Source: a virus. From it: a stretch of 64,000 nucleotides of DNA. Each line of letters begins with the position of its first letter. The first letter of the stretch is position 1. The translations under genes and the position numbers were made by a program. The notes beneath the pieces are model-generated. The model was given only the letters and a program-made list of their open reading frames with translations, was not told the DNA's origin and did no database searches. Below are positions 1 to 64,000 of this stretch, piece by piece. The stretch covers positions 1 to 64,000 of IMG/VR virus record IMGVR_UViG_3300036770_008715; one strand, 5' to 3'.

Positions 1-660
1 GAGCAGCTGATCAATCTGAATCTCGTTCAGATCAAACTTACTGAGGATATTATTGATAACGTAATCCTTTCCGCTGCCTGGACCGCCAACAATAAAGGTG
101 GCTCTTTTAGCTTCGATTTCTTCTGACATGGCTTTTTTTACCTTATCGTGGAGCTCGGCTCCTAGTTTTTTATCGCTATAGTGGCTAATAAACTCATCTC
201 TCTTTCCTGAAGATACGAGTCCCCTCATCTTCGAAGCTGACATCCCTTCAGCCCCTTCGGCATCAGGATCGCGATGTCCTGCGCTTTTAACGTGAATCTT
301 TTTGAATTTGTATTCTTTGCCGTTGTAATCATTGAGAAGTTTCTTAAACCCTTCAACTCTATCTGAGCCTGCAATCATTGTGACATGCGTGTGACCCTGT
401 TTCTCGAGGTGTTTCATTGCATCAATAACAGTCTTGTGCTCGCCACCGACTACATTGGCACCCTTGAACATCTTTCGCATTGCCCCAGTTTTATCTGAGT
501 GACTCAGCGGATTCTTTTTCTTATCCTGAGAATGAGAGGCAAAGACATAGTGCTTTCCGCCTTCACTCTCTGCATGAGACTGAACAGCTGAAACTAGTTT
601 GCCATGCCCACTTTCTGTTGGTGGGTTGAACCTGCCAAAGGCGAACGTTGCTTTACTCAT
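1..660 (-). CDS. NMNAT-like nucleotidylyltransferase fused to P-loop domain (3' end outside window)
   Basis: The reading frame is open from an ATG at 660 to the window edge (220 codons, C-terminus missing). Residues 7-18 read FGRFNPPTESGH, the GxFxPxxxGH nucleotide-binding signature of HIGH-type nucleotidylyltransferases, and GMSASKMR further on resembles their second (ISxTxxR-like) motif. After about residue 195 a Walker A motif, GGPGSGKD, opens a kinase-like P-loop domain. The likely activity is transfer of a nucleotide from NTP or ATP, plus phosphorylation; the substrate is unknown. The ATG overlaps the TAA of the upstream ligase-like gene, so the two are translationally coupled. A bifunctional NadR-like enzyme or an RNA/nucleotide repair enzyme are both possible. 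The domain assignment is fairly secure and the role is inference. Confidence 0.75.
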   Translation of the reverse strand, partial: MSKATFAFGRFNPPTESGHGKLVSAVQSHAESEGGKHYVFASHSQDKKKNPLSHSDKTGAMRKMFKGANVVGGEHKTVIDAMKHLEKQGHTHVTMIAGSDRVEGFKKLLNDYNGKEYKFKKIHVKSAGHRDPDAEGAEGMSASKMRGLVSSGKRDEFISHYSDKKLGAELHDKVKKAMSEEIEAKRATFIVGGPGSGKDYVINNILSKFDLNEIQIDQLL

Positions 661-1847
661 TATTGGTTTGCTCTGATTGCTTTGATACCACCACCGACTC
701 TATTAGCTGCTGCGAATCCAGATGGAGAACGATCAACTAACTTAGTCGGCATATTATTTAGAACTGCTACATGGCCCTCTGGACCAGTTGGACGACCATC
801 AATACTGTGTTCGAACTTATCGCCTTTGCCTGACGATAAGCTCTTGACCAGTTCTTGTTTGGCCTGTTGAATATGATGGTGGATTGCAAAGGTACGATTG
901 AAGTTTTCTTTATTGTCAGCGATATGGCTAAGTGCGCTTTGTGTTTCGCCAGCTGCCTTGGCCTTACCTTTCTCAGACTTTAGTTTACCTTCAGCAGCTG
1001 ACATCTTCGACTGCACATGTGCCTTGAATCCCTCATAACTTGGCTTTTCGTTAGAAGTCACAAGGCTATTGATATAGGTCTTAACATGCGGTAGATGAGG
1101 AGTAACGTGAGAATAGTCATGACCTTGGTTTAGTTTCTTAGCCTGATCTAGATGCGCTTTAAACTTTGACTTAGCTTCATCGCCATACTCTGGATTGTTA
1201 TCCATAGCAACGTCAATAACATGGACGTCTTTATGGCCTTTAAACGCTGAGGTTCCAGGGGCAAACTGGGCTTTCATGCTCTCTAGGTCTTTGCCCTTAT
1301 ACTCTGTGTGGACTGCAACACCAACCTTGGCGTTCTTTATCTTCTTACCTTCGGCTGAGTCTTTGGGCGTCGAATAGGTTATGGTGTTGGGCTTGAAATG
1401 ATATTTACCTTCTCGCTCTTCAACATCATCCTTGGTATACATCATATCGCCCTGATACACTTTACCCTTTGGAGTTACCTTGGGTAGATGCTCAAGAGCT
1501 TGGGAGAGTTTGCTAACTAGACCAGGAGCATGGCCATGGTTCTTTTCAATATCAGCTTTGGTGTAGTTTAGCTTGGGGTTCTTGTTAAAGGCAGACTTGG
1601 AAGCGACGAAGAACTTGCCATTGGCTGGATTAGTTCCAAATACAATGGATGGTGCTCCGTCGTATTTTGTTGTTATCTTAACAGATGACTTCTTACCAGA
1701 GAGGGCTTTGTGTGTGCCTTCGAGGGTTTTAATCGCATGACTAAACCCTTCTTTGCCTGCATTAATTACATGGTCTTCGGCATGCTCAAGGTGTTTGAGC
1801 TTTTCAGTAGCCAATGATTCGGAAATGTACTGTAAAAATCCTAGCAT
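660..1847 (-). CDS. Polynucleotide-ligase-like nucleotidyltransferase fold protein (DUF6267-like)
   Basis: This is a 395-residue protein. KYDGAP at residues 61-66 matches the KxDG motif I of the covalent nucleotidyltransferase superfamily (DNA/RNA ligases, capping enzymes), with K61 as the candidate adenylated lysine. The later segments YQGDMMYT (131-138), NTITYS (154-159) and VGVAVHTEY (175-183) are placed like motifs IIIa, IV and V. The C-terminal half is Lys/His/Gln-rich and unrecognised. A T4-like late promoter (1877-1884) lies about 30 nt before the start, so late expression is expected. The gene is coupled by stop/start overlap to the nucleotidylyltransferase/P-loop gene. Ligase chemistry is inferred from motif spacing; a structural or DNA-binding role is possible. 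Confidence 0.65.
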   Translation of the reverse strand: MLGFLQYISESLATEKLKHLEHAEDHVINAGKEGFSHAIKTLEGTHKALSGKKSSVKITTKYDGAPSIVFGTNPANGKFFVASKSAFNKNPKLNYTKADIEKNHGHAPGLVSKLSQALEHLPKVTPKGKVYQGDMMYTKDDVEEREGKYHFKPNTITYSTPKDSAEGKKIKNAKVGVAVHTEYKGKDLESMKAQFAPGTSAFKGHKDVHVIDVAMDNNPEYGDEAKSKFKAHLDQAKKLNQGHDYSHVTPHLPHVKTYINSLVTSNEKPSYEGFKAHVQSKMSAAEGKLKSEKGKAKAAGETQSALSHIADNKENFNRTFAIHHHIQQAKQELVKSLSSGKGDKFEHSIDGRPTGPEGHVAVLNNMPTKLVDRSPSGFAAANRVGGGIKAIRANQ

Positions 1848-1876
1848 TATCCACCCTATGGGATATATTTCTAGGG

Positions 1877-1884
1877 TATTTATA
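1877..1884 (-). promoter_or_regulatory. T4-type late promoter (TATAAATA)
   Basis: The minus strand reads TATATAAATACCC; the octamer TATAAATA is the exact T4 late-promoter -10 element recognised by gp55. It lies just before the ligase-like gene starting at 1847. Confidence 0.7.
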
Positions 1885-1889
1885 TAAGT

Positions 1890-2642
1890 TTAACGTTTGA
1901 TTGATTTACGTTTCTCAATTAGATCAAGAACTGATGCATCATTTTCTTGTTCTTTAGTAGGAACAAAGAGAGCTCTGAATCGATCACAAACGGTTTCAGA
2001 TGGACTCTGGACATAATAGATAGCCAGAGTCTTGCGAAAATGATCTTCGGGGCACTTCAAAGGTTCTGGTAAACCATGCCATGAGTGTTGGGTAGTATCG
2101 AATATCACAGCTCGATTAAACTTCAAATCATACTTCTTAACCATTTCTTTTGGTTTATTCGTTTCCTCATTGTGCGACCAGAACTCAATACCACCGCCCC
2201 ATTCTGGCTTCCAGTTTTGCGATAGATGGATAATTATGTTTAGTTTGCGTTCGTATGGAATTTTTGGGTGGATGCTATAGTCTTGATGGATATTCAGCTT
2301 CCCACCTTTACCATGCATATGCCAACCGCCACCGTTGAGACCATAGTCAGCTCGAAGGGTTAGATCGAATCGTTTTTCGAGAACGCTATTAAACTCTCTA
2401 GAGCATAAAGCCCAGAATGCTCGATATGTTGCAGGAGGAAACCTATCCCAAGAATTACAGGTCCGCTTTACTTCTATTGGACTGTCATAGGTATACCAAA
2501 CTTCACTATCGTATGCTGGGAATTCGGTAGTTAAAAGTTCAGCATACGTTTGATCGAAGAAATCATCAATCACCAAATGATCAAAAGGCTCATGACAAAT
2601 TTCTGTTTCTAATAATTTATCAATCGTATCACGATTTAGCAT
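1890..2642 (-). CDS. 2-oxoglutarate/Fe(II) oxygenase, prolyl-4-hydroxylase-like
   Basis: This 250-residue protein has the double-stranded beta-helix dioxygenase signature: H119-x-D121 (NIHQDY) as proximal iron ligands, H189 in SWHGLP as the distal histidine, and R203 (HFRKTLAIYY) as the 2-oxoglutarate-binding arginine. The segment PEWGGGIEFW before the distal histidine is typical of the P4H/2OG-FeII_Oxy_3 group. Such proteins are common in marine T4-type phages; their substrates (protein, sugar or nucleobase) are unknown. It sits alone between the late-promoted ligase-like gene and an AT-rich unknown gene. It is distinct in sequence from the TET-like and the other 2OG oxygenase in this window. 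Confidence 0.85.
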   Translation of the reverse strand: MLNRDTIDKLLETEICHEPFDHLVIDDFFDQTYAELLTTEFPAYDSEVWYTYDSPIEVKRTCNSWDRFPPATYRAFWALCSREFNSVLEKRFDLTLRADYGLNGGGWHMHGKGGKLNIHQDYSIHPKIPYERKLNIIIHLSQNWKPEWGGGIEFWSHNEETNKPKEMVKKYDLKFNRAVIFDTTQHSWHGLPEPLKCPEDHFRKTLAIYYVQSPSETVCDRFRALFVPTKEQENDASVLDLIEKRKSIKR

Positions 2643-2649
2643 AAAACCT

Positions 2650-3615
2650 CTATGGTTGAAATCCTAATTTATCTAATTTCAATCTTCCGCTGCTGGAACT
2701 TCTTCTTTCTACTCCTTGCTTCGATCTCAAAATTGCTTTTTTTGTTGATTCTTTTGGATCTGATATTCCATATTGCAGGATTCCTTTATTGCTAATATCA
2801 AACTTAAAAAATTGAACATTACCAGAAGTTACATCTACGAATAGTTCATGATACTTACCGTCTTTTTTAGATTCTTCAACTAAAGACTTTTCAAACAAGA
2901 AGTTTAACATAGTTCCTGCTGCCGCCCCATTTTTAACATAGTGGGCGTATGCGATTGGATCTGCTTTTATTAATCTCATTAGAGGTTCTGGTATTTCTTT
3001 TGGTTGGATCATAACTTCATTTTTGTCCATCTTCTCAAGGATTCTTGTATAGTCTAGTTTTTTTATTGGATGTTTGTTTGGATATTCTTCAGAAATAGCT
3101 TTCATTGGACCTGATATGACGTTATTATCATCCAATATTTTGAATATGTTGTAATATTTTGTTTTTTTCCATTTCTTAGTCAAATCTGAATCGGAATCGA
3201 CTAATCTTATAACATCTCCAGGCTTCAGAGTATTAGTTCCGCCTTTAAGCTGTTTATTAGAAACTAATATTTCTTTATTATTATGCAATAATTTGAAATC
3301 GTATAAACGTTCAGTATCGGAATCAGAATAAAAGACTTTAGATGTCTTTGAAATTCCTGTGATTAGATTATTATTTTTAACCAATATCGGAGCAGCAACT
3401 TCTGCAAAATAATTTTTTATCTCATTAATATCTGGTTGCTTCAAGCCAACAATATTAATCTTAGCGCCAGGCGGAGAATCTAGAATATCAAGACAAACCG
3501 ATTTCACTAATTTATTAGTTAGACTGTTTATTTTTGATTTAAGTAACTTCTCATGATCAGAAATAGATCTATATCTACCTGTTAATTGTAAATCTGATGG
3601 TTTTAGTTTAACCAT
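2650..3615 (-). CDS. Unknown 321-aa protein, AT-rich; possible PD-(D/E)xK nuclease-like
   Basis: I do not recognise the family. The protein is lysine/serine-rich with a basic C-terminus containing a serine run (RRSSSSGR). Residues 104-133 contain YDFKLL, then KEILVSNKQLKGG; the D106 ... E115-x(5)-K121 arrangement vaguely resembles the core of restriction-endonuclease-fold proteins, but this is only a suggestion. The gene is visibly richer in A/T and ATA/AAA codons than gp41 next to it, which suggests a recent insertion between gene 41 and the 2OG oxygenase gene. Its ATG overlaps the stop region of gp41 (the helicase gene ends at 3615). Confidence 0.6.
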   Translation of the reverse strand: MVKLKPSDLQLTGRYRSISDHEKLLKSKINSLTNKLVKSVCLDILDSPPGAKINIVGLKQPDINEIKNYFAEVAAPILVKNNNLITGISKTSKVFYSDSDTERLYDFKLLHNNKEILVSNKQLKGGTNTLKPGDVIRLVDSDSDLTKKWKKTKYYNIFKILDDNNVISGPMKAISEEYPNKHPIKKLDYTRILEKMDKNEVMIQPKEIPEPLMRLIKADPIAYAHYVKNGAAAGTMLNFLFEKSLVEESKKDGKYHELFVDVTSGNVQFFKFDISNKGILQYGISDPKESTKKAILRSKQGVERRSSSSGRLKLDKLGFQP

Positions 3616-4991
3616 TACACTTTCAACCCTCTAAACTTACTGTATTTGCCCATATCAATGGGTTCGTTCTTTTGGCCTGAATCTGCTATATCTTTCTGGG
3701 CTGACTGCTCGAGATCATATAACTTCATCTTTGCCCGATCGATACCGACAGTGAACCTCTTATTTAGCGTTGGATCGTTATATCGGTTCTTGAGCTGCTT
3801 AACAAGTATCTGATTTAGATTATCAAGCTCTTCGGTTGATACCAATGCAAACATCATATCAGCAGTTGCAGGAAGACCAAATGACTCGGCAGTATCTTCA
3901 AGGCCAGGATCAGAGGAAGTATATCCCGATCGAGTTACCTGAGTGGCTGACAGAATCGGAACATCAAACTCAACCGCTAGCCCTCGCAGTTCTTCAGCTA
4001 TAGCTTTGACATACACATAGGTATTGACGTTAGATCCAGGCTTGACCCGAGCAGAAGCACAGATATTAAGATAATCGATGATAATAACATCAGGCTTGAA
4101 ATTCTTCTTTAGATTTAGTTCCTGCAGCAACGCCCTAAAGTGATTGGCATTAGCTGATGCAGTTGGATATTCTTTGATGATCAGTTTACCTTTGACTCGC
4201 TCCTTGAGTTTTTCCATCCGCTTCACATACATATCCTTCGGCATCTTCATCAGATCGTCGATGGTTACGTTGAGAAGGTTGGCGTCAATACGCTCAGCAA
4301 CTTTTTCTTCGGCGAGCTCAAGTGTGATATACAGAACGTTGTGGTTTCGATTCAACACCGAAGCTGCATAATGACACATGAACAGAGACTTACCAACACC
4401 AACACCAGCAGCTGCAATGTTTAGCGATTTTCTTGGGAGTCCACCACGTGTAATTTTGTTAAAATAATCGAGATCAAAAGGAATCCTGCTCTCCACACGA
4501 TGGTAAAAATCATAGCGATCGCTGTAATCATCAATATAATCGTGGCCAACACTAGGCTCGAAAGATACACTGAGTGCGTCACTAAGGAGTCCAGGGATAG
4601 ATCCTTTAGGTCTCCCTCCCTCCTTCCCGTCCAGAATGCTGATTGAATCCATGATTGCATTGTATATGGCCCGTTCTTGACAGAACGCTTCAGTCTGATC
4701 GATAGCCCACTGAAGATCTCGGCTAGCTTCAACGTTATTGATTTTATCGAGAATTTCATTACACGCCCTATACTCTGGTTCAGTCAGGTTTTGTACGTTT
4801 TGGAGCGTTAGACTTAGAGCTTCGACGCTTGGTGGGTTGTTGTACTTCTGAATGTAGTTCTGTATCTCCTTGAACAGTTTTCTTTCTGCGCTTTCTCGCA
4901 GGTACTCGCTCTTCAGAAATGGAAGCACTTTCCTCATGTACTTCTCGTTCTTCAACAGATTCGTCAGGATCAATAGTTCCTCTTTGTTCAC
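3615..4991 (-). CDS. 41: gp41 replicative DNA helicase (DnaB-like)
   Basis: This is the hexameric 5'-3' helicase of the T4-type replisome, which also works with the primase. The 458 residues contain the N-terminal helical domain (1-150), Walker A AGVGVGKS (195-202), a hydrophobic Walker B strand ending DVIIIDYLN near residue 300, and the conserved ATQVTRSG and PATADMM segments. The start is a GTG at 4991: an in-frame TAG stands at 5004-5006, no other start codon lies between, GGAG stands 10 nt upstream, and the N-terminus aligns with T4 gp41. The 5' part overlaps the preceding gene by 212 nt. It lies directly downstream of uvsX and the gp40-position ORF, as in T4 (uvsX-40-41). Confidence 0.97.
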   Translation of the reverse strand: MNKEELLILTNLLKNEKYMRKVLPFLKSEYLRESAERKLFKEIQNYIQKYNNPPSVEALSLTLQNVQNLTEPEYRACNEILDKINNVEASRDLQWAIDQTEAFCQERAIYNAIMDSISILDGKEGGRPKGSIPGLLSDALSVSFEPSVGHDYIDDYSDRYDFYHRVESRIPFDLDYFNKITRGGLPRKSLNIAAAGVGVGKSLFMCHYAASVLNRNHNVLYITLELAEEKVAERIDANLLNVTIDDLMKMPKDMYVKRMEKLKERVKGKLIIKEYPTASANANHFRALLQELNLKKNFKPDVIIIDYLNICASARVKPGSNVNTYVYVKAIAEELRGLAVEFDVPILSATQVTRSGYTSSDPGLEDTAESFGLPATADMMFALVSTEELDNLNQILVKQLKNRYNDPTLNKRFTVGIDRAKMKLYDLEQSAQKDIADSGQKNEPIDMGKYSKFRGLKV

Positions 4992-5337
4992 TTTTCTTCT
5001 CCGCTATTTTGATCGACTCAATCAGCAATAATCTTAGTATATCGTTGACCATTGAGACAAATGATTTTTCGTTAATGAAGTCTTTCTTGAGATGACTTGG
5101 TGCCGAAACAATCACTGTCTGAAAATCAAGGAGTCCGCCAGCCCCTTCTTCTTCTCTGACTTTAATATCATCATATGAGAAAACAACGCCAGCATATCTA
5201 CCTTTTTTGATTTTGATGCCAAGCTGGTCAGAATCAACAACCTCGATCAGCTCATCAAGATTGATTGTCTTTTTAGCTAACCAAAAATCAAAGGTTGCTT
5301 TCTTATTCTTCAGATACTTGAGCATTAACTTGACCAT
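4780..5337 (-). CDS. gp40-position protein with highly charged C-terminal tail
   Basis: This is a 185-residue protein of unknown function starting at the ATG at 5337 (MVKLMLKYL); an ATG-less extension to 5364 is unlikely. Residues 1-115 look globular. Residues 116-185 are dominated by E, K, R and S and are encoded in a frame that overlaps the first 212 nt of gene 41. Position (uvsX-here-41) equals that of T4 gene 40, but I see no convincing sequence similarity to gp40. The start overlaps the end of uvsX by 35 nt. The charged tail may be a real overlapping-gene product or just a fortuitously open frame. Confidence 0.7.
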   Translation of the reverse strand: MVKLMLKYLKNKKATFDFWLAKKTINLDELIEVVDSDQLGIKIKKGRYAGVVFSYDDIKVREEEGAGGLLDFQTVIVSAPSHLKKDFINEKSFVSMVNDILRLLLIESIKIAEKKSEQRGTIDPDESVEEREVHEESASISEERVPARKRRKKTVQGDTELHSEVQQPTKRRSSKSNAPKRTKPD

Positions 5338-6340
5338 ATAGAAATTCCTTCTGGCAGTAGTCATCGATTTTTGTTAGCATATCATCAGAGAAATACTTAG
5401 TTGGGTTCTTGATGATTGCATTTTCAAACGCTTTAGTTCCATCAGGGAACTCATACTTGTTTGCAACTTTCTTGACCAGACCAGCAGCTTCGGCAAAATC
5501 AAGAAGGCCATAGTGTTTATCAAGGCCGCGATCGAAGTATAGCAGCGTTTCTACTTTCTTGTTCTCAATCGTCATTCGAGACTTGTTTAGCTTGGCGGTA
5601 ATAATGTTACCAACATGTGCATCACCTTGCTTTTCTTTTTTCTTGCTGAGGAAGATAATCGTCGAAGCAGCATAGGTAAGACCGTCGCCACCACCCATCT
5701 TTTTGGTTGGGATATAGGAACCAACAACATCATACACATGGTTTGTGATGATCATTGGAACTTTGGCTCGACCAAGTTTCAGCGTAAGAACTCGGAATGC
5801 GCCACGAACTAGTTGCGCCCGAGTCATATCGCGAGTATCTTTGCCGTCGGCAATATCATTAACTTCTTTTTGGGTCGACAGCATACCAAGTGAATCAAGC
5901 ACCATCATGATGGGCTTACGATCAGATTCTTTTTCTTCCAGATATTTGTCAAGGATACGAACTGCCTGAGTACGAAACTCTTGAATAGTTGTTACTGGCA
6001 ACAAGAAGATTCGAGCAGTATCAATACCACGATCTTCCATCATCTGTTTGGTAATAGCAGACTCTGACTCAAAGTAGAACACACCACCTTCTGGATTATC
6101 ATTGAGGAATTGTTTGGCGATGTTCAATGCATAAAAAGTTTTACCAGTCGAAGGTTCACCAGCAAGTGCAGTTACTTTGTTGTTAGGCATCCCACCATGG
6201 ATTGATCCTGATAGCAATGCATTCAATGAATAGCTGCCAGTGTCGACATAGCCACTCACATCTGCATCAGTACCTTCTTCAACAGCGCTGGCAAATTCGT
6301 TACCAGCTTCTTTCAACAAAGATTTAAATAGATTACTCAT
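5303..6340 (-). CDS. uvsX: UvsX RecA-like recombinase
   Basis: This is a strand-exchange recombinase of recombination-dependent replication, acting with UvsY and gp32. The 345 residues (from ATG 6340) carry Walker A GEPSTGKT (61-68), the RecA-like FESESA segment, MVLDSLG as Walker B, and MIITNHVYDV. The start at 6340 is preferred over a start 3 codons upstream because AGAGGGTG stands at a proper distance before it and because it matches the UvsX N-terminus. The frame overlaps the upstream membrane-protein gene by 8 nt and the downstream gp40-position gene by 35 nt, suggesting one co-translated operon 43-membrane protein-uvsX-41. Confidence 0.97.
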   Translation of the reverse strand: MSNLFKSLLKEAGNEFASAVEEGTDADVSGYVDTGSYSLNALLSGSIHGGMPNNKVTALAGEPSTGKTFYALNIAKQFLNDNPEGGVFYFESESAITKQMMEDRGIDTARIFLLPVTTIQEFRTQAVRILDKYLEEKESDRKPIMMVLDSLGMLSTQKEVNDIADGKDTRDMTRAQLVRGAFRVLTLKLGRAKVPMIITNHVYDVVGSYIPTKKMGGGDGLTYAASTIIFLSKKKEKQGDAHVGNIITAKLNKSRMTIENKKVETLLYFDRGLDKHYGLLDFAEAAGLVKKVANKYEFPDGTKAFENAIIKNPTKYFSDDMLTKIDDYCQKEFLYGQVNAQVSEE

Positions 6341-7226
6341 TACGATCACCCTCTTTTACGATTTGATGCCAAAATTTCTTAACTCCAAACTCAGTCTCTT
6401 GTTTCATTTCTTTTCCAATATCAAATGCCTCTGGTTCAGGTTTCTTTCTATTATACTTCCTTTTAGGAGCAATAACAACTATTTCTTTTGGTTTATCTGC
6501 TAACGATACGTTTCCTGCTATCAAAAGCATCACAGCAAGTGGATCAAATACAACAATAAGCAAAATGATGACAAAGCGCACAGCTTTGTCAAAATGATCT
6601 TGTGCTCCGTCTTCATAGATTAACTCCGCAATATATTTTAGTGGGCCTACTTCGACTTCTTGTTTTTTCACAGTAACATTAAGTTTGTTGACGTTTTCTC
6701 TGAGTGCCAATACCTCAGTTTCAACAGACTGACGTCTATCTTCAAGTTCATTTCGCTGCTTATCAATATTGCCTTTTTGCTCAAGACCTTTTGTTAAGCT
6801 GCCGAGTTCAACATAACGAGCATAGGTTTCATCTAGGGCAAGTATCTGTTTGTCAATTGAAGCAATCAATCTTTGTTTGGCTTCGATCTTCTGAGTCAAC
6901 GTTTGTATTTGATAATCAACATCAGCACCAGAAGTTAGTGAGTGTTCAAGATGCGCTCTAGATAGAAACCCAAACACGCCCATCGATGTAATGAACATCA
7001 ATAGCAAGATGGCAATCATCAGATATGACTTGAGGAATCTGGGTGCAATATCCCAGTTTCTGTATAGCCAAGATACAGCTACAAGTTTGGCAAACTCAAG
7101 TGTTGATCCCATGGCAGCAACAGCAAACGTTGCTCCTGGGAATATCGCTATAAGTCCAATGATTGAATAGTAAGCAGCAGCGATTGATAATAGAAATCCT
7201 GATAGGAATGCTAGGGCTGTTATCAT
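6333..7226 (-). CDS. Membrane protein with long coiled coil, between DNA polymerase and UvsX
   Basis: The 297-residue protein has three hydrophobic segments near the N-terminus (about 3-24, 25-46, 67-90), a charged heptad-rich region (about 105-200: QTLTQKIEAKQRLI..., LEDRRQSVETEVLALR), a fourth hydrophobic segment (about 215-240, FVIILLIVVFDPLAVMLLIAG) and a Lys/Arg/Pro-rich tail. No catalytic motif is seen. It overlaps gp43 by 4 nt and uvsX by 8 nt, so it is co-translated with the replication proteins. I infer an inner-membrane anchor, possibly tethering replication to the membrane; this is not shown by the sequence. Confidence 0.85.
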   Translation of the reverse strand: MITALAFLSGFLLSIAAAYYSIIGLIAIFPGATFAVAAMGSTLEFAKLVAVSWLYRNWDIAPRFLKSYLMIAILLLMFITSMGVFGFLSRAHLEHSLTSGADVDYQIQTLTQKIEAKQRLIASIDKQILALDETYARYVELGSLTKGLEQKGNIDKQRNELEDRRQSVETEVLALRENVNKLNVTVKKQEVEVGPLKYIAELIYEDGAQDHFDKAVRFVIILLIVVFDPLAVMLLIAGNVSLADKPKEIVVIAPKRKYNRKKPEPEAFDIGKEMKQETEFGVKKFWHQIVKEGDRNE

Positions 7227-9754
7227 CCAAAGAAGTCTTCGAGGGTTGATATCTTTTCTGTTTTCCAGTTAATGCAGTCTAGAACAATTTTGAGAGGTTC
7301 AATGAATGACTTCTCGAATTGCGTATCATAGTCAATGTATTTATCAATACCAAATTCTGGCGGCACAATGCTTATGAATGCAATGGTATTATTCATGAAT
7401 GGATTTGGTTGCTTGAGATAACAGAACTTGATCTTTTCGCCCTCTTTGATTGCTTCATATCTTTTAGTCAGTCCATGTTTCTTCAGTTGATCATTATAGA
7501 TGATTGAGCCCTTAACATGAATTGGTGTTGCTGATTTAAACATGTTAACTTTATCGCGATATTTCGTAAGGCCGTTCACGCTGCGAGGAAAGGAGATCTG
7601 ATCAATCTTGAGTGTTCGGAATTCCTCGCGGAACTTCGCAATATACTCAATCATGTCATCTTCAGTTTTCTCCATGATAACCTTTAGTGCTTCTTTAATC
7701 TTTACTCGGCAGGCTGATGGTGTCGAAGACTTAACAGCTTCGAGGCCCATGATCTTCAACTTTGGCTCTTTGTATTCAACACCCTCGTTGTTCCAGACAT
7801 TGAGGATGTATCGCTTCTTGGCAGTCCAGATTGCTTTGTCTGCAATAGCTTCTCGCTTCATAATCATCTTCTGATCATAAGCATTAACATATTCGGCAAG
7901 TTGCCCATAGAAATCATCAATTGTTTTTTGCACTTTATCTTCACAGGCTTTGTCTAGCCAACGAACAATATCGATAGTAGGTTTCTTTTGCATTCCAACT
8001 TTCTTAACAAGTGGACCAAGATGTAGATAGATTGAATCTGTATCTGATGCAATCACATAATCCTCACCCTTAGTCTTGAGCAAATCATTGAGCCACTCAT
8101 TCATTTTATTTTCAATCCAGCGAATCGAAAGCTGGCCAGAAAGAGTGATTGCTTCGGCGATTCGAATATCAAAGAAGCGAAAGTATTTGTTACCTAGCGC
8201 ACCATAAGCTGAGTTCAGTGATACTTTCTTGGCCAGCTGTAGATTATTATATCTTGATATTTCTTTCTCAAGATATTCTTCTTGGTTAGGATCACCTTTG
8301 GCTTTCTCAAGTTTCTTTTTGGCATCGTTGGCCATCTTCTTGTACTTTGATCGATCAACATACATGTCTGACATAATTTCGCAGAGCAGGCCACGTTTGT
8401 CTGTTCGAAAGAACTGGCCGTTGGGAGTCATCGTGGCATTTTGTTGCTTGAGGAAATCTAAATTCGTCTTTTGATTGAGTAGATTCTCAACCCCAGGCTT
8501 ACCAACCTTATACATTTCTTGGCTGTAATTATCTGGCTCAATCAATGTTTCCATTGAAATGTTATACTGCATAATTAGGTGAGGATACAGCGAGTTCAAG
8601 TCAAATGAAACAACCCAATCGTGCATACCAACTTGTGGATCTTTAACATATGCGCCTTCATATGCTGCAAACTTCTCGCCATTCTTCATCTGTGGAATAA
8701 CGATCTTATTTTTCTTTAGGTGGTTGTAGATGATAGTATCCCACATTCGAACCTGAGTGAACACATCGTCAATATTAACTTTGTTATCGTATGCCAGAGT
8801 CAATGCAAGTTCAATCAATCGACCCTTGTCATTCAGACGTTCAACAAGCTCAACGTCTTTGATGTTATACTCAAGAAACTTTTGGAAGTCTTTGAGATAC
8901 AACTGATGAAGAGTTTCATGCTCAGAGTAATCTAGTTTCTTCTCGCCTATTTCATAGTTGGCTACATGATCAAGTCGATATGACTCTTGTGGTGTGTATG
9001 AATACTTCTTGTAAAGATCAAGATAATCAAGAGTGGCAATGCCAATGATGTCGTATGTGAACTGCTCACGATTCATGATGACTGCTTTGCGCTCATGAAT
9101 GCGTTTCCAAGGTGACAGCTTTCGCGCTTCGTCTTCACCAAACACTGACTTGATTCGATTAACAAGATATGGAATATCAAAGAAGCCTACGTTCCAACCA
9201 CTAATTACATCAGGCCAGATTATTGTCCATTCTTCAATGAACTTACGCAGCAATGTTATCTCATCATCGCATTTGATATACTTCACATCTTCGCGGTCAG
9301 TTTTAAAACTGCCAATACCCATTGAGATAATTTTATCTTTGACCTTCATCGTGACTGCGATGACGGGTTGATCAGCAGTTCTTGGGTCTGGGAATCCATT
9401 TTCTGATGTAACCTCGATGTCAAGATAGACAATCCGAATATTGTCAATATCCCACATCACATCATCAGGGAACTCGTCTGAGATAAATGCATACTCATAA
9501 CGATTATTGCCATAGATTGGGAAAGTTTCAACATCCTTGTATTTCTCAAGAAACTCGCGGCAATCTGGTATAGTGCCAGGCTGAATAGGCTCCACAGATT
9601 GCCCATGGAGCGTTTTGTATTCAGACTTGTTTTTAGAAGGGACGTAGAAAGTTGGAAAATACTCTATCTTACGAGCGATACGCTTGCCGTTTTCGACGCC
9701 TCGATAGAGTATGTTTTTTCCTTGGAGCGCAACATTAGTATAGAATGAACTCAT
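7223..9754 (-). CDS. 43: gp43 family-B DNA polymerase
   Basis: This is the replicative polymerase with 3'-5' proofreading. The 843 residues contain the exonuclease I motif YLDIEVTSENG (D112, E114, the same numbering as in T4), an exonuclease motif with SGWNVGFFD, polymerase motif A SFDLNSLYP, motif B KKVSLNSAYGALGNKYFR and motif C ASDTDSIYLH. The C-terminus EKISTLEDFFG fits the gp45 clamp-binding peptide known at the end of T4/RB69 gp43. A near-identical peptide ends the TET-like and TAGT-like proteins in this window. The end overlaps the membrane-protein gene by 4 nt. Confidence 0.98.
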   Translation of the reverse strand: MSSFYTNVALQGKNILYRGVENGKRIARKIEYFPTFYVPSKNKSEYKTLHGQSVEPIQPGTIPDCREFLEKYKDVETFPIYGNNRYEYAFISDEFPDDVMWDIDNIRIVYLDIEVTSENGFPDPRTADQPVIAVTMKVKDKIISMGIGSFKTDREDVKYIKCDDEITLLRKFIEEWTIIWPDVISGWNVGFFDIPYLVNRIKSVFGEDEARKLSPWKRIHERKAVIMNREQFTYDIIGIATLDYLDLYKKYSYTPQESYRLDHVANYEIGEKKLDYSEHETLHQLYLKDFQKFLEYNIKDVELVERLNDKGRLIELALTLAYDNKVNIDDVFTQVRMWDTIIYNHLKKNKIVIPQMKNGEKFAAYEGAYVKDPQVGMHDWVVSFDLNSLYPHLIMQYNISMETLIEPDNYSQEMYKVGKPGVENLLNQKTNLDFLKQQNATMTPNGQFFRTDKRGLLCEIMSDMYVDRSKYKKMANDAKKKLEKAKGDPNQEEYLEKEISRYNNLQLAKKVSLNSAYGALGNKYFRFFDIRIAEAITLSGQLSIRWIENKMNEWLNDLLKTKGEDYVIASDTDSIYLHLGPLVKKVGMQKKPTIDIVRWLDKACEDKVQKTIDDFYGQLAEYVNAYDQKMIMKREAIADKAIWTAKKRYILNVWNNEGVEYKEPKLKIMGLEAVKSSTPSACRVKIKEALKVIMEKTEDDMIEYIAKFREEFRTLKIDQISFPRSVNGLTKYRDKVNMFKSATPIHVKGSIIYNDQLKKHGLTKRYEAIKEGEKIKFCYLKQPNPFMNNTIAFISIVPPEFGIDKYIDYDTQFEKSFIEPLKIVLDCINWKTEKISTLEDFFG

Positions 9755-10044
9755 GTAATCAACAGTTTCTTGCTAGGAGTGATAATGCCGCCGAAGATTT
9801 TATTATACTGGTTCTTCAGCTCATTGTCAACTTCTTTTGCAACAATTACATGTTCAGTTTTGAATTCAAACTCGCGGCTCTCGCAATAGGGAAGATAGGG
9901 AAGAAATCCCATACCAACCTCATTGTTAGGCGTCCTCTGCATCATAATCACGATTGGGTTTTTAACACGAATGCTTGTTGGCAATTCTTGCAAGACTTCA
10001 GCCAAGAGTTCTTCGCCAGAAACCATCTTTAATACTTTAATCAT
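9751..10044 (-). CDS. Small Sm-like-fold phage protein (tentative)
   Basis: This 97-residue protein begins MIKVLKMVSGEELLAEVL and continues IRVKNPIVIMM, the pattern of alternating strands around a conserved Gly-Glu seen in Sm/Hfq-like phage proteins. Its start region resembles that of the 130-aa protein at 39386-39778 (IKLRNGENIVAH). It overlaps the start of gp43 by 4 nt and is immediately followed by it, so it could act on polymerase expression or RNA. The fold is inferred; no function is assigned. Confidence 0.7.
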   Translation of the reverse strand: MIKVLKMVSGEELLAEVLQELPTSIRVKNPIVIMMQRTPNNEVGMGFLPYLPYCESREFEFKTEHVIVAKEVDNELKNQYNKIFGGIITPSKKLLIT

Positions 10045-10229
10045 TTTCCTTTCCTTTTAATGTATTCATTAATTTGCTTTTTACTCATCGGTTCTTTGTT
10101 CTTATAGTATTGACCAAGAACAAGTGTCCAAACATCTCCATTTTTGCATATTAATGCCCAGGAGATGAATTCTTTTATTTTTATTTTGTTTGATTCAAAG
10201 GCTTCTTTCAATTCACTGAGAGAATTCAT
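10041..10229 (-). CDS. Small hypothetical protein (62 aa)
   Basis: The protein is short and charged (N-terminal helix with SLSELKEAFES, C-terminal KKQINEYIKRKGK). Its stop overlaps the start of the Sm-like gene (ATGA arrangement), which supports translation. It starts 17 nt beyond the 3' end of the CAT-anticodon tRNA. The family is not recognised. Confidence 0.55.
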   Translation of the reverse strand: MNSLSELKEAFESNKIKIKEFISWALICKNGDVWTLVLGQYYKNKEPMSKKQINEYIKRKGK

Positions 10230-10245
10230 GATGCACCATAAAAAT

Positions 10246-10320
10246 TGGTTGCGGGGGGAGGATTTGAACCTCCGACCTACGGATTATGAGTCCGTCGCGC
10301 TACCACTGCGCCACCCCGCG
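10246..10320 (-). tRNA. tRNA with CAT anticodon, initiator-like (tRNA-fMet-like)
   Basis: This is a 75-nt cloverleaf with encoded CCA. The acceptor stem is CGCGGGG with CCCCGCA, so pair 1-72 is a C-A mismatch, the hallmark that lets bacterial initiator tRNA be formylated. The other six pairs are perfect. The D stem is GCGC/GCGC, the anticodon loop CTCATAA, and the T arm GGAGG-TTCAAAT-CCTCC. The acceptor ends and CCA are the same as in E. coli tRNA-fMet. Two features are not typical of initiators: the anticodon stem has GGA:TCC instead of three G-C pairs, and the D stem has C11-G24. Confidence 0.9.
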
Positions 10321-10325
10321 ATAAC

Positions 10326-11042
10326 TTAACTGACCAGAATGCTTTCGCATTTAGCCCAAAAATGTTCTTGCTGCCCTGGATGAAATATTTGATAGGAATG
10401 CCAAAACAATTCCTTACCATATTTATCACCAAATGTAGTACCCAATCCATAGACTGGCATACCATCAGCTAGCTCCCAAAATGGATCTTTATTTTTCTCC
10501 CAATCGTACTTATGTGGCGCACGATCAAATCGAAGTGGCATATAAAGTTCTACTGGAATGCCAATCTTTTCAGCTTCCCAAGTCCATTCTTCAGCAACAT
10601 CAGAACGGGCAGTTTCCATTGCTGGCGGCGCACCTATTTTTTTGAATGTTTCTCGAGAAATAGCGCAAGCTGATGGCGCAGCAAAAACATGTTGACCATT
10701 TTCTAGATGATTAGTTCTTTGAATGTTACCAACAATCTTACCGTTCATCGCTTGATCAAGATAAAAGTCTATTGCATCTTCGCATAGCGGAATACAATCA
10801 ATATCTAGGAAAAGAACAACGTCATGATCTATCTGTTGTTCTACTTTAGACTCTTCAAATAGTTTAGTCTTAACGCCATTCATAGCCCAGAAATAATCAA
10901 TACCGACTGCATGCGGAACATCAATTTTAAACATATAGTATTGATGTTTGCTTTTATTAAACTTTTCAACAACAGATCTCTGCAATCCTAAAGTCTTTGG
11001 GTTGATGTTTTCCATAAAAAACGATACAATGCATGCGTTCAT
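10326..11042 (-). CDS. Glycosyltransferase-like protein (GT-A type)
   Basis: The 238-residue protein starts at the ATG at 11042, preceded by AAGGGGA and placed 2 nt before the end of the upstream gene frame; the longer open frame to 11147 runs back through that gene and is not needed. It contains VVLFLDIDCIPL, with D80-x-D82 as a nucleotide-sugar/metal-binding DxD motif, and a region rich in conserved Trp/Glu residues (VAEEWTWEAEKIGIP). It probably transfers a sugar in the accessory glycan cluster; donor and acceptor are unknown. Confidence 0.7.
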   Translation of the reverse strand: MNACIVSFFMENINPKTLGLQRSVVEKFNKSKHQYYMFKIDVPHAVGIDYFWAMNGVKTKLFEESKVEQQIDHDVVLFLDIDCIPLCEDAIDFYLDQAMNGKIVGNIQRTNHLENGQHVFAAPSACAISRETFKKIGAPPAMETARSDVAEEWTWEAEKIGIPVELYMPLRFDRAPHKYDWEKNKDPFWELADGMPVYGLGTTFGDKYGKELFWHSYQIFHPGQQEHFWAKCESILVS

Positions 11043-11043
11043 A

Positions 11044-11796
11044 TTATTTTCCCCTTTTCCAAGGCAGTGAGCCATTATATCGCCGAAGCATTTCTGCATT
11101 TCCTTGCTGAAAGAAATTAGCAGTAACAGAAAGTTCACTGTTACCAACTGTATAATTTACTGAGTAATTATATGTTGAGTCATGATTTGATGCCATTTGT
11201 TTCAGATTCGGACACAAGACTCGGTCTACTTCAGGCACACCAGGTTCTCTAGCTTTTCGATACCAAATCGGAGAAACATATACTGCTAGAATTTTAGGTA
11301 GGAAGTAGCAATTAACATCAATAAAATAATCTGTTTGATCTAATACTGAAGGCCAGTTGCCAAGGCTTTCGCAATCATCATTACAAATAAACTTACCTTC
11401 TTTATCGACAATCTTTCGGTAACTGAAAGTCCAATCTTTTCCAGACTCAATAACTTTCATGCAAGATTCGACATGATCTGGCTCAAGAAAGTTGTCTTCA
11501 TCAAGAAACATGACATATTCTCCTTCGCAGAGATATGTCATGGCAGCGTACATTCGATGGCCATTCCACCTGTCTTTGCCGACAGAGTATGGAAGTGCCA
11601 CAACTGTTTCTTTGAGTGGATTTGATACTGGAAATTTAACTGAACTGAACGCACTCAATACAGCTGGTTGACGTTCAGCACCATCAATAACAATAAGATG
11701 TTGTATGTTCTTATAAGTTTGATTTCTGACCGACTGGATATTTTTTAGAAGTATTGGATTGCCAGTTGTTGGCGTAATAATCGAAACTAATTTCAT
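11044..11796 (-). CDS. Family-2 glycosyltransferase
   Basis: The 250 residues begin MKLVSIITPTTGNP, the typical GT2 first strand, followed by IQSVRNQTYKNIQHLIVIDG and the DxD-like YVMFLDEDNFL (metal/donor-binding). The fold is GT-A and the protein is cytoplasmic. Genes on both sides overlap or abut, forming one unit with the other GT (10326-11042) and the small genes upstream. The acceptor is unknown. A role in glycosylating virion, host surface or DNA sugars is possible. Confidence 0.85.
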   Translation of the reverse strand: MKLVSIITPTTGNPILLKNIQSVRNQTYKNIQHLIVIDGAERQPAVLSAFSSVKFPVSNPLKETVVALPYSVGKDRWNGHRMYAAMTYLCEGEYVMFLDEDNFLEPDHVESCMKVIESGKDWTFSYRKIVDKEGKFICNDDCESLGNWPSVLDQTDYFIDVNCYFLPKILAVYVSPIWYRKAREPGVPEVDRVLCPNLKQMASNHDSTYNYSVNYTVGNSELSVTANFFQQGNAEMLRRYNGSLPWKRGK

Positions 11797-12002
11797 ACAT
11801 CCTCTTTCAACAGCTTCTCATAAGTCTTGAACAATTCATTAAAACGCATATTGTATATAGTCTCAAGTCCAATGAGAACATTGGTAATATCATCTTCGGT
11901 CATGGTAGGCCCATCCATAATATTGCGGCCCAGCAGCTTGATGTCGTCGACAACGTTCCATGCTGCCATAATCTTTTCTTCAAGTTCATAGAAGCTCATC
12001 AT
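11793..12002 (-). CDS. Small conserved-type phage protein (69 aa)
   Basis: This is an acidic/helical protein (FYELEEKIMAAWNVVDDIKLL..., ETIYNMRFNELFKTYEKLL). It overlaps the GT2 gene by 4 nt and the next upstream gene by 4 nt, supporting real translation. It resembles small proteins seen repeatedly in marine T4-type phages, but no function can be given. Confidence 0.65.
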   Translation of the reverse strand: MMSFYELEEKIMAAWNVVDDIKLLGRNIMDGPTMTEDDITNVLIGLETIYNMRFNELFKTYEKLLKEDV

Positions 12003-12346
12003 ATTTTCCTCCCAACATATTTTGCATCTTCGGCTGAAGAAATGTATTGATAGGCACCTTTGTTGTAGGCTACAGCTACACGCTTAGACTTAGCAATGAT
12101 CTCGTTACGAGTTTCTTCTTTCTCGCCAGCAAGGAACATCGGATCAGTCATGCTCTTGCGATGAGCGCCGCCACCAACTCGATCGACGCTGATCGAAGCA
12201 TACTGTACTTTACCAGTATTGTATGATGGAATCTTAGCAGTTGAAAGTGCTTCGAGTTCACGACGGCTAAGTTTAACAGCAACAGGTCCAGCTTTCGGCT
12301 TGCGCTTCTTGCGTGGTTTGAAACTATTGTTCACGTATATCAGCAT
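11999..12346 (-). CDS. Basic hypothetical protein (115 aa)
   Basis: I place the start at the ATG at 12346, with GGGA a few bases upstream; a longer frame would need a TTG at 12367 and run further into the small membrane-protein gene. The N-terminus is very basic (FKPRKKRKPKAGP), followed by LSRRELEALSTAKIPSYN and a segment with VDRVGGGAHRKS. A nucleic-acid or head-binding role is possible. It overlaps neighbours at both ends (23 nt upstream, 4 nt downstream). The family is not recognised with certainty. Confidence 0.65.
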   Translation of the reverse strand: MLIYVNNSFKPRKKRKPKAGPVAVKLSRRELEALSTAKIPSYNTGKVQYASISVDRVGGGAHRKSMTDPMFLAGEKEETRNEIIAKSKRVAVAYNKGAYQYISSAEDAKYVGRKI

Positions 12347-12500
12347 ACCATTTCCCAAGTTTTTCAAGTGGCTCTTCTAGAGCTTTGTCGATATATGCAC
12401 AAAGATTATAGAAGTGCTTAATAATAAAAAAGAACACATCCCAAATAAAGGCAATTGATACTAACAGTGCTAATGCTAACCAGGCTCCATACTTCCTCAT
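12324..12500 (-). CDS. Small single-span membrane protein (58 aa)
   Basis: This is a short open frame, ATG at 12500 to TAG at 12324. The N-terminus MRKYG is followed by a hydrophobic helix (about residues 6-28, including LALALLVSIAFIWDVFFF) and a charged tail (ALEEPLEKLGKWYADIREQ). The positive N-terminus and single span suggest a small inner-membrane protein. Its ATG overlaps the TGA of the preceding 57-aa gene (ATGA) and its end overlaps the 115-aa gene by 23 nt, which argues for real translation. Function unknown. Confidence 0.65.
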   Translation of the reverse strand: MRKYGAWLALALLVSIAFIWDVFFFIIKHFYNLCAYIDKALEEPLEKLGKWYADIREQ

Positions 12501-12670
12501 CTATAGATACTCAAATAGTATGTAAACGGTATTATAACGCATATTACGATCAAAATCAATGATTTGATGCTATGTTTTTTCGGTACTTTTTCATAAAACG
12601 TACCATTATTACGATCTAGCGTTCGTTTGGTCTTCATATTTCGGTAGATTGGATCACCCCAGCTACTCAT
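12497..12670 (-). CDS. Small C-tail-anchored membrane protein (57 aa)
   Basis: This is an open frame from ATG 12670 to TGA 12497. A polar N-terminal half (SSWGDPIYRNMKTKRTLDRN) is followed by one hydrophobic helix near the C-terminus (SLILIVICVIIPFTYYLS). The start overlaps the end of the 62-aa gene and the stop overlaps the ATG of the next membrane protein, so the three form a coupled string. Function unknown. Confidence 0.6.
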   Translation of the reverse strand: MSSWGDPIYRNMKTKRTLDRNNGTFYEKVPKKHSIKSLILIVICVIIPFTYYLSIYR

Positions 12671-12851
12671 TCATGAAATCTCCGTTTGAGAAATCAAACC
12701 ACTCGCTGATCTCATTCATCACATAATATGCAATCTGTTCTTTGATCTGCTCGGGAGTTGGGTTGTCTACGTGTTTGTGCGCACGATTCCAACCATAAGC
12801 CACGCCCTCATCAACACAGCGTTCAATAATTTTGTACATTCTGGGTTTCAT
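12663..12851 (-). CDS. Small conserved-type phage protein (62 aa)
   Basis: This compact acidic protein (YKIIERCVDEGVAYGWNRAHKH, then NEISEWFDF) is of a type repeatedly present in T4-type phages. No motif for function. It overlaps the following 57-aa gene by 8 nt and lies 9 nt after the end of the upstream methyltransferase gene. Confidence 0.65.
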   Translation of the reverse strand: MKPRMYKIIERCVDEGVAYGWNRAHKHVDNPTPEQIKEQIAYYVMNEISEWFDFSNGDFMNE

Positions 12852-12859
12852 AAATCACC

Positions 12860-14026
12860 TCATAAATTAGCTGATACTATTTCATCATTACAGTTTGGTC
12901 TGAGTCGTTTAATCTTATTGGCGATTTCATCAATAAAATTCCAAGCATAAACCACAATCAAAAGGTCTTCATTATCTTGCGCCAAATAAGATTGAGAAAC
13001 AATTGGTATGTTAACCCCACCAATGACCATACCGATCTTTAGTGGATTCTCATCAACAATATAGTCATGATGTAGGCCAAAGTAGTTTGTTCGAACAACA
13101 CCTTTGGCTGCAACTCCATATCCAACAACTTTTTTATTAGATTTTGTTATCTTCTCTAGCAAGGATTTTTTATTGTTTTCTACTCTAATCCTAAACAGAT
13201 CATATGTATGCTCTTTATATAACAAAGATTCTTCAGCTTTTTTATTTTCTACTGCATTATTTGTTGGAGGATATTTCTTAATCTTGAACAAATAACTAAT
13301 CCCATGAACTGGCCTGTACTCAACATCATGCAACCAAAGCCCTGCATTTTCGCATAACTTTTGCATTGAATTGATAGTGAAGAATGAATGGTGCTCATGA
13401 TATATTGTATCAAACTCACCATTGGTTACCATATTTTTCTGAGAAGTTTGTATATACAAAGTTCCTTCATCTTCAAGAATATTGCCGCAGCTCTTAACAA
13501 ACTCAATAGGATTTGGAATATGGGCAACAACATTGAAGCAAGTTATAGCTGCGAACTTATCTTTGATATTATTTGATGGGAAGTAATCGCAAAGTATATT
13601 AAGCTCTTTATCAGTCATCTCGACTATATTTTGAGCAGGATCTATACCAGCAACTTCCCAATTATATTTCTTGAATGCTTTAAGGAACGATCCATCATTA
13701 CATGCAATATCCAATACTTTTTTAGATTCGCATTTATTTTCTTTATCAATAATAGAAGCGACCTTATCAAATTCTTGCACAAGAGTATTTGTTGTACCGC
13801 TAACATACAGATAGTTTTTGTATAGCATATCGCGATCAACTGCAATAGTCAGTTGACTGTGCCAACAATCCAAACAAACGTTTGTTGCTAGAGGAAACAA
13901 CTCTTCCTTTTCTTCCTTTGATTTCTTTAGGTTATTCGCTAACGGTTGTACGCCAAGATCGCAGAATAACTTCAGATTTGTTCCATTGCAAGCTAAACAC
14001 TTTGTCATAAATTCATAAGAAGACAT
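12860..14026 (-). CDS. SAM-dependent C-methyltransferase with N-terminal zinc-binding domain
   Basis: The 388 residues have the three-part layout of deoxysugar C-methyltransferases (Methyltransf_13/_14 type). First is a Cys-rich N-terminal zinc site (CLACNGTNLKLFCDLG, then CLDCWHSQ). Second is a class-I SAM-binding core (VLDIACNDGSFLKAF, about residues 95-110). Third is a C-terminal domain with VVGYGVAAKGVVRTNYF. The segment YHEHHSFFTINSM in the core matches the catalytic His/Glu region of this family. It likely adds a methyl branch to an NDP-sugar. It neighbours other sugar genes and a second methyltransferase of the same family at 15640-16860. Confidence 0.88.
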   Translation of the reverse strand: MSSYEFMTKCLACNGTNLKLFCDLGVQPLANNLKKSKEEKEELFPLATNVCLDCWHSQLTIAVDRDMLYKNYLYVSGTTNTLVQEFDKVASIIDKENKCESKKVLDIACNDGSFLKAFKKYNWEVAGIDPAQNIVEMTDKELNILCDYFPSNNIKDKFAAITCFNVVAHIPNPIEFVKSCGNILEDEGTLYIQTSQKNMVTNGEFDTIYHEHHSFFTINSMQKLCENAGLWLHDVEYRPVHGISYLFKIKKYPPTNNAVENKKAEESLLYKEHTYDLFRIRVENNKKSLLEKITKSNKKVVGYGVAAKGVVRTNYFGLHHDYIVDENPLKIGMVIGGVNIPIVSQSYLAQDNEDLLIVVYAWNFIDEIANKIKRLRPNCNDEIVSANL

Positions 14027-14039
14027 ACTAAACCCTCAT

Positions 14040-14975
14040 TTATAGAAACTTAGAGATGACATCCTCATAGCATTTTCTGAAGTTATCTTCTGTGCATATT
14101 TGTTGATATGCTGATATAGGTTCAAGGCCGTAGCCGATTATATCTTTGATTGGAGTTTTATCAATATCAATTCTATCGCTTAGAATGTGCTTAAACATTG
14201 AAGAGCTATTCACTGCTATAGGTTTCTTTGCCGCCAGTGCATAATCAGTACTGCTGCTGACCAGACCATCATTATTGTTCTGCGCATAATAGAAGATATT
14301 GATATCATTTTTATTCAAGAACAAAATAAGATGCTCTATATCAAGAAAATCGTGGTATATGTTTAATTCTATGTTTGGATTGGCAACGCTTCTGCATTCA
14401 TCAGCTAGCTTCCTAGCAGCAGTTCCAGTTATATCAACATAATCACCAAGGCCAATATTAAAATTTAATATAACATGCTCATCCTTAAATTGATTATTTA
14501 CATGATTTATGATCTTGGCATATTCCTTAGTATACCATCCAAACCCAAAATTTCCAATTTTAATTGGACCATTTGGCGGGCTATATTTAATATCATCAAT
14601 CTCAACTACAGGCCTTGGTATATTAACGCACTTATCATTAAATGGTTTAATATTTGGTGATATTAAAAAATTAGCAGCTGCCGATTGGAAGTTTGGTAGA
14701 AATGTTGGTTCATGGCCAATCGTTAAAAATTTAACACAAGGCAAATGATTTGCTAAATGATCGCTAAACCAATTTAGCAAAGAGCTATCATAATTGAATA
14801 TTATTGCATCTGGTCTATGTATATTAACCCACTGGATAAATTCGTCAATCCCATTGACAGGGGCAAAAAGATAGTTATATTTTTTACTTTTTTCTAGAAT
14901 CTTATATGTTGAAAGTCCGTATTGATAAACGCCACACTGCTTTTTATGCCCCTGAACAATTGCGATATTTTTCAT
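14040..14975 (-). CDS. GT-B-like glycosyltransferase (tentative)
   Basis: The 311-residue, AT-rich gene encodes a two-domain protein. The N-terminal half has HKKQCGVYQYGLSTYKIL and alternating strands and helices, and a linker with INIPRPVVEI. The C-terminal half has IKIGNFGFGWYTKE and NIFYYAQNNNDGLVSSSTDYALAAKKPIAVN, which resembles the donor-binding half of GT4-type enzymes. No exact catalytic signature can be fixed. It lies between two methyltransferases in the sugar cluster. Confidence 0.6.
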   Translation of the reverse strand: MKNIAIVQGHKKQCGVYQYGLSTYKILEKSKKYNYLFAPVNGIDEFIQWVNIHRPDAIIFNYDSSLLNWFSDHLANHLPCVKFLTIGHEPTFLPNFQSAAANFLISPNIKPFNDKCVNIPRPVVEIDDIKYSPPNGPIKIGNFGFGWYTKEYAKIINHVNNQFKDEHVILNFNIGLGDYVDITGTAARKLADECRSVANPNIELNIYHDFLDIEHLILFLNKNDINIFYYAQNNNDGLVSSSTDYALAAKKPIAVNSSSMFKHILSDRIDIDKTPIKDIIGYGLEPISAYQQICTEDNFRKCYEDVISKFL

Positions 14976-14985
14976 AATGAACCCT

Positions 14986-15636
14986 TCACAGCAATAGATA
15001 TTTGTTCCACAATTTAATAGATTTGTCGGCGGCCTTGAACCTATCGATAACTTCTCTTGATACTAGATCTGGATGTACATACCAATCTTCAAAATCACCC
15101 AATTCTTGCATAGGGCTGATATTGGAGACTATCAATTCATACCCTTTACTTTCCATAAACTCTCTACTTCTTATTTTGATATCATCGCCCCAAGCATAAC
15201 AATCATGCTCGAAAGTCAAGACAGCAAATCGATGAGTGTCAAATGGTAATTTCGTTAGCACATCAAAAGTGACGCTTGGAGGTTCGCAATCTACACTGGC
15301 ATAATCAATGTCAGTAACAGTTATTCCAGCTCGTAGAAGTAATCCAGGGTAATCCATTGTTCTAGCATCTTGCAGTTCGATGTGGTGTTTTCTACCGAAC
15401 CTTTTATGCTCATCATACCAGCCTCGGCTAATCTCTACGCTGGCTCCTCTCCACCCATAGTATTTCTCTAGAACATAACTGTTGCTTGTCTCAACAGCAG
15501 GGCCAGCTCCAATTTCAAGGTAGGTTCCATTAGTTTTACCATCAAGAATACCAAGAACAAATAAATCTTGCCCTGCTTGGCCGCAACCAGCCTCTATTAA
15601 CTCATGTCCCCTAAAAGGAAATTTTAGGTTATTCAT
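14986..15636 (-). CDS. FkbM-type SAM methyltransferase
   Basis: The 216 residues contain DLFVLGILDGKTNGTYLEIGAG as SAM-binding motif I of FkbM-type enzymes, WRGASVEISRGWYDEHKR as motif II, and DYASVDCEPPSVTFDVL after it. FkbM-family enzymes O-methylate sugars or polyketides, so a sugar hydroxyl is the likely target. It sits 3 nt from the next methyltransferase gene and shares the accessory operon with the other glycan enzymes. Confidence 0.8.
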   Translation of the reverse strand: MNNLKFPFRGHELIEAGCGQAGQDLFVLGILDGKTNGTYLEIGAGPAVETSNSYVLEKYYGWRGASVEISRGWYDEHKRFGRKHHIELQDARTMDYPGLLLRAGITVTDIDYASVDCEPPSVTFDVLTKLPFDTHRFAVLTFEHDCYAWGDDIKIRSREFMESKGYELIVSNISPMQELGDFEDWYVHPDLVSREVIDRFKAADKSIKLWNKYLLL

Positions 15637-15639
15637 ATA

Positions 15640-16860
15640 TTATCCAATAATTTGAAATTTCGGACAAGGAACTACCAGCTTACCGCCAGCTTTAACAAAT
15701 TCTTGTTCTCTCTTGACGAACTCATCGATGAAATGCCAAGGAAGAACTAGAAGATAATCTGGTTTGGCTGCGCGCATTTCTTCTTCGCTAACAATCGGAA
15801 TATTTGTTCCAACTGTGGTCAAGCCAAACTTATATGGACTACGTTCGGCAATAGCAGTTAGAAGATCTGGAGTAATCCCAAAAAGTTGCAGAAGAGTGTT
15901 GCCTTTCGTGCTTGCACCATAACCATAAACTTTCTTGCCTTCTTTCTTTGCTGTTTGAAGGAAATCCATCACCTGTTCTTTTAGTTCCCAGATATTATCA
16001 CCGAAAGCTGCCCAGTGCTTAGGATCAGAAATATCCCACTCTTTTTCTTCAAGAGCTAGGATTGAATCCACTCTGAAATCGCAGACATCTCGAAGTGGGG
16101 CGGTGCCAAAGGATGTTTTATCACTAACGTCTTTTTGGAAATATACTCTAAAGCTACCACCATTAGTATCATTCAAACTGCAATCACGAACAATAAACCC
16201 TTCACTTTCAAACAGTTTCTTAATACTCTTTAAACCATAATAGTATACGTGTTCATGACAAATATTGTCAAATGCAAGTTGTTTAAGCATCAGCGGAGTA
16301 TAGCTCATCTGCATAACAAACACACCATCATCTTCTAGAATATCATATACATCCCTGATGAATTGCCTTGGCTCTTCTAGATCATAGAACATAGCAATAC
16401 AAGTTACTACTTTAGCTTGCTTATGACCAAATCCAGTTTTATTATAAGCATCTCTAGAAAAGAAATCCTGAATGACTTTATTTGCAAATTTGCTGCTTTC
16501 TGCGACATAGGAATCATCGGCAGGATCGATACCAATTTTGATAACATTTTGGGGAATGAACTTAAACATTGTCCCATCATTACATGCAATATCAACCCAA
16601 ACATCATTAGAGTTCACTTTAATTCTACTAGTAATTTCGTCGACGATCTCATTGAGTTGTTTGGTCATGCTAGCGTTAATACCAGAACGATACCAATATT
16701 GGCCATACATCTTATCAAGTGGAACCGTTTGAGCTAGCCTAGCCGCTCCAATTTCATCATCAAGATATAGATCTAGACTATATTTTCCAGCCCTATAATC
16801 AGATCCAGGTTTAACAAAGTCGCTAACAAAATGATCTCCAAGCTCAAGAACTTTTTTCAT
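15640..16860 (-). CDS. SAM-dependent sugar C-methyltransferase (second copy of family)
   Basis: The 406 residues show a class-I SAM site VWVDIACNDGTMFKFIP (about 115-130), the catalytic-region motif ICHEHVYYYGLKSIKKLFE and the C-terminal VYGYGASTKGNTLLQLFGI, as in the methyltransferase at 12860-14026. The N-terminal Cys cluster of that protein is absent here: the first 60 residues contain no cysteine pairs, so the zinc module has been lost or replaced. A role in making a methyl-branched NDP-sugar is inferred. Confidence 0.85.
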   Translation of the reverse strand: MKKVLELGDHFVSDFVKPGSDYRAGKYSLDLYLDDEIGAARLAQTVPLDKMYGQYWYRSGINASMTKQLNEIVDEITSRIKVNSNDVWVDIACNDGTMFKFIPQNVIKIGIDPADDSYVAESSKFANKVIQDFFSRDAYNKTGFGHKQAKVVTCIAMFYDLEEPRQFIRDVYDILEDDGVFVMQMSYTPLMLKQLAFDNICHEHVYYYGLKSIKKLFESEGFIVRDCSLNDTNGGSFRVYFQKDVSDKTSFGTAPLRDVCDFRVDSILALEEKEWDISDPKHWAAFGDNIWELKEQVMDFLQTAKKEGKKVYGYGASTKGNTLLQLFGITPDLLTAIAERSPYKFGLTTVGTNIPIVSEEEMRAAKPDYLLVLPWHFIDEFVKREQEFVKAGGKLVVPCPKFQIIG

Positions 16861-16869
16861 AAAAACTCC

Positions 16870-17874
16870 TCAAATATTGTCTAAATCAGATTTACACATG
16901 TCAGATACAAGATCCTTCAAAGAATATTTAGGTTGCCACTTTAGAACCTTTCTTGCCTTCGAAGCATCTCCTAGTAAATTAACGACATCGACTGGACGAT
17001 AAAAATCTGTATTTACTTTAACAAGAATGTCACCAGTCTTTTTATTTCTTGCGAATTCATCAACGCCAGACCCTTCCCACTCAAGTTGGATATCAAAATA
17101 TTCTGCAGAGTAGTTGCAGAAATCTCTGACGCTGGCTTGTGTTCCTGTTGCAATAACATAATCATCTGGCTTGTCTTGCTGTAGCATCAGCCACATTGCC
17201 CTCACATAATCTTTAGCATGACCCCAATCTCTAAGGCTATCAAGATTACCAAGTTCAATTGGTTTAATTTTACCCATAGCAATATCAACAAATCCTTTGG
17301 TTATCTTGCGCGTCACAAACAATTCGCCTCGGCGCGGCGACTCATGATTATAAAGGATACCATTACAAGCGAATATATTATACCCCAACCTGTAGTTAAT
17401 CACTAACCAATGTGCATAGAGTTTAGCAGCACCATATGGGCTGGCTGGTCGAAAAACTGTTTCTTCGTTTTGAGGGGCTGTTTGTACCATACCAAACATT
17501 TCACTAGTGCTTGCTTGGTAGAATTTAGTGTTAAGATTTAACGCTCGAATTGCCTCAAGAATACGAAGTGGCCCCAATGCATTAATATCAGTTGTATGTT
17601 GTGGCGCCTCAAAACTGATCTTGACATGACTCTGAGCTGCTAGATTATAGATCTCATGCGGGCGAACCAAAGCAATAACTGCTGCCAAACAAATACTATC
17701 GGATAGATCAGCCTGATGTAGAGTTATTTTGTTTTTAATTTTTGCTATGTGTTTATGGTTTGAATCAGAACTTCTTCTGATAATACCATGTACCGAATAG
17801 CCCTTTTCTAATAGGAGTTCAGCCAAATAGCTTCCGTCTTGTCCAGTGATGCCTGTGATTAATGCTGTTTTCAT
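16870..17874 (-). CDS. gmd: GDP-mannose 4,6-dehydratase
   Basis: This short-chain dehydrogenase/reductase-type sugar enzyme converts GDP-D-mannose to GDP-4-keto-6-deoxymannose. The 334 residues start with the NAD(P) site ITGITGQDGSYLAELL and continue with VHGIIRRSSDSNHKHI. The catalytic Tyr-Lys pair lies in SPYGAAKLYAHW and the preceding Ser/Thr in YQASTSEMFG; NHESPRRGE and LRDWGHAKDYV complete the family pattern. The product could feed fucose, rhamnose or branched deoxysugars. The start overlaps the stop of the 39-aa gene (ATGA). Confidence 0.93.
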   Translation of the reverse strand: MKTALITGITGQDGSYLAELLLEKGYSVHGIIRRSSDSNHKHIAKIKNKITLHQADLSDSICLAAVIALVRPHEIYNLAAQSHVKISFEAPQHTTDINALGPLRILEAIRALNLNTKFYQASTSEMFGMVQTAPQNEETVFRPASPYGAAKLYAHWLVINYRLGYNIFACNGILYNHESPRRGELFVTRKITKGFVDIAMGKIKPIELGNLDSLRDWGHAKDYVRAMWLMLQQDKPDDYVIATGTQASVRDFCNYSAEYFDIQLEWEGSGVDEFARNKKTGDILVKVNTDFYRPVDVVNLLGDASKARKVLKWQPKYSLKDLVSDMCKSDLDNI

Positions 17875-17990
17875 TTTTTTACCTTCTTAGGCTTTTTATT
17901 GCCAAATATTTTTTCCCAGTTTTCCCTATATTTTTGGCTAGAGGGTTTGGTTTTAATAAGATCTCCTGTTATATCATTTTTCGAAGACAT
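17871..17990 (-). CDS. Tiny conserved-type basic protein (39 aa)
   Basis: This is an open frame from ATG 17990 to TGA 17871: MSSKNDITGDLIKTK, then a Trp/Lys-rich end (YRENWEKIFGNKK, KKVKK). The stop overlaps the ATG of gmd and the start lies 17 nt inside the end of the upstream gene, the tight coupling seen for real genes here. Proteins with a similar NDITGD...YRxxWxxIF pattern are common in aquatic phages as far as I recall. No function is known. Confidence 0.65.
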   Translation of the reverse strand: MSSKNDITGDLIKTKPSSQKYRENWEKIFGNKKPKKVKK

Positions 17991-18636
17991 CGATGTTCCT
18001 CCATCTCCCTGGTTCGAAATAATTGAACCAAACATAAACTTCTGGTAAATACATGGTATGTACTTGTTGTGTTATTGCTGTAATCAACATACCATCGCCA
18101 CAATCATACCTTGGGAATCTAAATCCTAGATCAAGAACCTTACCCTTGACTAAAATTTGTTCAAGCCCAACCTTCATCGGCTGCATAAAAATTGGATGGG
18201 CAATCAAAGTATTTGTGTGGTGATGGCGGTTGGTTCCTTTCACGCTTTCTGGAATCTCATCGCCTCGTTTCATTGAAGTGATGATAACATTAATTTCATA
18301 TGGGAAATTATATATCACATTTCGCAGTTTGTCAAAAAAATCTGGCTCGTATGCATCATCATCATTCAAAAAACAATACATATCTTCTGGTTCTAAAGGA
18401 TAATTATCTAGGAACCAATTGAGAGATGTATTAGACCTATCCCAAAATAGTTCCCTATCGTTATGACAAATATGGTGTTTAATCCAATCTTCTTGTGGTG
18501 GTACGAACTCATGGGATTTCGGATTATCGTCATCAGTCACAATATGCCAAAAAACATTGTGCCCCTTTAATGCATTATAAAGTTTTGGTACATTATCAAA
18601 CCTCGCTAATGGACAAACAACATGGAATTTTTGCAC
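17974..18636 (-). CDS. Glycosyltransferase-like protein (GT-A, DDD motif)
   Basis: The 220 residues begin QKFHVVCPLARFDNVPKLYNAL, like GT-A family members, and contain MYCFLNDDDAYEPDFFDKL, an acidic DDD donor/metal site, around residue 95. The C-terminal part with RYDCGDGMLIT and EVYVWFNYFEPGRW is less typical. The frame is linked to neighbours by 17-nt overlap downstream. The sugar and acceptor are unknown. Confidence 0.7.
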   Translation of the reverse strand: MQKFHVVCPLARFDNVPKLYNALKGHNVFWHIVTDDDNPKSHEFVPPQEDWIKHHICHNDRELFWDRSNTSLNWFLDNYPLEPEDMYCFLNDDDAYEPDFFDKLRNVIYNFPYEINVIITSMKRGDEIPESVKGTNRHHHTNTLIAHPIFMQPMKVGLEQILVKGKVLDLGFRFPRYDCGDGMLITAITQQVHTMYLPEVYVWFNYFEPGRWRNIDVFEK

Positions 18637-18638
18637 AG

Positions 18639-19262
18639 CTATTCTCCTGTTACAATGTTCATGTTTCCAGCTACAGAAATTCTAGTTTCATCTGAAGTGA
18701 AAAATGGATAGACACAATGAGTCATATTAGCAGGAAACATAATTATTCTCCCTTCGTCTCTTTTGTTTACCCAAATTAGATGGGAGCTCAAGCCCATAGT
18801 GTGAGTTGAATATGTGAGTTCAAATGCTGCAACTCTTGGAGTTTGCGGTTTCTCATGAAAATCTACCTTCAGTTCTTCATCAATATCATATGGAATATTA
18901 ACCCAAATAACAAAAGATGCTTTCCCACCATGAATGTGGTTTGGATTGTACTCACCTTTCTTTTGGTAGTTGATCCAAATGTCATTGATTACTGGATACT
19001 GATTATCTCTTAACTCGTGGTCTGGATCTACTGAAAATGTATTGCGCCAGGATCGATACATCTCTAAAAGAAAATTGCTTAGTTCTAGATCGCTATGGTG
19101 ATCGTATTGATATTCTTCTCGAATGTATGAAATTAGATTGTGATTGTATGTATCTTTCTTAGCAACACCAGAAAGGCAATCAGATTTTAATCTTTCAAAG
19201 ATGTGATTGGGAATTCTGCTTTCCAGAACTCCAGGGTTGTATATTGGTAGTATATTGAACAT
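18639..19262 (-). CDS. 2-oxoglutarate/Fe(II) oxygenase-like protein (PF13759-like)
   Basis: The 207-residue protein starts at the ATG at 19262 behind a strong GGAGG; a GTG at 19283 lies in the tRNA-flanking spacer and is less likely. The core reads IWINYQKKGEYNPNHIHGG (H109/H111 as proximal ligands), then FPANMTHCVYPF (H182 as distal ligand) and ETRISVAGN (R194 for 2-oxoglutarate), in the order of the phage/cyanobacterial putative 2OG oxygenase family. The proximal site reads H-x-H rather than H-x-D, so the exact metal ligand set is uncertain. The substrate is unknown. Confidence 0.75.
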   Translation of the reverse strand: MFNILPIYNPGVLESRIPNHIFERLKSDCLSGVAKKDTYNHNLISYIREEYQYDHHSDLELSNFLLEMYRSWRNTFSVDPDHELRDNQYPVINDIWINYQKKGEYNPNHIHGGKASFVIWVNIPYDIDEELKVDFHEKPQTPRVAAFELTYSTHTMGLSSHLIWVNKRDEGRIIMFPANMTHCVYPFFTSDETRISVAGNMNIVTGE

Positions 19263-19275
19263 CACACCTCCATAT

Positions 19276-19352
19276 TGGCGCACCCGAGAGGATTCGAACC
19301 TCTGACCAATAGCTTAGAAGGCTACTGCTCTATCCTACTGAGCTACGAGTGC
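19276..19352 (-). tRNA. tRNA-Arg (TCT anticodon)
   Basis: This is a 77-nt cloverleaf with encoded CCA. The acceptor stem is GCACTCG/CGGGTGC (one T-G wobble), the D stem GCTC/GAGC, the anticodon arm GTAGC-CTTCTAA-GCTAT and the T arm AGAGG-TTCGAAT-CCTCT. It would read AGA/AGG codons, which suits an AT-rich phage in a host that may use them rarely. Confidence 0.95.
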
Positions 19353-19354
19353 AA

Positions 19355-19561
19355 TTAATCATAATTTCCATGAAAATTATAATCTTCTTCGATCGGAGAA
19401 TACCAGAAACTTTCTAGCTCTTCCGCTGCGACTTGAGGTGTGAAGTTGTTTTTGTAGCAGGCAAATAACAAACTTGAATCCACAGCACTCAGCGCATCGA
19501 TTTGTAGAATTTTCATGACTTCTTTTTTATATAGGTCAAACGGATCAATGTACTGAATCAT
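19355..19561 (-). CDS. Small hypothetical protein (68 aa)
   Basis: This is an acidic small protein (FDLYKKEVMKILQIDALSAVD, then VAAEELESFWYSPIEED). It lies 2 nt from the tRNA-Arg 5' end and 8 nt after the epimerase gene; AGGAGATT precedes the start. No family is recognised. Confidence 0.55.
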   Translation of the reverse strand: MIQYIDPFDLYKKEVMKILQIDALSAVDSSLLFACYKNNFTPQVAAEELESFWYSPIEEDYNFHGNYD

Positions 19562-19569
19562 AGAATCTC

Positions 19570-20109
19570 CTAGAATTTAGGTGCGTCCTTGAATAGAATT
19601 CCAGCAGAGTCTTTGGCTGACAGACTATTAGGTTGCATTGGCCATTGTATGTTTAGATCTGGATCATCCCAGCGTATACATACATTATGCTTTGGGCTGT
19701 ACTTCCTGGTACATTTGTAAACTAGATCAGCTGTTTCACTCAGCACCAAGAATCCATGGGCAAATCCTGGCGGTATCCAGAATATGCGTTTGTTATGTTC
19801 TGACAATATTGTGGCAAACCACTTACCATAGCTGCTTGAGTTCTTGCGTAAGTCTACAGCCACATCAAACACTTCGCCGCTGATTACTCGAACCAGTTTG
19901 CCTTGGGTGTATCGAGTCTGATAGTGTAGACCACGGAGAACTCCGCGCTGAGATCGACTTTGATTATCTTGTACAAATACTTTACTGATGCCTACAGCGG
20001 CAAACAGCTCACGATTCCAAGACTCAAAGAAATATCCTCGGTCGTCGCCAAAGACCTTGGGCTCCAGCAGCACTAGATCTTTGACGCCATTTGTGTCAAG
20101 GAAGTTCAT
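19570..20109 (-). CDS. rfbC: dTDP-4-dehydrorhamnose 3,5-epimerase
   Basis: This is a cupin-fold epimerase acting on dTDP-4-keto-6-deoxyglucose in the dTDP-rhamnose pathway. The 179 residues match the family's usual length and contain SQRGVLRGLHYQ with the conserved catalytic His, the Lys-bearing QGKLVRVISGEVFDVAVDLR, and FWIPPGFAHGFLVLSE. No RfbA, B or D is seen in the window, so the other steps must come from the host or from elsewhere in the genome. The start overlaps the end of the upstream small gene. Confidence 0.93.
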   Translation of the reverse strand: MNFLDTNGVKDLVLLEPKVFGDDRGYFFESWNRELFAAVGISKVFVQDNQSRSQRGVLRGLHYQTRYTQGKLVRVISGEVFDVAVDLRKNSSSYGKWFATILSEHNKRIFWIPPGFAHGFLVLSETADLVYKCTRKYSPKHNVCIRWDDPDLNIQWPMQPNSLSAKDSAGILFKDAPKF

Positions 20110-20309
20110 GACTTCACGCTGGTAACATCGCGGTGGTCAAGGATCACTCGGTCGCGCATGTCGCCGAATACTTCAATCGGTTGATCGAGCACGATATGGT
20201 GAGAAACTCCGCCACCATACTTGACGCGTGACAGCTCAACCTTACCGACGATAGGAAACGTTTCGAGATACGTTCCCGTGATAGTCAGACCTTCAAGATT
20301 CCAGTTCAT
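20106..20309 (-). CDS. Small hypothetical protein (67 aa)
   Basis: I choose the ATG at 20309 (MNWNLEGLTITGTYL...), because a longer frame to 20375 runs back through the preceding gene. It is a beta-rich small protein (FPIVGKVELSRVKYGGGVSHHIVLDQPIEV, split here as a description only of its middle) and ends DHRDVTSV. It overlaps rfbC by 4 nt. Proteins of this look recur in marine T4-type phages; function unknown. Confidence 0.6.
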   Translation of the reverse strand: MNWNLEGLTITGTYLETFPIVGKVELSRVKYGGGVSHHIVLDQPIEVFGDMRDRVILDHRDVTSVKS

Positions 20310-20310
20310 C

Positions 20311-20634
20311 TTACATGCTCCAGTAGAGTTCAGTGCTGGGATCTGCACAACGCGGAGTGTCGTACGGGATCTCAACTTCCTTACCAGTCATGAGATTCTT
20401 GACCTTCTTGGTCTTCGGGCGGACCTGCTTCTCGAGGTCGGCCAGAAACTTCTCACGCTTGCCAGGAGGCAGCATCTCAAGAGCACGCTTGAGCGTAGAC
20501 TCCAGATACCCACACGCATACGCAAATGCCTCTCTGCTGTATGGAAATTTCTCGCTCCCGCTCTCGCGGAGGATACGGGTCACATCACTCACCCGCTCGC
20601 CGACGGGAACCTTGCTAACTTTCACACGAGCCAT
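20311..20634 (-). CDS. Hypothetical protein (107 aa)
   Basis: This small basic protein (VSDVTRILRESGSEKFPYSREAF in the N-terminal half, then LKRALEMLPPGKREKFLADL) has a higher G+C content than the AT-rich sugar genes. It has its own promoter: TATAATGG at 20670-20677 with a conserved upstream box (see 20707-20731). GGTG precedes the ATG. No family is recognised. Confidence 0.6.
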   Translation of the reverse strand: MARVKVSKVPVGERVSDVTRILRESGSEKFPYSREAFAYACGYLESTLKRALEMLPPGKREKFLADLEKQVRPKTKKVKNLMTGKEVEIPYDTPRCADPSTELYWSM

Positions 20635-20669
20635 TTCATTTCACCTTTGTTTCAATCACCTTACAGTTT

Positions 20670-20677
20670 CCATTATA
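20670..20677 (-). promoter_or_regulatory. TATAATGG promoter -10 element of the box-N40 class
   Basis: The minus strand reads CAGTATAATGGAAAC, about 40 nt before the ATG at 20634. A canonical -35 is weak (ATATTT at 17 nt), but TTGATT of a repeated box lies exactly 40 nt upstream, as at two other sites in the window. Confidence 0.55.
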
Positions 20678-20706
20678 CTGGTATCAGCAGAAAAAAATAT
20701 AACAAA

Positions 20707-20731
20707 AAACGTAATGAAATCAAAGACTTAC
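20707..20731 (-). repeat. Dispersed box, copy E (linked to promoter)
   Basis: The minus strand reads GTAAGTCTTTGATTTCATTA followed by CGTTTTTT, a diverged copy of the box consensus TAAGTTATTGATTTATAAAG + GTTTTT. It stands 40 nt upstream of the -10 element TATAATGG. Confidence 0.6.
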
Positions 20732-20757
20732 AAAAAGGGCTAGCCAGCAACATCTGA

Positions 20758-20809
20758 GCTAAGTTACTGATTCATAAGAAGTTTTTTCACAGTAAATCAA
20801 TGACTTAGC
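20758..20809. repeat. Inverted pair of dispersed boxes forming a 16-bp hairpin (copies C and D)
   Basis: A plus-strand copy (20758-20773, GCTAAGTTACTGATTC) faces a minus-strand copy (20794-20809, AAATCAATGACTTAGC on the plus strand). They can pair over about 16 bases with two or three G-U/A-C positions, leaving a 20-nt loop. No T-run follows on either strand, so it is not a standard terminator. Confidence 0.6.
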
Positions 20810-20870
20810 AGCAAACCTTTGCCAGTAGACCGTCAGAGCGCAGTAGTCCCCGCACCAGAACCCTCTCTCG

Positions 20871-20899
20871 AAAAACTCTAATAAAATCAACAACTTAGC
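20871..20899 (-). repeat. Dispersed box, copy B
   Basis: The minus strand reads GCTAAGTTGTTGATTTTATT then AGAGTTTTT, close to the consensus. No TATAAT lies 40 nt downstream; a G/C-rich stretch of about 50 nt follows in which I see no gene or tRNA. Confidence 0.6.
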
Positions 20900-20920
20900 A
20901 AACCACACTCAAAACAGAAA

Positions 20921-20944
20921 TTCTAATAAAATCAATGACTTATG
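20921..20944 (-). repeat. Dispersed box, copy A
   Basis: The minus strand reads CATAAGTCATTGATTTTATT, then AGAA. It begins 3 nt after the CCA end of the tRNA at 20947-21023. The 312-nt stretch 20635-20946 holds this box array, the hairpin and the promoter of the 107-aa gene; I see no protein gene in it. Confidence 0.6.
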
Positions 20945-20946
20945 AA

Positions 20947-21023
20947 TGGTGGGACTTGTTGGGCTTGAACCAACGACCATCCGATTATGAGTCGGGTGCT
21001 CTAACCAACTGAGCTAAAGTCCC
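20947..21023 (-). tRNA. tRNA with CAT anticodon (probably Ile2/lysidine type, else elongator Met)
   Basis: This is a 77-nt cloverleaf with encoded CCA. The acceptor stem GGGACTT/AAGTCCC is perfect, the D stem is GCTC/GAGC, the anticodon arm CCCGA-CTCATAA-TCGGA (outer pair mismatched) and the T arm GTTGG-TTCAAGC-CCAAC. The D arm, anticodon arm and TGGTC variable region resemble bacterial tRNA-Ile2 (CAT, modified to lysidine for AUA). AUA codons are frequent in several genes here. Elongator Met cannot be excluded. Confidence 0.93.
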
Positions 21024-21028
21024 AATGA

Positions 21029-21325
21029 TCAGTGAAAGTCGAACTGCAATCCAATAATGGTTGTTACAATAACAACAATAGAAGGAACAATAAAATCGAG
21101 CAATCCGTCTTTATTCCATTTCAGTGGATTAAGTTGCCACTCTTTTGGTTTTAGATCTTTGATTGATCGACCATTAGCATACTTGTATTGCGCTTGTGCA
21201 TTTTCTCGTCCATAAAAAAGTCCAATTGCAAGAGCTGCCCCAAGAGCAAGATCTTTAGTTATTACAAAAACAATTGCTTGAATGACTAGTGCTTGAATAC
21301 CATGCAACAGTGCCGTCTTAATCAT
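21029..21325 (-). CDS. Small membrane protein (98 aa)
   Basis: It contains an N-terminal hydrophobic region (about residues 5-38, with ALVIQAIVFVIT and LALGAALAIGLFYG), a polar loop (YKYANGRSIKDLKPKEWQL) and a C-terminal span (LDFIVPSIVVIVTTIIGL). Two or three transmembrane helices would fit a holin-like or other small inner-membrane protein, but no lysis gene is adjacent and the function is open. It lies 6 nt beyond the tRNA. Confidence 0.7.
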   Translation of the reverse strand: MIKTALLHGIQALVIQAIVFVITKDLALGAALAIGLFYGRENAQAQYKYANGRSIKDLKPKEWQLNPLKWNKDGLLDFIVPSIVVIVTTIIGLQFDFH

Positions 21326-21337
21326 TTTAATTCCTCT

Positions 21338-21880
21338 TTAGTCCCAAAGATTGGAATAGTATTTGCCGAACAAATCAAATCCTTCTTGCATTCTCTCGCG
21401 ATGTTTCAGATATCCTTCATAATCAAAAACATGAGTGTCTTTTGGGCCACGCTTCAACTCAAACAACTCAGCATCCTTCTCTGGCACTTCGTTGCCATTT
21501 TTGTCGACAGGAACATGAATGACATCATGCTCGCCCGAGTGAAACTGGTCTTCCCAATCGCCGTTGTTTTCAACAAGCTGGGAGAATGACCAGATCATTT
21601 TGTCGAGAGTATCCATCCACTGCTGATGACCAGCATCCCATGCCGTAGCATCTTCTTCAGCATAAAAAGGAAATGCTAACTGAATAGAGTCTGAGGTTTG
21701 TCGGAAAGCAGGCATATCACTAGGTGCGCCGTGTGTTGTAGCTTTCAACTGCTTGAGCATCGGATAGATGATAAATGCCAATGTAGAATCCATTGACCAA
21801 GTATCCCACTTATCAATGCGAACTCTGATCTTGCGTTCCTTGTCAGGATTCTTAGGATAACTACCGATATAGGCTTTCAT
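21338..21880 (-). CDS. Widespread phage protein of unknown function (180 aa)
   Basis: The protein begins with strand-rich sequence, has KIRVRIDKWDTWSMDSTLAF and PMLKQLKATTHGAP, then a Trp-rich region (WMDTLDKMIWSF) and a GPKDTHVF segment. I recognise this layout (TWSMDSTLA...LKQLK) from many unrelated phages. No enzymatic signature is seen and its role is unknown. The start overlaps the HAD-nucleotidase gene by 20 nt. Confidence 0.8.
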   Translation of the reverse strand: MKAYIGSYPKNPDKERKIRVRIDKWDTWSMDSTLAFIIYPMLKQLKATTHGAPSDMPAFRQTSDSIQLAFPFYAEEDATAWDAGHQQWMDTLDKMIWSFSQLVENNGDWEDQFHSGEHDVIHVPVDKNGNEVPEKDAELFELKRGPKDTHVFDYEGYLKHRERMQEGFDLFGKYYSNLWD

Positions 21881-22346
21881 ACACTTGCTCCATAGTATCT
21901 TTCAGATTTTGATGAAGGATTGCCTTTCCGCCAGCTTCTTCAAATTCTATTACGTTTCTATATGTGTCGTCAATTAAAAGATGATGTTCATGGGCAAAGT
22001 CTTTTTTGTATCTTTTACCAGGAACAATGTTAACTGGTATATGGATGTTATTGTTTCGAAGCCAGCTAGTTTTATGTTCAGTGATTTCATCATAGAAAAG
22101 TTCGCCGCCGCTTGATGAAAGAATCTCTATTGGAATTCTGAAAGAACTGAGAAACTGATACAGTTCTTTGCCTTCATGGAACCACTCTAGAGTTTCAAAG
22201 TGGCGGCCCTTAACAAACATTTCCCAGAACTCTGACTTTGTAAACGTTCCTTGAACTTGCCCTGGAGGAACACCATGCAACTCAATGAAACGTTTATCAA
22301 AGTCAGCTATCACACCATCCATATCAAGATATATTTTCTTCACCAT
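21861..22346 (-). CDS. HAD-family 5'(3')-deoxyribonucleotidase-like phosphatase
   Basis: The 161 residues open with KIYLDMDGVIADFDKRF, the DxDGxxxDF HAD motif I whose first Asp is the nucleophile. ILSSSGGELFYDE supplies the Ser of motif II, and HLLIDDTYRNVIEF supplies the acidic motif IV. The length fits the NT5C family, which dephosphorylates deoxyribonucleotides or similar small molecules. It sits with dCMP deaminase in a nucleotide-metabolism cluster. Confidence 0.85.
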   Translation of the reverse strand: MVKKIYLDMDGVIADFDKRFIELHGVPPGQVQGTFTKSEFWEMFVKGRHFETLEWFHEGKELYQFLSSFRIPIEILSSSGGELFYDEITEHKTSWLRNNNIHIPVNIVPGKRYKKDFAHEHHLLIDDTYRNVIEFEEAGGKAILHQNLKDTMEQVYESLYR

Positions 22347-22620
22347 ACCGTTCTCTGTATTTTACATCAGACCTTTGTTCTTGGATAGTCTTTTCGTTAA
22401 AGAATTTTCTTGGATTACCACACATATGACAAGAACAAAGTTTACCATGATTAGTCATCATACCAGTAGCCTTTCTTATCCAGTCATATCTCTCACTTAA
22501 TTGTAACTCATTCGATAGTCTGTTAGCAACTTTTTTCCACTTATTTTTACTGCGTATTTTTTGTTGAAATCTCCGTTGACGTTTCAGTTTGGGATTGATC
22601 AGTTCTTGCTCTTCGATCAT
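22324..22620 (-). CDS. Small Cys-rich basic protein (98 aa)
   Basis: The N-terminal half is basic (LKRQRRFQQKIRSKNKWKK). The C-terminal half has LCSCHMCGNPRKFF followed by TIQEQR, a CxCxxC element found in a widespread family of small bacterial and phage proteins; it may bind a metal. It overlaps the nucleotidase gene by 23 nt and the dCMP-deaminase end by 74 nt. Function unknown. Confidence 0.7.
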   Translation of the reverse strand: MIEEQELINPKLKRQRRFQQKIRSKNKWKKVANRLSNELQLSERYDWIRKATGMMTNHGKLCSCHMCGNPRKFFNEKTIQEQRSDVKYRERYGEENIS

Positions 22621-23092
22621 TTAACCACCTTTCATTTGAAATTACAGTAAGACCCCCCTTGAGCAGTAAGGATATCCCATCGTTCTTCCGATAGTCAAGA
22701 TCATAGTATACTGCATCAATTCCACTTTGCAGGATTGCCTTAGCGCACTCAATGCATGGAGAGTGAGTTAGAAACATTGTGGCTCCTTCTGTTGAATCGT
22801 GACTTCTTGATACCTTTAAGATTGCGTTCATCTCAGCATGAATGACTTCTGGTTTGGTAACTAATGTTTCAGGCCATTCAATATAACTCCTGGAATCCAG
22901 ATCTACCTCAGTTCCTGCAGGTATCAGAGTTTCGCAGTCGTTGTCAAACCCAGAAGGAGTGCCGTTGAAACCATAAGATAGGATGCGGTGATCTTTTACA
23001 ATCACCGCACCTACCTGGAGCCTTCTGGCTCTTGAGAGTTTTGCAACTCTCCTGGCTACATCAAAATAAAAATCGACAAATCGATTATTCAC
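22547..23092 (-). CDS. cd: dCMP deaminase-like zinc enzyme
   Basis: This enzyme deaminates dCMP to dUMP, feeding thymidylate synthesis. The 181 residues carry the zinc ligands in VIHAEMNAIL (H-A-E, with E as catalytic base) and SPCIECAKAI (PCxxC), plus the N-terminal RRLQVGAVIVKD and GFNGTPSG segments. The start codon is GTG at 23092, within the overlap with the Hsp20 gene. The last 25 residues are polar and overlap the next gene by 74 nt. Confidence 0.88.
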   Translation of the reverse strand: MNNRFVDFYFDVARRVAKLSRARRLQVGAVIVKDHRILSYGFNGTPSGFDNDCETLIPAGTEVDLDSRSYIEWPETLVTKPEVIHAEMNAILKVSRSHDSTEGATMFLTHSPCIECAKAILQSGIDAVYYDLDYRKNDGISLLLKGGLTVISNERWLNDRRARTDQSQTETSTEISTKNTQ

Positions 23093-23549
23093 GTGATAGT
23101 AACTTTGGCGTTTGGATTGGGATCACTCGTGGCTTGTGCTGCTCTGGGATAACGTTCTCAAGTTGAATTGAGAGGACGCCATCTTCCAATTCAGCACCAT
23201 GCACCACCACACTATCGGCTAGGATAAACGATCGAGTAAATGATCGAGCAGCAATACCTTGCATTAGGTATCGGCGCTTCTCATTCTCTTCTTTTTTCCC
23301 AAAGACCTTTAGTGAGTTCTTCTCAACTTTGATTTCAATTTCTTCCTTGCGGAATCCTGATACTGCAAGCTCAATGATATACTTGTTTTCATCTTCTTCA
23401 TCACGAATGATGTTCACAGGAGGATAAGAAGATGTTTGGACTTGGGCTGTTTCAGCAGCTCGATGTAGGTGATCAATTAGGCTGTCATAGCCTAGTGTGC
23501 TTGCAAAGAAACGGTCGTAATTGAAAAGTGATGCGGCTCTGTTCGTCAT
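23085..23549 (-). CDS. Hsp20-family small heat-shock protein
   Basis: This ATP-independent chaperone protects proteins by oligomeric binding. The 154 residues contain an alpha-crystallin domain (about 42-140: YPPVNIIRDEEDENKYIIELAV in the first strands, ITSFI-type segments and GVLSIQLE at its end) and the short RVIPIQ tail with the I-x-I-like motif that drives oligomerisation. Hsp20 genes are frequent in marine T4-type phages. A T4-type late promoter 57 nt upstream suggests late expression, perhaps in head assembly. Confidence 0.93.
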   Translation of the reverse strand: MTNRAASLFNYDRFFASTLGYDSLIDHLHRAAETAQVQTSSYPPVNIIRDEEDENKYIIELAVSGFRKEEIEIKVEKNSLKVFGKKEENEKRRYLMQGIAARSFTRSFILADSVVVHGAELEDGVLSIQLENVIPEQHKPRVIPIQTPKLLSRE

Positions 23550-23605
23550 TTGGAACTCCTTAAATAAGCAAGTTAATTAATATGGACCCCGAAGGCATCC
23601 GATAT

Positions 23606-23613
23606 TATTTATA
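23606..23613 (-). promoter_or_regulatory. T4-type late promoter (TATAAATA) for Hsp20
   Basis: The minus strand reads GATATAAATAATATC, with the exact late octamer. It abuts the regA stop (23614) and lies 57 nt before the Hsp20 ATG, so it separates the early clamp-loader/regA operon from Hsp20. Confidence 0.7.
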
Positions 23614-24018
23614 TCAAGATTCGACTTTTTTCTTCTTACCAATATTATATTTTGATACTAAAGTCCAATCATTCTTATCTTTGTGAGCCAACACTTTAAT
23701 CTGCCCCATCGGAACAATAGGATCAGCAGTCTTACTCTTATCAACAATCTTCACCAATCCCCACTCAGCGATTAGATTGGTAATCGTATTGCGGCGAGCA
23801 ATATCGTTTTCGCTGATGCTGGCAGGTTTACCATCAAGAGCGAACAGCTCTTTGAAGTGCACGATATAGTATTTGCCTTGTTTGTGGAGGATGTGGCAAG
23901 ATTGATAAAGAACGTTTTGGTTCTTTGCAGCTACACCAATTCTGGTTAGCGTTTCGCGAACTTTCAGAAAGTCATTTCTTTCTTCTAGTTGCACTTCGAC
24001 AAGATTTTCGATGCCCAT
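23614..24018 (-). CDS. regA: RegA translational repressor
   Basis: This RNA-binding protein represses translation of early phage mRNAs by covering their start regions. It is 134 residues from the ATG at 24018, chosen because AAGGTGG stands 7 nt upstream and T4 RegA begins similarly. The segments DFLKVRETLTRIG, VLYQSCHILHKQGKYYIVHFKE and WGLVKIV match T4 RegA almost word for word. It follows gene 62, as in T4 (44-62-regA). Confidence 0.97.
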   Translation of the reverse strand: MGIENLVEVQLEERNDFLKVRETLTRIGVAAKNQNVLYQSCHILHKQGKYYIVHFKELFALDGKPASISENDIARRNTITNLIAEWGLVKIVDKSKTADPIVPMGQIKVLAHKDKNDWTLVSKYNIGKKKKVES

Positions 24019-24019
24019 G

Positions 24020-24400
24020 TTAACCACCTTTATATGTTTTTTTCTTCAACTCGCTAATATCTTCATCGCTAAGAATACTGAGAGCTTCAAGTGCCTTGGC
24101 ATCGGAGTAGCCATAGTATTCTTTAACAACCTGCAAATCAGCGGCTTCGACCTTCTTGTGCCATTTAGCAAATGGACGTTTAAAAGGCTTAATGATATTT
24201 AGGCAAAAATCATAGTGGAGTTTATTGTCTAGGTTTGGATACAGATTGAGTTCATTTGCAACCAGAACTGTATCTTGATAGTTAGACAAGGCTCGCCCGA
24301 CCATGAACTTAGGATAGGACTTCTCATCCTGTTCGGTCAGAAGAACGTTTTCCTTCTTTTGCAGAATGCTCGGTATGATTTCTTTAAAGAGGTCGGCCAT
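24020..24400 (-). CDS. 62: gp62 clamp-loader small subunit
   Basis: This subunit joins gp44 to form the ATPase that loads the gp45 clamp. It is 126 residues from the ATG at 24400 (MADLFKEIIPSIL); the longer frame starts inside gene 44. FMVGRALSNYQDTVLVANELN and HYDFCLNIIKPFKRPFAKWHK fit the family. Its place between 44 and regA is decisive, since gp62 is poorly conserved in sequence. Confidence 0.93.
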   Translation of the reverse strand: MADLFKEIIPSILQKKENVLLTEQDEKSYPKFMVGRALSNYQDTVLVANELNLYPNLDNKLHYDFCLNIIKPFKRPFAKWHKKVEAADLQVVKEYYGYSDAKALEALSILSDEDISELKKKTYKGG

Positions 24401-25332
24401 TATGAGAATCCACATTCAACCATGATTTCAGTCAAACAGGCAACCATGTTTAGTTCTTGATCGGCAACAAACGCAGCCTGATATTGATACTTGGCCAGAA
24501 TCAAAACCAGAGGAGCAATGCTATCGTGGTCAAGAATATCATACATGTTATCATAGAGCTTGCGGAATACCACAGTTGGATCGTCTCCATTTTCTGCAGC
24601 CCACTTGCGCACTCCACCAAAGTTTTTTTCTTTCAGCGCAGAAACCAACTCAGCAATTGAAAGATCAGCCACATGAGAAAGAATACCAACGTCGATCTTT
24701 CCTGTTGCAGAATACCGCTGAAGCTCATTAAGAACTCGACGATAGTCTGGGAAATACTTTTTGATAACTTCAGCCAGAACAGGCACTTCAAACGGAACGC
24801 TCTCTTGCTTGAGAATTTCCATCGCTCTCTTCATAAACTGCTTGGCCATTGCTGGCTTATCATCCTTGCGCAGTTTAAACTCAACAACAGCACAGCGAGA
24901 ATGCAGAGGTTCGATGATTCGATTCTTATAATTGCAAGTCATAATGAACGTGCAGTTATGAGCAAACTCTTCCATCGCGCTACGCATAGCTGGCTGAGTT
25001 GAGTTTGGATTCAGGTAGTCAGCTTCGTCAATGATGATAACTTTCTTACCACCACCAAATGACATTGTTGACGCATAGCTTTTGATCTTCATTCGGAACG
25101 TGTCAATACCAGACTCGTCCGAACCATTGATCATCAGATAATCACAACCAACTTCCTCGCAGAGTGCTTTGGCAATTGTAGTCTTACCTACGCCTGCTGT
25201 GCCGCAGAGAAGAAGGTTTGGAATATCTTTTCGATCGACGTATTTTTGAAAAGTGTTTTTTAGGTTTTCAGGCAGAATGCAATCTTCAACAGTCTTTGGT
25301 CGATACTTCTCGACCCATAGCGATTCGCTCAT
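24400..25332 (-). CDS. 44: gp44 clamp-loader large subunit (AAA+ ATPase)
   Basis: This AAA+ ATPase opens and loads the sliding clamp. It is 310 residues from the ATG at 25332, which has GGGGTGA upstream; a GTG three codons earlier is less likely. Walker A LCGTAGVGKTT, Walker B VIIIDEADYL, the sensor MTCNYKNRI and the SRC motif HSRCAVVEF are present. It overlaps gp62 by one base. Confidence 0.97.
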   Translation of the reverse strand: MSESLWVEKYRPKTVEDCILPENLKNTFQKYVDRKDIPNLLLCGTAGVGKTTIAKALCEEVGCDYLMINGSDESGIDTFRMKIKSYASTMSFGGGKKVIIIDEADYLNPNSTQPAMRSAMEEFAHNCTFIMTCNYKNRIIEPLHSRCAVVEFKLRKDDKPAMAKQFMKRAMEILKQESVPFEVPVLAEVIKKYFPDYRRVLNELQRYSATGKIDVGILSHVADLSIAELVSALKEKNFGGVRKWAAENGDDPTVVFRKLYDNMYDILDHDSIAPLVLILAKYQYQAAFVADQELNMVACLTEIMVECGFS

Positions 25333-25337
25333 ATATA

Positions 25338-25994
25338 TCACCCCACATCATCAAAAAGTTCAAGTATATTGATTGCGTTCTTCACGTCTTCTCTGTTCTT
25401 TTTCTCCTGTACATTAGTGGTTGCATTTTTCAGATTAACGACGGAATTACCATATTGCCTTCTTAGCATTTTGATTATATGGTTTTCAGTCTTCCTCAAT
25501 ACTTCTTCGAAACTTCCTGGTTGAATTCGTTCAATCTGTTCAAAACTCTTAGTCATCCAATCTGGAAATAGATAAGCAGAAACTTTTAGGTGTTGAAAAT
25601 TTAAACCGAATAGTTCTTGATATAATCTGATATGATTATAATGCCCCAGTTTTTGATGTTCATCTCTGATACCAACCAGATCTCTACAATTTCTAGCAAT
25701 TCTATCAGAAATTTCTCGAGAAGATCCAACATAAATCCATTTTGGAATTTCAATGCCATTGGTATTCATTAAGATATAAATGCCAGGGCGATTGGCAGTT
25801 TTAAACCCAAACTGTTCTGCATGAATATTAAAAGTAGATCTCAAATATTCACTATTTACACTACCATCTTCTCTTCTTATATTTGGCAACGACATTAAGT
25901 TTGAGTCGTTCGAGAGAAACTCCCAACTCAAACTCAGGAGCAAGTCTTGCATATTATACTTTAGGATTGGTTCACCGCACAAATTAATATTCAT
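25338..25994 (-). CDS. GIY-YIG family endonuclease-like protein inserted in clamp/clamp-loader region
   Basis: The 218 residues contain GIYILMN (71-77) and KWIYVGSS (85-92), the two strands of the GIY-YIG fold. They are followed by R98 in SDRIARN as the conserved arginine, and by E170 in RKTENHIIK as the likely metal-binding glutamate. Residues 1-65 form a separate N-terminal region with no clear motif. The gene is markedly AT-rich and sits between dsbA/45 and 44, typical of a homing-type insertion, although it may be a resident nuclease. It ends NILELFDDVG, loosely like a clamp-binding tail. Confidence 0.78.
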   Translation of the reverse strand: MNINLCGEPILKYNMQDLLLSLSWEFLSNDSNLMSLPNIRREDGSVNSEYLRSTFNIHAEQFGFKTANRPGIYILMNTNGIEIPKWIYVGSSREISDRIARNCRDLVGIRDEHQKLGHYNHIRLYQELFGLNFQHLKVSAYLFPDWMTKSFEQIERIQPGSFEEVLRKTENHIIKMLRRQYGNSVVNLKNATTNVQEKKNREDVKNAINILELFDDVG

Positions 25995-26093
25995 AATATA
26001 TCCATAGTATAGTGAGAGATGGGGATGGGAGGGTGAATTCCTCGGCGAGCAGTCTGGTTCTTACCGATGCCTTGCGACACATCCCCATAGTAT
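25995..26093 (-). other. Structured intergenic segment before the GIY-YIG gene
   Basis: On the minus strand this 99-nt spacer starts near ATACTATGGGGATG and ends CATCCCCATCTC followed by ATACTATGG. GGGGATG and CATCCCC can pair around a loop that itself contains short stems, and ATACTATGG occurs at both ends as a direct repeat. It is G/C-rich compared with the adjacent AT-rich nuclease gene. No ORF is seen; an RNA structure or insertion scar is possible. Confidence 0.4.
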
Positions 26094-26345
26094 TTAGCCA
26101 ACTACATCTTCATATGTTTCCTGCAGTTCTTGCATTGCTGCAGTTTCTTCGGCAATATTGCGCTTATGGTAAACTCGGGCAAGTTTGCGCGAAAGCTTCT
26201 TTGGCATCTCAAACTCTTCTTCCATTCGATCAAGAATAGCTTTGATATTATCGCGCTCTGCCTCAATGCGAGTATAAGAGTTTGAGATCTCCTGCAAGCA
26301 GTTCTTGATGTCAGCCTTTTCTTTCGGGCTAAATGTGCGAATCAT
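26094..26345 (-). CDS. dsbA: DsbA-like double-stranded-DNA-binding protein
   Basis: The 83-residue helical protein has AERDNIKAILDRMEEEFEMP followed by LSRKLARVYHKRNIAEE and LQETYEDVV. This parallels the C-terminal two thirds of T4 DsbA (a helix ending in KDELG, then a LLALYHKDN-like stretch and a VVELYDTV end), a dsDNA-binding protein linked to late transcription. The assignment rests on this remembered similarity and on size; a general small DNA-binding or regulatory protein is the alternative. It follows gene 45 by 8 nt. Confidence 0.7.
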   Translation of the reverse strand: MIRTFSPKEKADIKNCLQEISNSYTRIEAERDNIKAILDRMEEEFEMPKKLSRKLARVYHKRNIAEETAAMQELQETYEDVVG

Positions 26346-26353
26346 ATTTCACC

Positions 26354-27031
26354 TCAACCAAAAGTGGATTGCAAAGATTCAATAGCAATGTAATAAACAA
26401 CTTTCTTGTTCTTATTAGTGAACTTAGCAAGACCTTTCTTAGCAATATCAATTTGATAGTCGCCATCAAGCATCTTGAAGTATTCTACCTTCATCACAAT
26501 TTCAAAAGTAGCACCGTCTCCATCACCAATAGTTGTGCTAGAAACGTCAGAGGAGTCATCTTTAATATCAGTTGATACAAACTGAATTTTCTTACCATCA
26601 CTTCTGAATACAAAGTTTGGTGAACCAGAAATTCCTGCGCTCTTACGTTGCCAGTCAAGATCTTTCTGCGTTAGTTCGAATGAATAGTCAGGATGATCAA
26701 CGGCAAGAGATTTAGTAGCAGGAATAGTTGTAATCAACGTTGGCGAACAATAGCGAATGTAATCAGAACGCTTCTTATCGCTTGATACAAATACAACTCG
26801 ATCTTCTTGGAAATCTAGCTCACAATCACCATACAATGAATGCTTGGCAAGAAACTTGTTTAGATCATAGATGGCAAAGTCTTTTGGGAATTTCTCCTCG
26901 ACCGTTGCCATACCAAGAACAGTCTTGATATTAGACACAGTACCAACTGAAGAACCAGCCTTTACGCTGATGCCCTGATTGATTGTGGAGAAGTTCTTGA
27001 GAATCTCAAGAGTGTTAGCACTTAGTTTCAT
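26354..27031 (-). CDS. 45: gp45 sliding clamp
   Basis: This trimeric processivity clamp for gp43 in T4-type phages is also the mobile activator of late transcription. The 225 residues are close to the T4 length (228) and begin MKLSANTLEILKNFSTINQG; the segments VLGMATVEEKFP, AIYDLNKFLAKHSL and KMLDGDYQIDIAKKGLAKF fit the family. The gene is followed by dsbA, the GIY-YIG gene and 44, and overlaps gene 1 by 4 nt. It is the presumed docking partner of the shared TLEDFF-type tails. Confidence 0.96.
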   Translation of the reverse strand: MKLSANTLEILKNFSTINQGISVKAGSSVGTVSNIKTVLGMATVEEKFPKDFAIYDLNKFLAKHSLYGDCELDFQEDRVVFVSSDKKRSDYIRYCSPTLITTIPATKSLAVDHPDYSFELTQKDLDWQRKSAGISGSPNFVFRSDGKKIQFVSTDIKDDSSDVSSTTIGDGDGATFEIVMKVEYFKMLDGDYQIDIAKKGLAKFTNKNKKVVYYIAIESLQSTFG

Positions 27032-27672
27032 GATAGCCTCACTTTGTGGTCAAGTTCATAATTGAAGGATTCATACATTTCAAAGACATCGTCTTTAAGC
27101 ACATCTAAAGTATAATCGTTTTTTATTGTAAAGTCAACTAAATCCATAAATTGTACCCAAGAATATTCACTAGGATGAACTTCTGGATATTTTTCAGCCA
27201 TTACAACTGATGCATTTTGCTTTCTGGCAACATCAAACCATTCAGGTGAATCTCCTCTGGAAACCCAGACGATGAATCCGCCCAACTCTTTTATTCTTAC
27301 CATTTCATTAGGAAAGCGCACATCAGCAATGACATAGTTCTCTTCTGGATTGACTCGTTTCATCAATGAGAGAATCCACAAGTCTGGATGGAAAATATCA
27401 CGACCAGCCTCAGTACCAATCCATTGTAATGCTTGGCGCGGAGTGAAAGAGTAGCCAAACTTCTCACTCCACCAAGCGTCAGGCTTTTCGCGCCACTCTC
27501 GAGATTCTTTGGTTTCACCCTCAAGCATCTCGCGGTTCCATCCGAAGATCACTGCCGCAGCATCCTTTACACCAGCCGCAAAACTTTCTTTCCGAAAGTT
27601 ATAGTTGCCACTAAGGATGTCTGCGACAGTGCCCTTTCCCGAACCAATTAATCCAACAAGACCAATAATCAT
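27028..27672 (-). CDS. 1: gp1 deoxynucleoside-monophosphate kinase
   Basis: This enzyme phosphorylates dNMPs to dNDPs for phage DNA synthesis. The 214 residues begin with the P-loop IIGLVGLIGSGKGTVADIL, and contain FTPRQALQWIGTEAGRDIF and VIADVRFPNEMVRIKELGG, both typical of T4 gp1. In hypermodified phages such kinases often accept modified nucleotides, but nothing here shows that. The end overlaps gene 45 by 4 nt. Confidence 0.93.
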   Translation of the reverse strand: MIIGLVGLIGSGKGTVADILSGNYNFRKESFAAGVKDAAAVIFGWNREMLEGETKESREWREKPDAWWSEKFGYSFTPRQALQWIGTEAGRDIFHPDLWILSLMKRVNPEENYVIADVRFPNEMVRIKELGGFIVWVSRGDSPEWFDVARKQNASVVMAEKYPEVHPSEYSWVQFMDLVDFTIKNDYTLDVLKDDVFEMYESFNYELDHKVRLS

Positions 27673-27686
27673 AATATAATCTCCTG

Positions 27687-28484
27687 TTAGAGAGAACCAA
27701 TATGCCCCGCTACTGCTTGTAGATCTCCATTAAATGCATAGGTTCCAATATGGTGAGTCTTCATCCAAGGACAGAGCCAGATCTGACCACCAATGTTACG
27801 CCACCACTGACAGAACATATAATCTTCTGATAGGTATCGATCTGACTTACCATGATCAATTACAGTATCAAAGTATGCATGGATATACCGCGAACCATCA
27901 AAGTTATCTTGGCCAACGTGATCAGGCTTATATCGAAGCTCTGGATACGCAGCCTCAAACTTCTCAAACACATGGCGCTTGATCATCATGTAACCAGTAC
28001 CAATCTCAAGAACTTCTACTGGCTCGGCAACTGAGAATTTATCAGTGCCTGGAACTGGGTTGAACACGTAATCACCAGTTACTTTGTCAAGCTCACCTGG
28101 CTCGATGTTTGGATTATTAAGAATTGCTTGCTTGACTGAAGACCACTTGATTGACTTCTTGGGATATGGTCCGCCGATGATGTCGCGATCAAGTGCTAGA
28201 AGTGCAATAACATCACGCGGATCAAAGTGAATATCTGAGTCAATGAACAACATGTGCGTAAACCCAGAACGCAGAAATTCATCTACCAGATAGTTTCGAG
28301 CCCGAGTGATTAGCGACTCATTAAAGATGAATGAAAATCGAACTTCGATTCCATAATTAGAACACAAACCCTGAAGGTCTAGTGCTGATTTGCAATACAT
28401 ACCAAAACATTGTCCACCATACATCGGAGTGGCAACAAAGAGTTTATGTTTACGCAAATCGTCGAGGGAAATTTCTAGATTCAT
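27687..28484 (-). CDS. GT-A glycosyltransferase adjacent to the TET cassette
   Basis: The 265 residues include KLFVATPMYGGQCFGMYCKS, SFIFNESLITRARNYLVDEF and HMLFIDSDIHFDP (D82-S-D84 as DxD), with DIIGGPYPKKSIKW and GTGYMMIKRHVFEKF later. This is a glycosyltransferase type frequent in marine T4-type phages. It lies 35 nt downstream of the TAGT gene, so it may add a second sugar in DNA hypermodification, but it lacks the TLEDFF-like tail and may act elsewhere. Confidence 0.8.
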   Translation of the reverse strand: MNLEISLDDLRKHKLFVATPMYGGQCFGMYCKSALDLQGLCSNYGIEVRFSFIFNESLITRARNYLVDEFLRSGFTHMLFIDSDIHFDPRDVIALLALDRDIIGGPYPKKSIKWSSVKQAILNNPNIEPGELDKVTGDYVFNPVPGTDKFSVAEPVEVLEIGTGYMMIKRHVFEKFEAAYPELRYKPDHVGQDNFDGSRYIHAYFDTVIDHGKSDRYLSEDYMFCQWWRNIGGQIWLCPWMKTHHIGTYAFNGDLQAVAGHIGSL

Positions 28485-28519
28485 AATTAGTCACTCCAAG
28501 TAAAAATAAAGTACATATA

Positions 28520-29320
28520 TCAACCAAAAAAATCTTCTAGAGTTGCACCAACTTCAACTTTTGGTCTAGTATCGCGCAATCTGAGTTCAGCTCTGTTCTT
28601 AGACTCACGGATATACATGGTACAAAGATCAGGATACTGTTCCGCTAACAACTTAGCGTTTTTGGTTATATTCTCTTCCTTACGAGCATCAGTGCCTTGC
28701 ATTCCACCTGGCTCGTTATAGTATTTAGTCTTAATTGTAACATCATCCAATCGAATAACTGCACCATCTTTCAAATAATGTTGCAATGTTCTTTGGTAAT
28801 CTTCCTTCTCGTCAATAGTACAAACTAGATCTGAGTCGTGTCTATTAATGACTCCCCATAAAGCACCAACGCAAAAATACAATCCTACTGAAACTCTGTT
28901 TTTCATAAACATAGGATTGTTGACTGCATATACACCAAATAGATATGCATTATGCTTTATACATTCGTTGAATCCGCGAAAGATAACTTGTTCCTCAAGG
29001 TTCTCCACTGGAACTACAGTTTTATCATCAACCTTGCGTAAGACATCATATACATCATCATCAAAACAAACTAAGTTTGTTCCTACTGGATAATACTTTT
29101 GGATCACTCTACGTTGAGCTTGTAGAGTAATTTCTCCAACAACAATATTTTTATATGGAGTATTTTTTAGTTCTTTGGCATAGTCATCATACTCTTGTTC
29201 ATTAGCAACAAAAACTGTTACCCTCTCAGGATCAATGTTATGCTTACTCAACACAGCAAGAGTTTTTTCACGAACTCCTGATGCTCTACGATAGCTAGGA
29301 ATTGCTATTCTATAATCCAT
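28520..29320 (-). CDS. TET-associated glycosyltransferase (TAGT)
   Basis: The 266 residues begin MDYRIAIPSYRRASGVREKTL and contain NLVCFDDDVYDVL (D87-D89, donor/metal site), then IDEKEDYQRTLQHYL and YYNEPGGMQG, the pattern I associate with TAGT proteins of TET-encoding phages. The expected role is to glycosylate 5-hydroxymethylcytosine made by the TET enzyme. The C-terminus reads VGATLEDFFG, nearly the same as the ends of gp43 and the TET protein. It lies 11 nt downstream of the TET gene in the same transcript. Confidence 0.85.
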   Translation of the reverse strand: MDYRIAIPSYRRASGVREKTLAVLSKHNIDPERVTVFVANEQEYDDYAKELKNTPYKNIVVGEITLQAQRRVIQKYYPVGTNLVCFDDDVYDVLRKVDDKTVVPVENLEEQVIFRGFNECIKHNAYLFGVYAVNNPMFMKNRVSVGLYFCVGALWGVINRHDSDLVCTIDEKEDYQRTLQHYLKDGAVIRLDDVTIKTKYYNEPGGMQGTDARKEENITKNAKLLAEQYPDLCTMYIRESKNRAELRLRDTRPKVEVGATLEDFFG

Positions 29321-29331
29321 AGTAACCTCTA

Positions 29332-30681
29332 TTATTCAAATAGATCTTCAAGCGTAGAAATTTTTTCTTTTTCTTGTGGGTGATACTTATTCAACATTTC
29401 TTCGCCGCCAGTATCACGAAGAAAATCATACCACTCTTGCTGATTCCACATATTCTCAGATACGCCATTCCAAAGTGGGCGCCATAGTGGATGTTCTTTG
29501 TTCTTGCGTCGAGCTTCTACATACTGGAAACGGATATCTTCATATTCTTTGCTGCCAAGTTCAAGCATCTTCTCACGAAAATAACAAACAAGGCTGATGC
29601 GTTCTGATCCTTCTTCAGCAACAATCGGAGTGTTGCCATGAATAATTTCATGGTTGTTTACCAGTAGCAAATCACCTGGCCTAACATTAACAGCAATACG
29701 ATACTCAGGAAAAACTAAATAGCCGCCAGTATACTTGCCATCGTTCGATAGTACAAGAAGATTACTTAGGCCATCAGAAAAATCACCAGCGTCTCGATGG
29801 CATGCAGTTTGGAAATTTTTATTTACTGTGATCGTTGTGAAAACAGTCCCTGGAACAAGGAACGATGCATCAATACGATCTGCTGCAGATCTTTGGGCTT
29901 GCCAACGTAATGGAAGTAATTCTCGAAATCCTCGGTTGAGCGACTGAAGGAATGGAAATGCCATCTTGAATTTGTCGAAGTTGTTTTGCGTATAGGCTGT
30001 TGCTCGTCCATATGGAATCCTCGGGTATCGATCGAACCAGCCAGCAATTCCTGAAAAGACTTGGTTGGCATAGGTCGTATCTGAGATATATTTCTTTTCT
30101 ACATTTAGAGCCGATGCCTTTCTATCAGCAGGGCTCATCTTTAGAACAGACTCCAACCAATTCTCAAATACAAATTCGTCTTTCTTAATTTTTGCAGATA
30201 ACCAAACTAATCCTCTTGGTGATTCAGTGTTAGAAAACTTCTCACGAAGCAAGGCAACTTCATCAGCAATATCAAATTCAATAGTTGATTCAGGTATTTT
30301 GGCAAAAAGATCAAGCACCTGAAGTTGGAACTCATTGACCCAATCGCGATTAAGACATTTCTCGCCTTTGGGTCCAGCGGCCAACCCTCGATTTTGCGAA
30401 GGTGCAGCTGCATCGCGCAACCCTAGATATGCTTGCTTCTGTTCCTTGTTAGTAAAAAAATTCTTTCGGAATTTAAATGCGATTGTCGCTTCGTTAGCGC
30501 CCGAAGGGCAATCTTCACACTCAGTTTCACAAGTTGCTTTTGTTACAGCATCACAAGGAGGAATCTTGTAACAATCAGTATCTTCTTCAATCAAAATATC
30601 ATAATGTGATTCGTCAACAAATTGACCGAGAAGATGCTCGCAATCATATTTAGTTTTAGCGACGATTACATTCACACTCAT
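29332..30681 (-). CDS. TET/JBP-family 5-methylcytosine dioxygenase
   Basis: This 2-oxoglutarate/Fe(II) DNA dioxygenase is expected to oxidise 5-methylcytosine in DNA to 5-hydroxymethylcytosine. The catalytic half of the 449 residues shows TVNKNFQTACHRDAGD with H295-x-D297 as iron ligands, LLVLSNDGKYTGGYLVFPEY, a distal histidine in NHEIIHGN (H348), and R361 in SERISLVCYF for 2-oxoglutarate. IPYGRATAYTQNNFDKF precedes the core, as in phage TET proteins. A cysteine cluster (C37, C43, C51, C55, C58) near the N-terminus may bind zinc. The last residues KISTLEDLFE copy the polymerase tail. The gene has its own promoter. Confidence 0.9.
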   Translation of the reverse strand: MSVNVIVAKTKYDCEHLLGQFVDESHYDILIEEDTDCYKIPPCDAVTKATCETECEDCPSGANEATIAFKFRKNFFTNKEQKQAYLGLRDAAAPSQNRGLAAGPKGEKCLNRDWVNEFQLQVLDLFAKIPESTIEFDIADEVALLREKFSNTESPRGLVWLSAKIKKDEFVFENWLESVLKMSPADRKASALNVEKKYISDTTYANQVFSGIAGWFDRYPRIPYGRATAYTQNNFDKFKMAFPFLQSLNRGFRELLPLRWQAQRSAADRIDASFLVPGTVFTTITVNKNFQTACHRDAGDFSDGLSNLLVLSNDGKYTGGYLVFPEYRIAVNVRPGDLLLVNNHEIIHGNTPIVAEEGSERISLVCYFREKMLELGSKEYEDIRFQYVEARRKNKEHPLWRPLWNGVSENMWNQQEWYDFLRDTGGEEMLNKYHPQEKEKISTLEDLFE

Positions 30682-30710
30682 AACAAAAACTCTGGGAGGG
30701 TGGTATTAGT

Positions 30711-30739
30711 ATTATATATGCAACTTGCATATGAAGCAA
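30711..30739 (-). promoter_or_regulatory. Sigma70-like promoter of the TET-TAGT operon
   Basis: On the minus strand TTGCTT (30739-30734), a 17-nt spacer containing a CATATGCAAGTTGCATA palindrome, and TATAAT (30716-30711) form a good host-type promoter 30 nt before the TET ATG. The spacer palindrome may be an operator. Confidence 0.7.
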
Positions 30740-30740
30740 A

Positions 30741-30764
30741 TAAAAAGGGGGACTTACGTCCCCC
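30741..30764 (-). terminator. Rho-independent terminator after the HTH gene
   Basis: The minus strand reads GGGGGAC-GTAA-GTCCCCC followed by TTTTTA. The seven-base perfect stem plus U-run ends transcription of the HTH gene (30782-31069) directly before the TET promoter -35 box. Confidence 0.9.
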
Positions 30765-30781
30765 AGAATCAACAGCCAATA

Positions 30782-31069
30782 TTACTGGCTGATTAGAGCA
30801 TCAGCATAGAGCGCACGGCGAGCCCGAGCGATGTGACGACTCTGCATATTACGGACGAAGCTCTGGCTAGGAGTGCCAATGCGGTATGCAAAGGTCTCTT
30901 CACCACGCGAAGTCGTCACCCGATTGGTGTAAATCGGAACACCTTCGTTGCGAAGGCGATAGACAAGATCAGAAACATTGCTGACTTTGAACATGGTACG
31001 AGCCTGCTTGGTCGTAACTTGTTCGCCACGGGAAAGGTAGTTCAGAAAAGAAGAACGAGCACTCATCAT
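30782..31069 (-). CDS. Helix-turn-helix-type small protein
   Basis: The 95 residues contain SRGEQVTTKQARTMFKVSN followed by VSDLVYRLRNEGVPIYTN, a winged-helix/HTH-like arrangement with the recognition helix around VSDLVYRL. The C-terminal half is Arg-rich (SRHIARARRAL). GAGGTGATTGT precedes the ATG. It has its own sigma70-like promoter, a 23-nt inverted repeat downstream of it, and a terminator, so it forms a monocistronic unit, possibly self-regulated. Similar proteins are common in cyanophages. Confidence 0.75.
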   Translation of the reverse strand: MMSARSSFLNYLSRGEQVTTKQARTMFKVSNVSDLVYRLRNEGVPIYTNRVTTSRGEETFAYRIGTPSQSFVRNMQSRHIARARRALYADALISQ

Positions 31070-31098
31070 ACAATCACCTCAGTTGGTTAGGAAACAAA

Positions 31099-31121
31099 CA
31101 TGGCCAGTTTACCCGACCATG
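31099..31121 (-). promoter_or_regulatory. Inverted repeat between promoter and HTH gene (possible operator)
   Basis: CATGGTC and GGCCATG, separated by 9 nt, form a 7-base imperfect palindrome just after the transcription start expected from the promoter at 31127-31155. It could be bound by the HTH protein or form an mRNA hairpin. Confidence 0.4.
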
Positions 31122-31126
31122 TATTC

Positions 31127-31155
31127 ATTATACTCCAGTTCAATTGAAAAGTAAA
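31127..31155 (-). promoter_or_regulatory. Sigma70-like promoter of the HTH gene
   Basis: TTTACT (31155-31150), 17-nt spacer, TATAAT (31132-31127) on the minus strand; the start codon is at 31069. Confidence 0.7.
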
Positions 31156-31159
31156 ATCT

Positions 31160-32317
31160 TTATTCGGCTGGAGTCTCTGAATTCTCCACAACAGCTACAG
31201 CTTCAGCTTCAGCATCGATCTTGGTATAAAGATCAAGGAAGCTGGTTTTCACTTCGCTATCATAACGGTTCAAGCACATCTCAATTGCTTTCTTGCGAGA
31301 GCCAAAGATATTGTATGCATTCACGATATGAACAAGGCGGCGAGTCGAGATCACTTCGTCAACTGCATCGTCGTTGAATGCTTTACGGATTACAGTTGCC
31401 CAAGTCACCAGTTTGTTGGCGAACTCTGGCTGATTGATACCGAAGGACTCGAATGCTTTGTTAACAATCTCGAGCTCGACTTTCTGCTCGGGATACTCTT
31501 GTTCCCAGGTAAATGCAAATCGCTCAAGGAATGCCTCGTTGAGGACATTTGCACCAATGAATCGGCCATCGTCTGAACCTTTACCCTTGGTGTTCGCAGT
31601 CGCAATGACAGTGAAACCTTTGGCTGCATGGATGATCTCGCCAGTCTTCTTATCAAAGAAAGGTTTGCCCTCAAGTACACCATTGAGGCAAAGGATCTCC
31701 TCAGTACCATAGTCTACTTCGTCAAGGAGAAGTACTGCACCACGACGCATTGCAGTGATTACTGGACCTTCGCGGCGAATGGTATTGCCATCGATCAGTT
31801 CATATGTGCCAATGAGATCAGACTCGTCGGTACGCTTCGTGATATTGACACGAACAAACTCACGCTTGAGGTTGGCGCAGATCTGCTCAACCATCATCGT
31901 CTTGCCATTACCTGAAAGGCCAGTGATATAGACTGGGCAAAACTGTTTCGACTTGATGATCTTCTTGAGATCATTATAGAAACCGAACGGAACATACCAA
32001 GGGTTGGCTTCAGGCACGAAAGATTCAGTAACGTTCAGAGCACGTTTGGTATGCATCTGGACTACCTGAGCCACCATTGCAGGAGCAGCTTCGAGTTGAG
32101 GAGTAGCATCGACACGTTTTTTCGCGGGAGTTCCGCTGTCAAGAAGGCGATAGACGCCATGGCTGACTTTCTCGGTGAATGATTCGCCGAAGATAAAGTT
32201 GGGTACATCATATCCCTTGGTTGCAGCAAAGCTCTTTACCTCTTTGGCCCTGAAAGTCGTACCGAGCTGATCGAGCACGATAGATACGAATTCATTCTTG
32301 GTTTGCTTGTTCCACAT
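31160..32317 (-). CDS. cobS: CobS-like AAA+ ATPase (MoxR-type)
   Basis: This AAA+ ATPase is of the CobS/MoxR group. It is 385 residues from the ATG at 32317, which has GAGGAAAG upstream; the ATG at 32332 has no such site. Walker A reads ITGLSGNGKTMM, Walker B AVLLLDEVDYG, and the sensor-1 region VIATANTKGKGS, followed by EAFLERFAF with the arginine finger. The N-terminal 90 residues look like a separate small domain. The gene is common in cyanophages under this name; the real job is likely remodelling with the VWA/CobT-like partner encoded upstream, not cobalamin synthesis. Confidence 0.9.
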   Translation of the reverse strand: MWNKQTKNEFVSIVLDQLGTTFRAKEVKSFAATKGYDVPNFIFGESFTEKVSHGVYRLLDSGTPAKKRVDATPQLEAAPAMVAQVVQMHTKRALNVTESFVPEANPWYVPFGFYNDLKKIIKSKQFCPVYITGLSGNGKTMMVEQICANLKREFVRVNITKRTDESDLIGTYELIDGNTIRREGPVITAMRRGAVLLLDEVDYGTEEILCLNGVLEGKPFFDKKTGEIIHAAKGFTVIATANTKGKGSDDGRFIGANVLNEAFLERFAFTWEQEYPEQKVELEIVNKAFESFGINQPEFANKLVTWATVIRKAFNDDAVDEVISTRRLVHIVNAYNIFGSRKKAIEMCLNRYDSEVKTSFLDLYTKIDAEAEAVAVVENSETPAE

Positions 32318-32331
32318 ATTCACTTTCCTCA

Positions 32332-32712
32332 TTACTTAGTCAGAATGTAAGGCTTGTTCCACTGGCCGATGTTGACATCAACATACCAACCCACATCGAA
32401 ATAGTCAGTCATCGCATCCGAGCGATCGTGATTGCCGTCATTGGCAGCAGCCAGCAGTTCTGCAAGAAACTTTTTGCAGTTCCCGCTGAAGTGATCCTGG
32501 TACCAATATGGATTAACGGAGAGACCGTTGGATGCTGGTTTATTGGTGGTCGAATGGTAATTTGTCAAAAAGTCCAGCCTACCCTCTTTGACATTGATAA
32601 CGAGCGTACTGTGACTGCGTACAGCCAGAGTTGCTTTGATTCCATACTTGCTACAGATCTTCTTGATCAGCGGAGCCAGTTTGGCTTTTTTTTCTTGCGA
32701 CATATAGGCCAT
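32332..32712 (-). CDS. Conserved-type hypothetical protein (126 aa)
   Basis: It begins MAYMSQEKKAKLAPLIKKICSK, then YGIKATLAVRSHSTLVINVKEG, NPYWYQDHFSG and DYFDVGWYVDVNIGQW. I recognise this pattern as a widespread phage and plasmid protein of unknown function. AGGAAAG precedes the start. It lies between the CobT-like and CobS-like genes, both of which it may accompany in one operon. Confidence 0.75.
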   Translation of the reverse strand: MAYMSQEKKAKLAPLIKKICSKYGIKATLAVRSHSTLVINVKEGRLDFLTNYHSTTNKPASNGLSVNPYWYQDHFSGNCKKFLAELLAAANDGNHDRSDAMTDYFDVGWYVDVNIGQWNKPYILTK

Positions 32713-32729
32713 GATATATACTTTCCTAA

Positions 32730-32891
32730 TTAAAGGTTGGTCTTGATGTAGTCTTTGAGTTCGGTAAGGAACTCGGTGAGTTCTTCTACCCCGTATTTGC
32801 TGAGGTCGTCCTCTCTGGGGTAATCGAAACCTAGTAATATTGCTACTGGCGCGTAGCCGTTGATCTTGCTAATTACGTTCTCTTTTTCCAC
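32730..32891 (-). CDS. Small hypothetical protein (53 aa, GTG start)
   Basis: I choose the GTG at 32891 because GGAG stands 8 nt before it; a GTG at 32912 would put that site inside the gene. The acidic protein contains VISKINGYAPVAILLGFDYP and EELTEFLTELKDYI. It lies 35-40 nt after the TATAATGG promoter at 32923-32930. Function unknown. Confidence 0.55.
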   Translation of the reverse strand: MEKENVISKINGYAPVAILLGFDYPREDDLSKYGVEELTEFLTELKDYIKTNL

Positions 32892-32922
32892 TTTCTTACT
32901 CCAGTTAATCACTCTACAATTA

Positions 32923-32930
32923 CCATTATA
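32923..32930 (-). promoter_or_regulatory. TATAATGG promoter -10 element of the box-N40 class
   Basis: The minus strand reads GCGTATAATGGTAATT. TTGATT of the dispersed box (32976-32971) lies 40 nt upstream. The sequence at the canonical -35 (CTAGTT) is poor. Confidence 0.55.
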
Positions 32931-32956
32931 CGCTTGTAGAAAGAAAAAACTAGCAT

Positions 32957-32985
32957 AAAAACGCTTTATAAATCAATAACTTAGC
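32957..32985 (-). repeat. Dispersed box overlapping the CobT stop codon
   Basis: The minus strand reads GC-TAAGTTATTGATTTATAAAG-CGTTTTT. The first TAA is the stop codon of the CobT-like gene. The copy is the closest to the consensus together with that at 35262-35290. Confidence 0.65.
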
Positions 32986-35203
32986 AAACATAGTCCATCA
33001 GGGCAGTGGTGAAGATGCGGTCGCTCTTCTTTTTGGCCTGGTTTTTGCCGAATTCTTTGGCTAGGCTATTGACCACCTTCTTGTTAAGCTCATTGACATC
33101 AGTCGTAAGAACAGATTCCTGAGTCATATCATCGTTGATTGCAACGTTGAAGTATGCATCGAACCCTTCTTCCTGAGTAGTGAAGAATCCATTATTCTTA
33201 AGGCTCAGTTTCTGCTGTTGTTTCTCATCTTCTGTAAGATCACGCAGCCGATTGCGGATAGCATACCCATAACCAATGTAGAAACCAATGTTATTGGAGC
33301 CAGTGATCTTGCGAATAAACTTTAACAGATCCGTACGAAGGTTATCTCCACGAGTAAAGTTCATGACTGAACGAGACTTGCGATCTGTGATTCGAAGAAT
33401 TTCTTTAATGTAGCTATCATACTTAGTATAAGTGATTCGTTCGCCAAAACCCTTTTCGTTTTTCAAGAAGAAGGAGTCCGTCTCCTCACCATCAGTCAGA
33501 TAGATGGCATTGACAACATCAAGACGATACTTGTTTTTGAACTGCTCAATGATTTCTCGCGAAACAGCAATTGTAGCAATAAGTGGAGTTGAGTTCAGTT
33601 CGAATGCATAGTAGATCGGATTATTAGATCTGCTATGCGGATAGGCAATATTAAGCAACATTTTGACAGCTTGGCTATAGACAGAATTGCTGAAGGAAGA
33701 GCTCAGAATATGTTTGAGATGGAAGTTGTTGGCAGCATTTGGCCACTCGCTATTGCCAACATACAAATTATCACCAGATACAAACTTATCACCTTTCCTG
33801 GTGTGATGCCCACCATCATTAAATCCATAGATGTCGAAGGGCAAATTGACACGCTTGCAAAAAGTAGAAAGGATTAGCAGCTGCTCAACTGTTTGGGGAA
33901 GTATACGATTCATCGAACCAGAGAGATCGACGAACATGACAATGCCATGCGATTTACCCTTCGGCACAACAGTCATCTTGGCAAAGATATCGTTGGTGAA
34001 CCGATAGCTGTGCAGTTTACCCATATCCAACTCACCAGTCTTGGCAGTCAGCTGGCGGGCATACTGCGACGCATTACGCTTCATCAGAAACTGTTTAACA
34101 AGGAGTTGGATATATTTGTCGTTATTACGGGAAAACCGCTGAGCATTTTGTTTATTACGCAACGCAACATCAAATGTTCTTTGTTCATAGAAAGGTTTGA
34201 ATCGCTCAAGAATTTTATCGATCGGCTCAATGATGTTTGAGAGAATGGGTTCGGGGAAATTGCAATTGTGAATTTGAAGTCCATCGACCACTAGTTCTTT
34301 CTCGCGAGCTCGGAAGATTGCGTCAGTGATGGAGTCATCTTCCGAAACTGTATCTCCCAGCTCATCGAGCATTTTATCTGATGCAGTTGACTCTTCTTCT
34401 TCGTCTTCGTCACTCGAATCAAAAGACTGAGCACCGTCTTGTTGATCGTCATCGTAATCATTGGAGTCGAAGTCATCATCCTGATCTTGTTCTTCACCCT
34501 CTTCGCCTGAATCGCCGAATTGGTAATCGAGCTCTTCGTCGAGCCCATCTTCCTGTTGTTCTTGGTTTTGTTTTTTGATCTCGTTACGAAGATCTTCGAT
34601 TGAATCAATCTGATCGGTTTCAGTTTTGTTCTTACCCATGATGCTGCTGACTCGGCGAGCAATATCAACAACTTCATCAAAGGTTTCAACTTCGTCCAGC
34701 GCCTTTACTATCTCCATTTCCTCTTCGGAGAAGGGGATGTGGTTCAGTGCACCAAACTTGAAATGAACATTGAGTCGATCAGCCAGATTCAGTTTGCTGA
34801 AGTCTTTGAGATCTTTGATACCAAAGAAGTCGCGATTGTGCAGCTCTTTGTATGCACGAAACATTGGGCGCGAAAGGCCAGGATACTTGCGTTTCATCAG
34901 CTTCTCAATGCGCGCATCCTCGCAGACGTTGAGTACTGACTTGTTGACGTCAGAAATGTTCGAGGATCCACCATCGATGGCGCTGTGCCAACCTTCGGAT
35001 GGAGTAAAGAGGGAATGGCCAACCTCATGACCCATGAGTAGATCATAAAGATCGCCGTCGATCACTTCCCAGATCGGGCAGTAGAGAGTGCGCGTCTTGA
35101 GGTCAAACGCAGCAGTTGGTATCTTCTGGTGGACGATATTGATATTCTCGCCCGCCAGAAGTTTAGCGAGTGCGGACTTATTGGCTCTGAGGTCTTGGTT
35201 CAT
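32981..35203 (-). CDS. cobT: CobT-like protein: zinc-peptidase-like motif plus VWA domain
   Basis: The 740 residues start at the ATG at 35203, with AGGAG upstream. HEVGH (59-63) in LMGHEVGHSLF is a gluzincin-type HExxH motif. An acidic low-complexity stretch (about 210-290, rich in D, E, S) follows, then a von Willebrand A domain with the MIDAS motif FVDLSGSM near residue 420 and TDGEETD as a later metal-loop. VWA proteins of this type pair with MoxR/CobS ATPases such as the one encoded at 31160-32317. The target is unknown. The stop codon lies inside a dispersed box. Confidence 0.88.
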   Translation of the reverse strand: MNQDLRANKSALAKLLAGENINIVHQKIPTAAFDLKTRTLYCPIWEVIDGDLYDLLMGHEVGHSLFTPSEGWHSAIDGGSSNISDVNKSVLNVCEDARIEKLMKRKYPGLSRPMFRAYKELHNRDFFGIKDLKDFSKLNLADRLNVHFKFGALNHIPFSEEEMEIVKALDEVETFDEVVDIARRVSSIMGKNKTETDQIDSIEDLRNEIKKQNQEQQEDGLDEELDYQFGDSGEEGEEQDQDDDFDSNDYDDDQQDGAQSFDSSDEDEEEESTASDKMLDELGDTVSEDDSITDAIFRAREKELVVDGLQIHNCNFPEPILSNIIEPIDKILERFKPFYEQRTFDVALRNKQNAQRFSRNNDKYIQLLVKQFLMKRNASQYARQLTAKTGELDMGKLHSYRFTNDIFAKMTVVPKGKSHGIVMFVDLSGSMNRILPQTVEQLLILSTFCKRVNLPFDIYGFNDGGHHTRKGDKFVSGDNLYVGNSEWPNAANNFHLKHILSSSFSNSVYSQAVKMLLNIAYPHSRSNNPIYYAFELNSTPLIATIAVSREIIEQFKNKYRLDVVNAIYLTDGEETDSFFLKNEKGFGERITYTKYDSYIKEILRITDRKSRSVMNFTRGDNLRTDLLKFIRKITGSNNIGFYIGYGYAIRNRLRDLTEDEKQQQKLSLKNNGFFTTQEEGFDAYFNVAINDDMTQESVLTTDVNELNKKVVNSLAKEFGKNQAKKKSDRIFTTALMDYVC

Positions 35204-35212
35204 ATACAAACT

Positions 35213-35225
35213 CCTATCTGATAGG
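35213..35225 (-). promoter_or_regulatory. Perfect palindrome covering the CobT ribosome-binding site region
   Basis: CCTATC-A-GATAGG, directly after the promoter and running into AGGAG, could fold into a small hairpin that hides part of the ribosome site, or be an operator. Confidence 0.35.
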
Positions 35226-35227
35226 GT

Positions 35228-35235
35228 CCATTATA
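35228..35235 (-). promoter_or_regulatory. TATAATGG promoter -10 element of the box-N40 class (CobT)
   Basis: The minus strand reads CATATATAATGGACCC. CTGATT of the dispersed box lies 41 nt upstream. The start codon is at 35203. Confidence 0.55.
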
Positions 35236-35261
35236 TATGACTGATCCCTCTAAAATAGCAA

Positions 35262-35290
35262 CAAAAACTCTTTATAAATCAGTAACTTAC
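35262..35290 (-). repeat. Dispersed box overlapping the deformylase stop codon
   Basis: The minus strand reads GCG-TAAGTTACTGATTTATAAAG-AGTTTTT; the TAA is the stop codon of the deformylase gene. Confidence 0.65.
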
Positions 35291-35838
35291 GCGGCAGCTA
35301 GTTTTTTCATCTTTTTCAGGTTGGTTTTGATCTTCCGTTTTGCTTCCATCAGCTTCACTTTGGGTACTCGATCGGTGTATACAACACCATCAAGATGATC
35401 CATTTCGTGAAGGACGCAGGTAGCTGTGAGGCCATTGAACTCCTGTTGCTTCCTTTCGCCTCCAACAATATCATATTGGAGAACAACTGAGTCTGGTCGG
35501 CCAACTGTAACGTACAATCCAGGATATGATAAGCAACCTTCTTGGAATTTAGTTTTGGTTTCTGATACTCTGACAATAACTGGATTGACTAGGCACCAGA
35601 TCTGTTTGCCAACATTAAGCGCAAACATGCGATATGGAAGGCCAACTTGATTGGCTGACAGACCAAGCCCGTTTAGTTTGTTAAGAGTTTCCATCAACGA
35701 CAAAGCAGCATAGGCAACATTTTTATCTGTGACATCAACCCAGTGAGTAGGCTGTCGAAGAATAGGATCATAGAAATCTACTAGTTTCAGAATTTCATAT
35801 TCAAACATCTGGCCATTAACAAACTTTAGCTTCTTCAT
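35287..35838 (-). CDS. def: Peptide deformylase
   Basis: This metalloprotease removes the N-formyl group from nascent proteins. The 183 residues contain all three signature motifs in order: GLGLSANQVG (about 57), EGCLSYPG (about 99, metal-binding Cys) and HEMDHLDG (about 144, HExxH). Peptide deformylases are known from cyanophages. Here the phage also encodes an initiator-like tRNA, so it touches two steps of formyl-methionine use. The start overlaps gene 46 by 4 nt. Confidence 0.95.
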   Translation of the reverse strand: MKKLKFVNGQMFEYEILKLVDFYDPILRQPTHWVDVTDKNVAYAALSLMETLNKLNGLGLSANQVGLPYRMFALNVGKQIWCLVNPVIVRVSETKTKFQEGCLSYPGLYVTVGRPDSVVLQYDIVGGERKQQEFNGLTATCVLHEMDHLDGVVYTDRVPKVKLMEAKRKIKTNLKKMKKLAAA

Positions 35839-37553
35839 GCTGCTAGCCTCTTATGTGAGAAGTTGCCTTTCTTTTCAAATCGAATCACGTGTTCAAACTT
35901 ATCTTGAAGTGAATCGCCTTTGTGGGAAATTATGAAAATATTTATATTGTCGAGGCTACTCAGCACTTGCATCAAACACTCAACACCAAACGAATCCAGA
36001 CTGGAATCAAACACTTCATCAAGAATGAGTAAGTTTGTATTGGCACTGTTTTTCATTCGAGCAACATTGCGCCATGTAAACAGCAGAGCAAGATTGATTC
36101 TGGTCTTTTCGCCCTCTGAGAAGTTTTCATAACTAAAGTCATCGCGATTACGGGACTTAATAGTTTCCTTGAACTCTTCGTCCATATGGAAGTTGACAAA
36201 GAAGTCCATTGCAGCCAGATACTTGTTGACCAACTTATTAATAATCGGCAGATACTGTTTAATAATTTTAGCCTTGATGCCGCCATCTTTGAGCAACTGC
36301 GCCGCAGCATCATAATATTGTTTTTCTTCAACTGCTTTCTTGCGCTCTTCAACTATAGTAGTCAACTCGTCAAGCAATTTCTTTGACTGTTCTTTGGATT
36401 GTACGTTGGTATTCTTTTTACTTTCAAGTTCTTCGATCTCTTGTTGCAGAGTTATATTGTACTTCTGCATATGTCGAATCAATGTTTGGTTGCTGTTTAT
36501 TTGTTTTTGCAACTCAATAATACCATCATTGATTTTTTTAATTTGTTCTAGGTTTTCTATTACCTGCCTTTGCTCTTCCCTGAGCGTAGTCAGTCCTTCT
36601 ACGAGATTCTGCATCTTATCCTGACATTCACCAATTATCTGTTTCTTGAACTCAGGCTCAATTTCCTGCTTACAAGAAGGGCACTGATCGTTGTCATTAT
36701 AGAACTCAATTTCTTTCTCAGCCTTCGATATGTTGTTTTCAATCTTAGCCTGATAAGAAGTCAACAGCTTTTGTTTCTTGAGCATTGACTCTTGATGCTG
36801 AATCTCAGACTCCAGCTCTGTTATCTTTGTAGCTTCTTCTTCGTTTGTTGCAATCAACTTTTCTAGTTCTGTTTTGTTTTCTTCAAGTTGTTCTAGTTTC
36901 TTGTCGATGATCTCTTGATTGTTTTTCTTGATGCTCTCAATGTGCGCTTTGTGTAGCTCAATCTTTTCTTTGGTTGACTCAAGTTTGATCTTGAGTTCAT
37001 TCACTTTGTTCTTGAGGCCATTTACCTTTTCTTTGACCACCTGATTCATGTTAGAGAAGATCTGAATATCAAGTAGATCTTCAATTACCTGTCGGCGGTC
37101 GTTGGCTGACAGTTGCATGAATGGAGTAAATGATGCACTACCAAGTATCACAATCTGAGTGAATGACTTGTAGTTCATCTTGATGATACTTTTCTCCAGC
37201 ACTTCCTGATATTCTTTAGCCGAAGAATTCTGATCAAGTAAACTGTCGTCAACATAGATCTCAAAGATATTGGGTTTGATGCCTCGGCGGATGATATACT
37301 TTCTATCTGCAATATCAAAGTAAAGCTCAACAAGACAATCTTTGCCGTTAACTGAGTTCACCAGTTGTGGTTTGTTGATATTGCGATAGGGTTTGCCAAA
37401 CAGAGCAAACGTAATTGCATCTAGAATGGTTGATTTACCTGCGCCGTTTTCACCAAGGATAAGAACATTGCTTTCCTTGTTGAGTTCGACTTCAGTAAAT
37501 ACGTTACCAGTGGATAGTAGATTCTTCCACTTAATAGTCTTGAATGTAATCAT
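35835..37553 (-). CDS. 46: gp46 recombination exonuclease subunit (Rad50/SbcC-like)
   Basis: This ATPase subunit of the gp46/gp47 nuclease resects DNA ends for recombination-dependent replication. The 572 residues contain Walker A LGENGAGKSTILDAI near residue 35, long coiled coils from about 170 to 420 with a zinc-hook CPSC at about residue 290, the signature YENFSEGEKTRINLALLF, and Walker B LLILDEVFDSSLD. It overlaps gp47 by 4 nt. Confidence 0.97.
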   Translation of the reverse strand: MITFKTIKWKNLLSTGNVFTEVELNKESNVLILGENGAGKSTILDAITFALFGKPYRNINKPQLVNSVNGKDCLVELYFDIADRKYIIRRGIKPNIFEIYVDDSLLDQNSSAKEYQEVLEKSIIKMNYKSFTQIVILGSASFTPFMQLSANDRRQVIEDLLDIQIFSNMNQVVKEKVNGLKNKVNELKIKLESTKEKIELHKAHIESIKKNNQEIIDKKLEQLEENKTELEKLIATNEEEATKITELESEIQHQESMLKKQKLLTSYQAKIENNISKAEKEIEFYNDNDQCPSCKQEIEPEFKKQIIGECQDKMQNLVEGLTTLREEQRQVIENLEQIKKINDGIIELQKQINSNQTLIRHMQKYNITLQQEIEELESKKNTNVQSKEQSKKLLDELTTIVEERKKAVEEKQYYDAAAQLLKDGGIKAKIIKQYLPIINKLVNKYLAAMDFFVNFHMDEEFKETIKSRNRDDFSYENFSEGEKTRINLALLFTWRNVARMKNSANTNLLILDEVFDSSLDSFGVECLMQVLSSLDNINIFIISHKGDSLQDKFEHVIRFEKKGNFSHKRLAA

Positions 37554-38614
37554 GCTTCGACAGTCAAAGCCTCTGCATATATTTCACGTAGTATACTCTT
37601 TAATTTGGGTTTATTCAAATCAATTTCAACTCCATCAACATATTTGTCAAGGATAGTTAGAGTATCATCTGCCTGATCAATCTCAGACTCATCCTCAAGT
37701 GCTACTTGTTCGCTGAAGTCTTCGACAATAGAAAGATCGGCAGGAGCAGAACGAATCAGATTATCAATGAATGTTTCAAAAACAAACTCATTAGTCTTTT
37801 TGGAAACAATAACTTTGATATACTTTGAAGTGTACTGACTGTAGTCGTGGTTCTTGACTTCATTGTAGAAGAAGTCTTCATCGTTGTAGATGAACTTCTT
37901 GAAGATAGTATGCGGATTCTCAAAGAACTCAAGCTCGCGGGTTTCGGTATCAAAAATATGAAACCCGCGAGGATCATTGTAATCACTCCATGTCATTTCA
38001 TATGGAGTGCCAACATATAGAATATTCCCTTTCTGCGAGCGATGATGAAAATGACCAGTTAGGACAAGCTCATAACGCTTGAGCTCTTCGGCTGATTGTC
38101 CTTCGTGGCATACGTTCCCTCGATCCATTTCAAAGCCAGCCAACTCAAAATGACCAAGACAGAAGCTACTAGTAGAATTTTTAATGTATGCAGCAACGTC
38201 TTCCCGATTCGAATCGCAAATCCAAGGAATAATATCAAAAGCAATCCCACCGAAATGTAAAGTGTTAGGCTCTCTATGTATCCAAACATTACCGTATTCT
38301 CCCAGAACTAGTTCGGTTGAGTTGACATCTAGAGTGTTCTTATAAAACACATCATGATTACCAAGTAATGTGTGGAAAGGAATGTTTCTATGTTTGACAG
38401 GATTGAACAGATATTCCTTAGCCAACTTTAGGCTTTGGAAGTTGATGTACTTCCGTCGATCAAACAAATCACCAAGTTGAACAATATTCCTGACTTCATA
38501 TTTATCAATGATAGGGAAAAACGTTTCCTCATAGAACTTCTTGAACAACTGGTGAAATATTAGGCTGTCGTTCCGAGCGCCTATGTGAGCATCTCCGAGT
38601 ATGGCTATCTTCAA
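37550..38614 (-). CDS. 47: gp47 recombination nuclease subunit (Mre11/SbcD-like)
   Basis: This Mn-dependent nuclease is the partner of gp46. The 354 residues have the calcineurin-like metal motifs in order: LGDAHIGARND (about 6-16), QLGDLFDRRK, TLLGNHDVFYK and LTGHFHHRS. The C-terminal third is likely the gp46-binding region. The start overlaps the 72-aa gene by 4 nt. Confidence 0.97.
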   Translation of the reverse strand: MKIAILGDAHIGARNDSLIFHQLFKKFYEETFFPIIDKYEVRNIVQLGDLFDRRKYINFQSLKLAKEYLFNPVKHRNIPFHTLLGNHDVFYKNTLDVNSTELVLGEYGNVWIHREPNTLHFGGIAFDIIPWICDSNREDVAAYIKNSTSSFCLGHFELAGFEMDRGNVCHEGQSAEELKRYELVLTGHFHHRSQKGNILYVGTPYEMTWSDYNDPRGFHIFDTETRELEFFENPHTIFKKFIYNDEDFFYNEVKNHDYSQYTSKYIKVIVSKKTNEFVFETFIDNLIRSAPADLSIVEDFSEQVALEDESEIDQADDTLTILDKYVDGVEIDLNKPKLKSILREIYAEALTVEA

Positions 38615-38829
38615 GCAGCTTCCCTCTTAATTTCCCAAGCCCAGTTTACCGCGCACCAATCAACAATGCATCGATCTTTCGAAAGTTTAGCAATGTTCTC
38701 TCCACGTTTAATCATTCGCATACACCAATCATCCCAATACTCTTTAATAATTTCTTCCTCGCTCAGAGTTACTTCTACAGATTGGCCAAACGCATCATCA
38801 GCTGGTATGATATACCTATAATACCTCAT
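38611..38829 (-). CDS. Small conserved-type protein (72 aa)
   Basis: The protein starts MRYYRYIIPADDAFGQSVEVTLSEEE and is rich in Trp and Cys (WDDWCMRMIKRG, CIVDWCAVNWAW). It overlaps gp47 and gp55 by 4 nt each, suggesting a real gene of the 55-47-46 operon, as seen in other T4-type phages. Function unknown. Confidence 0.7.
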   Translation of the reverse strand: MRYYRYIIPADDAFGQSVEVTLSEEEIIKEYWDDWCMRMIKRGENIAKLSKDRCIVDWCAVNWAWEIKREAA

Positions 38830-39332
38830 TCTGATTCCCCTTTCAACTTTTTTGTTTTGACAGAAGTTTCATAGTTCTCAATAAACGCTGAAATATTATC
38901 ATACAGTTCAAACTGTCTGTTAACACCATCAGCATCTAGTTGATTGAATTCATCAATAACACCAGACATCTCTGCTGACTTGTACTTGACATAGAGTTGT
39001 TTCTTCTCGCGTTGTATCCGCCTCAAGAATGCATAATATACTATTTGAGTGAAATAAGCAAATGGATTACTGGATTTTGTTGGGTCGAAGTTGTCAGCAT
39101 AGAGCACACAGTTTTCAATAGCATCGGAAATCATTTCATCACGAAAAGTATAAGAGATAAAGTTGGGCTTATGTGATAGGTTCTCAGCTATCATCATGAA
39201 ACACTTCCCAACATACTCAGGAATCCGAGGCTTCTGTTTGTTGGCTTCTTTAGCTTCCTTGATCTTATCCTTGTATGCAATCATTTCTTTCAGGAACATT
39301 GAATTGTCAATATAATGCGTTCTTTTCTTCAT
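38826..39332 (-). CDS. 55: gp55 late-transcription sigma factor
   Basis: This small sigma-like subunit directs host RNA polymerase to TATAAATA late promoters. The 168 residues (T4: 185) contain SYTFRDEMISDAIENCVLYADNF and SSNPFAYFTQIVYYAFLRRIQREKKQ, the sigma region-2-like core. The matching late promoters occur in this window at 1877, 23606, 41762, 42856, 45514 and 48083. I see no clamp-binding tail like that of T4 gp55. Confidence 0.95.
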   Translation of the reverse strand: MKKRTHYIDNSMFLKEMIAYKDKIKEAKEANKQKPRIPEYVGKCFMMIAENLSHKPNFISYTFRDEMISDAIENCVLYADNFDPTKSSNPFAYFTQIVYYAFLRRIQREKKQLYVKYKSAEMSGVIDEFNQLDADGVNRQFELYDNISAFIENYETSVKTKKLKGESE

Positions 39333-39358
39333 AAATATTTGCCTTTTTTCAAAAAGAT

Positions 39359-39364
39359 AGTATA
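39359..39364 (-). promoter_or_regulatory. Possible -10 element before gp55
   Basis: TATACT on the minus strand, about 27 nt before the gp55 ATG, in a 53-nt spacer. The -35 is weak (TTAACT at 19 nt). Confidence 0.35.
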
Positions 39365-39385
39365 ATCACTGTGTGGTCTTTTAAG

Positions 39386-39778
39386 TTAATGTTTCTTTAT
39401 ACTCTTCCAGACATCTTCGAAAGACACTACGGTTTTATCCGCATTTTCCTGCAGTACCTTCTTCTTCATGTCTTCATCAGGAATAATGGAGAAGAAGATC
39501 TCAGAAACCTCAATGTAGTTATCAAGAAAGTTCTTTTGTACTTCTAGAACAAATAGAACATCTTTCATTGAAACTGTCAAATAATCAAACTTAGCAATCA
39601 AGGGTGGTACCCATTCCTTGATATGTAAGATCTGCTGTTCTTCATAGTCACCAACATTATCGTGTTGTATTTGAATAGGTCTTGCCAAATACATGAAGTC
39701 ATCATGCATTTCAGTGTGGGCAACAATATTCTCTCCATTTCGCAGTTTGATAAAGCGAACTGTATCTGGTGTTAGCAT
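39386..39778 (-). CDS. Sm-like-fold phage protein, larger paralogue (130 aa)
   Basis: The N-terminus (TVRFIKLRNGENIVAHTEMHD, then LARPIQIQHD) follows the same pattern as the 97-aa protein at 9751-10044 (KMVSGEELLAEV ... VKNPIVIMM), suggesting the same small beta-barrel fold. Residues 50-110 add WVPPLIAKFDYLTVSMKDVLFV, and the C-terminus is helical. It shares one base with uvsW and precedes gp55, so it may influence RNA or late expression; this is inference. Confidence 0.65.
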   Translation of the reverse strand: MLTPDTVRFIKLRNGENIVAHTEMHDDFMYLARPIQIQHDNVGDYEEQQILHIKEWVPPLIAKFDYLTVSMKDVLFVLEVQKNFLDNYIEVSEIFFSIIPDEDMKKKVLQENADKTVVSFEDVWKSIKKH

Positions 39779-41229
39779 TATTGGATCTCCACTTTCTTTG
39801 TGCTGATTGGGAACTTTTCTTCGTTGTACATTTTAATACGTTCCTCAAAGTGTTTCAATGCAAAGTTCACATTACTTTTATATCGCAAATCATCTGCTAT
39901 ATCGTAGAGCACTGCTTGCTCTTTATCATCACCTAAACGTAAACCTCGACCAATAGACTGAAGGCTTCTAATTCTGCTCTTCGTTGGTGACGCGAAGATA
40001 ATATTATGGAGGTTCCTTATATTTATTCCAGTAGAAAAGGTGCCATACGAAGCTATGATAATTGCATCTTTTTCTTTCTCAGTAATATGACGGATCTCTT
40101 CTCTATCCATCACATCAGTTGATCCGCATACAAAAAATATTTTTCTGTTGTAGTTCTTTTGTTTGAACAGTTCGTGTAATACTTTACCATGCTTTTCAAC
40201 ATAGGTGTAGAGGATTAGAGTGTTGCCTTCAAGACTAGCAGCCAGTCCACGAATAAATTTATTACGCTCTTCATTTGATACAAGGAAATCCATCTCTTCT
40301 GGATAAGTCATACCGCGAACATGTTTGCAAACAGCTTCAGGATACTTGAGTATCATACACTTGATTGCAAAGTTTGCTAGGTGTTTCTGTTCAATCAGTT
40401 CTTTGGTTGTGACAATCTTTTTTACTGGACCAAACAATCCTTCAAGAACTAGTTTGTTTACTTTAGTGCCATCAAGTGTACCTGTTGTACCAATACGATA
40501 GTCGCAGTTAATCAGTTTGGTCATAATATCAGTAAGTGACTTGGCCTTGAATGTATGAGCTTCATCGCCGATCACATAATCAAACTTCGAAAAATATTTT
40601 TTTGGCATATCGTAGATTGATTGCCAAGTTGAAATGATTACAGGAGCAAGTGGTTCTTTCTCTCGCCCCTGATAAATTTTCTGGCAGTAGTTTTCTGCAT
40701 CCCAACCATAGGATTTAAAGTCGCCATACATCTGCTCAACAAGTGATACAGTTGGCACAATCAACAGACCTTGCTTTTTACCAAGAGCCATGAGCTTACG
40801 GATGATCAGATAGATGATAAGAGATTTGCCTGATGCAGTTGGTGAAATAATTACTGCTCTTTTCTTTGTTGCTGAGTAGCCAAAGGCAGTTAGCTGATAA
40901 TCTCTTGGCGCAAAAGGCAGACCGAGTGTATCAACAAAAGAAAGATCTATTGGAGTTTTGCCGAAGTAATTGGTGTTATCTTCAACAGGATACTCATTGA
41001 TATTACAGAACTCGATGATGTATGGGACTAGACCAGCATATATTTTTCTAAACCTATAATTAAAAAGTTTGATAGTACCATCCCAGTGTTTATTTCTATA
41101 TGCAGGAGAAAATTTTGCATTTGGTACTTGAAATGTAAAAAATTGATTTAATTCCATTGCAATAGAATCTTCACAATCTACATGACAATAGATATTGTCT
41201 ATTTTATTTATTTGTATCTGTATTTCCAT
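39778..41229 (-). CDS. uvsW: UvsW helicase
   Basis: This SF2 helicase unwinds R-loops and branched DNA, switching replication to the recombination mode. The 483 residues contain Walker A ISPTASGKSLIIYL, the DEAH box YVIGDEAHTFKAKS, TGTLDGTKVN (motif III), and the C-terminal SIGRGLRLGDD (motif VI). The first 110 residues correspond to the N-terminal DNA-binding domain. It follows uvsY with the NUMOD-type ORF inserted in between. Confidence 0.96.
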   Translation of the reverse strand: MEIQIQINKIDNIYCHVDCEDSIAMELNQFFTFQVPNAKFSPAYRNKHWDGTIKLFNYRFRKIYAGLVPYIIEFCNINEYPVEDNTNYFGKTPIDLSFVDTLGLPFAPRDYQLTAFGYSATKKRAVIISPTASGKSLIIYLIIRKLMALGKKQGLLIVPTVSLVEQMYGDFKSYGWDAENYCQKIYQGREKEPLAPVIISTWQSIYDMPKKYFSKFDYVIGDEAHTFKAKSLTDIMTKLINCDYRIGTTGTLDGTKVNKLVLEGLFGPVKKIVTTKELIEQKHLANFAIKCMILKYPEAVCKHVRGMTYPEEMDFLVSNEERNKFIRGLAASLEGNTLILYTYVEKHGKVLHELFKQKNYNRKIFFVCGSTDVMDREEIRHITEKEKDAIIIASYGTFSTGINIRNLHNIIFASPTKSRIRSLQSIGRGLRLGDDKEQAVLYDIADDLRYKSNVNFALKHFEERIKMYNEEKFPISTKKVEIQ

Positions 41230-41702
41230 GGTTGTACTTTTTTCATCCTTATAGACCTTTTCTCACTATCTGCTAATGCTGCGGCTTTCATTTTTTCTCT
41301 AACTTCTGGCCTTTTTGCAGGGTTTTTGTCTCCTAGAGTTCCGCATTTTGAATGATCTCTGTTGAATCTTCCTTCATCCCACGCTTTTTTTATCTGTTCT
41401 CCACATTTTTTCCTATCGACTCTAGAAGAAAATTCTCGCTGTTTCTTTGCATCTTTAAATACGCAGTTGGACCTTCCTCTTTTCCATCCTTCTGGTATCG
41501 TCTCAAAATTAAAAATATAATTGTCGACAGTCCCATTAGTTATCCATATTTTACCACTAGTGGTCGATCCGCCCAATGAGGTTTTCTTTGAGTCTTCTGG
41601 TATCTTATCCAGTTCCTGATCGCTGAGTGAAGGCATTTCTTCGAAAGGTATTTCTAGAATTTCGCAAAGGTTTTGCGAAAAGTTGTATGTATAAATAGAC
41701 AT
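41208..41702 (-). CDS. NUMOD-type ORF (homing-endonuclease-derived, no visible nuclease domain)
   Basis: The 164-residue protein starts at the ATG at 41702, with AAGGAG 7 nt upstream. Residues 51-78 (KIWITNGTVDNYIF, PEGWKRGRS) resemble the short tract seen in phage homing endonucleases, and NPAKRPEVREKM (127-138) is a NUMOD3-type DNA-binding motif. I see neither an HNH nor a GIY-YIG core. It sits between uvsY and uvsW, overlaps uvsW by 22 nt, and has its own late promoter and a leader hairpin. It is probably a truncated or free-standing homing-type DNA-binding protein. Confidence 0.7.
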   Translation of the reverse strand: MSIYTYNFSQNLCEILEIPFEEMPSLSDQELDKIPEDSKKTSLGGSTTSGKIWITNGTVDNYIFNFETIPEGWKRGRSNCVFKDAKKQREFSSRVDRKKCGEQIKKAWDEGRFNRDHSKCGTLGDKNPAKRPEVREKMKAAALADSEKRSIRMKKVQPWKYRYK

Positions 41703-41704
41703 GC

Positions 41705-41761
41705 TGGCACTCCTTACAGTGTTAGAGTCCCTGGGAATTGCAGTTCCGCGAGGGACATCTC
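41705..41761 (-). promoter_or_regulatory. Leader with stem-loop before the NUMOD ORF
   Basis: The minus strand carries GTCCCT ... AGGGAC (6 bp) with an inner GGAA/TTCC stem between late promoter and AAGGAG. It may hide the site in early read-through transcripts or stabilise the late transcript. Confidence 0.4.
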
Positions 41762-41769
41762 TATTTATA
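41762..41769 (-). promoter_or_regulatory. T4-type late promoter (TATAAATA)
   Basis: TTTATAAATAGAG on the minus strand, 60 nt before the NUMOD ORF and just after the uvsY stop. Confidence 0.7.
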
Positions 41770-41775
41770 AAATAT

Positions 41776-42240
41776 TTAATGCTGACCATGTATAAACTTT
41801 TCCCAAGACATATATTCTTTTAATTGCCATGTTCGATTGTTCAATTCTTTCATCACATTTACACAAAATGCAGCTGCTTCTTCGTGGTAACTTTTCTTAG
41901 CCTGGAGCCTAGTCAAATCATCATCACCTTCAAGATGCATTGCTAGATCTTGCTTGAGTACAAACGGAAACTGTTCCCAGCCATACTTATCAAGTTCTTC
42001 CTGAGAAAGTTTTCCATTGTAATACATCCACTTCAGTTTTCTTAGTTTGTTGTACTCAATAGCAATTTTCTTAGCAGCAAGATTGTGGGCTGAAAGAAAC
42101 TTATTGTATTTGTTGTGGAGAATAGGAATACGAATGATTTCTTTTCCAGGTTCAGTGGAATCGACATTTGAGTCTTTGGTCCACTCACTCATAATTTGTT
42201 CGATTGCTACAGCTTCAAGTTTCATAGTCAAAACATCCAT
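41776..42240 (-). CDS. uvsY: UvsY recombination mediator
   Basis: This protein loads UvsX on gp32-covered single strands. The 154 residues are helical with the LHNKYNKFLSAHNLAAKKIAIEYNKL segment (described in part) and QLKEYMSWEKFI at the end, in the position (23-...-uvsY-uvsW) and size of other T4-type UvsY proteins. An ATG at 42225 is an equally possible start. A consensus sigma70 promoter lies just upstream. Confidence 0.9.
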   Translation of the reverse strand: MDVLTMKLEAVAIEQIMSEWTKDSNVDSTEPGKEIIRIPILHNKYNKFLSAHNLAAKKIAIEYNKLRKLKWMYYNGKLSQEELDKYGWEQFPFVLKQDLAMHLEGDDDLTRLQAKKSYHEEAAAFCVNVMKELNNRTWQLKEYMSWEKFIHGQH

Positions 42241-42255
42241 CTTGAATTTATCCCA

Positions 42256-42284
42256 AGTATACTATAAATTATATTTTATGTCAA
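42256..42284 (-). promoter_or_regulatory. Strong sigma70-like promoter of uvsY
   Basis: The minus strand has TTGACA (42284-42279), a 17-nt AT-rich spacer and TATACT (42261-42256), a full -35 with a 5/6 -10. It starts transcription about 10 nt before the uvsY ATG. Confidence 0.8.
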
Positions 42285-42285
42285 G

Positions 42286-42831
42286 TCAAACTCTTTCGAT
42301 GTCGTAATAGGAGAACCTGAACGTAGCATCTGATGTAGTGATGACATCAGCTGTATCACCTGTATTGAACAGAATAGATCCAACAGATGTGGGAAATACA
42401 TCTTTAAATTTCACTCTGAAGTTTACATTATTTTTATTTGTATACACTGTAAGTGTAGCATCAGTATATTGAGGAGGAAGTCTGTTTGCTCCTCTGTATG
42501 CTGCAGTTGATGATAGCCTCTCCAGTTCACGATACTCTTTAAAGTCAGTTGGGAAACACATTGCCCGAATCCAGTCATGGAGTGATTGCCAGCCTCTAAG
42601 ATTTTCATCTACAACAAACGTGACATTAAACGTATCATACATCATCTTTTCGCCTGGAACATACAAATCAATGAATGGAGTATTGCGCGGAACTTCAGAA
42701 AGAGATACGCCAGGCAAGTTAGCAGTCTGACAGAAAAACGTAATGTTCTCAAGTCTAGTGAAATTGAGTCTGAACTTAGTTGTTTGTAGAATATCTTTGT
42801 TGAGAGGATTTCTTACTGCAACGTTAGCCAT
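42286..42831 (-). CDS. Second tail-tube-fold protein (gp19 paralogue) next to gp23
   Basis: The 181 residues read like the tail-tube family: FRLNFTRLENITFFCQTANLPGVSLSE, YVPGEKMMYDTFNVTFVVDENL, then SLHDWIRAMCFP. The pattern (strand - F-x-C-Q/K-x-A-x-L-P-G - long beta strands) is shared with the gp19 encoded at 49722-50309 (RFFCKSAQLPGSTIG). It may be a baseplate tube initiator (gp54-like), a tail-end or head-tail part. It has its own late promoter and lies between 23 and uvsY. Confidence 0.8.
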   Translation of the reverse strand: MANVAVRNPLNKDILQTTKFRLNFTRLENITFFCQTANLPGVSLSEVPRNTPFIDLYVPGEKMMYDTFNVTFVVDENLRGWQSLHDWIRAMCFPTDFKEYRELERLSSTAAYRGANRLPPQYTDATLTVYTNKNNVNFRVKFKDVFPTSVGSILFNTGDTADVITTSDATFRFSYYDIERV

Positions 42832-42855
42832 TATAGTTTCTCGAGGAATATAAAG

Positions 42856-42863
42856 TATTTATA
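42856..42863 (-). promoter_or_regulatory. T4-type late promoter (TATAAATA)
   Basis: CTATAAATACTTTA on the minus strand, 25 nt before the tube-paralogue ATG, immediately after the gp23 terminator. Confidence 0.75.
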
Positions 42864-42891
42864 GAAAAGAAAAGGGGGACCGAAGTCCCCC
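42864..42891 (-). terminator. Rho-independent terminator after gp23 (UUCG tetraloop)
   Basis: The minus strand reads GGGGGAC-TTCG-GTCCCCC then TTTTCTTTTC. The exact seven-pair stem with a UUCG loop is a strong, stable terminator, as expected for the most abundant late mRNA. Confidence 0.93.
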
Positions 42892-42925
42892 AAAAATCGC
42901 TGTTATTGTTATAGTAGCGATTTTA

Positions 42926-44272
42926 TTAACCCGTAAGGTTAAGTACACGGAATCGACGATAGTAGAGGTTGCTATTGTTAGCAAGCGCACCATCACCTGC
43001 CGAAGTAGCGAAAGGATTCGCAACGAGACCATAACGGGTCTTGAAGCCAATCTTAGGCTGGAAGGTGTTTGGATTGATTGCACGTACCATCTGGAGAGGT
43101 ACGTATGGGCAATAGAACATACCAGCGTCATAAGGAGTTGTTCCCTTATAACCGACAACAACGAAGTCCTGAGCCTGTACGGAGTATGGATCAACATACA
43201 CCTTGATTCGACCGAAGAGCGTACCAGCGAAGGTATTGCCCGTGTCGTCAACAGTCAGGTTCGTGCTATTGGTGAGGCCGCTGTTGTAGTCAAGAAGGCC
43301 AGTCATTGCGAGAGCGGATGCTACGTCTGTGGAGACGATAAGCATGTTGCCCTTGCCACGACGGGTATCTTTAGCGATCTGGTTGCTTGCGCGCTCGATC
43401 GCGAACAGAAGTCCCTTGAAACGCTCAACAGCCCAACGGCCAGTTGTATCAGCACTGTTCGTCAGGTTGAAGATAGCAGATGTTGCGGTATTGTTGAGAT
43501 AACCAACTTTAGCAGTTGCGTAGATCTTACGAACAACTTCGCGGTTGATTTCAGCAAGGATTTCCGTTGACAGGATATTGCTGAGTTCTGCTTCGGCGTC
43601 GAGGCCATGGATAGCCTTGAGGTCCTGGGCGAGTTCAAGCGTATATTCTGCCTTCAGAGCGCGGGTTCCTGCAACAACCGATACGCGATCGATCGTGAAG
43701 CCCATTTCACCGAATGCCGTACCACCACCGAGATCTTCAGCAGTGATTGTGGCAATGCTGCTACCCGTGTTACCAAGTTCGAATTGCTGAGTGATTGCTG
43801 GTTGTGAGTTAGCAGTACCGCCAAATGGCGTGTTGTTGTCATGGGTGCCTGATCCAGCGAAGTCGGTGTCGGCTTCGTTGAACAGAGCTTCACCAGTGAC
43901 AGCAGTTGTATTGGCATACTGTGAACGCATTGCGAAGATAAGGCCAGTTGGACCCGTCATTGGCTGAACGCCGCAGATGTCATATGCCATCAGGTTGGGC
44001 ATTGCACGACGGACGAGACCGATGAGGATAGGATCGAAGCCTTTTACGTTGCCTTCTGAACCTTGAATTGGTGACATACCACCAGCAACAGCGTTGACTG
44101 GGGATGCTTCCCAAAGGTTATTCATTGCCATTGCTTCTTCGCGAAGGGCACGCTCTTGGTTCTCCAGAACGAGGGCAGTTACGGCACGACGATAGGGGTC
44201 GGCAATTTTGCTGAGTTCTGGGTGATCAAGAACGGGAGCCCACTTCTTTGTGTGAGTTTCTGATAGATACAT
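42926..44272 (-). CDS. 23: gp23 major capsid protein
   Basis: This HK97-fold shell protein is processed by the gp21 protease. The 448 residues contain LIGLVRRAMPNLMAYDICGVQPMTGPTGLIFAMR (shown in part), the most conserved block of T4-type gp23, plus MGFTIDRVSVVAGTRALKAEYTLE and KDTRRGKGNMLIVS. The first about 65 residues are the likely pro-peptide. The DNA is G/C-rich and codon-biased compared with accessory genes, fitting high expression. The gene is followed by a strong terminator. Confidence 0.98.
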   Translation of the reverse strand: MYLSETHTKKWAPVLDHPELSKIADPYRRAVTALVLENQERALREEAMAMNNLWEASPVNAVAGGMSPIQGSEGNVKGFDPILIGLVRRAMPNLMAYDICGVQPMTGPTGLIFAMRSQYANTTAVTGEALFNEADTDFAGSGTHDNNTPFGGTANSQPAITQQFELGNTGSSIATITAEDLGGGTAFGEMGFTIDRVSVVAGTRALKAEYTLELAQDLKAIHGLDAEAELSNILSTEILAEINREVVRKIYATAKVGYLNNTATSAIFNLTNSADTTGRWAVERFKGLLFAIERASNQIAKDTRRGKGNMLIVSTDVASALAMTGLLDYNSGLTNSTNLTVDDTGNTFAGTLFGRIKVYVDPYSVQAQDFVVVGYKGTTPYDAGMFYCPYVPLQMVRAINPNTFQPKIGFKTRYGLVANPFATSAGDGALANNSNLYYRRFRVLNLTG

Positions 44273-44299
44273 GGTTAGTTCTCCGTAGTTCTAGTTGCT

Positions 44300-45487
44300 T
44301 CACTTAGGAAGCGTTTTGGTTATAGCTTTAACATAATAATCCATTGCACCGCTAACCTCCTGGTCATCAACCGTTTCAACCGCAGTGACAGGAGCTTCGC
44401 TTCTGGCAGCTTTGGTTGGGAAGTAGCTCTCGCGAATCACTGCGAGCTTCTCCGTATACTCACCCTCTGTGGTGAACTCAACGCCCTCTGCGAGCGACTT
44501 TATCTTCTGAACCTGCATTTCTGTGAGTCCTTCACAGGTGCGGCGAAGAATTTCGACAGACTTAGACTCATTGAGTTGCTTTTCGAGTTGCTCCATCTGG
44601 CCAAGAGCTTCTTCAAGCAGCCCTTCAGCTTCGACGACTCGACCAGCCATTTCTTCAACGAGGTCAGCCTTTTCTTCGGGAACTTCGATATAATGTTCCA
44701 CGAAGAGATTCTTGAGACCATTGATGAAGTCTTCGGCAATTTCAGCGCGAAGGCCAGTTTCAATGGCTACTTGGTTTTCTTTCATCCACTGCTCAACAAC
44801 ATAGTTGAGATACTCATCAACTTGCTCGGAGAGTTGAGCCTGGATAGCTTCGATTTCAGAAGCAACTTCTTTCTCATTCTCTTCGGCGATTTGATGGACG
44901 ATTGTTTCTACGCGTGCACGAACAGCTGCTTCGAAGATCGTGGTCGCCTTGGTGCGGAACTCTTCGGAGAGTGACTCGCCATTGAAGAGTGCATCAACGT
45001 CTTCTTTGCAAGAACCCATGCTGGAATCAACCATGCCTTTCATCTTAGCCTTACGCGCTTCGATGATTTCTTCTTCGGTCAGTTCGGGGAGTTGCTCGAC
45101 TTCTTCTTGCTCAGCGACAACTTCTTGCGCTTCTTCTGATTCAAGCTCAGCGAAAAACTGCTCGCGCTCTTCGTCAGTTAGGCTCTCAAGGAACTGCTCA
45201 ACTTCTTCTTCGGTGAGCTCTTGCTCTTCCTCAATAACTTCTTCCGTTGACTCAACTTCGTCTTCGGCGAGCTTTTTCATTGGCTCAGAAGTAGCGCCTT
45301 CTTTGCCAGGCTTAGGTGCTTCTTTCTGCTTGCCAGCAGCTGTAACGCCAATAGCAGTTGGCTCGGTTGTTGGCGTTTGTCCGCCAAGTTCTTCGGCGTC
45401 GCCTGGACCCTTTTGCATTGGATCCTTTGCTTTGCCGAGTGTTTGGCTAAGGATTTCAGCGGCAGATTCTGTGAGAGACTTGCTCAT
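44300..45487 (-). CDS. 22: gp22 prohead scaffold protein
   Basis: This major scaffolding core protein is degraded by gp21 after head assembly. The 395 residues are almost entirely helical and highly acidic (ESTEEVIEEEQELTEEEVEQ and following), with a C-terminal region LNESKSVEILRRTCEGLTEMQVQKI that matches the conserved end of gp22. It is longer than T4 gp22 (269), mainly through an extra N-terminal Gly/Pro/Glu-rich segment. It lies 27 nt before gp23. Confidence 0.93.
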   Translation of the reverse strand: MSKSLTESAAEILSQTLGKAKDPMQKGPGDAEELGGQTPTTEPTAIGVTAAGKQKEAPKPGKEGATSEPMKKLAEDEVESTEEVIEEEQELTEEEVEQFLESLTDEEREQFFAELESEEAQEVVAEQEEVEQLPELTEEEIIEARKAKMKGMVDSSMGSCKEDVDALFNGESLSEEFRTKATTIFEAAVRARVETIVHQIAEENEKEVASEIEAIQAQLSEQVDEYLNYVVEQWMKENQVAIETGLRAEIAEDFINGLKNLFVEHYIEVPEEKADLVEEMAGRVVEAEGLLEEALGQMEQLEKQLNESKSVEILRRTCEGLTEMQVQKIKSLAEGVEFTTEGEYTEKLAVIRESYFPTKAARSEAPVTAVETVDDQEVSGAMDYYVKAITKTLPK

Positions 45488-45513
45488 TTGTAAACTCCTA
45501 TAAGAGATTAATT

Positions 45514-45521
45514 TATTTATA
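45514..45521 (-). promoter_or_regulatory. T4-type late promoter (TATAAATA) for 22-23
   Basis: TTATAAATAAATT on the minus strand, 27 nt before the gp22 ATG. Confidence 0.75.
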
Positions 45522-45525
45522 ATAA

Positions 45526-46170
45526 TTAAAGTTTTGACATAAAGTTTTCAAAGATCTTCAAGGAGATCTCTTCTATTTGTCGTTGCTTTGCCTTCTTCAT
45601 TTGCTCATGGTATTCTACGATATTGACCTCATGGACAACACCATTGTTCCATACCCATTCTTTGCCTTCCATGATACCTTGTACAAAGGCACCTGGAGCT
45701 GAAGGATCTGCAACGATATCTGCCGCTGTAGCTAGATAATAGTCATCTTGCACCACGTTGACACCATTCACTTCTTTGAGTGAACCCATGCCACGCGATG
45801 ATACACCAAGGGTAGCTCCGCCTTCCATCAGTGCTTTGGCGATTTTACCCATTGGAGTTTCAAGAATTTTTGCCTTTCCGACGAAATTGTTTCCCTCTTG
45901 CTTGAGCGAAACAATCATGTGTGATACTCGATCGAGGTTGATTGAAGGTGAGTCGGGATGACCAAGCTCTCCAAATGCTCGATTGTTCTTGACATATTCT
46001 TCGTTATAACGATCAACTTCCTTGGCCAGCGTACCAATTGGATAGATACGGCCATTGCGGTTCTTTTGTTCACCAACAAGGAATGGACCTTGAATGAAGA
46101 GAGACTTAACACCATTTTTAGTTTCGGTGATAATCTTTACTTCATTGATATTTTCGGTGATAAGTTTCAT
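45526..46170 (-). CDS. 21: gp21 prohead core protease
   Basis: This serine protease cleaves head proteins after (I/L)-x-E sites. The 214 residues contain FIQGPFLVGEQKNRNGRIYP, the catalytic His in FGELGHPDSPSINL and the catalytic Ser in LGVSSRGMG, then DIVADPSAPGAFV, all T4-type gp21 landmarks. It precedes gene 22, as in T4. Confidence 0.95.
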   Translation of the reverse strand: MKLITENINEVKIITETKNGVKSLFIQGPFLVGEQKNRNGRIYPIGTLAKEVDRYNEEYVKNNRAFGELGHPDSPSINLDRVSHMIVSLKQEGNNFVGKAKILETPMGKIAKALMEGGATLGVSSRGMGSLKEVNGVNVVQDDYYLATAADIVADPSAPGAFVQGIMEGKEWVWNNGVVHEVNIVEYHEQMKKAKQRQIEEISLKIFENFMSKL

Positions 46171-46172
46171 CC

Positions 46173-46502
46173 TTATACTCCAAGTGTTGATCTTTTTCTT
46201 AGTGATCTTTTTCTTTTCATCAACGCTCTGGCTAACTTAGCTTTTCTTTTGAGCTTACCACGACGCTGAGAGATCTTACGATTGAGTCGCTCTTTGGCAC
46301 TCATTCTCTTCATCTTTCCACCACGAAGCGTATAACCAGCGACATTAGAAACTTTCTTTCTTCGCTGAATCTTTCCGCCTCGAACTCTCGCTTTAACTAT
46401 TTTTACTCTAGGTGCTTCATCTAGCTGGATAATATCCTTCAGCATATCCAACTTTTCTTCAAGAATGCGACGAAGTTTTGCTTCAATTATTTCTCTATTC
46501 AT
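46173..46502 (-). CDS. Highly basic prohead-core-type protein (gp68 position)
   Basis: The 109 residues have an acidic, helical start (EIIEAKLRRILEEKLDMLKDI) and a very Arg/Lys-rich remainder (VRGGKIQRRKKVSNVAG, KRKRSLRKRSTLGV). Position between the gp67-like gene and 21 equals that of T4 gene 68, but similarity to gp68 cannot be claimed. A DNA-binding internal head protein is plausible. It overlaps the upstream gene by 4 nt. Confidence 0.65.
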   Translation of the reverse strand: MNREIIEAKLRRILEEKLDMLKDIIQLDEAPRVKIVKARVRGGKIQRRKKVSNVAGYTLRGGKMKRMSAKERLNRKISQRRGKLKRKAKLARALMKRKRSLRKRSTLGV

Positions 46503-46720
46503 TCTGCAACACCAGAGATAGGAGCACTGAGCTGACCAATTTCATTGAAAGGAATCGTGAATACCATGCCGTACTGATCGTTTGTGTACATTGCAACTTT
46601 TCTACCATCAGGGAATATACGAATACCACGACGGCGAAGTACCAGCATTGCTGCTGGAATTATTTCTTTATCAAACGATCTAGCTTCGGCTAGATTTTCA
46701 CGAAGCTCCTTAAATCTCAT
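46499..46720 (-). CDS. Small head-region protein (73 aa)
   Basis: MRFKELRENLAEARSF, then AAMLVLRRRGIRIFPDGRKVAMY; a small basic beta-type domain with overlaps of 4 nt to both neighbours. No family is recognised; its place in the head gene cluster suggests a structural or assembly part. Confidence 0.6.
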   Translation of the reverse strand: MRFKELRENLAEARSFDKEIIPAAMLVLRRRGIRIFPDGRKVAMYTNDQYGMVFTIPFNEIGQLSAPISGVAE

Positions 46721-48045
46721 TGCATTTTTTCTTTCTTGAGAGCCGACATAGCAGCACTTCTGTTAACAGCACTGAGGCCGCCAGTCTTTTCCATATAGCT
46801 TGTTACCAGAGTACGATGTCCAGCGGATAGCTTATTGATATCGCCGTGCTTACGATATGCTCTGAGTGCATTGATTGTCGAAGAACGCTCTGACCCTTTC
46901 ATCCCAAGAGCAGACATCTTTTGTGTATCAGAAACTTCTTCGCTCATGCCTTTTCTATTTTTTGCCTTCCATGCAGTAGCATACGCAATGGCTTTTTCTT
47001 TGTTAGTCAGAGTGCCATCCTTTGAGTATGATTTTTTGATGTCCTTGACCATACGCTCATACTTTGCGCCAGGAGGAGCTTTCTCTGATACTTGTTCAGG
47101 CTCTTCCTTCATCATTCTATTTTTGATTTTATCTTTTAATTTGGTTTGGACATCTTTGGTAATCTTACCAGCTCTTGGACCTTTAGTTACAACATTTCTC
47201 ATTTGATGAGCTTTGCGAGTTGCTGCATCAACTTTTGGACCACTGTCTGAATAGCCAGTAGTTGTGCCTATAACTTCTTGTACTTGCTCGACTTCTTCCT
47301 TTTTCACTTTTTTTGATATAGCGAGATGCTGTTGTATTTCGTCATCAGTCATTTTTGTTTTGCGTGTTACTCTCGCCAATTTCTGCGCAGCATCACCTTT
47401 GGACATTGACCAACCTTTTTTTCTAAGTTTGCCCGTCGCTTTATCTATGCCATAACCTATACTTGTAAGTTTGCGTCGCAAATCGCTGCGTGGACCTTCG
47501 TCGATTTGCTCGGCTTCTTCTTTCATATTTCTTTTCTCAGCCTTAGCTCGGCCAAGTTTAGCCAGAAACGCAGCTCGATTCTTGACTACGTTGCCATACT
47601 TATCTTTACGTGATGTGCTAGCTTTACGATAAGGCCCAGCAAAAGGAGCATTCTTCTTATCTTCTTCGTAGCCTTCTTTGACCAACTGATCAATTACTGA
47701 TTTGTCAGCTGTGATCTTTTTGTTTGTTACTTTTGGAGGAAGTCCTTTACCACGACCAAGTTCTGTTGTTGTCACATCGACAATACCACGATTGGGCATC
47801 TCAGAAAGAGTTTCTTCTTTCATTTCTTCTTCGTCGTCATCTTCTTCTTCATCTTCACACTCGCAGTCTTTCATTGGTTTGCCACACTCAGGGCACTCTT
47901 TTGCTTCAGCAAACATTGTTGATGCAAGTTCAACTTTCTTCACTTCAAGAGTATCTTCGATCTTTTGAGAAAGAATATTCAGGAAAGAATCAACTGAATC
48001 TTCTTCTTGATTGAGAATTGATACAACAAGGTTTTCCGTGGACAT
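46717..48045 (-). CDS. 67: Long gp67-like prohead core protein, putative internal-protein polyprotein
   Basis: Residues 1-75 look like T4 gp67 (helical, with KKVELASTMFAEA, then an acidic DEEEDDDEEE run), but the protein is 442 residues against about 80 in T4. Residues 83-442 are four or five basic modules. They are separated by similar acidic linkers: MKEETLSE (75-82), MKEEAEQIDE (174-183), KEEVEQVQE (249-257), MKEEPEQVSE (312-321) and MSEE (367-370). Several linkers end in L/I/V-x-E, close to the gp21 cleavage site. A CPEC...CEC cluster (51-63) may bind zinc. The late promoter at 48083 drives it. Confidence 0.8.
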   Translation of the reverse strand: MSTENLVVSILNQEEDSVDSFLNILSQKIEDTLEVKKVELASTMFAEAKECPECGKPMKDCECEDEEEDDDEEEMKEETLSEMPNRGIVDVTTTELGRGKGLPPKVTNKKITADKSVIDQLVKEGYEEDKKNAPFAGPYRKASTSRKDKYGNVVKNRAAFLAKLGRAKAEKRNMKEEAEQIDEGPRSDLRRKLTSIGYGIDKATGKLRKKGWSMSKGDAAQKLARVTRKTKMTDDEIQQHLAISKKVKKEEVEQVQEVIGTTTGYSDSGPKVDAATRKAHQMRNVVTKGPRAGKITKDVQTKLKDKIKNRMMKEEPEQVSEKAPPGAKYERMVKDIKKSYSKDGTLTNKEKAIAYATAWKAKNRKGMSEEVSDTQKMSALGMKGSERSSTINALRAYRKHGDINKLSAGHRTLVTSYMEKTGGLSAVNRSAAMSALKKEKMQ

Positions 48046-49670
48046 TATTGATTCCCCTGAGGAGTAGTGTTAGCATTAGCATTATTTATATTTTGTTGTG
48101 CTTGTAGTTGAGCTTCTGCTTGTGCTTGAATACTTAGTGCGCTCTTCTGCGCTTCGATCTGAGCAATTGCCATAGTCTCATCTTGATCCTCGGCAATCTC
48201 TTTTTTCATCTCATCAATTTCTTCTTCGCTGAGTTTCAGAATATTTTTCCGAACCCACTGCATTGAGTAGTATGTTCCAATGAATGGAGTCATTGTATTC
48301 AGAAGCATTACACGCGAAGTCATTAGATCAGCTTCTTTGAGCTCAGCAAAGTTATTGTCTTCGATGAAATCGTAGTGGATGAATTCTTTGATCTGATCCC
48401 ACTCTTCCATCGAAGCAATATTTTTCAGAGCCAATTGCCTTTTCATTAGCTCGTCAAAAATAGTGCAGAACTTATTACGAAGTTTCTCAACAAACTTTGA
48501 GAACTTCAATTCGTCTCGAGTGATTTCTGTTGTTCGACCAAGCGTAAATCCTTGGTTGGGTTCAAGACGAGATACTGGAACGTTGAGTGATTTGTATAGT
48601 TTCTGCTCAAAGTATTTGACGTCTGTTAGTTCGCCAAGATTCTGACCAGCTGGCAGTGTAGTAATCTCAGTTGATTTACCTTCGCCGCGCCGTGGAATCC
48701 AGAAGTCTTCGATCATTGACATGAATCGACGATCATCTCTGACTTCACCAGTTGATGCGTCGTATACGATCTTGTTACGGAACTTAGTCATAATATCTTT
48801 AAGGTACTGTTCTGCCTTCATCTTGGGCAGATTACCAACGTCAATATAAAACACTCGACGCTCAGGCGCACGAGAGAGGCGATAGATTACAATCGCATCT
48901 TCAATCATACGCAACTGGTTGAGTGGTTTAATTGCCTTGTGTAGATAAGAGAGAACCAGGTTTCTGGAAACGTCCATGAGGCCTGAGTTAATGTTTACAA
49001 CTGAATCTGTTGCAAGTTTAACTGAGTTATCGACTGGACTTGTTACAACGGCAGTACCTGAACTAGTAAGTGACTTGTCGTTGTAAATGTAAAATTCTTG
49101 AACTGATTTGACATATTCTGCACCAGTTCTTGGATCTTTTGCTTTATCAACAGCTTTTACCTTTCGAATCTTTCTTGGATCAAGATATACAAGACCGCTG
49201 ATGCCTTGGGCTGGATTCTTTTGATCAATTTGTACTTGATAGAATAATCTGCCGTCGACATACCAACGGCGGAATACATCTGATCCTGAGTTATTAAAGT
49301 CAAGAAGACGAAGAACGTTTTTAAATTCTTCGCGGATCATGTCTTTAATTTTATCATCAACCTCAAGATCATCAAGAACAATATCGACAGACATGCCTTT
49401 GTCATCGCGGACAATGGCTTCATTGACAATTTCGTCGACAGCTTGTTCGACCTCTGGCTGCATATCCATTGAACGATAGCGAGTGATTAGCTCGTTCTCG
49501 TTCTTAAATGCAGTGTCTAGATTAAGATAGGTTCCATAGTAGCCACCAAGTGCACTGGAACCAAGGACATATGCACCATCATCTTCTTGAGGTGCAGCAA
49601 TCGCTGGTAATTCTGATTGTACCAGGTCTTGCTTTCGAACAATTTCGAAACCGAAAAGTGAAACTGCCAT
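48045..49670 (-). CDS. 20: gp20 portal protein
   Basis: This dodecameric portal nucleates the head and is the channel for DNA. The 541 residues contain ITRYRSMDMQPEVEQAVDEIVNEAI (in part), FRRWYVDGRLFYQVQID and IYRLSRAPERRVFYIDVGNLP, the classic gp20 landmarks, and end in a Gln/Asn-rich tail. It shares one base with the gp67-like gene and contains that gene's late promoter near its own 3' end. Confidence 0.97.
   Translation of the reverse strand: MAVSLFGFEIVRKQDLVQSELPAIAAPQEDDGAYVLGSSALGGYYGTYLNLDTAFKNENELITRYRSMDMQPEVEQAVDEIVNEAIVRDDKGMSVDIVLDDLEVDDKIKDMIREEFKNVLRLLDFNNSGSDVFRRWYVDGRLFYQVQIDQKNPAQGISGLVYLDPRKIRKVKAVDKAKDPRTGAEYVKSVQEFYIYNDKSLTSSGTAVVTSPVDNSVKLATDSVVNINSGLMDVSRNLVLSYLHKAIKPLNQLRMIEDAIVIYRLSRAPERRVFYIDVGNLPKMKAEQYLKDIMTKFRNKIVYDASTGEVRDDRRFMSMIEDFWIPRRGEGKSTEITTLPAGQNLGELTDVKYFEQKLYKSLNVPVSRLEPNQGFTLGRTTEITRDELKFSKFVEKLRNKFCTIFDELMKRQLALKNIASMEEWDQIKEFIHYDFIEDNNFAELKEADLMTSRVMLLNTMTPFIGTYYSMQWVRKNILKLSEEEIDEMKKEIAEDQDETMAIAQIEAQKSALSIQAQAEAQLQAQQNINNANANTTPQGNQ
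48083..48090 (-). promoter_or_regulatory. T4-type late promoter (TATAAATA) inside gp20
   Basis: AATATAAATAATGC on the minus strand, 38 nt before the gp67-like ATG and inside the Asn/Gln-rich gp20 tail. Confidence 0.6.
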
Positions 49671-49683
49671 ATATTACTCCATT

Positions 49684-49712
49684 TCAAAGAAAGGGGGAGT
49701 TTTACCTCCCCC
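49684..49712 (-). terminator. Rho-independent terminator after gp19
   Basis: The minus strand reads GGGGGAG-GTAAAA-CTCCCCC followed by TTTCTTTG: a seven-pair G/C stem and a U-rich run 10 nt past the gp19 stop. Confidence 0.88.
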
Positions 49713-49721
49713 GTTCAACTA

Positions 49722-50309
49722 TTAACCACCAGTTACAGGATTAGCAACAGTCTGATCAAGTGAAGTCCAGTACTGATAGGCAAGAGTTACAGAGAACTCT
49801 TCAATCGTATCGTTTGAACCCCAGTCCAGATCGATTGCTGCAATATCCGTTGGGAACGCACCAACAAACTTATACTTCTTGATTGGAACTCCGCCATACT
49901 TAGCGTACTGGCGAACTTCCATATCAACCGCATAAGAAATACCAGGTGTTGCTGGTGATGTGCTTAGAGCACGAACGTCGCGCAAGTTCAGAACGTTCTC
50001 GTTGATCCCACGATGCCAACGCTCAAATGCGTTCTTAAGAAGGAACGTCTCGTCGTTGATAATCGTTACTGACCACTCGGTAAAAGTTCTGTTACCAGCT
50101 ACCTTGACTTCACGGCCCCAGTAAGGAACAGTGATTGCACCAATCGTTGAGCCTGGAAGCTGGGCGCTCTTGCAGAAGAAACGAGAGGTTGTGCCAGCAA
50201 GATTCCCCAATTCAACATAGTTGGGGAACTGCATGACACACTCGAACAGGTTTGGCCTAGCTCCATCAAACACCATTGCAGATCGAAAGATATCTACATT
50301 AAACGCCAT
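49722..50309 (-). CDS. 19: gp19 tail-tube protein
   Basis: This major tube subunit lies inside the contractile sheath. The 195 residues contain SRFFCKSAQLPGSTIGAITVPYWGREVKVAG (in part) and FTEWSVTIINDETFLLKNAFERWH, the gp19 family pattern, and end with EFSVTLAYQYWTS. It follows gp18 directly, as in T4, and is ended by a strong terminator. Confidence 0.95.
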   Translation of the reverse strand: MAFNVDIFRSAMVFDGARPNLFECVMQFPNYVELGNLAGTTSRFFCKSAQLPGSTIGAITVPYWGREVKVAGNRTFTEWSVTIINDETFLLKNAFERWHRGINENVLNLRDVRALSTSPATPGISYAVDMEVRQYAKYGGVPIKKYKFVGAFPTDIAAIDLDWGSNDTIEEFSVTLAYQYWTSLDQTVANPVTGG

Positions 50310-50341
50310 TTTGTCTTACTCCTATGAGTTTTTATTATTTA

Positions 50342-52051
50342 TTAGAACTGACCAACAACTTCCTCGAAGGAAACACCAGTCGCAACAGCTACGAAGTTCA
50401 ACTGGATAAAGTTGATGCTCTTAGCTGGTTTAATATAGATGTCTCCGACGAACTCATTTCGGTCAATCACATCAGGCGTATTGTTTGATTCGTCGCACAC
50501 TACGCGGAAGTCGTAGATACCACGACGGCCCTGTACGGTGCGTAGGAATGGTTCAACAAGATTGACAAACTGAGCTCTTGTGAATTCGTCATTGAACTCA
50601 AAGAGGCTGGTTCTAGCAGCACGAGAGATTGCTTTCTCTAGCGTGATGAACAGTCGACGGACGTTGATTCGATCGAATGCGCTAGCATAGCTGAGCATCG
50701 TCTTATCGCCAAACAACAGAGTACCATCGCCAGCAGCGCTAACTACTGGGTTGATTCCGTTCTTATAGAGAGTATCTCTTTCAGTTTTGTTTGGATTGTA
50801 TGCCAGCTTCAGAGCATTCTTGATTTGACCGCGAGTTAGACCAGCGGGGGAGAACCAAGGATCTCTTTCAAAGTCTGTACGAGCACAGAGACCAGCGATA
50901 TCGCCGTTGAGTGGAACCCAACGATAGATTTCGTTGTAGCGGTCGTACATATACTTCCATCCACTATCCATTACTGCATAGCTAGAGGAGAGGTTGGCGA
51001 GAGTCGCAGTTCTGAAGTTGACAACTTGAGTTACGTTTGTCGCTCCAACAACGTTAGCCCTGTCTGGTGAAATGAACACAACAACATCTTTTCTAACTTC
51101 AGCAATGTTATCAACAATATATTTTGGAATTGTTGCAGTCTGGTCGCCTCCAGCCATAATTAATGAAACATCAGTTGCTAAATCTTCCGTCTTAAGGAGA
51201 TCGTATGCGCTTTGCATCTGAGCAGCTGTGGCGCCAGTCAAAGATCCGCCAGTTAGGTTAAATGTTGTTCCTCCAGTTTGCCACCCGAAAACTTTTGTAT
51301 TGCTCGTGACAGCATCATCCCAAGCATCTCCATCAGTAATAGCGCCAGGTTTTGAAGTTACATAAATGTATTTGGAGTTTTTATAGATTACATCTCTCCA
51401 CCAGTTGCTTTGGCCGTCTTGAGTTTTTGCATTTCTAGCCTTAGAAACTGCTGCAAACCTCTCAAGAACTGTATTGGCGGCTCCAGTAAATTTGCCTTGG
51501 CCATCAATAACGACAACGTGCATTTCATCGTTGGCGAGAGTATTATTAAAGTTTGATTTAATGTATTGGCTGGTGCCAGGAATTCTGTCAAACAGACCGC
51601 TGTATGGCCAGCTACTGAATGCTGTCGCGTCGGTATTTGCGAAAATCTCAACACGAAGTCCTGTTCCTAATGTACCTGGATAGCGAGCTGTTAGTACAGC
51701 AGTGCTATCAATTCCATATCTGCTAGTTTGATAATCCTCTTCGTTTTTAATGAGAATTGGCGAACCTGCATCGATAGCATTAACATCGCTAGATTCCACT
51801 GAACGAATCACTCGAATATCGCCAGAATAAGAAAGGAAGCTGGCTGCAGTGAAAAATGCGTTTGCTGTTGTATTTGTTGGCTTACCGAACGTTTCGACAA
51901 GCTGCTTTTCTGATGTAATTTGAGTTAGTTGAAGAGCTGGACCCCACTCAAAGTTTCCTGCAACAGCACCAACTGAAGAAGAAGGTGGTGAAATGATGCG
52001 AGTAAGATCGATCTCAGATACGTTCACTCCTGGTGATACTTGAAATGCCAT
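50342..52051 (-). CDS. 18: gp18 contractile tail-sheath protein
   Basis: The 569 residues (T4: 659) start FQVSPGVNVSEIDLTRIISP and have IAGLCARTDFERDPWFSPAG and YASAFDRINVRRLFITLEKAI, the sheath-family landmarks; the C-terminal domain is best conserved. The late-type sequence nearest upstream (52357-52364, TATAAATA inside gene 17) may contribute; no closer TATAAATA is seen. Confidence 0.97.
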   Translation of the reverse strand: MAFQVSPGVNVSEIDLTRIISPPSSSVGAVAGNFEWGPALQLTQITSEKQLVETFGKPTNTTANAFFTAASFLSYSGDIRVIRSVESSDVNAIDAGSPILIKNEEDYQTSRYGIDSTAVLTARYPGTLGTGLRVEIFANTDATAFSSWPYSGLFDRIPGTSQYIKSNFNNTLANDEMHVVVIDGQGKFTGAANTVLERFAAVSKARNAKTQDGQSNWWRDVIYKNSKYIYVTSKPGAITDGDAWDDAVTSNTKVFGWQTGGTTFNLTGGSLTGATAAQMQSAYDLLKTEDLATDVSLIMAGGDQTATIPKYIVDNIAEVRKDVVVFISPDRANVVGATNVTQVVNFRTATLANLSSSYAVMDSGWKYMYDRYNEIYRWVPLNGDIAGLCARTDFERDPWFSPAGLTRGQIKNALKLAYNPNKTERDTLYKNGINPVVSAAGDGTLLFGDKTMLSYASAFDRINVRRLFITLEKAISRAARTSLFEFNDEFTRAQFVNLVEPFLRTVQGRRGIYDFRVVCDESNNTPDVIDRNEFVGDIYIKPAKSINFIQLNFVAVATGVSFEEVVGQF

Positions 52052-52111
52052 TGCGGTGTACTCCTAATTAGGAAAGAATTGTGAAAGATGTACCTATTAT
52101 TTAGTTTTTTT

Positions 52112-53740
52112 CTAATTTACGACATCCCAAACAGCACCATCAAATACCTCTCGACTGGCCATAAAATCATCACTAGTCATTGGAATCGGAAGCATTTCTT
52201 CATCAATCCGACTCATCTGATCTCTATACAGCCTGTCTTTAATATTCATATTACATATATCAGCAAAGAAACTCTGGTTAGTCATCCAAGAAAATAAAAC
52301 TAGACACATCACCAGATCGTCATGGGACCCTTCATCAGCCTCATAGCTATTCCCTTTATTTATAAATGTAGACAATTCAGAGATAATCTCGAAGTCTTCG
52401 ATGATTATTTTGTAAGATTCAATCATACTTTTCATCAAAGAGCAGCCAAGGCGCTTGACTGATTTGGTTGTTCGAATACCTCGATCGGCTTTTCTGCCTC
52501 CAACTGACCAACTCAAACTTACTCTATTTTTAATCACCGTTGTAGATAATATATTCTCATACTCAAAGTCATCAAATAGACTATCAACTACCTGCTGACC
52601 ATTATCATTAATCTCGACTAGCACATATGCATCATTGTATAATTTACCGATCCTGGATATAATCGAAGGAAACACAACTGGCGATACTTCGTTATCTTTA
52701 TATCGAGCTACAATCTGATAAGGGATTTCACTTACATCAATCACCACAAAGGCAGAATAGTCTAACCCCTTACCTCTAGCTGTATCAGCCACAATTACAT
52801 AATTTCTCCCAATTACTGGTTCCTGGAAGAATACCAGTCCATGAATAACTGGAGCTGAAATCTTTGGAGTCTTGAATACCAGCGACTTCAGAACATAGCC
52901 TGAGATAAGAGTTCCTGCGCTGCCTTGGAATTCCGTTTCCATTTCTTGCAAGTATTTCTCATCACCAAGAACTCTCCGCTGTTCCATGGCCCATTCTTCG
53001 GTTCGACCTGGAACCTGGCGCCAGTTAGCCTCAACATGGACAAATCCATTGCGCCCTTCAGTTGCCTCATTCCACATCTTGTAATAGTGGTTCATACCGT
53101 TAGGCGTCGAAGAGATCAAGATCTTCGAAGATTTACCAGAAGTAATTGTAGGGTAAACTGAGGTGAAGAAGTCTTCGGCTATGTTATTTGGTACGAATGC
53201 AAATTCGTCAAGATACAGTAGAGAGATAGAGAAACCTCGAATAGCAGAAGAAGCAGTTGAGTCAGCTAGAATTCTTGAATTATTCTCTAACTCAATGTCA
53301 CCTTTGTTCCACGTTCGAACTCCCTGCTGAATCCAATGAGGCAATTCTTCATAGGCTATCTTGATACGCGACAGAATTTCTCTGGCTGTCTTTGCTTTGT
53401 TGGCCAGAATAGCAACCAGCTTTTCTTCATTGAATAAAATATACCAGAGAATATAACCAACAACCATCGTGGTCTTACCAACCTGACGGCCAGCTTTGAT
53501 GATCACCATTCGATTGTTGTTGATTTTATCGACAGCTTCTTTCTGAAATGGATAAAGTTGTATTTTCTTTAAGCCTTCGTCAAGAGTAATAATCTTGACA
53601 TATCGCTCAATAAAATAACAGGGATCAGTAGCGCAGCGAATATATTCTTGTACTTCTTCTTCGCGGAGGTTTACTTGGACGCCAATTCGCTTGAGCTTCG
53701 GCGAGCCCATATAGCCACGAAAACGTTCAATCGTCTGCAT
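52112..53740 (-). CDS. 17: gp17 terminase large subunit
   Basis: This packaging ATPase/nuclease motor has 542 residues: Walker A IKAGRQVGKTTMVV (about 85), Walker B LLYLDEFAFV, coupling motif LISSTPNG, and a nuclease domain with VIVADTARGKGLDYSAFVVID (first metal Asp), VEINDNGQQ and SHDDLVMCL (later acids). It overlaps gp16 by 14 nt. Confidence 0.97.
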   Translation of the reverse strand: MQTIERFRGYMGSPKLKRIGVQVNLREEEVQEYIRCATDPCYFIERYVKIITLDEGLKKIQLYPFQKEAVDKINNNRMVIIKAGRQVGKTTMVVGYILWYILFNEEKLVAILANKAKTAREILSRIKIAYEELPHWIQQGVRTWNKGDIELENNSRILADSTASSAIRGFSISLLYLDEFAFVPNNIAEDFFTSVYPTITSGKSSKILISSTPNGMNHYYKMWNEATEGRNGFVHVEANWRQVPGRTEEWAMEQRRVLGDEKYLQEMETEFQGSAGTLISGYVLKSLVFKTPKISAPVIHGLVFFQEPVIGRNYVIVADTARGKGLDYSAFVVIDVSEIPYQIVARYKDNEVSPVVFPSIISRIGKLYNDAYVLVEINDNGQQVVDSLFDDFEYENILSTTVIKNRVSLSWSVGGRKADRGIRTTKSVKRLGCSLMKSMIESYKIIIEDFEIISELSTFINKGNSYEADEGSHDDLVMCLVLFSWMTNQSFFADICNMNIKDRLYRDQMSRIDEEMLPIPMTSDDFMASREVFDGAVWDVVN

Positions 53741-54131
53741 TTTTTATTTTCTTAAGAAGATCACTAGTTGAACCAACAAACACTGCTTTTTCTACGTTTA
53801 CTTGTTGGACTTCGGCTTTGTTGCCTTCGAGTTCTTTCTTTTGTTTTTGTAGCAGTAAAAGTTTGTCGGTCATATCACTGAGATTCTTTAGCATATTACC
53901 AGCAACTTCATAGGCCCGTGGATGCTGGCCTTCACGAGCAACCTCAAGAATACCTTCAAGTGCTTCGTTACCTTTCTCAATTAAATTATAATAATTTGCT
54001 CGAGAATAGTTGTAATCATCCTGAGCGTCTTTTGGTATAGCCAGAGGTTTCGGTTCTTCACGAACAACTGGAGCCATATCATTAGGAACTTCAAGAATGT
54101 CACTCATGTTATTATCAAATTCTGTACTCAT
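53727..54131 (-). CDS. 16: gp16 terminase small subunit
   Basis: The 134 residues have an unordered Pro/Glu-rich start and then long helices (YYNLIEKGNEALEGILEVARE, LLLLQKQKKELEG), the coiled-coil type of T4 gp16, which forms a ring and stimulates gp17. Position next to 17 confirms the call. Confidence 0.93.
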   Translation of the reverse strand: MSTEFDNNMSDILEVPNDMAPVVREEPKPLAIPKDAQDDYNYSRANYYNLIEKGNEALEGILEVAREGQHPRAYEVAGNMLKNLSDMTDKLLLLQKQKKELEGNKAEVQQVNVEKAVFVGSTSDLLKKIKNADD

Positions 54132-55123
54132 GTGATATTAGGTGCTTCCTCAACAGTTTCATCGAATCCATATGCTGAAGTAGCATTGGCCGAAAGTGGA
54201 TCTGGTTGTACAGTCAGATTTACTAGTTGGTTTGATCCATACTCAAAACTATTTAAATTCCAATCTGAGTTGGAAATTATTCCACGAATTCTATTATTAG
54301 ATGCAAAAGTGCCAAAGGTATCATATACAATTAATGTATTGGATGTATTGGCCCAGCCGCTAACATAAGCACGTGCAAAAGAGGACTCAAGCGTTGGCCC
54401 TTGGTATACCAATTCGCCAGTGCTGAATTTGCCTGATCCCGAGGATAACTTTAGAGTTTGAGTTCCATCGCCAGGAATATTGCCAAATGTATTAGCAGTG
54501 ACTTTGCGAATAATTTTGACCGAATTGATTGGCCCAAACAAATATCCTTTCATTGTAAAATTTAAATTCCAGATTAATGTTCTGGTTGGTTCAGGCAGAC
54601 CCTCAAAGTCTGGTTCATAATTGATTGTATTGAATACAATCGGAACATCAAGTTTGACATTATCCATTCCAACAAAGTCAAGAGTGACTGTGTAATCTGG
54701 AGCGAAGTATGGTAGAATCTGCTCAACTATCTGAGTACCATCTTCGGTATTACGAACAAAGATACTTAGATTAAAATCAAAATTATATGGAACCCATTTT
54801 ACTCGATTGGCCGTATCGTTGCCAGCATTTTCGTAAAGGTCAATATGTGAAGACAATTTACGCTGAGCGTCATAAGTTAGCCCAGTCATTTCAAACGCCA
54901 TTCTTGGTAAAACAGTCAGCGTCTGATTGGCTAGGTTTGGATCTTCCGTAATTCGACGATAGAACTTTTCTTTGTTGGCATAACTGATTGGAACATTAAT
55001 GCGTTCAATTTCAGTCAACCCATCTTGAGTGTATCGAACAAGTTTAAGATTGTTGAATACGTTACCAAAGGCAACGACCATCTTACGAATTATGCGATGA
55101 TAATAATGCTGATTAGATAACAT
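54128..55123 (-). CDS. 15: gp15 tail completion / sheath stabiliser
   Basis: This protein forms the tail-terminator ring that binds the neck. The 331 residues match T4 gp15 at HRIIRKMVVAFGNVFNNLKLVR, INVPISYANKEKFYRRI, TVLPRMAFEMTGLTYDA and EQILPYFAPDY. The C-terminal 90 residues (KLSSGSGKFSTGELVYQGP) are an extension not found in T4 gp15, with a SH3-like repeat look also seen in the gp14 neighbour. It overlaps 16 by 4 nt. Confidence 0.95.
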   Translation of the reverse strand: MLSNQHYYHRIIRKMVVAFGNVFNNLKLVRYTQDGLTEIERINVPISYANKEKFYRRITEDPNLANQTLTVLPRMAFEMTGLTYDAQRKLSSHIDLYENAGNDTANRVKWVPYNFDFNLSIFVRNTEDGTQIVEQILPYFAPDYTVTLDFVGMDNVKLDVPIVFNTINYEPDFEGLPEPTRTLIWNLNFTMKGYLFGPINSVKIIRKVTANTFGNIPGDGTQTLKLSSGSGKFSTGELVYQGPTLESSFARAYVSGWANTSNTLIVYDTFGTFASNNRIRGIISNSDWNLNSFEYGSNQLVNLTVQPDPLSANATSAYGFDETVEEAPNIT

Positions 55124-55992
55124 TATACTTCACCGAATGGATTTGTTTCGCTGAAGTCAAGTATATTACTTGCTTCAGTTTGTAATAGAACGTTGTCATC
55201 AAACTCTGATGCTGAATTTTCCATAGGATCAAAATTCGCAAGAGTATAACTTGCCCCAGTTTCTACGCCAATAATAGGCGATGTATTGGTAAATACACCC
55301 TTGATGTTTCTTAGTCTCAGTTCCAGATTGACTCGATCAAACTCAGCAACAATACCTTTGGCTGTTGCGCTTCCGATACTTGCTCCCTGATATACTGGCT
55401 CGCCTCGAATATATGATGTTGTCTGTCCAGCTTCTACCATATCAAACGTCAAGGAAGGAGCAACGTTGTCAGCAATTTGATCTACAACGTCCATACCTGT
55501 ATTCAAGAATTCGCCATTATATTTAAATGTTTCTATTGACAGTCCATACATATATGGTGCAACTTTACCAAGCTGGAAGAAGTTCTTTTCTTCTTCGACA
55601 AATCGAACCTCAAGCAACTTTTCTTGAATAGGAAGATAAATTAAATCGCCTTCCTTTGGAAACTTTCTTACAGCCGAAGGAACTAGGCGCTGGAATGTTC
55701 GACGCGCAACTGCAACTTTGGCTGTCTTGTCAATCTGCAGACCAAACTTAGAAAAGAATTCTTGCTGACCTTCAAAGTCATTGAATGTTTCAAGATACAT
55801 ATCAATCTTATATGCCTTGTCATAATATTTGACAGGATCATCACCAAACAATTTATCAATGCTGCTCTGTGAAGTTCTTGGTAGGTAATAGATGTCGATG
55901 CCGTGATTGCGGATTGATTCAATAATTAAATCTTCGACCAGAAACTGTTCACGAGTTGCATTTTGATTGTTGAAATATACCGATGTTGGCAT
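55123..55992 (-). CDS. 14: gp14 neck protein
   Basis: The 289 residues carry REQFLVEDLIIESIRNHGIDIYYLPRT, KFPKEGDLIYLPIQEKLLEVRFVEEE and FFQLGKVAPYMYGLSIETFKY, landmarks of the head-completion protein gp14. VYQGASIGSATAKGIVAEFD in the C-terminal part resembles the extra region of gp15. It shares one base with 15. Confidence 0.95.
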   Translation of the reverse strand: MPTSVYFNNQNATREQFLVEDLIIESIRNHGIDIYYLPRTSQSSIDKLFGDDPVKYYDKAYKIDMYLETFNDFEGQQEFFSKFGLQIDKTAKVAVARRTFQRLVPSAVRKFPKEGDLIYLPIQEKLLEVRFVEEEKNFFQLGKVAPYMYGLSIETFKYNGEFLNTGMDVVDQIADNVAPSLTFDMVEAGQTTSYIRGEPVYQGASIGSATAKGIVAEFDRVNLELRLRNIKGVFTNTSPIIGVETGASYTLANFDPMENSASEFDDNVLLQTEASNILDFSETNPFGEV

Positions 55993-55994
55993 GA

Positions 55995-56756
55995 TTATCC
56001 AACCTCAAACATCGGTGGTTCTTCGTAGGTATCTCTGAGTTCTTCGTCGAGCTTTTCTAGTTCTGTGATTGCTTCAAGATATATCTGAGGGCCATTGATT
56101 ACCATTCCACCTGGCAAAACATAGTTGCCATACTTAGAAAGGTTTGCTCCCCATTGTTTTTTAATTAGCTGAGTTGCATAATTTTTGAGCCAGTTATCAT
56201 TCCATACTTTTGTAAATACTTCTGGATCAAGAACCTTAAAGCATTCAATTAAAATAAACTTTCCTGGAGCTGCTTCGTTTGGCCAGCTCATGTCAATGTG
56301 TAATCGCCCTTCGCGCTTATTGAATCGGAATGGGTTATCGCCAGTAAGAATCATCTCAAGCATTCTAATATGGGATCTGGCAATGTAATAATATGTATAA
56401 GAGGAAGAAGTGAAGTCGTATAATTCGTTTAATCGAAGCTGATAATTCAGATCAAAGATATTGAAGTCGACCGAAGATCCGCCACCAGAAACAGTTCCTG
56501 AAACTGGAAATACTTGTTTAACTCCAATAATTGATTCTGGTAGAGTAAAATAGGTATTGCTAATATCTGCCTGATTGACTTGAATAGCCAGATACTCTTT
56601 GGTAGTCCCATCATAATGATAGTCAGCATACTTTGACAGCGCATCGTCGATACGATCTTCTACCTGATCGTCATCGACATTAATATCAATAACAGGAAAT
56701 CCAAGTTTTCTTAGGCAATAATCTTTGAATTCTGTTCTTGAGGCTGGTTTTGCCAT
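55995..56756 (-). CDS. 13: gp13 neck protein
   Basis: The 253 residues include FKDYCLRKLGFPVIDINVDDDQVEDRIDDAL, the N-terminal signature of T4-type gp13, and HIRMLEMILTGDNPFRFNKR with HIDMSWP. It forms the dodecameric portal-neck ring with gp14. It lies 2 nt from 14. GAATAAATAG, a near-late promoter, stands about 40 nt upstream. Confidence 0.95.
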   Translation of the reverse strand: MAKPASRTEFKDYCLRKLGFPVIDINVDDDQVEDRIDDALSKYADYHYDGTTKEYLAIQVNQADISNTYFTLPESIIGVKQVFPVSGTVSGGGSSVDFNIFDLNYQLRLNELYDFTSSSYTYYYIARSHIRMLEMILTGDNPFRFNKREGRLHIDMSWPNEAAPGKFILIECFKVLDPEVFTKVWNDNWLKNYATQLIKKQWGANLSKYGNYVLPGGMVINGPQIYLEAITELEKLDEELRDTYEEPPMFEVG

Positions 56757-56793
56757 TTATTCTTCTCGTTTAATTTGTTGTCCAGTTAACTAT

Positions 56794-57336
56794 TTATTCC
56801 CATGTTAATGGTGGCAATTCTGGTTCTATTTCTTCATAACCAGAAGGTATTGGCCTAGTACCATTTTGAACTTCATCCAATATTTCATAAAGAGTGTTCC
56901 AAGTGCTAGATCGTAATTCTACAGCCCTCTGCCCTTCTGTGGAGAACTTTGGATCTGGATCTGTTGCATAAGTACAAGCAGAAAGAATACCATCATAGTA
57001 TCTAGTTTGCGCAAAAGAGTCTAATCTTGCTTGCGTTGAATCAATAATATTCTTTTGTAGTTTTTGTAATTTAATTTGTTCTTCTGCTGATAATTCTTCT
57101 TCTGATTTGTCTACAACTTCTACTGCATAAACAACGCCATCTTCAATATATGGAATGACAGAAACAAGTCTTTGAGTAGAACTATCATAAGATCTCCAAA
57201 AATTTACTACATAACAAGAATTTTCTATAAGAAATTCTTCAGGTGCGCCTGATGCAGGAAAGGATATATTTGGAAAAATATCTCCCAATTCTGCAACTTG
57301 CTCAATAATATCATCAACAACTCTTGCTACGATCAT
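56794..57336 (-). CDS. Fibre-assembly-like protein (DUF4376-like C-terminus)
   Basis: The 180 residues have a strand-rich N-terminal half with Val/Glu-rich turns and a helical C-terminal half (TQARLDSFAQTRYYDGILSACTYA, then TEGQRAVELRSSTWNTLYEI) that resembles the DUF4376-type domain often found behind tail-fibre genes. It lies 1 nt after the LamG-like gene. A chaperone or small structural role is likely; the exact function is unknown. Confidence 0.7.
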   Translation of the reverse strand: MIVARVVDDIIEQVAELGDIFPNISFPASGAPEEFLIENSCYVVNFWRSYDSSTQRLVSVIPYIEDGVVYAVEVVDKSEEELSAEEQIKLQKLQKNIIDSTQARLDSFAQTRYYDGILSACTYATDPDPKFSTEGQRAVELRSSTWNTLYEILDEVQNGTRPIPSGYEEIEPELPPLTWE

Positions 57337-57337
57337 A

Positions 57338-59404
57338 TTATCTTCCTGGTAATCTTTCTGGTGGCGTGAAGTTTGCAGTATAACGAATATTTCCTTTAGT
57401 TATCCTAAAGCCATCCATATAACCTATCCATGGATATGGATTTGTAGTAGAGAAGTAACCAATATATCCTGGTAATGCTTTATCGTGATTTGCAGATCCG
57501 TTTGGAGTATTTTGAGTTGATCTTAGAACTCCATTTAGATATAATTTTAAAGTGTTTCCACTTCTAGTTCCAGCAAAATGCGTCCAAGTGTTAAGCGACA
57601 ATGCAATGTCGCTTAAAACATATTCAGAAGCTGAGCTGTTTCCATATCCAAAATATGGCCGACCAGTAGTAATCGTATGCACAAAAAACCACCCAACACT
57701 TGAAGATGTTCCGTCATTGGCTCGATTGTATATAGACCTATAATTACTAAAAGATGTAGGATACAACCAAGCCTCTAAACAAAAATCAGCTGTACCAAAA
57801 TCTAATGACTCATTGTTTAAAATTTCAATATAATCCCCAGTACCATCAAAATACACAGAAGAACTATTATAATTGGTTATATTAGTTCGAACCTGCGCGT
57901 TTCCTCTAGTTAACAAATTATTTAATTTGGCACCGTCATATATTGGAGCTTCGGAACCAGTTAATAACAGTTTTGTATTTGATATGTCTGTTAATGTCTG
58001 CATCGGCGGCGTAAAATTACTAGTGTATAGAGCTGTACCTCTAAGTACACGTAGGTTTGAAATATATCCATTAAACCATCTTGCCGCAGAAGAAGACGCT
58101 CCTTTACCTGCAGTAACAATAAATCCACTTACACCTGTGCTATTATCAGGAGTTCCTGTTATTGTTCCTGTTGCAGAAGATACACCATTAATATAAATTG
58201 TTAAAGCGTTCGAATTATTAACAAATGCTAAATGAGTCCATCTGTTTAAAGGTATTGTAGCTGATGTTGTCACAGTTCTTATTTGAGGAACTGATGTATC
58301 ATAATAATAAAATCTTACTGTGCCGCCTAATATGGGCCCAAAACTAAAAGACTCTCCTGTAGTTGTTAAAGCTATAGATCCGTAAGCTGGACTGCCTCCA
58401 TTTTCGCTCGAAGAGAACGCTCTCGGATATACCCACATCTCAATAGTATAGTTTGTATTATACCATTGACACAAATCCGAAGAAGTTGGAGCAGTTAAAT
58501 AATCTCCAGTTCCATCAAAATTATAACTACCGCCATTTGTATCTGAAGACCAAGGAGAACTTGAGGTGAACTGACTGAATGGATAGGCTGATGATATTGT
58601 GGAAGTTAATGTTAGAGCAGATGAGCTACTATCTTTAACTATGTAATCTTGTACTGTCAATAACTTAGTATTGGTTATTGCAGTTAATGGTGCAGTTGGT
58701 ACAGTTATAGTACTGGATGTAGCATTGTATGGGTTTGAGCCTACCACGATTCTGGCATTAGAAATATATCCTTGGCATTGATATCCGCTATACCCGTTCA
58801 GATATCTAAATGTACCATTATAAGATGAAGTTCCTGTACCTACTCTAGTGCCATTATAAAATATGGAACAAGTCGTACCAGTTCTACACCAAACTACGTG
58901 GTTCCATTGATTGAATTTAAATGTGCCAGCAGCTGCCGAAGTGGAAGCATTAAATCCTTCCATAATCATTCCTATACTACCATTATTACCTACCTGGAAT
59001 TGAAGATTTCCTGCATTACCACCCGCGCCAAAAATATTAGAACCAGCAAATATATTTCCATATGACTGGCCAGTATTACTACCAGTTAAAAACAACCACG
59101 CTTCGCAGCAGAAATCTTGAGAAGTATTGGCTGTAATATCTGATGGCCAAGTAATATTATTAGAAGTGGTAAATCTAGCGGACCATTTACCAGCTTCTTT
59201 AGAAAAAGGAGAAAATGCACCAATACTGGTATCTCCTAATCTAGTTATTGTATTGTTTATTGATGATATATCATCAGCAGTTAAATTTTGGGCACCATTA
59301 GCAGAGCTAGTCCCTTGCATCAATAATACAACATTTTCGAAAAAAGGATCTGCTGGAGAAGTTTTTCCTCCACTAGCCAATATTGGCATCAATAGTTCAT
59401 TCAT
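57338..59404 (-). CDS. Triple LamG/concanavalin-like virion adhesin
   Basis: The 688 residues hold three domains of the concanavalin A-like lectin/LamG type, at about 50-250, 290-490 and 505-680. Each shows a repeated frame: FCCEAWLFLT / YTIEMWVYPR / FCLEAWLYPT; FNQWNHVVWCR / LNRWTHLAFV / LNTWTHFAGTR; and ISNARIVVG / ISNLRVLRG / MDGFRITKG. They bind glycans or proteins in other systems, so this is a likely host-recognition or capsid-decoration protein. It overlaps the long fibre gene by 4 nt. Confidence 0.88.
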   Translation of the reverse strand: MNELLMPILASGGKTSPADPFFENVVLLMQGTSSANGAQNLTADDISSINNTITRLGDTSIGAFSPFSKEAGKWSARFTTSNNITWPSDITANTSQDFCCEAWLFLTGSNTGQSYGNIFAGSNIFGAGGNAGNLQFQVGNNGSIGMIMEGFNASTSAAAGTFKFNQWNHVVWCRTGTTCSIFYNGTRVGTGTSSYNGTFRYLNGYSGYQCQGYISNARIVVGSNPYNATSSTITVPTAPLTAITNTKLLTVQDYIVKDSSSSALTLTSTISSAYPFSQFTSSSPWSSDTNGGSYNFDGTGDYLTAPTSSDLCQWYNTNYTIEMWVYPRAFSSSENGGSPAYGSIALTTTGESFSFGPILGGTVRFYYYDTSVPQIRTVTTSATIPLNRWTHLAFVNNSNALTIYINGVSSATGTITGTPDNSTGVSGFIVTAGKGASSSAARWFNGYISNLRVLRGTALYTSNFTPPMQTLTDISNTKLLLTGSEAPIYDGAKLNNLLTRGNAQVRTNITNYNSSSVYFDGTGDYIEILNNESLDFGTADFCLEAWLYPTSFSNYRSIYNRANDGTSSSVGWFFVHTITTGRPYFGYGNSSASEYVLSDIALSLNTWTHFAGTRSGNTLKLYLNGVLRSTQNTPNGSANHDKALPGYIGYFSTTNPYPWIGYMDGFRITKGNIRYTANFTPPERLPGR

Positions 59405-62400
59405 AATAATTTCCCATAAACAGTTGTTCCTGCGTTTCTGGTCCAGAAAATGAAGAAATCTGTTCCAGAAGATTGTAAAGTTCTACCTACATCTGTCAAA
59501 TATGTAGATATCGAAGTTGTGAAGGTTCCATCGGATTTAATCCAGTTTACAGTTGGCCATGTAACAGTGGCGGATCCTCCATTTACCAATTCCATTTGAA
59601 GCATACCCATGTTCCCGCTAGGAGGGAAATTGCTGAACGCAATAGTAAGAGCACCACCGACTTGCATTCTCTGCAAACTTCCACCAGTGTAATCAAATGT
59701 TTGCGTACCAGTTGTCTGTGTTCCTTTATCAACATACACAGTTCCCATGTCTTTGGTCATACCACGGGTAATTGTGTTATCTTCAAACGCCACAGTTCCT
59801 GTTGAGAACGTTGTAGTATTAGAGTTGATTGCAAATGCTGTACTTGGTGCTGATGTTCCAGTACTTGACGCAACTCTGAATTGAATTTCACCAGGAACAT
59901 ATCGACCAATAGTTCCTTCTCCTACTAAACCAGCTATTTCCGACGAATCTGTAAATGAGGTGCCATTAGCAGCATTCCAACGAACTTCGCCAATACCATC
60001 TCCAGCAGATACTGCAGTATACGTTCCAATAGTAGAGGAACCACTTCTAGACATGGAAAACCCACCAAGAGTGCTAGGGTTGGTGGTTCTGTCTCTCCAT
60101 TTAACTACACCAACCGCAGAATCGGCAAAGACTGTAGATATAGAGTGTAATTGTACTGATGGTGTTCCTCCTGTTCCTCCTATAGCATAAGCAACTGGAG
60201 AACCAACAACAACAGTTCCAGTAGAATCAATGACAAATGGAGTTGCATCTGGGTTTGTTGAATCTTCTATTACGATTGCGTTACCAGTACCTGTTTGGGT
60301 GATTCGCAGAGCATCATCAACAGTGGTGTTAATGATTAATACATTACCTGTTATGCTGGCACCACCAGAAGAAGTGTTTATTTGACTGGTAAATCGAGGA
60401 ATTCCTATAAAACTAACGTTAGCATTACCAGAAGTCCCTGAACCAACTGAAACTGTAATAGTGGATGTATTGTTAAAATTCAATCCCACGCTAGAAAGTG
60501 TAGAGCCAGTATTTGCTGAAACACGCACAGTGTTTGCAGCCGCAATTGCAGTGGTGGTTGCTGAATTTGCTTGATTATATGCTAAATTTGCTTGGGCATA
60601 TGCCGAGTTTAGTGCAGGAGCTAAAACAACATTTGTTCCTTTGTATGTAAACGCAGCGTTAGAAACTGCCAGCAATTGCTGTGAATATGGACCACCAAGA
60701 ACATTATTTTTATCTATTACATAGAAGCCATCATTGCTGTCATTGCCTCTAATTCCAATAACAAAGTGGGCAGCATCTGCAGCTTCGATTATTGAGCCAG
60801 AAGTGCTTCCTGGTAGTACTGAATCTATATCAGTATCGGAAGAAGTCCATTGTCTTATAAAAGTTGTTCCGCCAATAACTACGTTGTTTAAGAATCTAAC
60901 TCTTCCAGATACAGATAAACTAAATTGATCTAGATCACTAGTCGACCCGATTCCGACTGAACCAGCAAAGTAGTTATTTGCTGTTCCGCTGGCATAGAAG
61001 TTCCATCTATTTGCAGCAGCAGCACTTGCAGATAAAACTCCATAGCTAGTGTTTGCATTTGTAATAGCTTCAACAGAAACTCCATAGAAATTAGAAATAT
61101 TGTTTCCAGAAGCCGCACCAAGAGAAGGATTGGGTACTCTAAGGCCATATGCGTTAGTTATTGTTCCATTTGGCCCTTGAGATGTGATGCTTGTCTGGAA
61201 TGCAGCCATACTTGGAATGGTGCCAGTGAAATTGTGTGTTCCTTGTCCAACAACTCCTACAAGAGCTCCAGTAGATGCATGTCCAGAACTCGTCACAACC
61301 CAACCAGCAACACCAACAGAACTAGCTATACCCGATGCCTTTGTCGCATCAATCCTAGACAAGGTTCCATATTCAGATAATGTTGTATCTGATGCTTGAT
61401 CATACACATATAACTTAGACTGGTTTGTAAACCCTCCAATTCCAACTGTCCCTGCGAAATAGTTATTTGCCGTCCCAGCAGAATAGAACCCCCACTTGTT
61501 TGCACCAGCAGATACTCCAGAATAGAATCCGTAGTCGTTTAAACCAGAAGTTAGATCGCTTGTGTAATACCCAAACAAATTAGTTATTGTATTGGCGCCA
61601 CCAGTTCCTAAGCCAGCATTTTGACAGTAAAAATTATAACCATCTGTTATAGTTCCACCACCGACAGATTGAATATATGAACCGACGCCTGCGGCTGCCG
61701 CGACCGTCGCTGTGCTTCCGTGCGAAAATGCGCCAGCCACTCCTCGAGCAAAATGATCTGTAGAACTAGAACTTGGGCTGGTGAGGGCTAGGCCATAAAC
61801 AGCAACTTTAGCATTTGCACCACCAGCAGAAGAGTCAGTCAGGAGTCCATATATTCCATAGTTCGATTCAATTGAACTAGAATTAAATGTAGTATACAAT
61901 TTAGTAGATGGCACTGGAACAGTTGTTCCAATACTAACGTTTCCACCAGCATCGATGATAAATGGAGTTGCATCTGGATTTGTTGAATCTTCAACAACGA
62001 ATGCATTACCAGATCCTGTCTGATTGATTCGCAGAGCATCAGTTGCGCTATCAACTTGTATAGTTAAATCTGTATATATTTTTGTCTTAGCGATATCATT
62101 AGAGTTTTGGTATGTGGCTAGTGTTTCAGTTCCATTAATATAAAACCGATGCCCCAAAGACCCCGCAGTTATCGGTGTTGTATTGGTGTCACATTTATAT
62201 TTCGTAAATTTCGCATTATTGTTTGCTGAAATTGAAATATATTCTGGCCCAGCCGCTCCTGTATTTTCTAGTATTGAATATTGTGTGCTATTTCTTTTTA
62301 ATATTAGTGATCCGCCAACATCGTCAGCAACTTGCGTTATTGATACATTTCCTTTAATATCTACTGTGTCCGCCCAATTTGAAGCGTCTGTAGTATCAGT

Positions 62401-64000
62401 TTCTCCATATCCTACTCTAAATGTATTAGCAACATATAAGTTACCATCAGTCGTAAGCGCCATCGCACCTTGCGCACTAGTGTGGCTAGAATCTCCCCAC
62501 CAAAAACCTCTATCTGAATTATTACTAAATCTAAATGTCATTGCCCAGTTATTCAGAGGGCCGAAGGTTATAGCACTAACCATTCCTATGCCAAAAGACG
62601 CTTCCGTTCCATACAATGTAAATTTCGTATAACTTGAACTCAACGTTGATGCAAACTGTTCAGAATATACATCCCTCCATAATCTGGTAGAAGAACCAAG
62701 ATCATATGTTAAGTTTGCTGATGGGATTATACTTGCTGCAGCTGCACCAACGTTATTGTCGTTCCATACTTTAGCATTATTAGAAAAAATATCTCCGTCT
62801 CTAAAAACGTAAGTGTCCCAACTAACTAAGCCACCAGCTGTGACTGGTCCATCTTGTACGAAAAGTTGAAATCCTGTTCCACTTCCACCATTTCTGAAAG
62901 CAAATGCACCATCTTGGGTATTTTTAGCTTCCCATCTTGTGTCGACACCATCATAGTATGCATTAAATCCAACATATCCCCCAACCGCAAAATCAGCTGT
63001 GGTTGTTGCAGTCCCACCCACTATCAAAAATTGATCTATATCATACCCATCTAACAAATCAGCATTTAGGTTGTTAACCTTTGTTGTCGAAGAAACAGCA
63101 AATGGTGTAGTGTTTTGGAACAAAACAGTTTTGTTTGATTGGAAAAATGTATTTGAATTTAATGTTGTAGTTGGAGAAGTGATATTTACATTTCCACCAA
63201 CATTCAATCCCCCAGCAACACCCACACCACCAGCTACTTTCAGAGCACCTGTTGTTGTGCTTGTGGAATTGGTATTACCAACAATATTAACATTTTCAAA
63301 ATAATTGATGCTATTTCCAACTGAAGCGTTATATTGATCAGTTCCAGTTGACCCAACAGTGGCGCCATTTTCATACGTTATTGTATGGGTTCCATTAACT
63401 GCATAACATTCAATTACAAGATGATATTCTCTAAATTGAGCTTCGTTTTGAATTTGGATTTCATAGTTGCCTGTTGATGTTTTGACTGCACGAATTCTAT
63501 CTCCTGGTCCGCGAACAACACAAAGATCTGGAGTGTTTGTAGTAGTGCTTTCTGTACGAACGCAGGCAACCATATATGTTTCAAAATCTGAATTGACAGA
63601 TCCTTGTATTGCGTGCGACCAATTTGGATCTGTTACAATTATCTTGAACCCAATCGTTGAGTACAAGACGTCTGCTAGAGAAGCAACAATAAATCTCCTC
63701 CATGTGCCTGCAACAGCACTACCAAAATCTATATTCAGTTTAAATGTTGGTTGAGCCTCATAACCATGGTTCACTCCGCCCAAAAACCTACCAATTCCAG
63801 CAGCTTGTAACACATTAGTAGTTTTATCAAACGTTAAATTGGCATTGGCACCAACAGAACCACCATCATTAAAAAGTATTTGAGTGGTTGATCCTGGTGT
63901 TGTTAATGTTCCTGTTGCGCCTTGGACTCCTTGGAATCCTTGAGAACCAACTGCGCCCTGCCTGCCCTGTTGACCTTGTACTCCTTGGAATCCTTGAGGC
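59401..64000 (-). CDS. Very long tail-fibre protein with collagen-like repeats (5' end outside window)
   Basis: The frame is open to the window edge; the GTG at 63813 is internal. The part encoded by 64000-63880 is a collagen-like Gly-x-y series rich in GFQGVQG triplets, followed by TTQILFNDGGSVG and about 1,450 residues. These contain repeated beta-type units: TANNYFAGTVGIGG three times in variants, and ALRINQTGSGNAFVVEDSTN plus ALRITQTGTGNAIVIEDSTN as a duplicated segment. The C-terminus WPTVNWIKSDGTFTTSIST ... FFIFWTRNAG is the usual end of marine-phage fibres. It is probably a trimeric adhesin. Confidence 0.88.
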   Translation of the reverse strand, partial: PQGFQGVQGQQGRQGAVGSQGFQGVQGATGTLTTPGSTTQILFNDGGSVGANANLTFDKTTNVLQAAGIGRFLGGVNHGYEAQPTFKLNIDFGSAVAGTWRRFIVASLADVLYSTIGFKIIVTDPNWSHAIQGSVNSDFETYMVACVRTESTTTNTPDLCVVRGPGDRIRAVKTSTGNYEIQIQNEAQFREYHLVIECYAVNGTHTITYENGATVGSTGTDQYNASVGNSINYFENVNIVGNTNSTSTTTGALKVAGGVGVAGGLNVGGNVNITSPTTTLNSNTFFQSNKTVLFQNTTPFAVSSTTKVNNLNADLLDGYDIDQFLIVGGTATTTADFAVGGYVGFNAYYDGVDTRWEAKNTQDGAFAFRNGGSGTGFQLFVQDGPVTAGGLVSWDTYVFRDGDIFSNNAKVWNDNNVGAAAASIIPSANLTYDLGSSTRLWRDVYSEQFASTLSSSYTKFTLYGTEASFGIGMVSAITFGPLNNWAMTFRFSNNSDRGFWWGDSSHTSAQGAMALTTDGNLYVANTFRVGYGETDTTDASNWADTVDIKGNVSITQVADDVGGSLILKRNSTQYSILENTGAAGPEYISISANNNAKFTKYKCDTNTTPITAGSLGHRFYINGTETLATYQNSNDIAKTKIYTDLTIQVDSATDALRINQTGSGNAFVVEDSTNPDATPFIIDAGGNVSIGTTVPVPSTKLYTTFNSSSIESNYGIYGLLTDSSAGGANAKVAVYGLALTSPSSSSTDHFARGVAGAFSHGSTATVAAAAGVGSYIQSVGGGTITDGYNFYCQNAGLGTGGANTITNLFGYYTSDLTSGLNDYGFYSGVSAGANKWGFYSAGTANNYFAGTVGIGGFTNQSKLYVYDQASDTTLSEYGTLSRIDATKASGIASSVGVAGWVVTSSGHASTGALVGVVGQGTHNFTGTIPSMAAFQTSITSQGPNGTITNAYGLRVPNPSLGAASGNNISNFYGVSVEAITNANTSYGVLSASAAAANRWNFYASGTANNYFAGSVGIGSTSDLDQFSLSVSGRVRFLNNVVIGGTTFIRQWTSSDTDIDSVLPGSTSGSIIEAADAAHFVIGIRGNDSNDGFYVIDKNNVLGGPYSQQLLAVSNAAFTYKGTNVVLAPALNSAYAQANLAYNQANSATTTAIAAANTVRVSANTGSTLSSVGLNFNNTSTITVSVGSGTSGNANVSFIGIPRFTSQINTSSGGASITGNVLIINTTVDDALRITQTGTGNAIVIEDSTNPDATPFVIDSTGTVVVGSPVAYAIGGTGGTPSVQLHSISTVFADSAVGVVKWRDRTTNPSTLGGFSMSRSGSSTIGTYTAVSAGDGIGEVRWNAANGTSFTDSSEIAGLVGEGTIGRYVPGEIQFRVASSTGTSAPSTAFAINSNTTTFSTGTVAFEDNTITRGMTKDMGTVYVDKGTQTTGTQTFDYTGGSLQRMQVGGALTIAFSNFPPSGNMGMLQMELVNGGSATVTWPTVNWIKSDGTFTTSISTYLTDVGRTLQSSGTDFFIFWTRNAGTTVYGKLL

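Follow-up and report, generated by a model that had tools for sequence, protein, structure and literature searches.

A polymerase-type C-terminal tail on the TET dioxygenase and TET-associated glycosyltransferase of a T4-type virus suggests docking on the gp45 sliding clamp

Why do the DNA polymerase, a TET dioxygenase and a glycosyltransferase of one virus end in nearly the same peptide? The question is raised by a stretch of 64,000 nucleotides (the window), positions 1 to 64,000 of IMG/VR record IMGVR_UViG_3300036770_008715, which forms part of a 140,073-base virus record with about 148 open reading frames (ORFs, by simple calling) and 45,256 residues. A first-pass annotation had proposed that both DNA-modifying enzymes dock on the sliding clamp gp45, so that oxidation and glycosylation follow the replication fork. 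Here, we examine the tails in this genome, their distribution among related loci and the explanations that may account for them.

The tails and their genome

The genome is of the T4 type, with gp43, gp44, gp45, gp55, UvsW and others matching T4 families in PHROG and Pfam. The family B replicative DNA polymerase gp43 (843 residues; 7223-9754, minus strand) matches phrog_262 with 1085 bits, together with PF00136 and PF03104, and its C-terminal end reads WKTEKISTLEDFFG. The TET/JBP 2OG-Fe(II) dioxygenase (449 residues; 29332-30681, minus strand; PF12851, 78 bits, cut-off 34.9) ends in KEKISTLEDLFE, and the TET-associated glycosyltransferase, TAGT (266 residues; 28520-29320, minus strand; PF20691, 36.1 bits, cut-off 27.5), in KVEVGATLEDFFG. 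These profile matches bear out the identities given to the three proteins in the first pass. The clamp loader gp44 is encoded at 24400-25341 (minus strand; phrog_168, 429 bits; PF21328, Gp44_lid) and gp45, the presumed docking partner, at 26354-27031 (minus strand; phrog_223, 194.6 bits). This gp45 matches the structures of T4 gp45 (1czd), the T4 gp45-ligase complex (6drt) and RB69 gp45 (1b77 and 1b8h), 1b8h being the entry with a gp43 peptide.

The tails, EKISTLEDFFG in gp43 (7226-7258), EKISTLEDLFE in TET (29335-29367) and VGATLEDFFG in TAGT (28523-28552), all lie in frame on the minus strand where the first pass had placed them, in ranges that also took in the stop codon. The gp43 tail serves as the reference clamp-binding tail, as it occupies the position of the gp45-binding C-terminus of T4 and RB69 gp43. 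As claimed, the codons differ between copies: gp43 and TET disagree at six of the nine shared residues (AAG/AAA, ATA/ATT, TCA/TCT, ACC/ACG, CTC/CTT and GAC/GAT). When compared with STLEDFFG over eight positions, TAGT agrees at seven and TET at six, and none of the other 145 C-termini at more than four. Using patterns that were defined after the tails had been seen, we found the loose C-terminal pattern three times in the roughly 148 ORFs of the whole record, covered as the window and four further stretches (gp43, TET and TAGT), against 0.17 expected from its internal rate, and the strict pattern [ST]L[DE]x[FLM]F nowhere else in the 140,073-base record, internal or terminal. The observation is confirmed, and it is stronger than originally put.

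Both enzymes carry the hallmarks of their families. In an alignment of 42 homologues, N287, H295, D297, H348 and R361 of TET are invariant; H295, D297 and H348 correspond to the HxD...H iron ligands of the 2OGFeDO domain and R361 to its 2OG-binding arginine. The TET model has a mean pLDDT of 91.2, with CcTet, NgTET1 and human TET2 as the best Foldseek matches. Oxidation of 5-methylpyrimidine in DNA is the putative reaction of this TET/JBP dioxygenase. TAGT, the next gene after TET, combines its above-threshold profile match with an invariant acidic metal-binding motif (D87-D88-D89), and its AlphaFold2 model has a mean pLDDT of 93.6. In both models, pLDDT falls around a terminal helix: the TET tail forms a short helix (444-448) of reduced confidence, with a pLDDT of 72 in the last block, and the TAGT tail a one-turn helix (261-265) after a low-confidence linker with block means of 70 and 54.

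Several other genes of the window were noted. The phrog_1574 protein (27687-28484, minus strand) matches the Anp1 glycosyltransferase family weakly, at an E value below cut-off level (7e-5), and has no tail; its gene is present past the TET-adjacent slot in most relatives. A deoxynucleotide monophosphate kinase (27028-27672; PF21448) belongs to the same gene cluster as TET and TAGT. The gp55 protein (38826-39332, minus strand; phrog_234) ends in KTKKLKGESE, without a clamp tail, and in several relatives gp55 ends in GLEKFVDED or INLEKLVEDDE. A 218-residue protein encoded between gp44 and gp45 (25338-25994, minus strand) ends in NILELFDDVG; it was considered as a further tail carrier and dropped, having no Pfam or PHROG match and, as its sole relative in the loci, an identical copy. 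Sugar-pathway genes at 11044-20109 (minus strand), including a dTDP-4-dehydrorhamnose epimerase (19570-20109), a C-methyltransferase (12860-14026) and a GT2 glycosyltransferase (11044-11796), might provide TAGT with a nucleotide sugar or act in the synthesis of a surface glycan. In the 140-kb record, which may be incomplete, neither PF00145 (C5-methyltransferase) nor PF00303 (thymidylate synthase) found a match.

Protein families that carry the tail

The distribution of the tail was surveyed in 372 related loci with 3318 distinct ORFs in 111 protein families, defining it as [ST]-L-[ED]-x-[FL]-F followed by zero to two residues and the stop codon. It is enriched in only seven families: gp43 (34/38), TET (92/128), two TAGT branches (23/55 and 10/16), GT-B (11/11), a second GT-B-like protein termed GTb28 (3/3) and the amino acid:DNA transferase ADDT (21/35). 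In the remaining families, 16 of 1203 representatives have it, and the loose pattern has a base rate of about 1.3%. Compared position by position, gp43, TET, TAGT and GT-B share the [ST]-L-[ED]-x-[FL]-F core; ADDT deviates and favours G-L-E-A-[FL]-W. Zero to two residues follow the motif in all families.

When the ORFs of 83 TET loci were clustered, 40 families had at least five members, and four of these were tailed in at least half of their members: TET, TAGT (7/7), GT-B (17/17; PF00534, tail type STLDDLFG) and ADDT (44/51 by the loose pattern; PF18724, mostly GLEALW). TAGT, GT-B and ADDT are non-homologous to one another. The slot between TET and the conserved phrog_1574 gene holds TAGT, GT-B or an ADDT cassette (L008-L090), the latter consisting of a GATase, a GNAT, other small genes, ADDT and a P-loop kinase. 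Unrelated enzymes interchange in this slot, nearly all of them tailed, and what it exchanges is putative DNA-capping chemistry. In two loci (L139 and L140), three adjacent genes for TET, a GT4-like protein and ADDT end in TTLEDFF, TTLEDFF and NSLDKFF, respectively, with one ambiguous base in the TET tail of L139. The GNAT acetyltransferase of the ADDT cassette (L034:5296-5931 and relatives) ends in HQVDLFA or KEVDLFA, perhaps another clamp-like tail.

Within the Melnitz-type group, the tail is found on gp43 (53/56), TET (52/65), TAGT (PF20691; 9/12) and two further GT-B-like families (5/5, no Pfam match; 4/4, weak Pfam match). The C5-methyltransferase encoded between gp43 and TET in this group is tailed in 0 of 66 cases. 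Since this adjoining gene lacks it, the tail is not a general operon feature; with other neighbour families likewise untailed, we rejected an effect of operons or of translation ends in general.

TET homologues were collected from IMG/VR independently of the tail, by means of HLLGQF-like and HYD-like peptides of the N-terminus. The tail is nevertheless present, for example as STLEDLFG or STLEDMFA, in 79 of the best 80 homologues. Among 74 TETs less than 90% identical, ungapped comparison gives a mean identity of 63% for the six tail residues and 28% for the preceding ten, and the nearly invariant tail leucine is encoded by all six leucine codons. This pattern looks like purifying selection on the peptide within a fast-changing C-terminal end. 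In 47 Melnitz-type genomes, the TET 6-mer is never identical to that of gp43 from the same genome (0/47), and it often ends in F-L, F-I or F-M where gp43 has F-F. A signal of coevolution between the two tails in these 47 genomes is weak (partial Mantel r = 0.20, p = 0.012), and we give it no weight.

Association with gp45 and T4-type context

Comparing homologue tails with those of their own polymerases had been suggested as a check on docking, and the outcome is in favour. Where gp43 of the relatives is present in the data, it has the same kind of tail as TET and TAGT. With T4-type neighbour genes as the context marker, TET is tailed in 65 of 69 cases in such a context vs 14 of 45 without (p = 5e-13), and TAGT in 23 of 24 vs 5 of 39 (p = 2e-11); several of the tailed TETs and TAGTs outside the context come from short contigs of clearly T4-type clades. 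ADDT tails do not follow the context (p = 0.46).

The presence of gp45 itself gives a similar picture. In a set of 32 longer TAGT contigs, all seven with a gp45 match are tailed; of the 25 without a gp45 match, 19 are untailed and six, all partial contigs, are tailed. We found gp45 (phrog_223) in DLP6, Cr30, C48C1, Melnitz and all seven long window-type TET contigs that were searched, and did not find it in S-CBWM1, HTVC112P, P12024L, Donny, Altadena or Prairie. The TETs and TAGTs of these six phages are untailed, except for the TAGT of S-CBWM1, which ends in HELEDLLP although this phage has neither a gp45 nor a gp43 match; we regard it as a weak exception.

Homologues in gp45-encoding phages that lack the tail had been named as the observation that would speak against docking. 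Such cases are confined to a few TETs (Cr30, L055, L235 and L193), in which the tail is shortened or displaced, and to the TAGT-family protein ggt of T6, which like T4 BGT is untailed although both phages have gp45. In Caulobacter phage Cr30, the TET tail is shortened to GATLF (L002:7998-9326), and similar tails are kept on gp43 (ADLSSLFD) and a TAGT-like glycosyltransferase (SDLSKLF). On the TAGT tree, the tail state changes at least ten times; among eight TAGT pairs that are independent by descent, tail and context change in the same way in 4.4 and in opposite ways in 1.0 (p about 0.4, not significant). The association with context is strong in counts, yet with only these eight independent pairs, shared ancestry may contribute to it. 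More weight attaches to the recurrence of the tail on enzyme families that are unrelated.

Phages of the P12024L type, which lack gp45, have tails of another kind: TAGT (7/7) and the kinase (8/8) show QxxLF-type ends (QLEIF, QTKLF, QQSLF, QQTSLF). A C-terminal Qxx[LI]F occurs in 21 of 190 ORFs of this group, a figure inflated because the motif was the reason for including four of the loci, vs 0 of 3128 in other loci. The TAGT tails QLEIF, QTKLF and QQSLF resemble the bacterial beta-clamp consensus QL(S/D)LF (PMC9690074), but most tails of the group have no leucine at position 2, where only QLEIF fits, and the P12024L-type TET itself has no such tail. We treat these ends as a lead, not a result, for a host beta-clamp motif in gp45-less phages. 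In the same loci (L007, L122-L138), a 151-residue protein of unknown family and a DNA methyltransferase also end in QxxLF.

Docking on the clamp and its meaning

In T4, the C-termini of gp43, gp55 and gp33 bind gp45 at a hydrophobic patch and can replace one another (PMC2988020, PMC7892883); the premise that the gp43 tail of T4 and RB69 binds gp45 agrees with PMC2988020. For comparison, T4 gp43 ends in ASLDFLFG, RB69 gp43 in ASLFDMFDF and T4 gp55 in SLDFLYEAND. The tails described here resemble these motifs (SCBM, with the LDFL motif) in their extreme C-terminal site, their S/T-L-acidic-x-hydrophobic-F core, their putatively flexible linker and their occurrence in a phage that encodes gp45 (PMC2988020, PMC9690074). 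They differ in their carriers, which here are DNA base-modifying enzymes, and the gp55 of the window has no tail.

We consider it likely that the tails are functional gp43-type gp45-binding motifs on base-modifying enzymes. Because these enzymes end, in many T4-type viruses, in the peptide with which the polymerase holds the clamp, they probably ride the clamp and act at the sites of DNA copying. The proposal that TET and TAGT dock on gp45 is well supported by comparison, as T4-type homologues keep the tail; the binding itself and the tethering we infer from this likeness, and coupling of oxidation and glycosylation to the fork is plausible. More specifically, a flexible linker would lead into a one-turn helix, as in gp43, with the leucine and the [FL]-F pair inserted into the hydrophobic gp45 pocket between acidic flanks. 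This would tether TET and the glycosyltransferase encoded after it, whose place in relatives is taken by the unrelated GT-B or ADDT, to DNA-loaded gp45. TET would oxidise 5-methylpyrimidine of new DNA and the transferase would then cap it, ahead of host restriction. The F-L, F-I and F-M ends of TET would be in keeping with a weaker hold on gp45 that leaves the polymerase in place.

The alternative closest to this reading accepts the binding and drops the fork: the tails may hold the enzymes on clamps that stay on the DNA once the fork has passed, or on mature DNA, as a scanning tool-belt in the manner of late transcription, or may simply raise local concentration. It is a possibility of real weight, which we nevertheless rate below even chances. 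In T4 late transcription, gp45 works away from the fork (PMC7892883, PMC2988020), expression, not clamp binding, is the main control on T4 glucosylation (PMC13216743), and TET tails that never equal those of their own gp43 would also suit weaker, transient binding. Against it, gp43 and the two modifiers are the sole carriers of the tail in the whole record, and gp55 is without it; the present data do not separate it from fork coupling.

A reading in which the tail binds another protein that also touches the gp43 C-terminus appears unlikely to us. Another partner could read the same C-terminus, but the C-terminus of RB69 gp43 has been crystallised in gp45 and the gp43, gp55 and gp33 tails bind gp45 (PMC2988020). 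Furthermore, the tail goes along with T4-type context and with gp45, and the homologous glycosyltransferases of gp45-less phages have a beta-clamp-like tail instead.

It is very improbable that the 3' end of gp43 was recently copied onto genes nearby and has no function there. The extreme 3' end of a gene is the easiest place for such a transfer; however, the codons differ, the tail stands out as conserved within a fast-evolving end, enzymes of at least five non-homologous types bear it across large distances, and the TET and gp43 6-mers of one genome are never identical. Recent gene copying was rejected on these grounds. Least probable of all is chance or the composition of hydrophobic-acidic C-termini, in favour of which stands the background rate of the loose six-residue pattern, but which the excess of tails in this record and the seven enriched families of 111, all polymerase or modification enzymes, led us to reject at the family level.

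Clamp docking of phage DNA hypermodification enzymes may be a general rule, a claim that we think about equally apt to hold or to fail. Non-homologous TET, GT-A, two types of GT-B and ADDT would repeatedly have gained a tail that fits the clamp at hand, [ST]LEDFF for gp45 or QxxLF for the host beta clamp, and the slot after TET would swap its chemistry and keep the docking tag, making these enzymes passengers of the replication clamp.

Binding of a phage DNA glucosyltransferase to a sliding clamp is already known from T4 alpha-glucosyltransferase (AGT). As PMC13216743 relates it, Sommer et al. (2004) reported that AGT binds gp45, and the interaction was confirmed by pull-down (PMC13216743). 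Promoter swaps in T4 indicated that it is not the main determinant of glucosylation (PMC13216743). AGT differs from the enzymes described here in that it belongs to a different protein family, ends in FCFKEQFDIITK without a gp43-type tail, and modifies hmC that is produced as a nucleotide and not by a TET enzyme.

In mammals, DNMT1 binds PCNA, so that there, too, a cytosine-modifying enzyme is brought to replicating DNA by the clamp. The PCNA-binding motif concerned, Qxx[IL]xx with two aromatics, is unrelated to the phage tail. A Tet1-PCNA contact has been reported; at sites of replication, however, the candidate Tet1 peptide failed to localise, and Tet2 and Tet3 have no such peptide (PMC9440122). 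The first-pass statement that no clamp-docked TET had been reported stands for phage TETs in the literature that we found and is qualified by this mammalian contact. Our literature search, of limited coverage and not proof of novelty, returned no report in which phage TET, TAGT or ADDT carries a motif for clamp binding.

If the docking reading is true, it would provide a mechanism by which post-replicative hypermodification keeps pace with replication and shields new DNA from host nucleases, and TET, TAGT and ADDT would join the proteins that ride sliding clamps. The tail offers a simple C-terminal signature for finding DNA-modifying enzymes among uncharacterised T4-type phage genes, and it bears on whether clamp binding by modification enzymes, as in T4 AGT and DNMT1, evolved many times.
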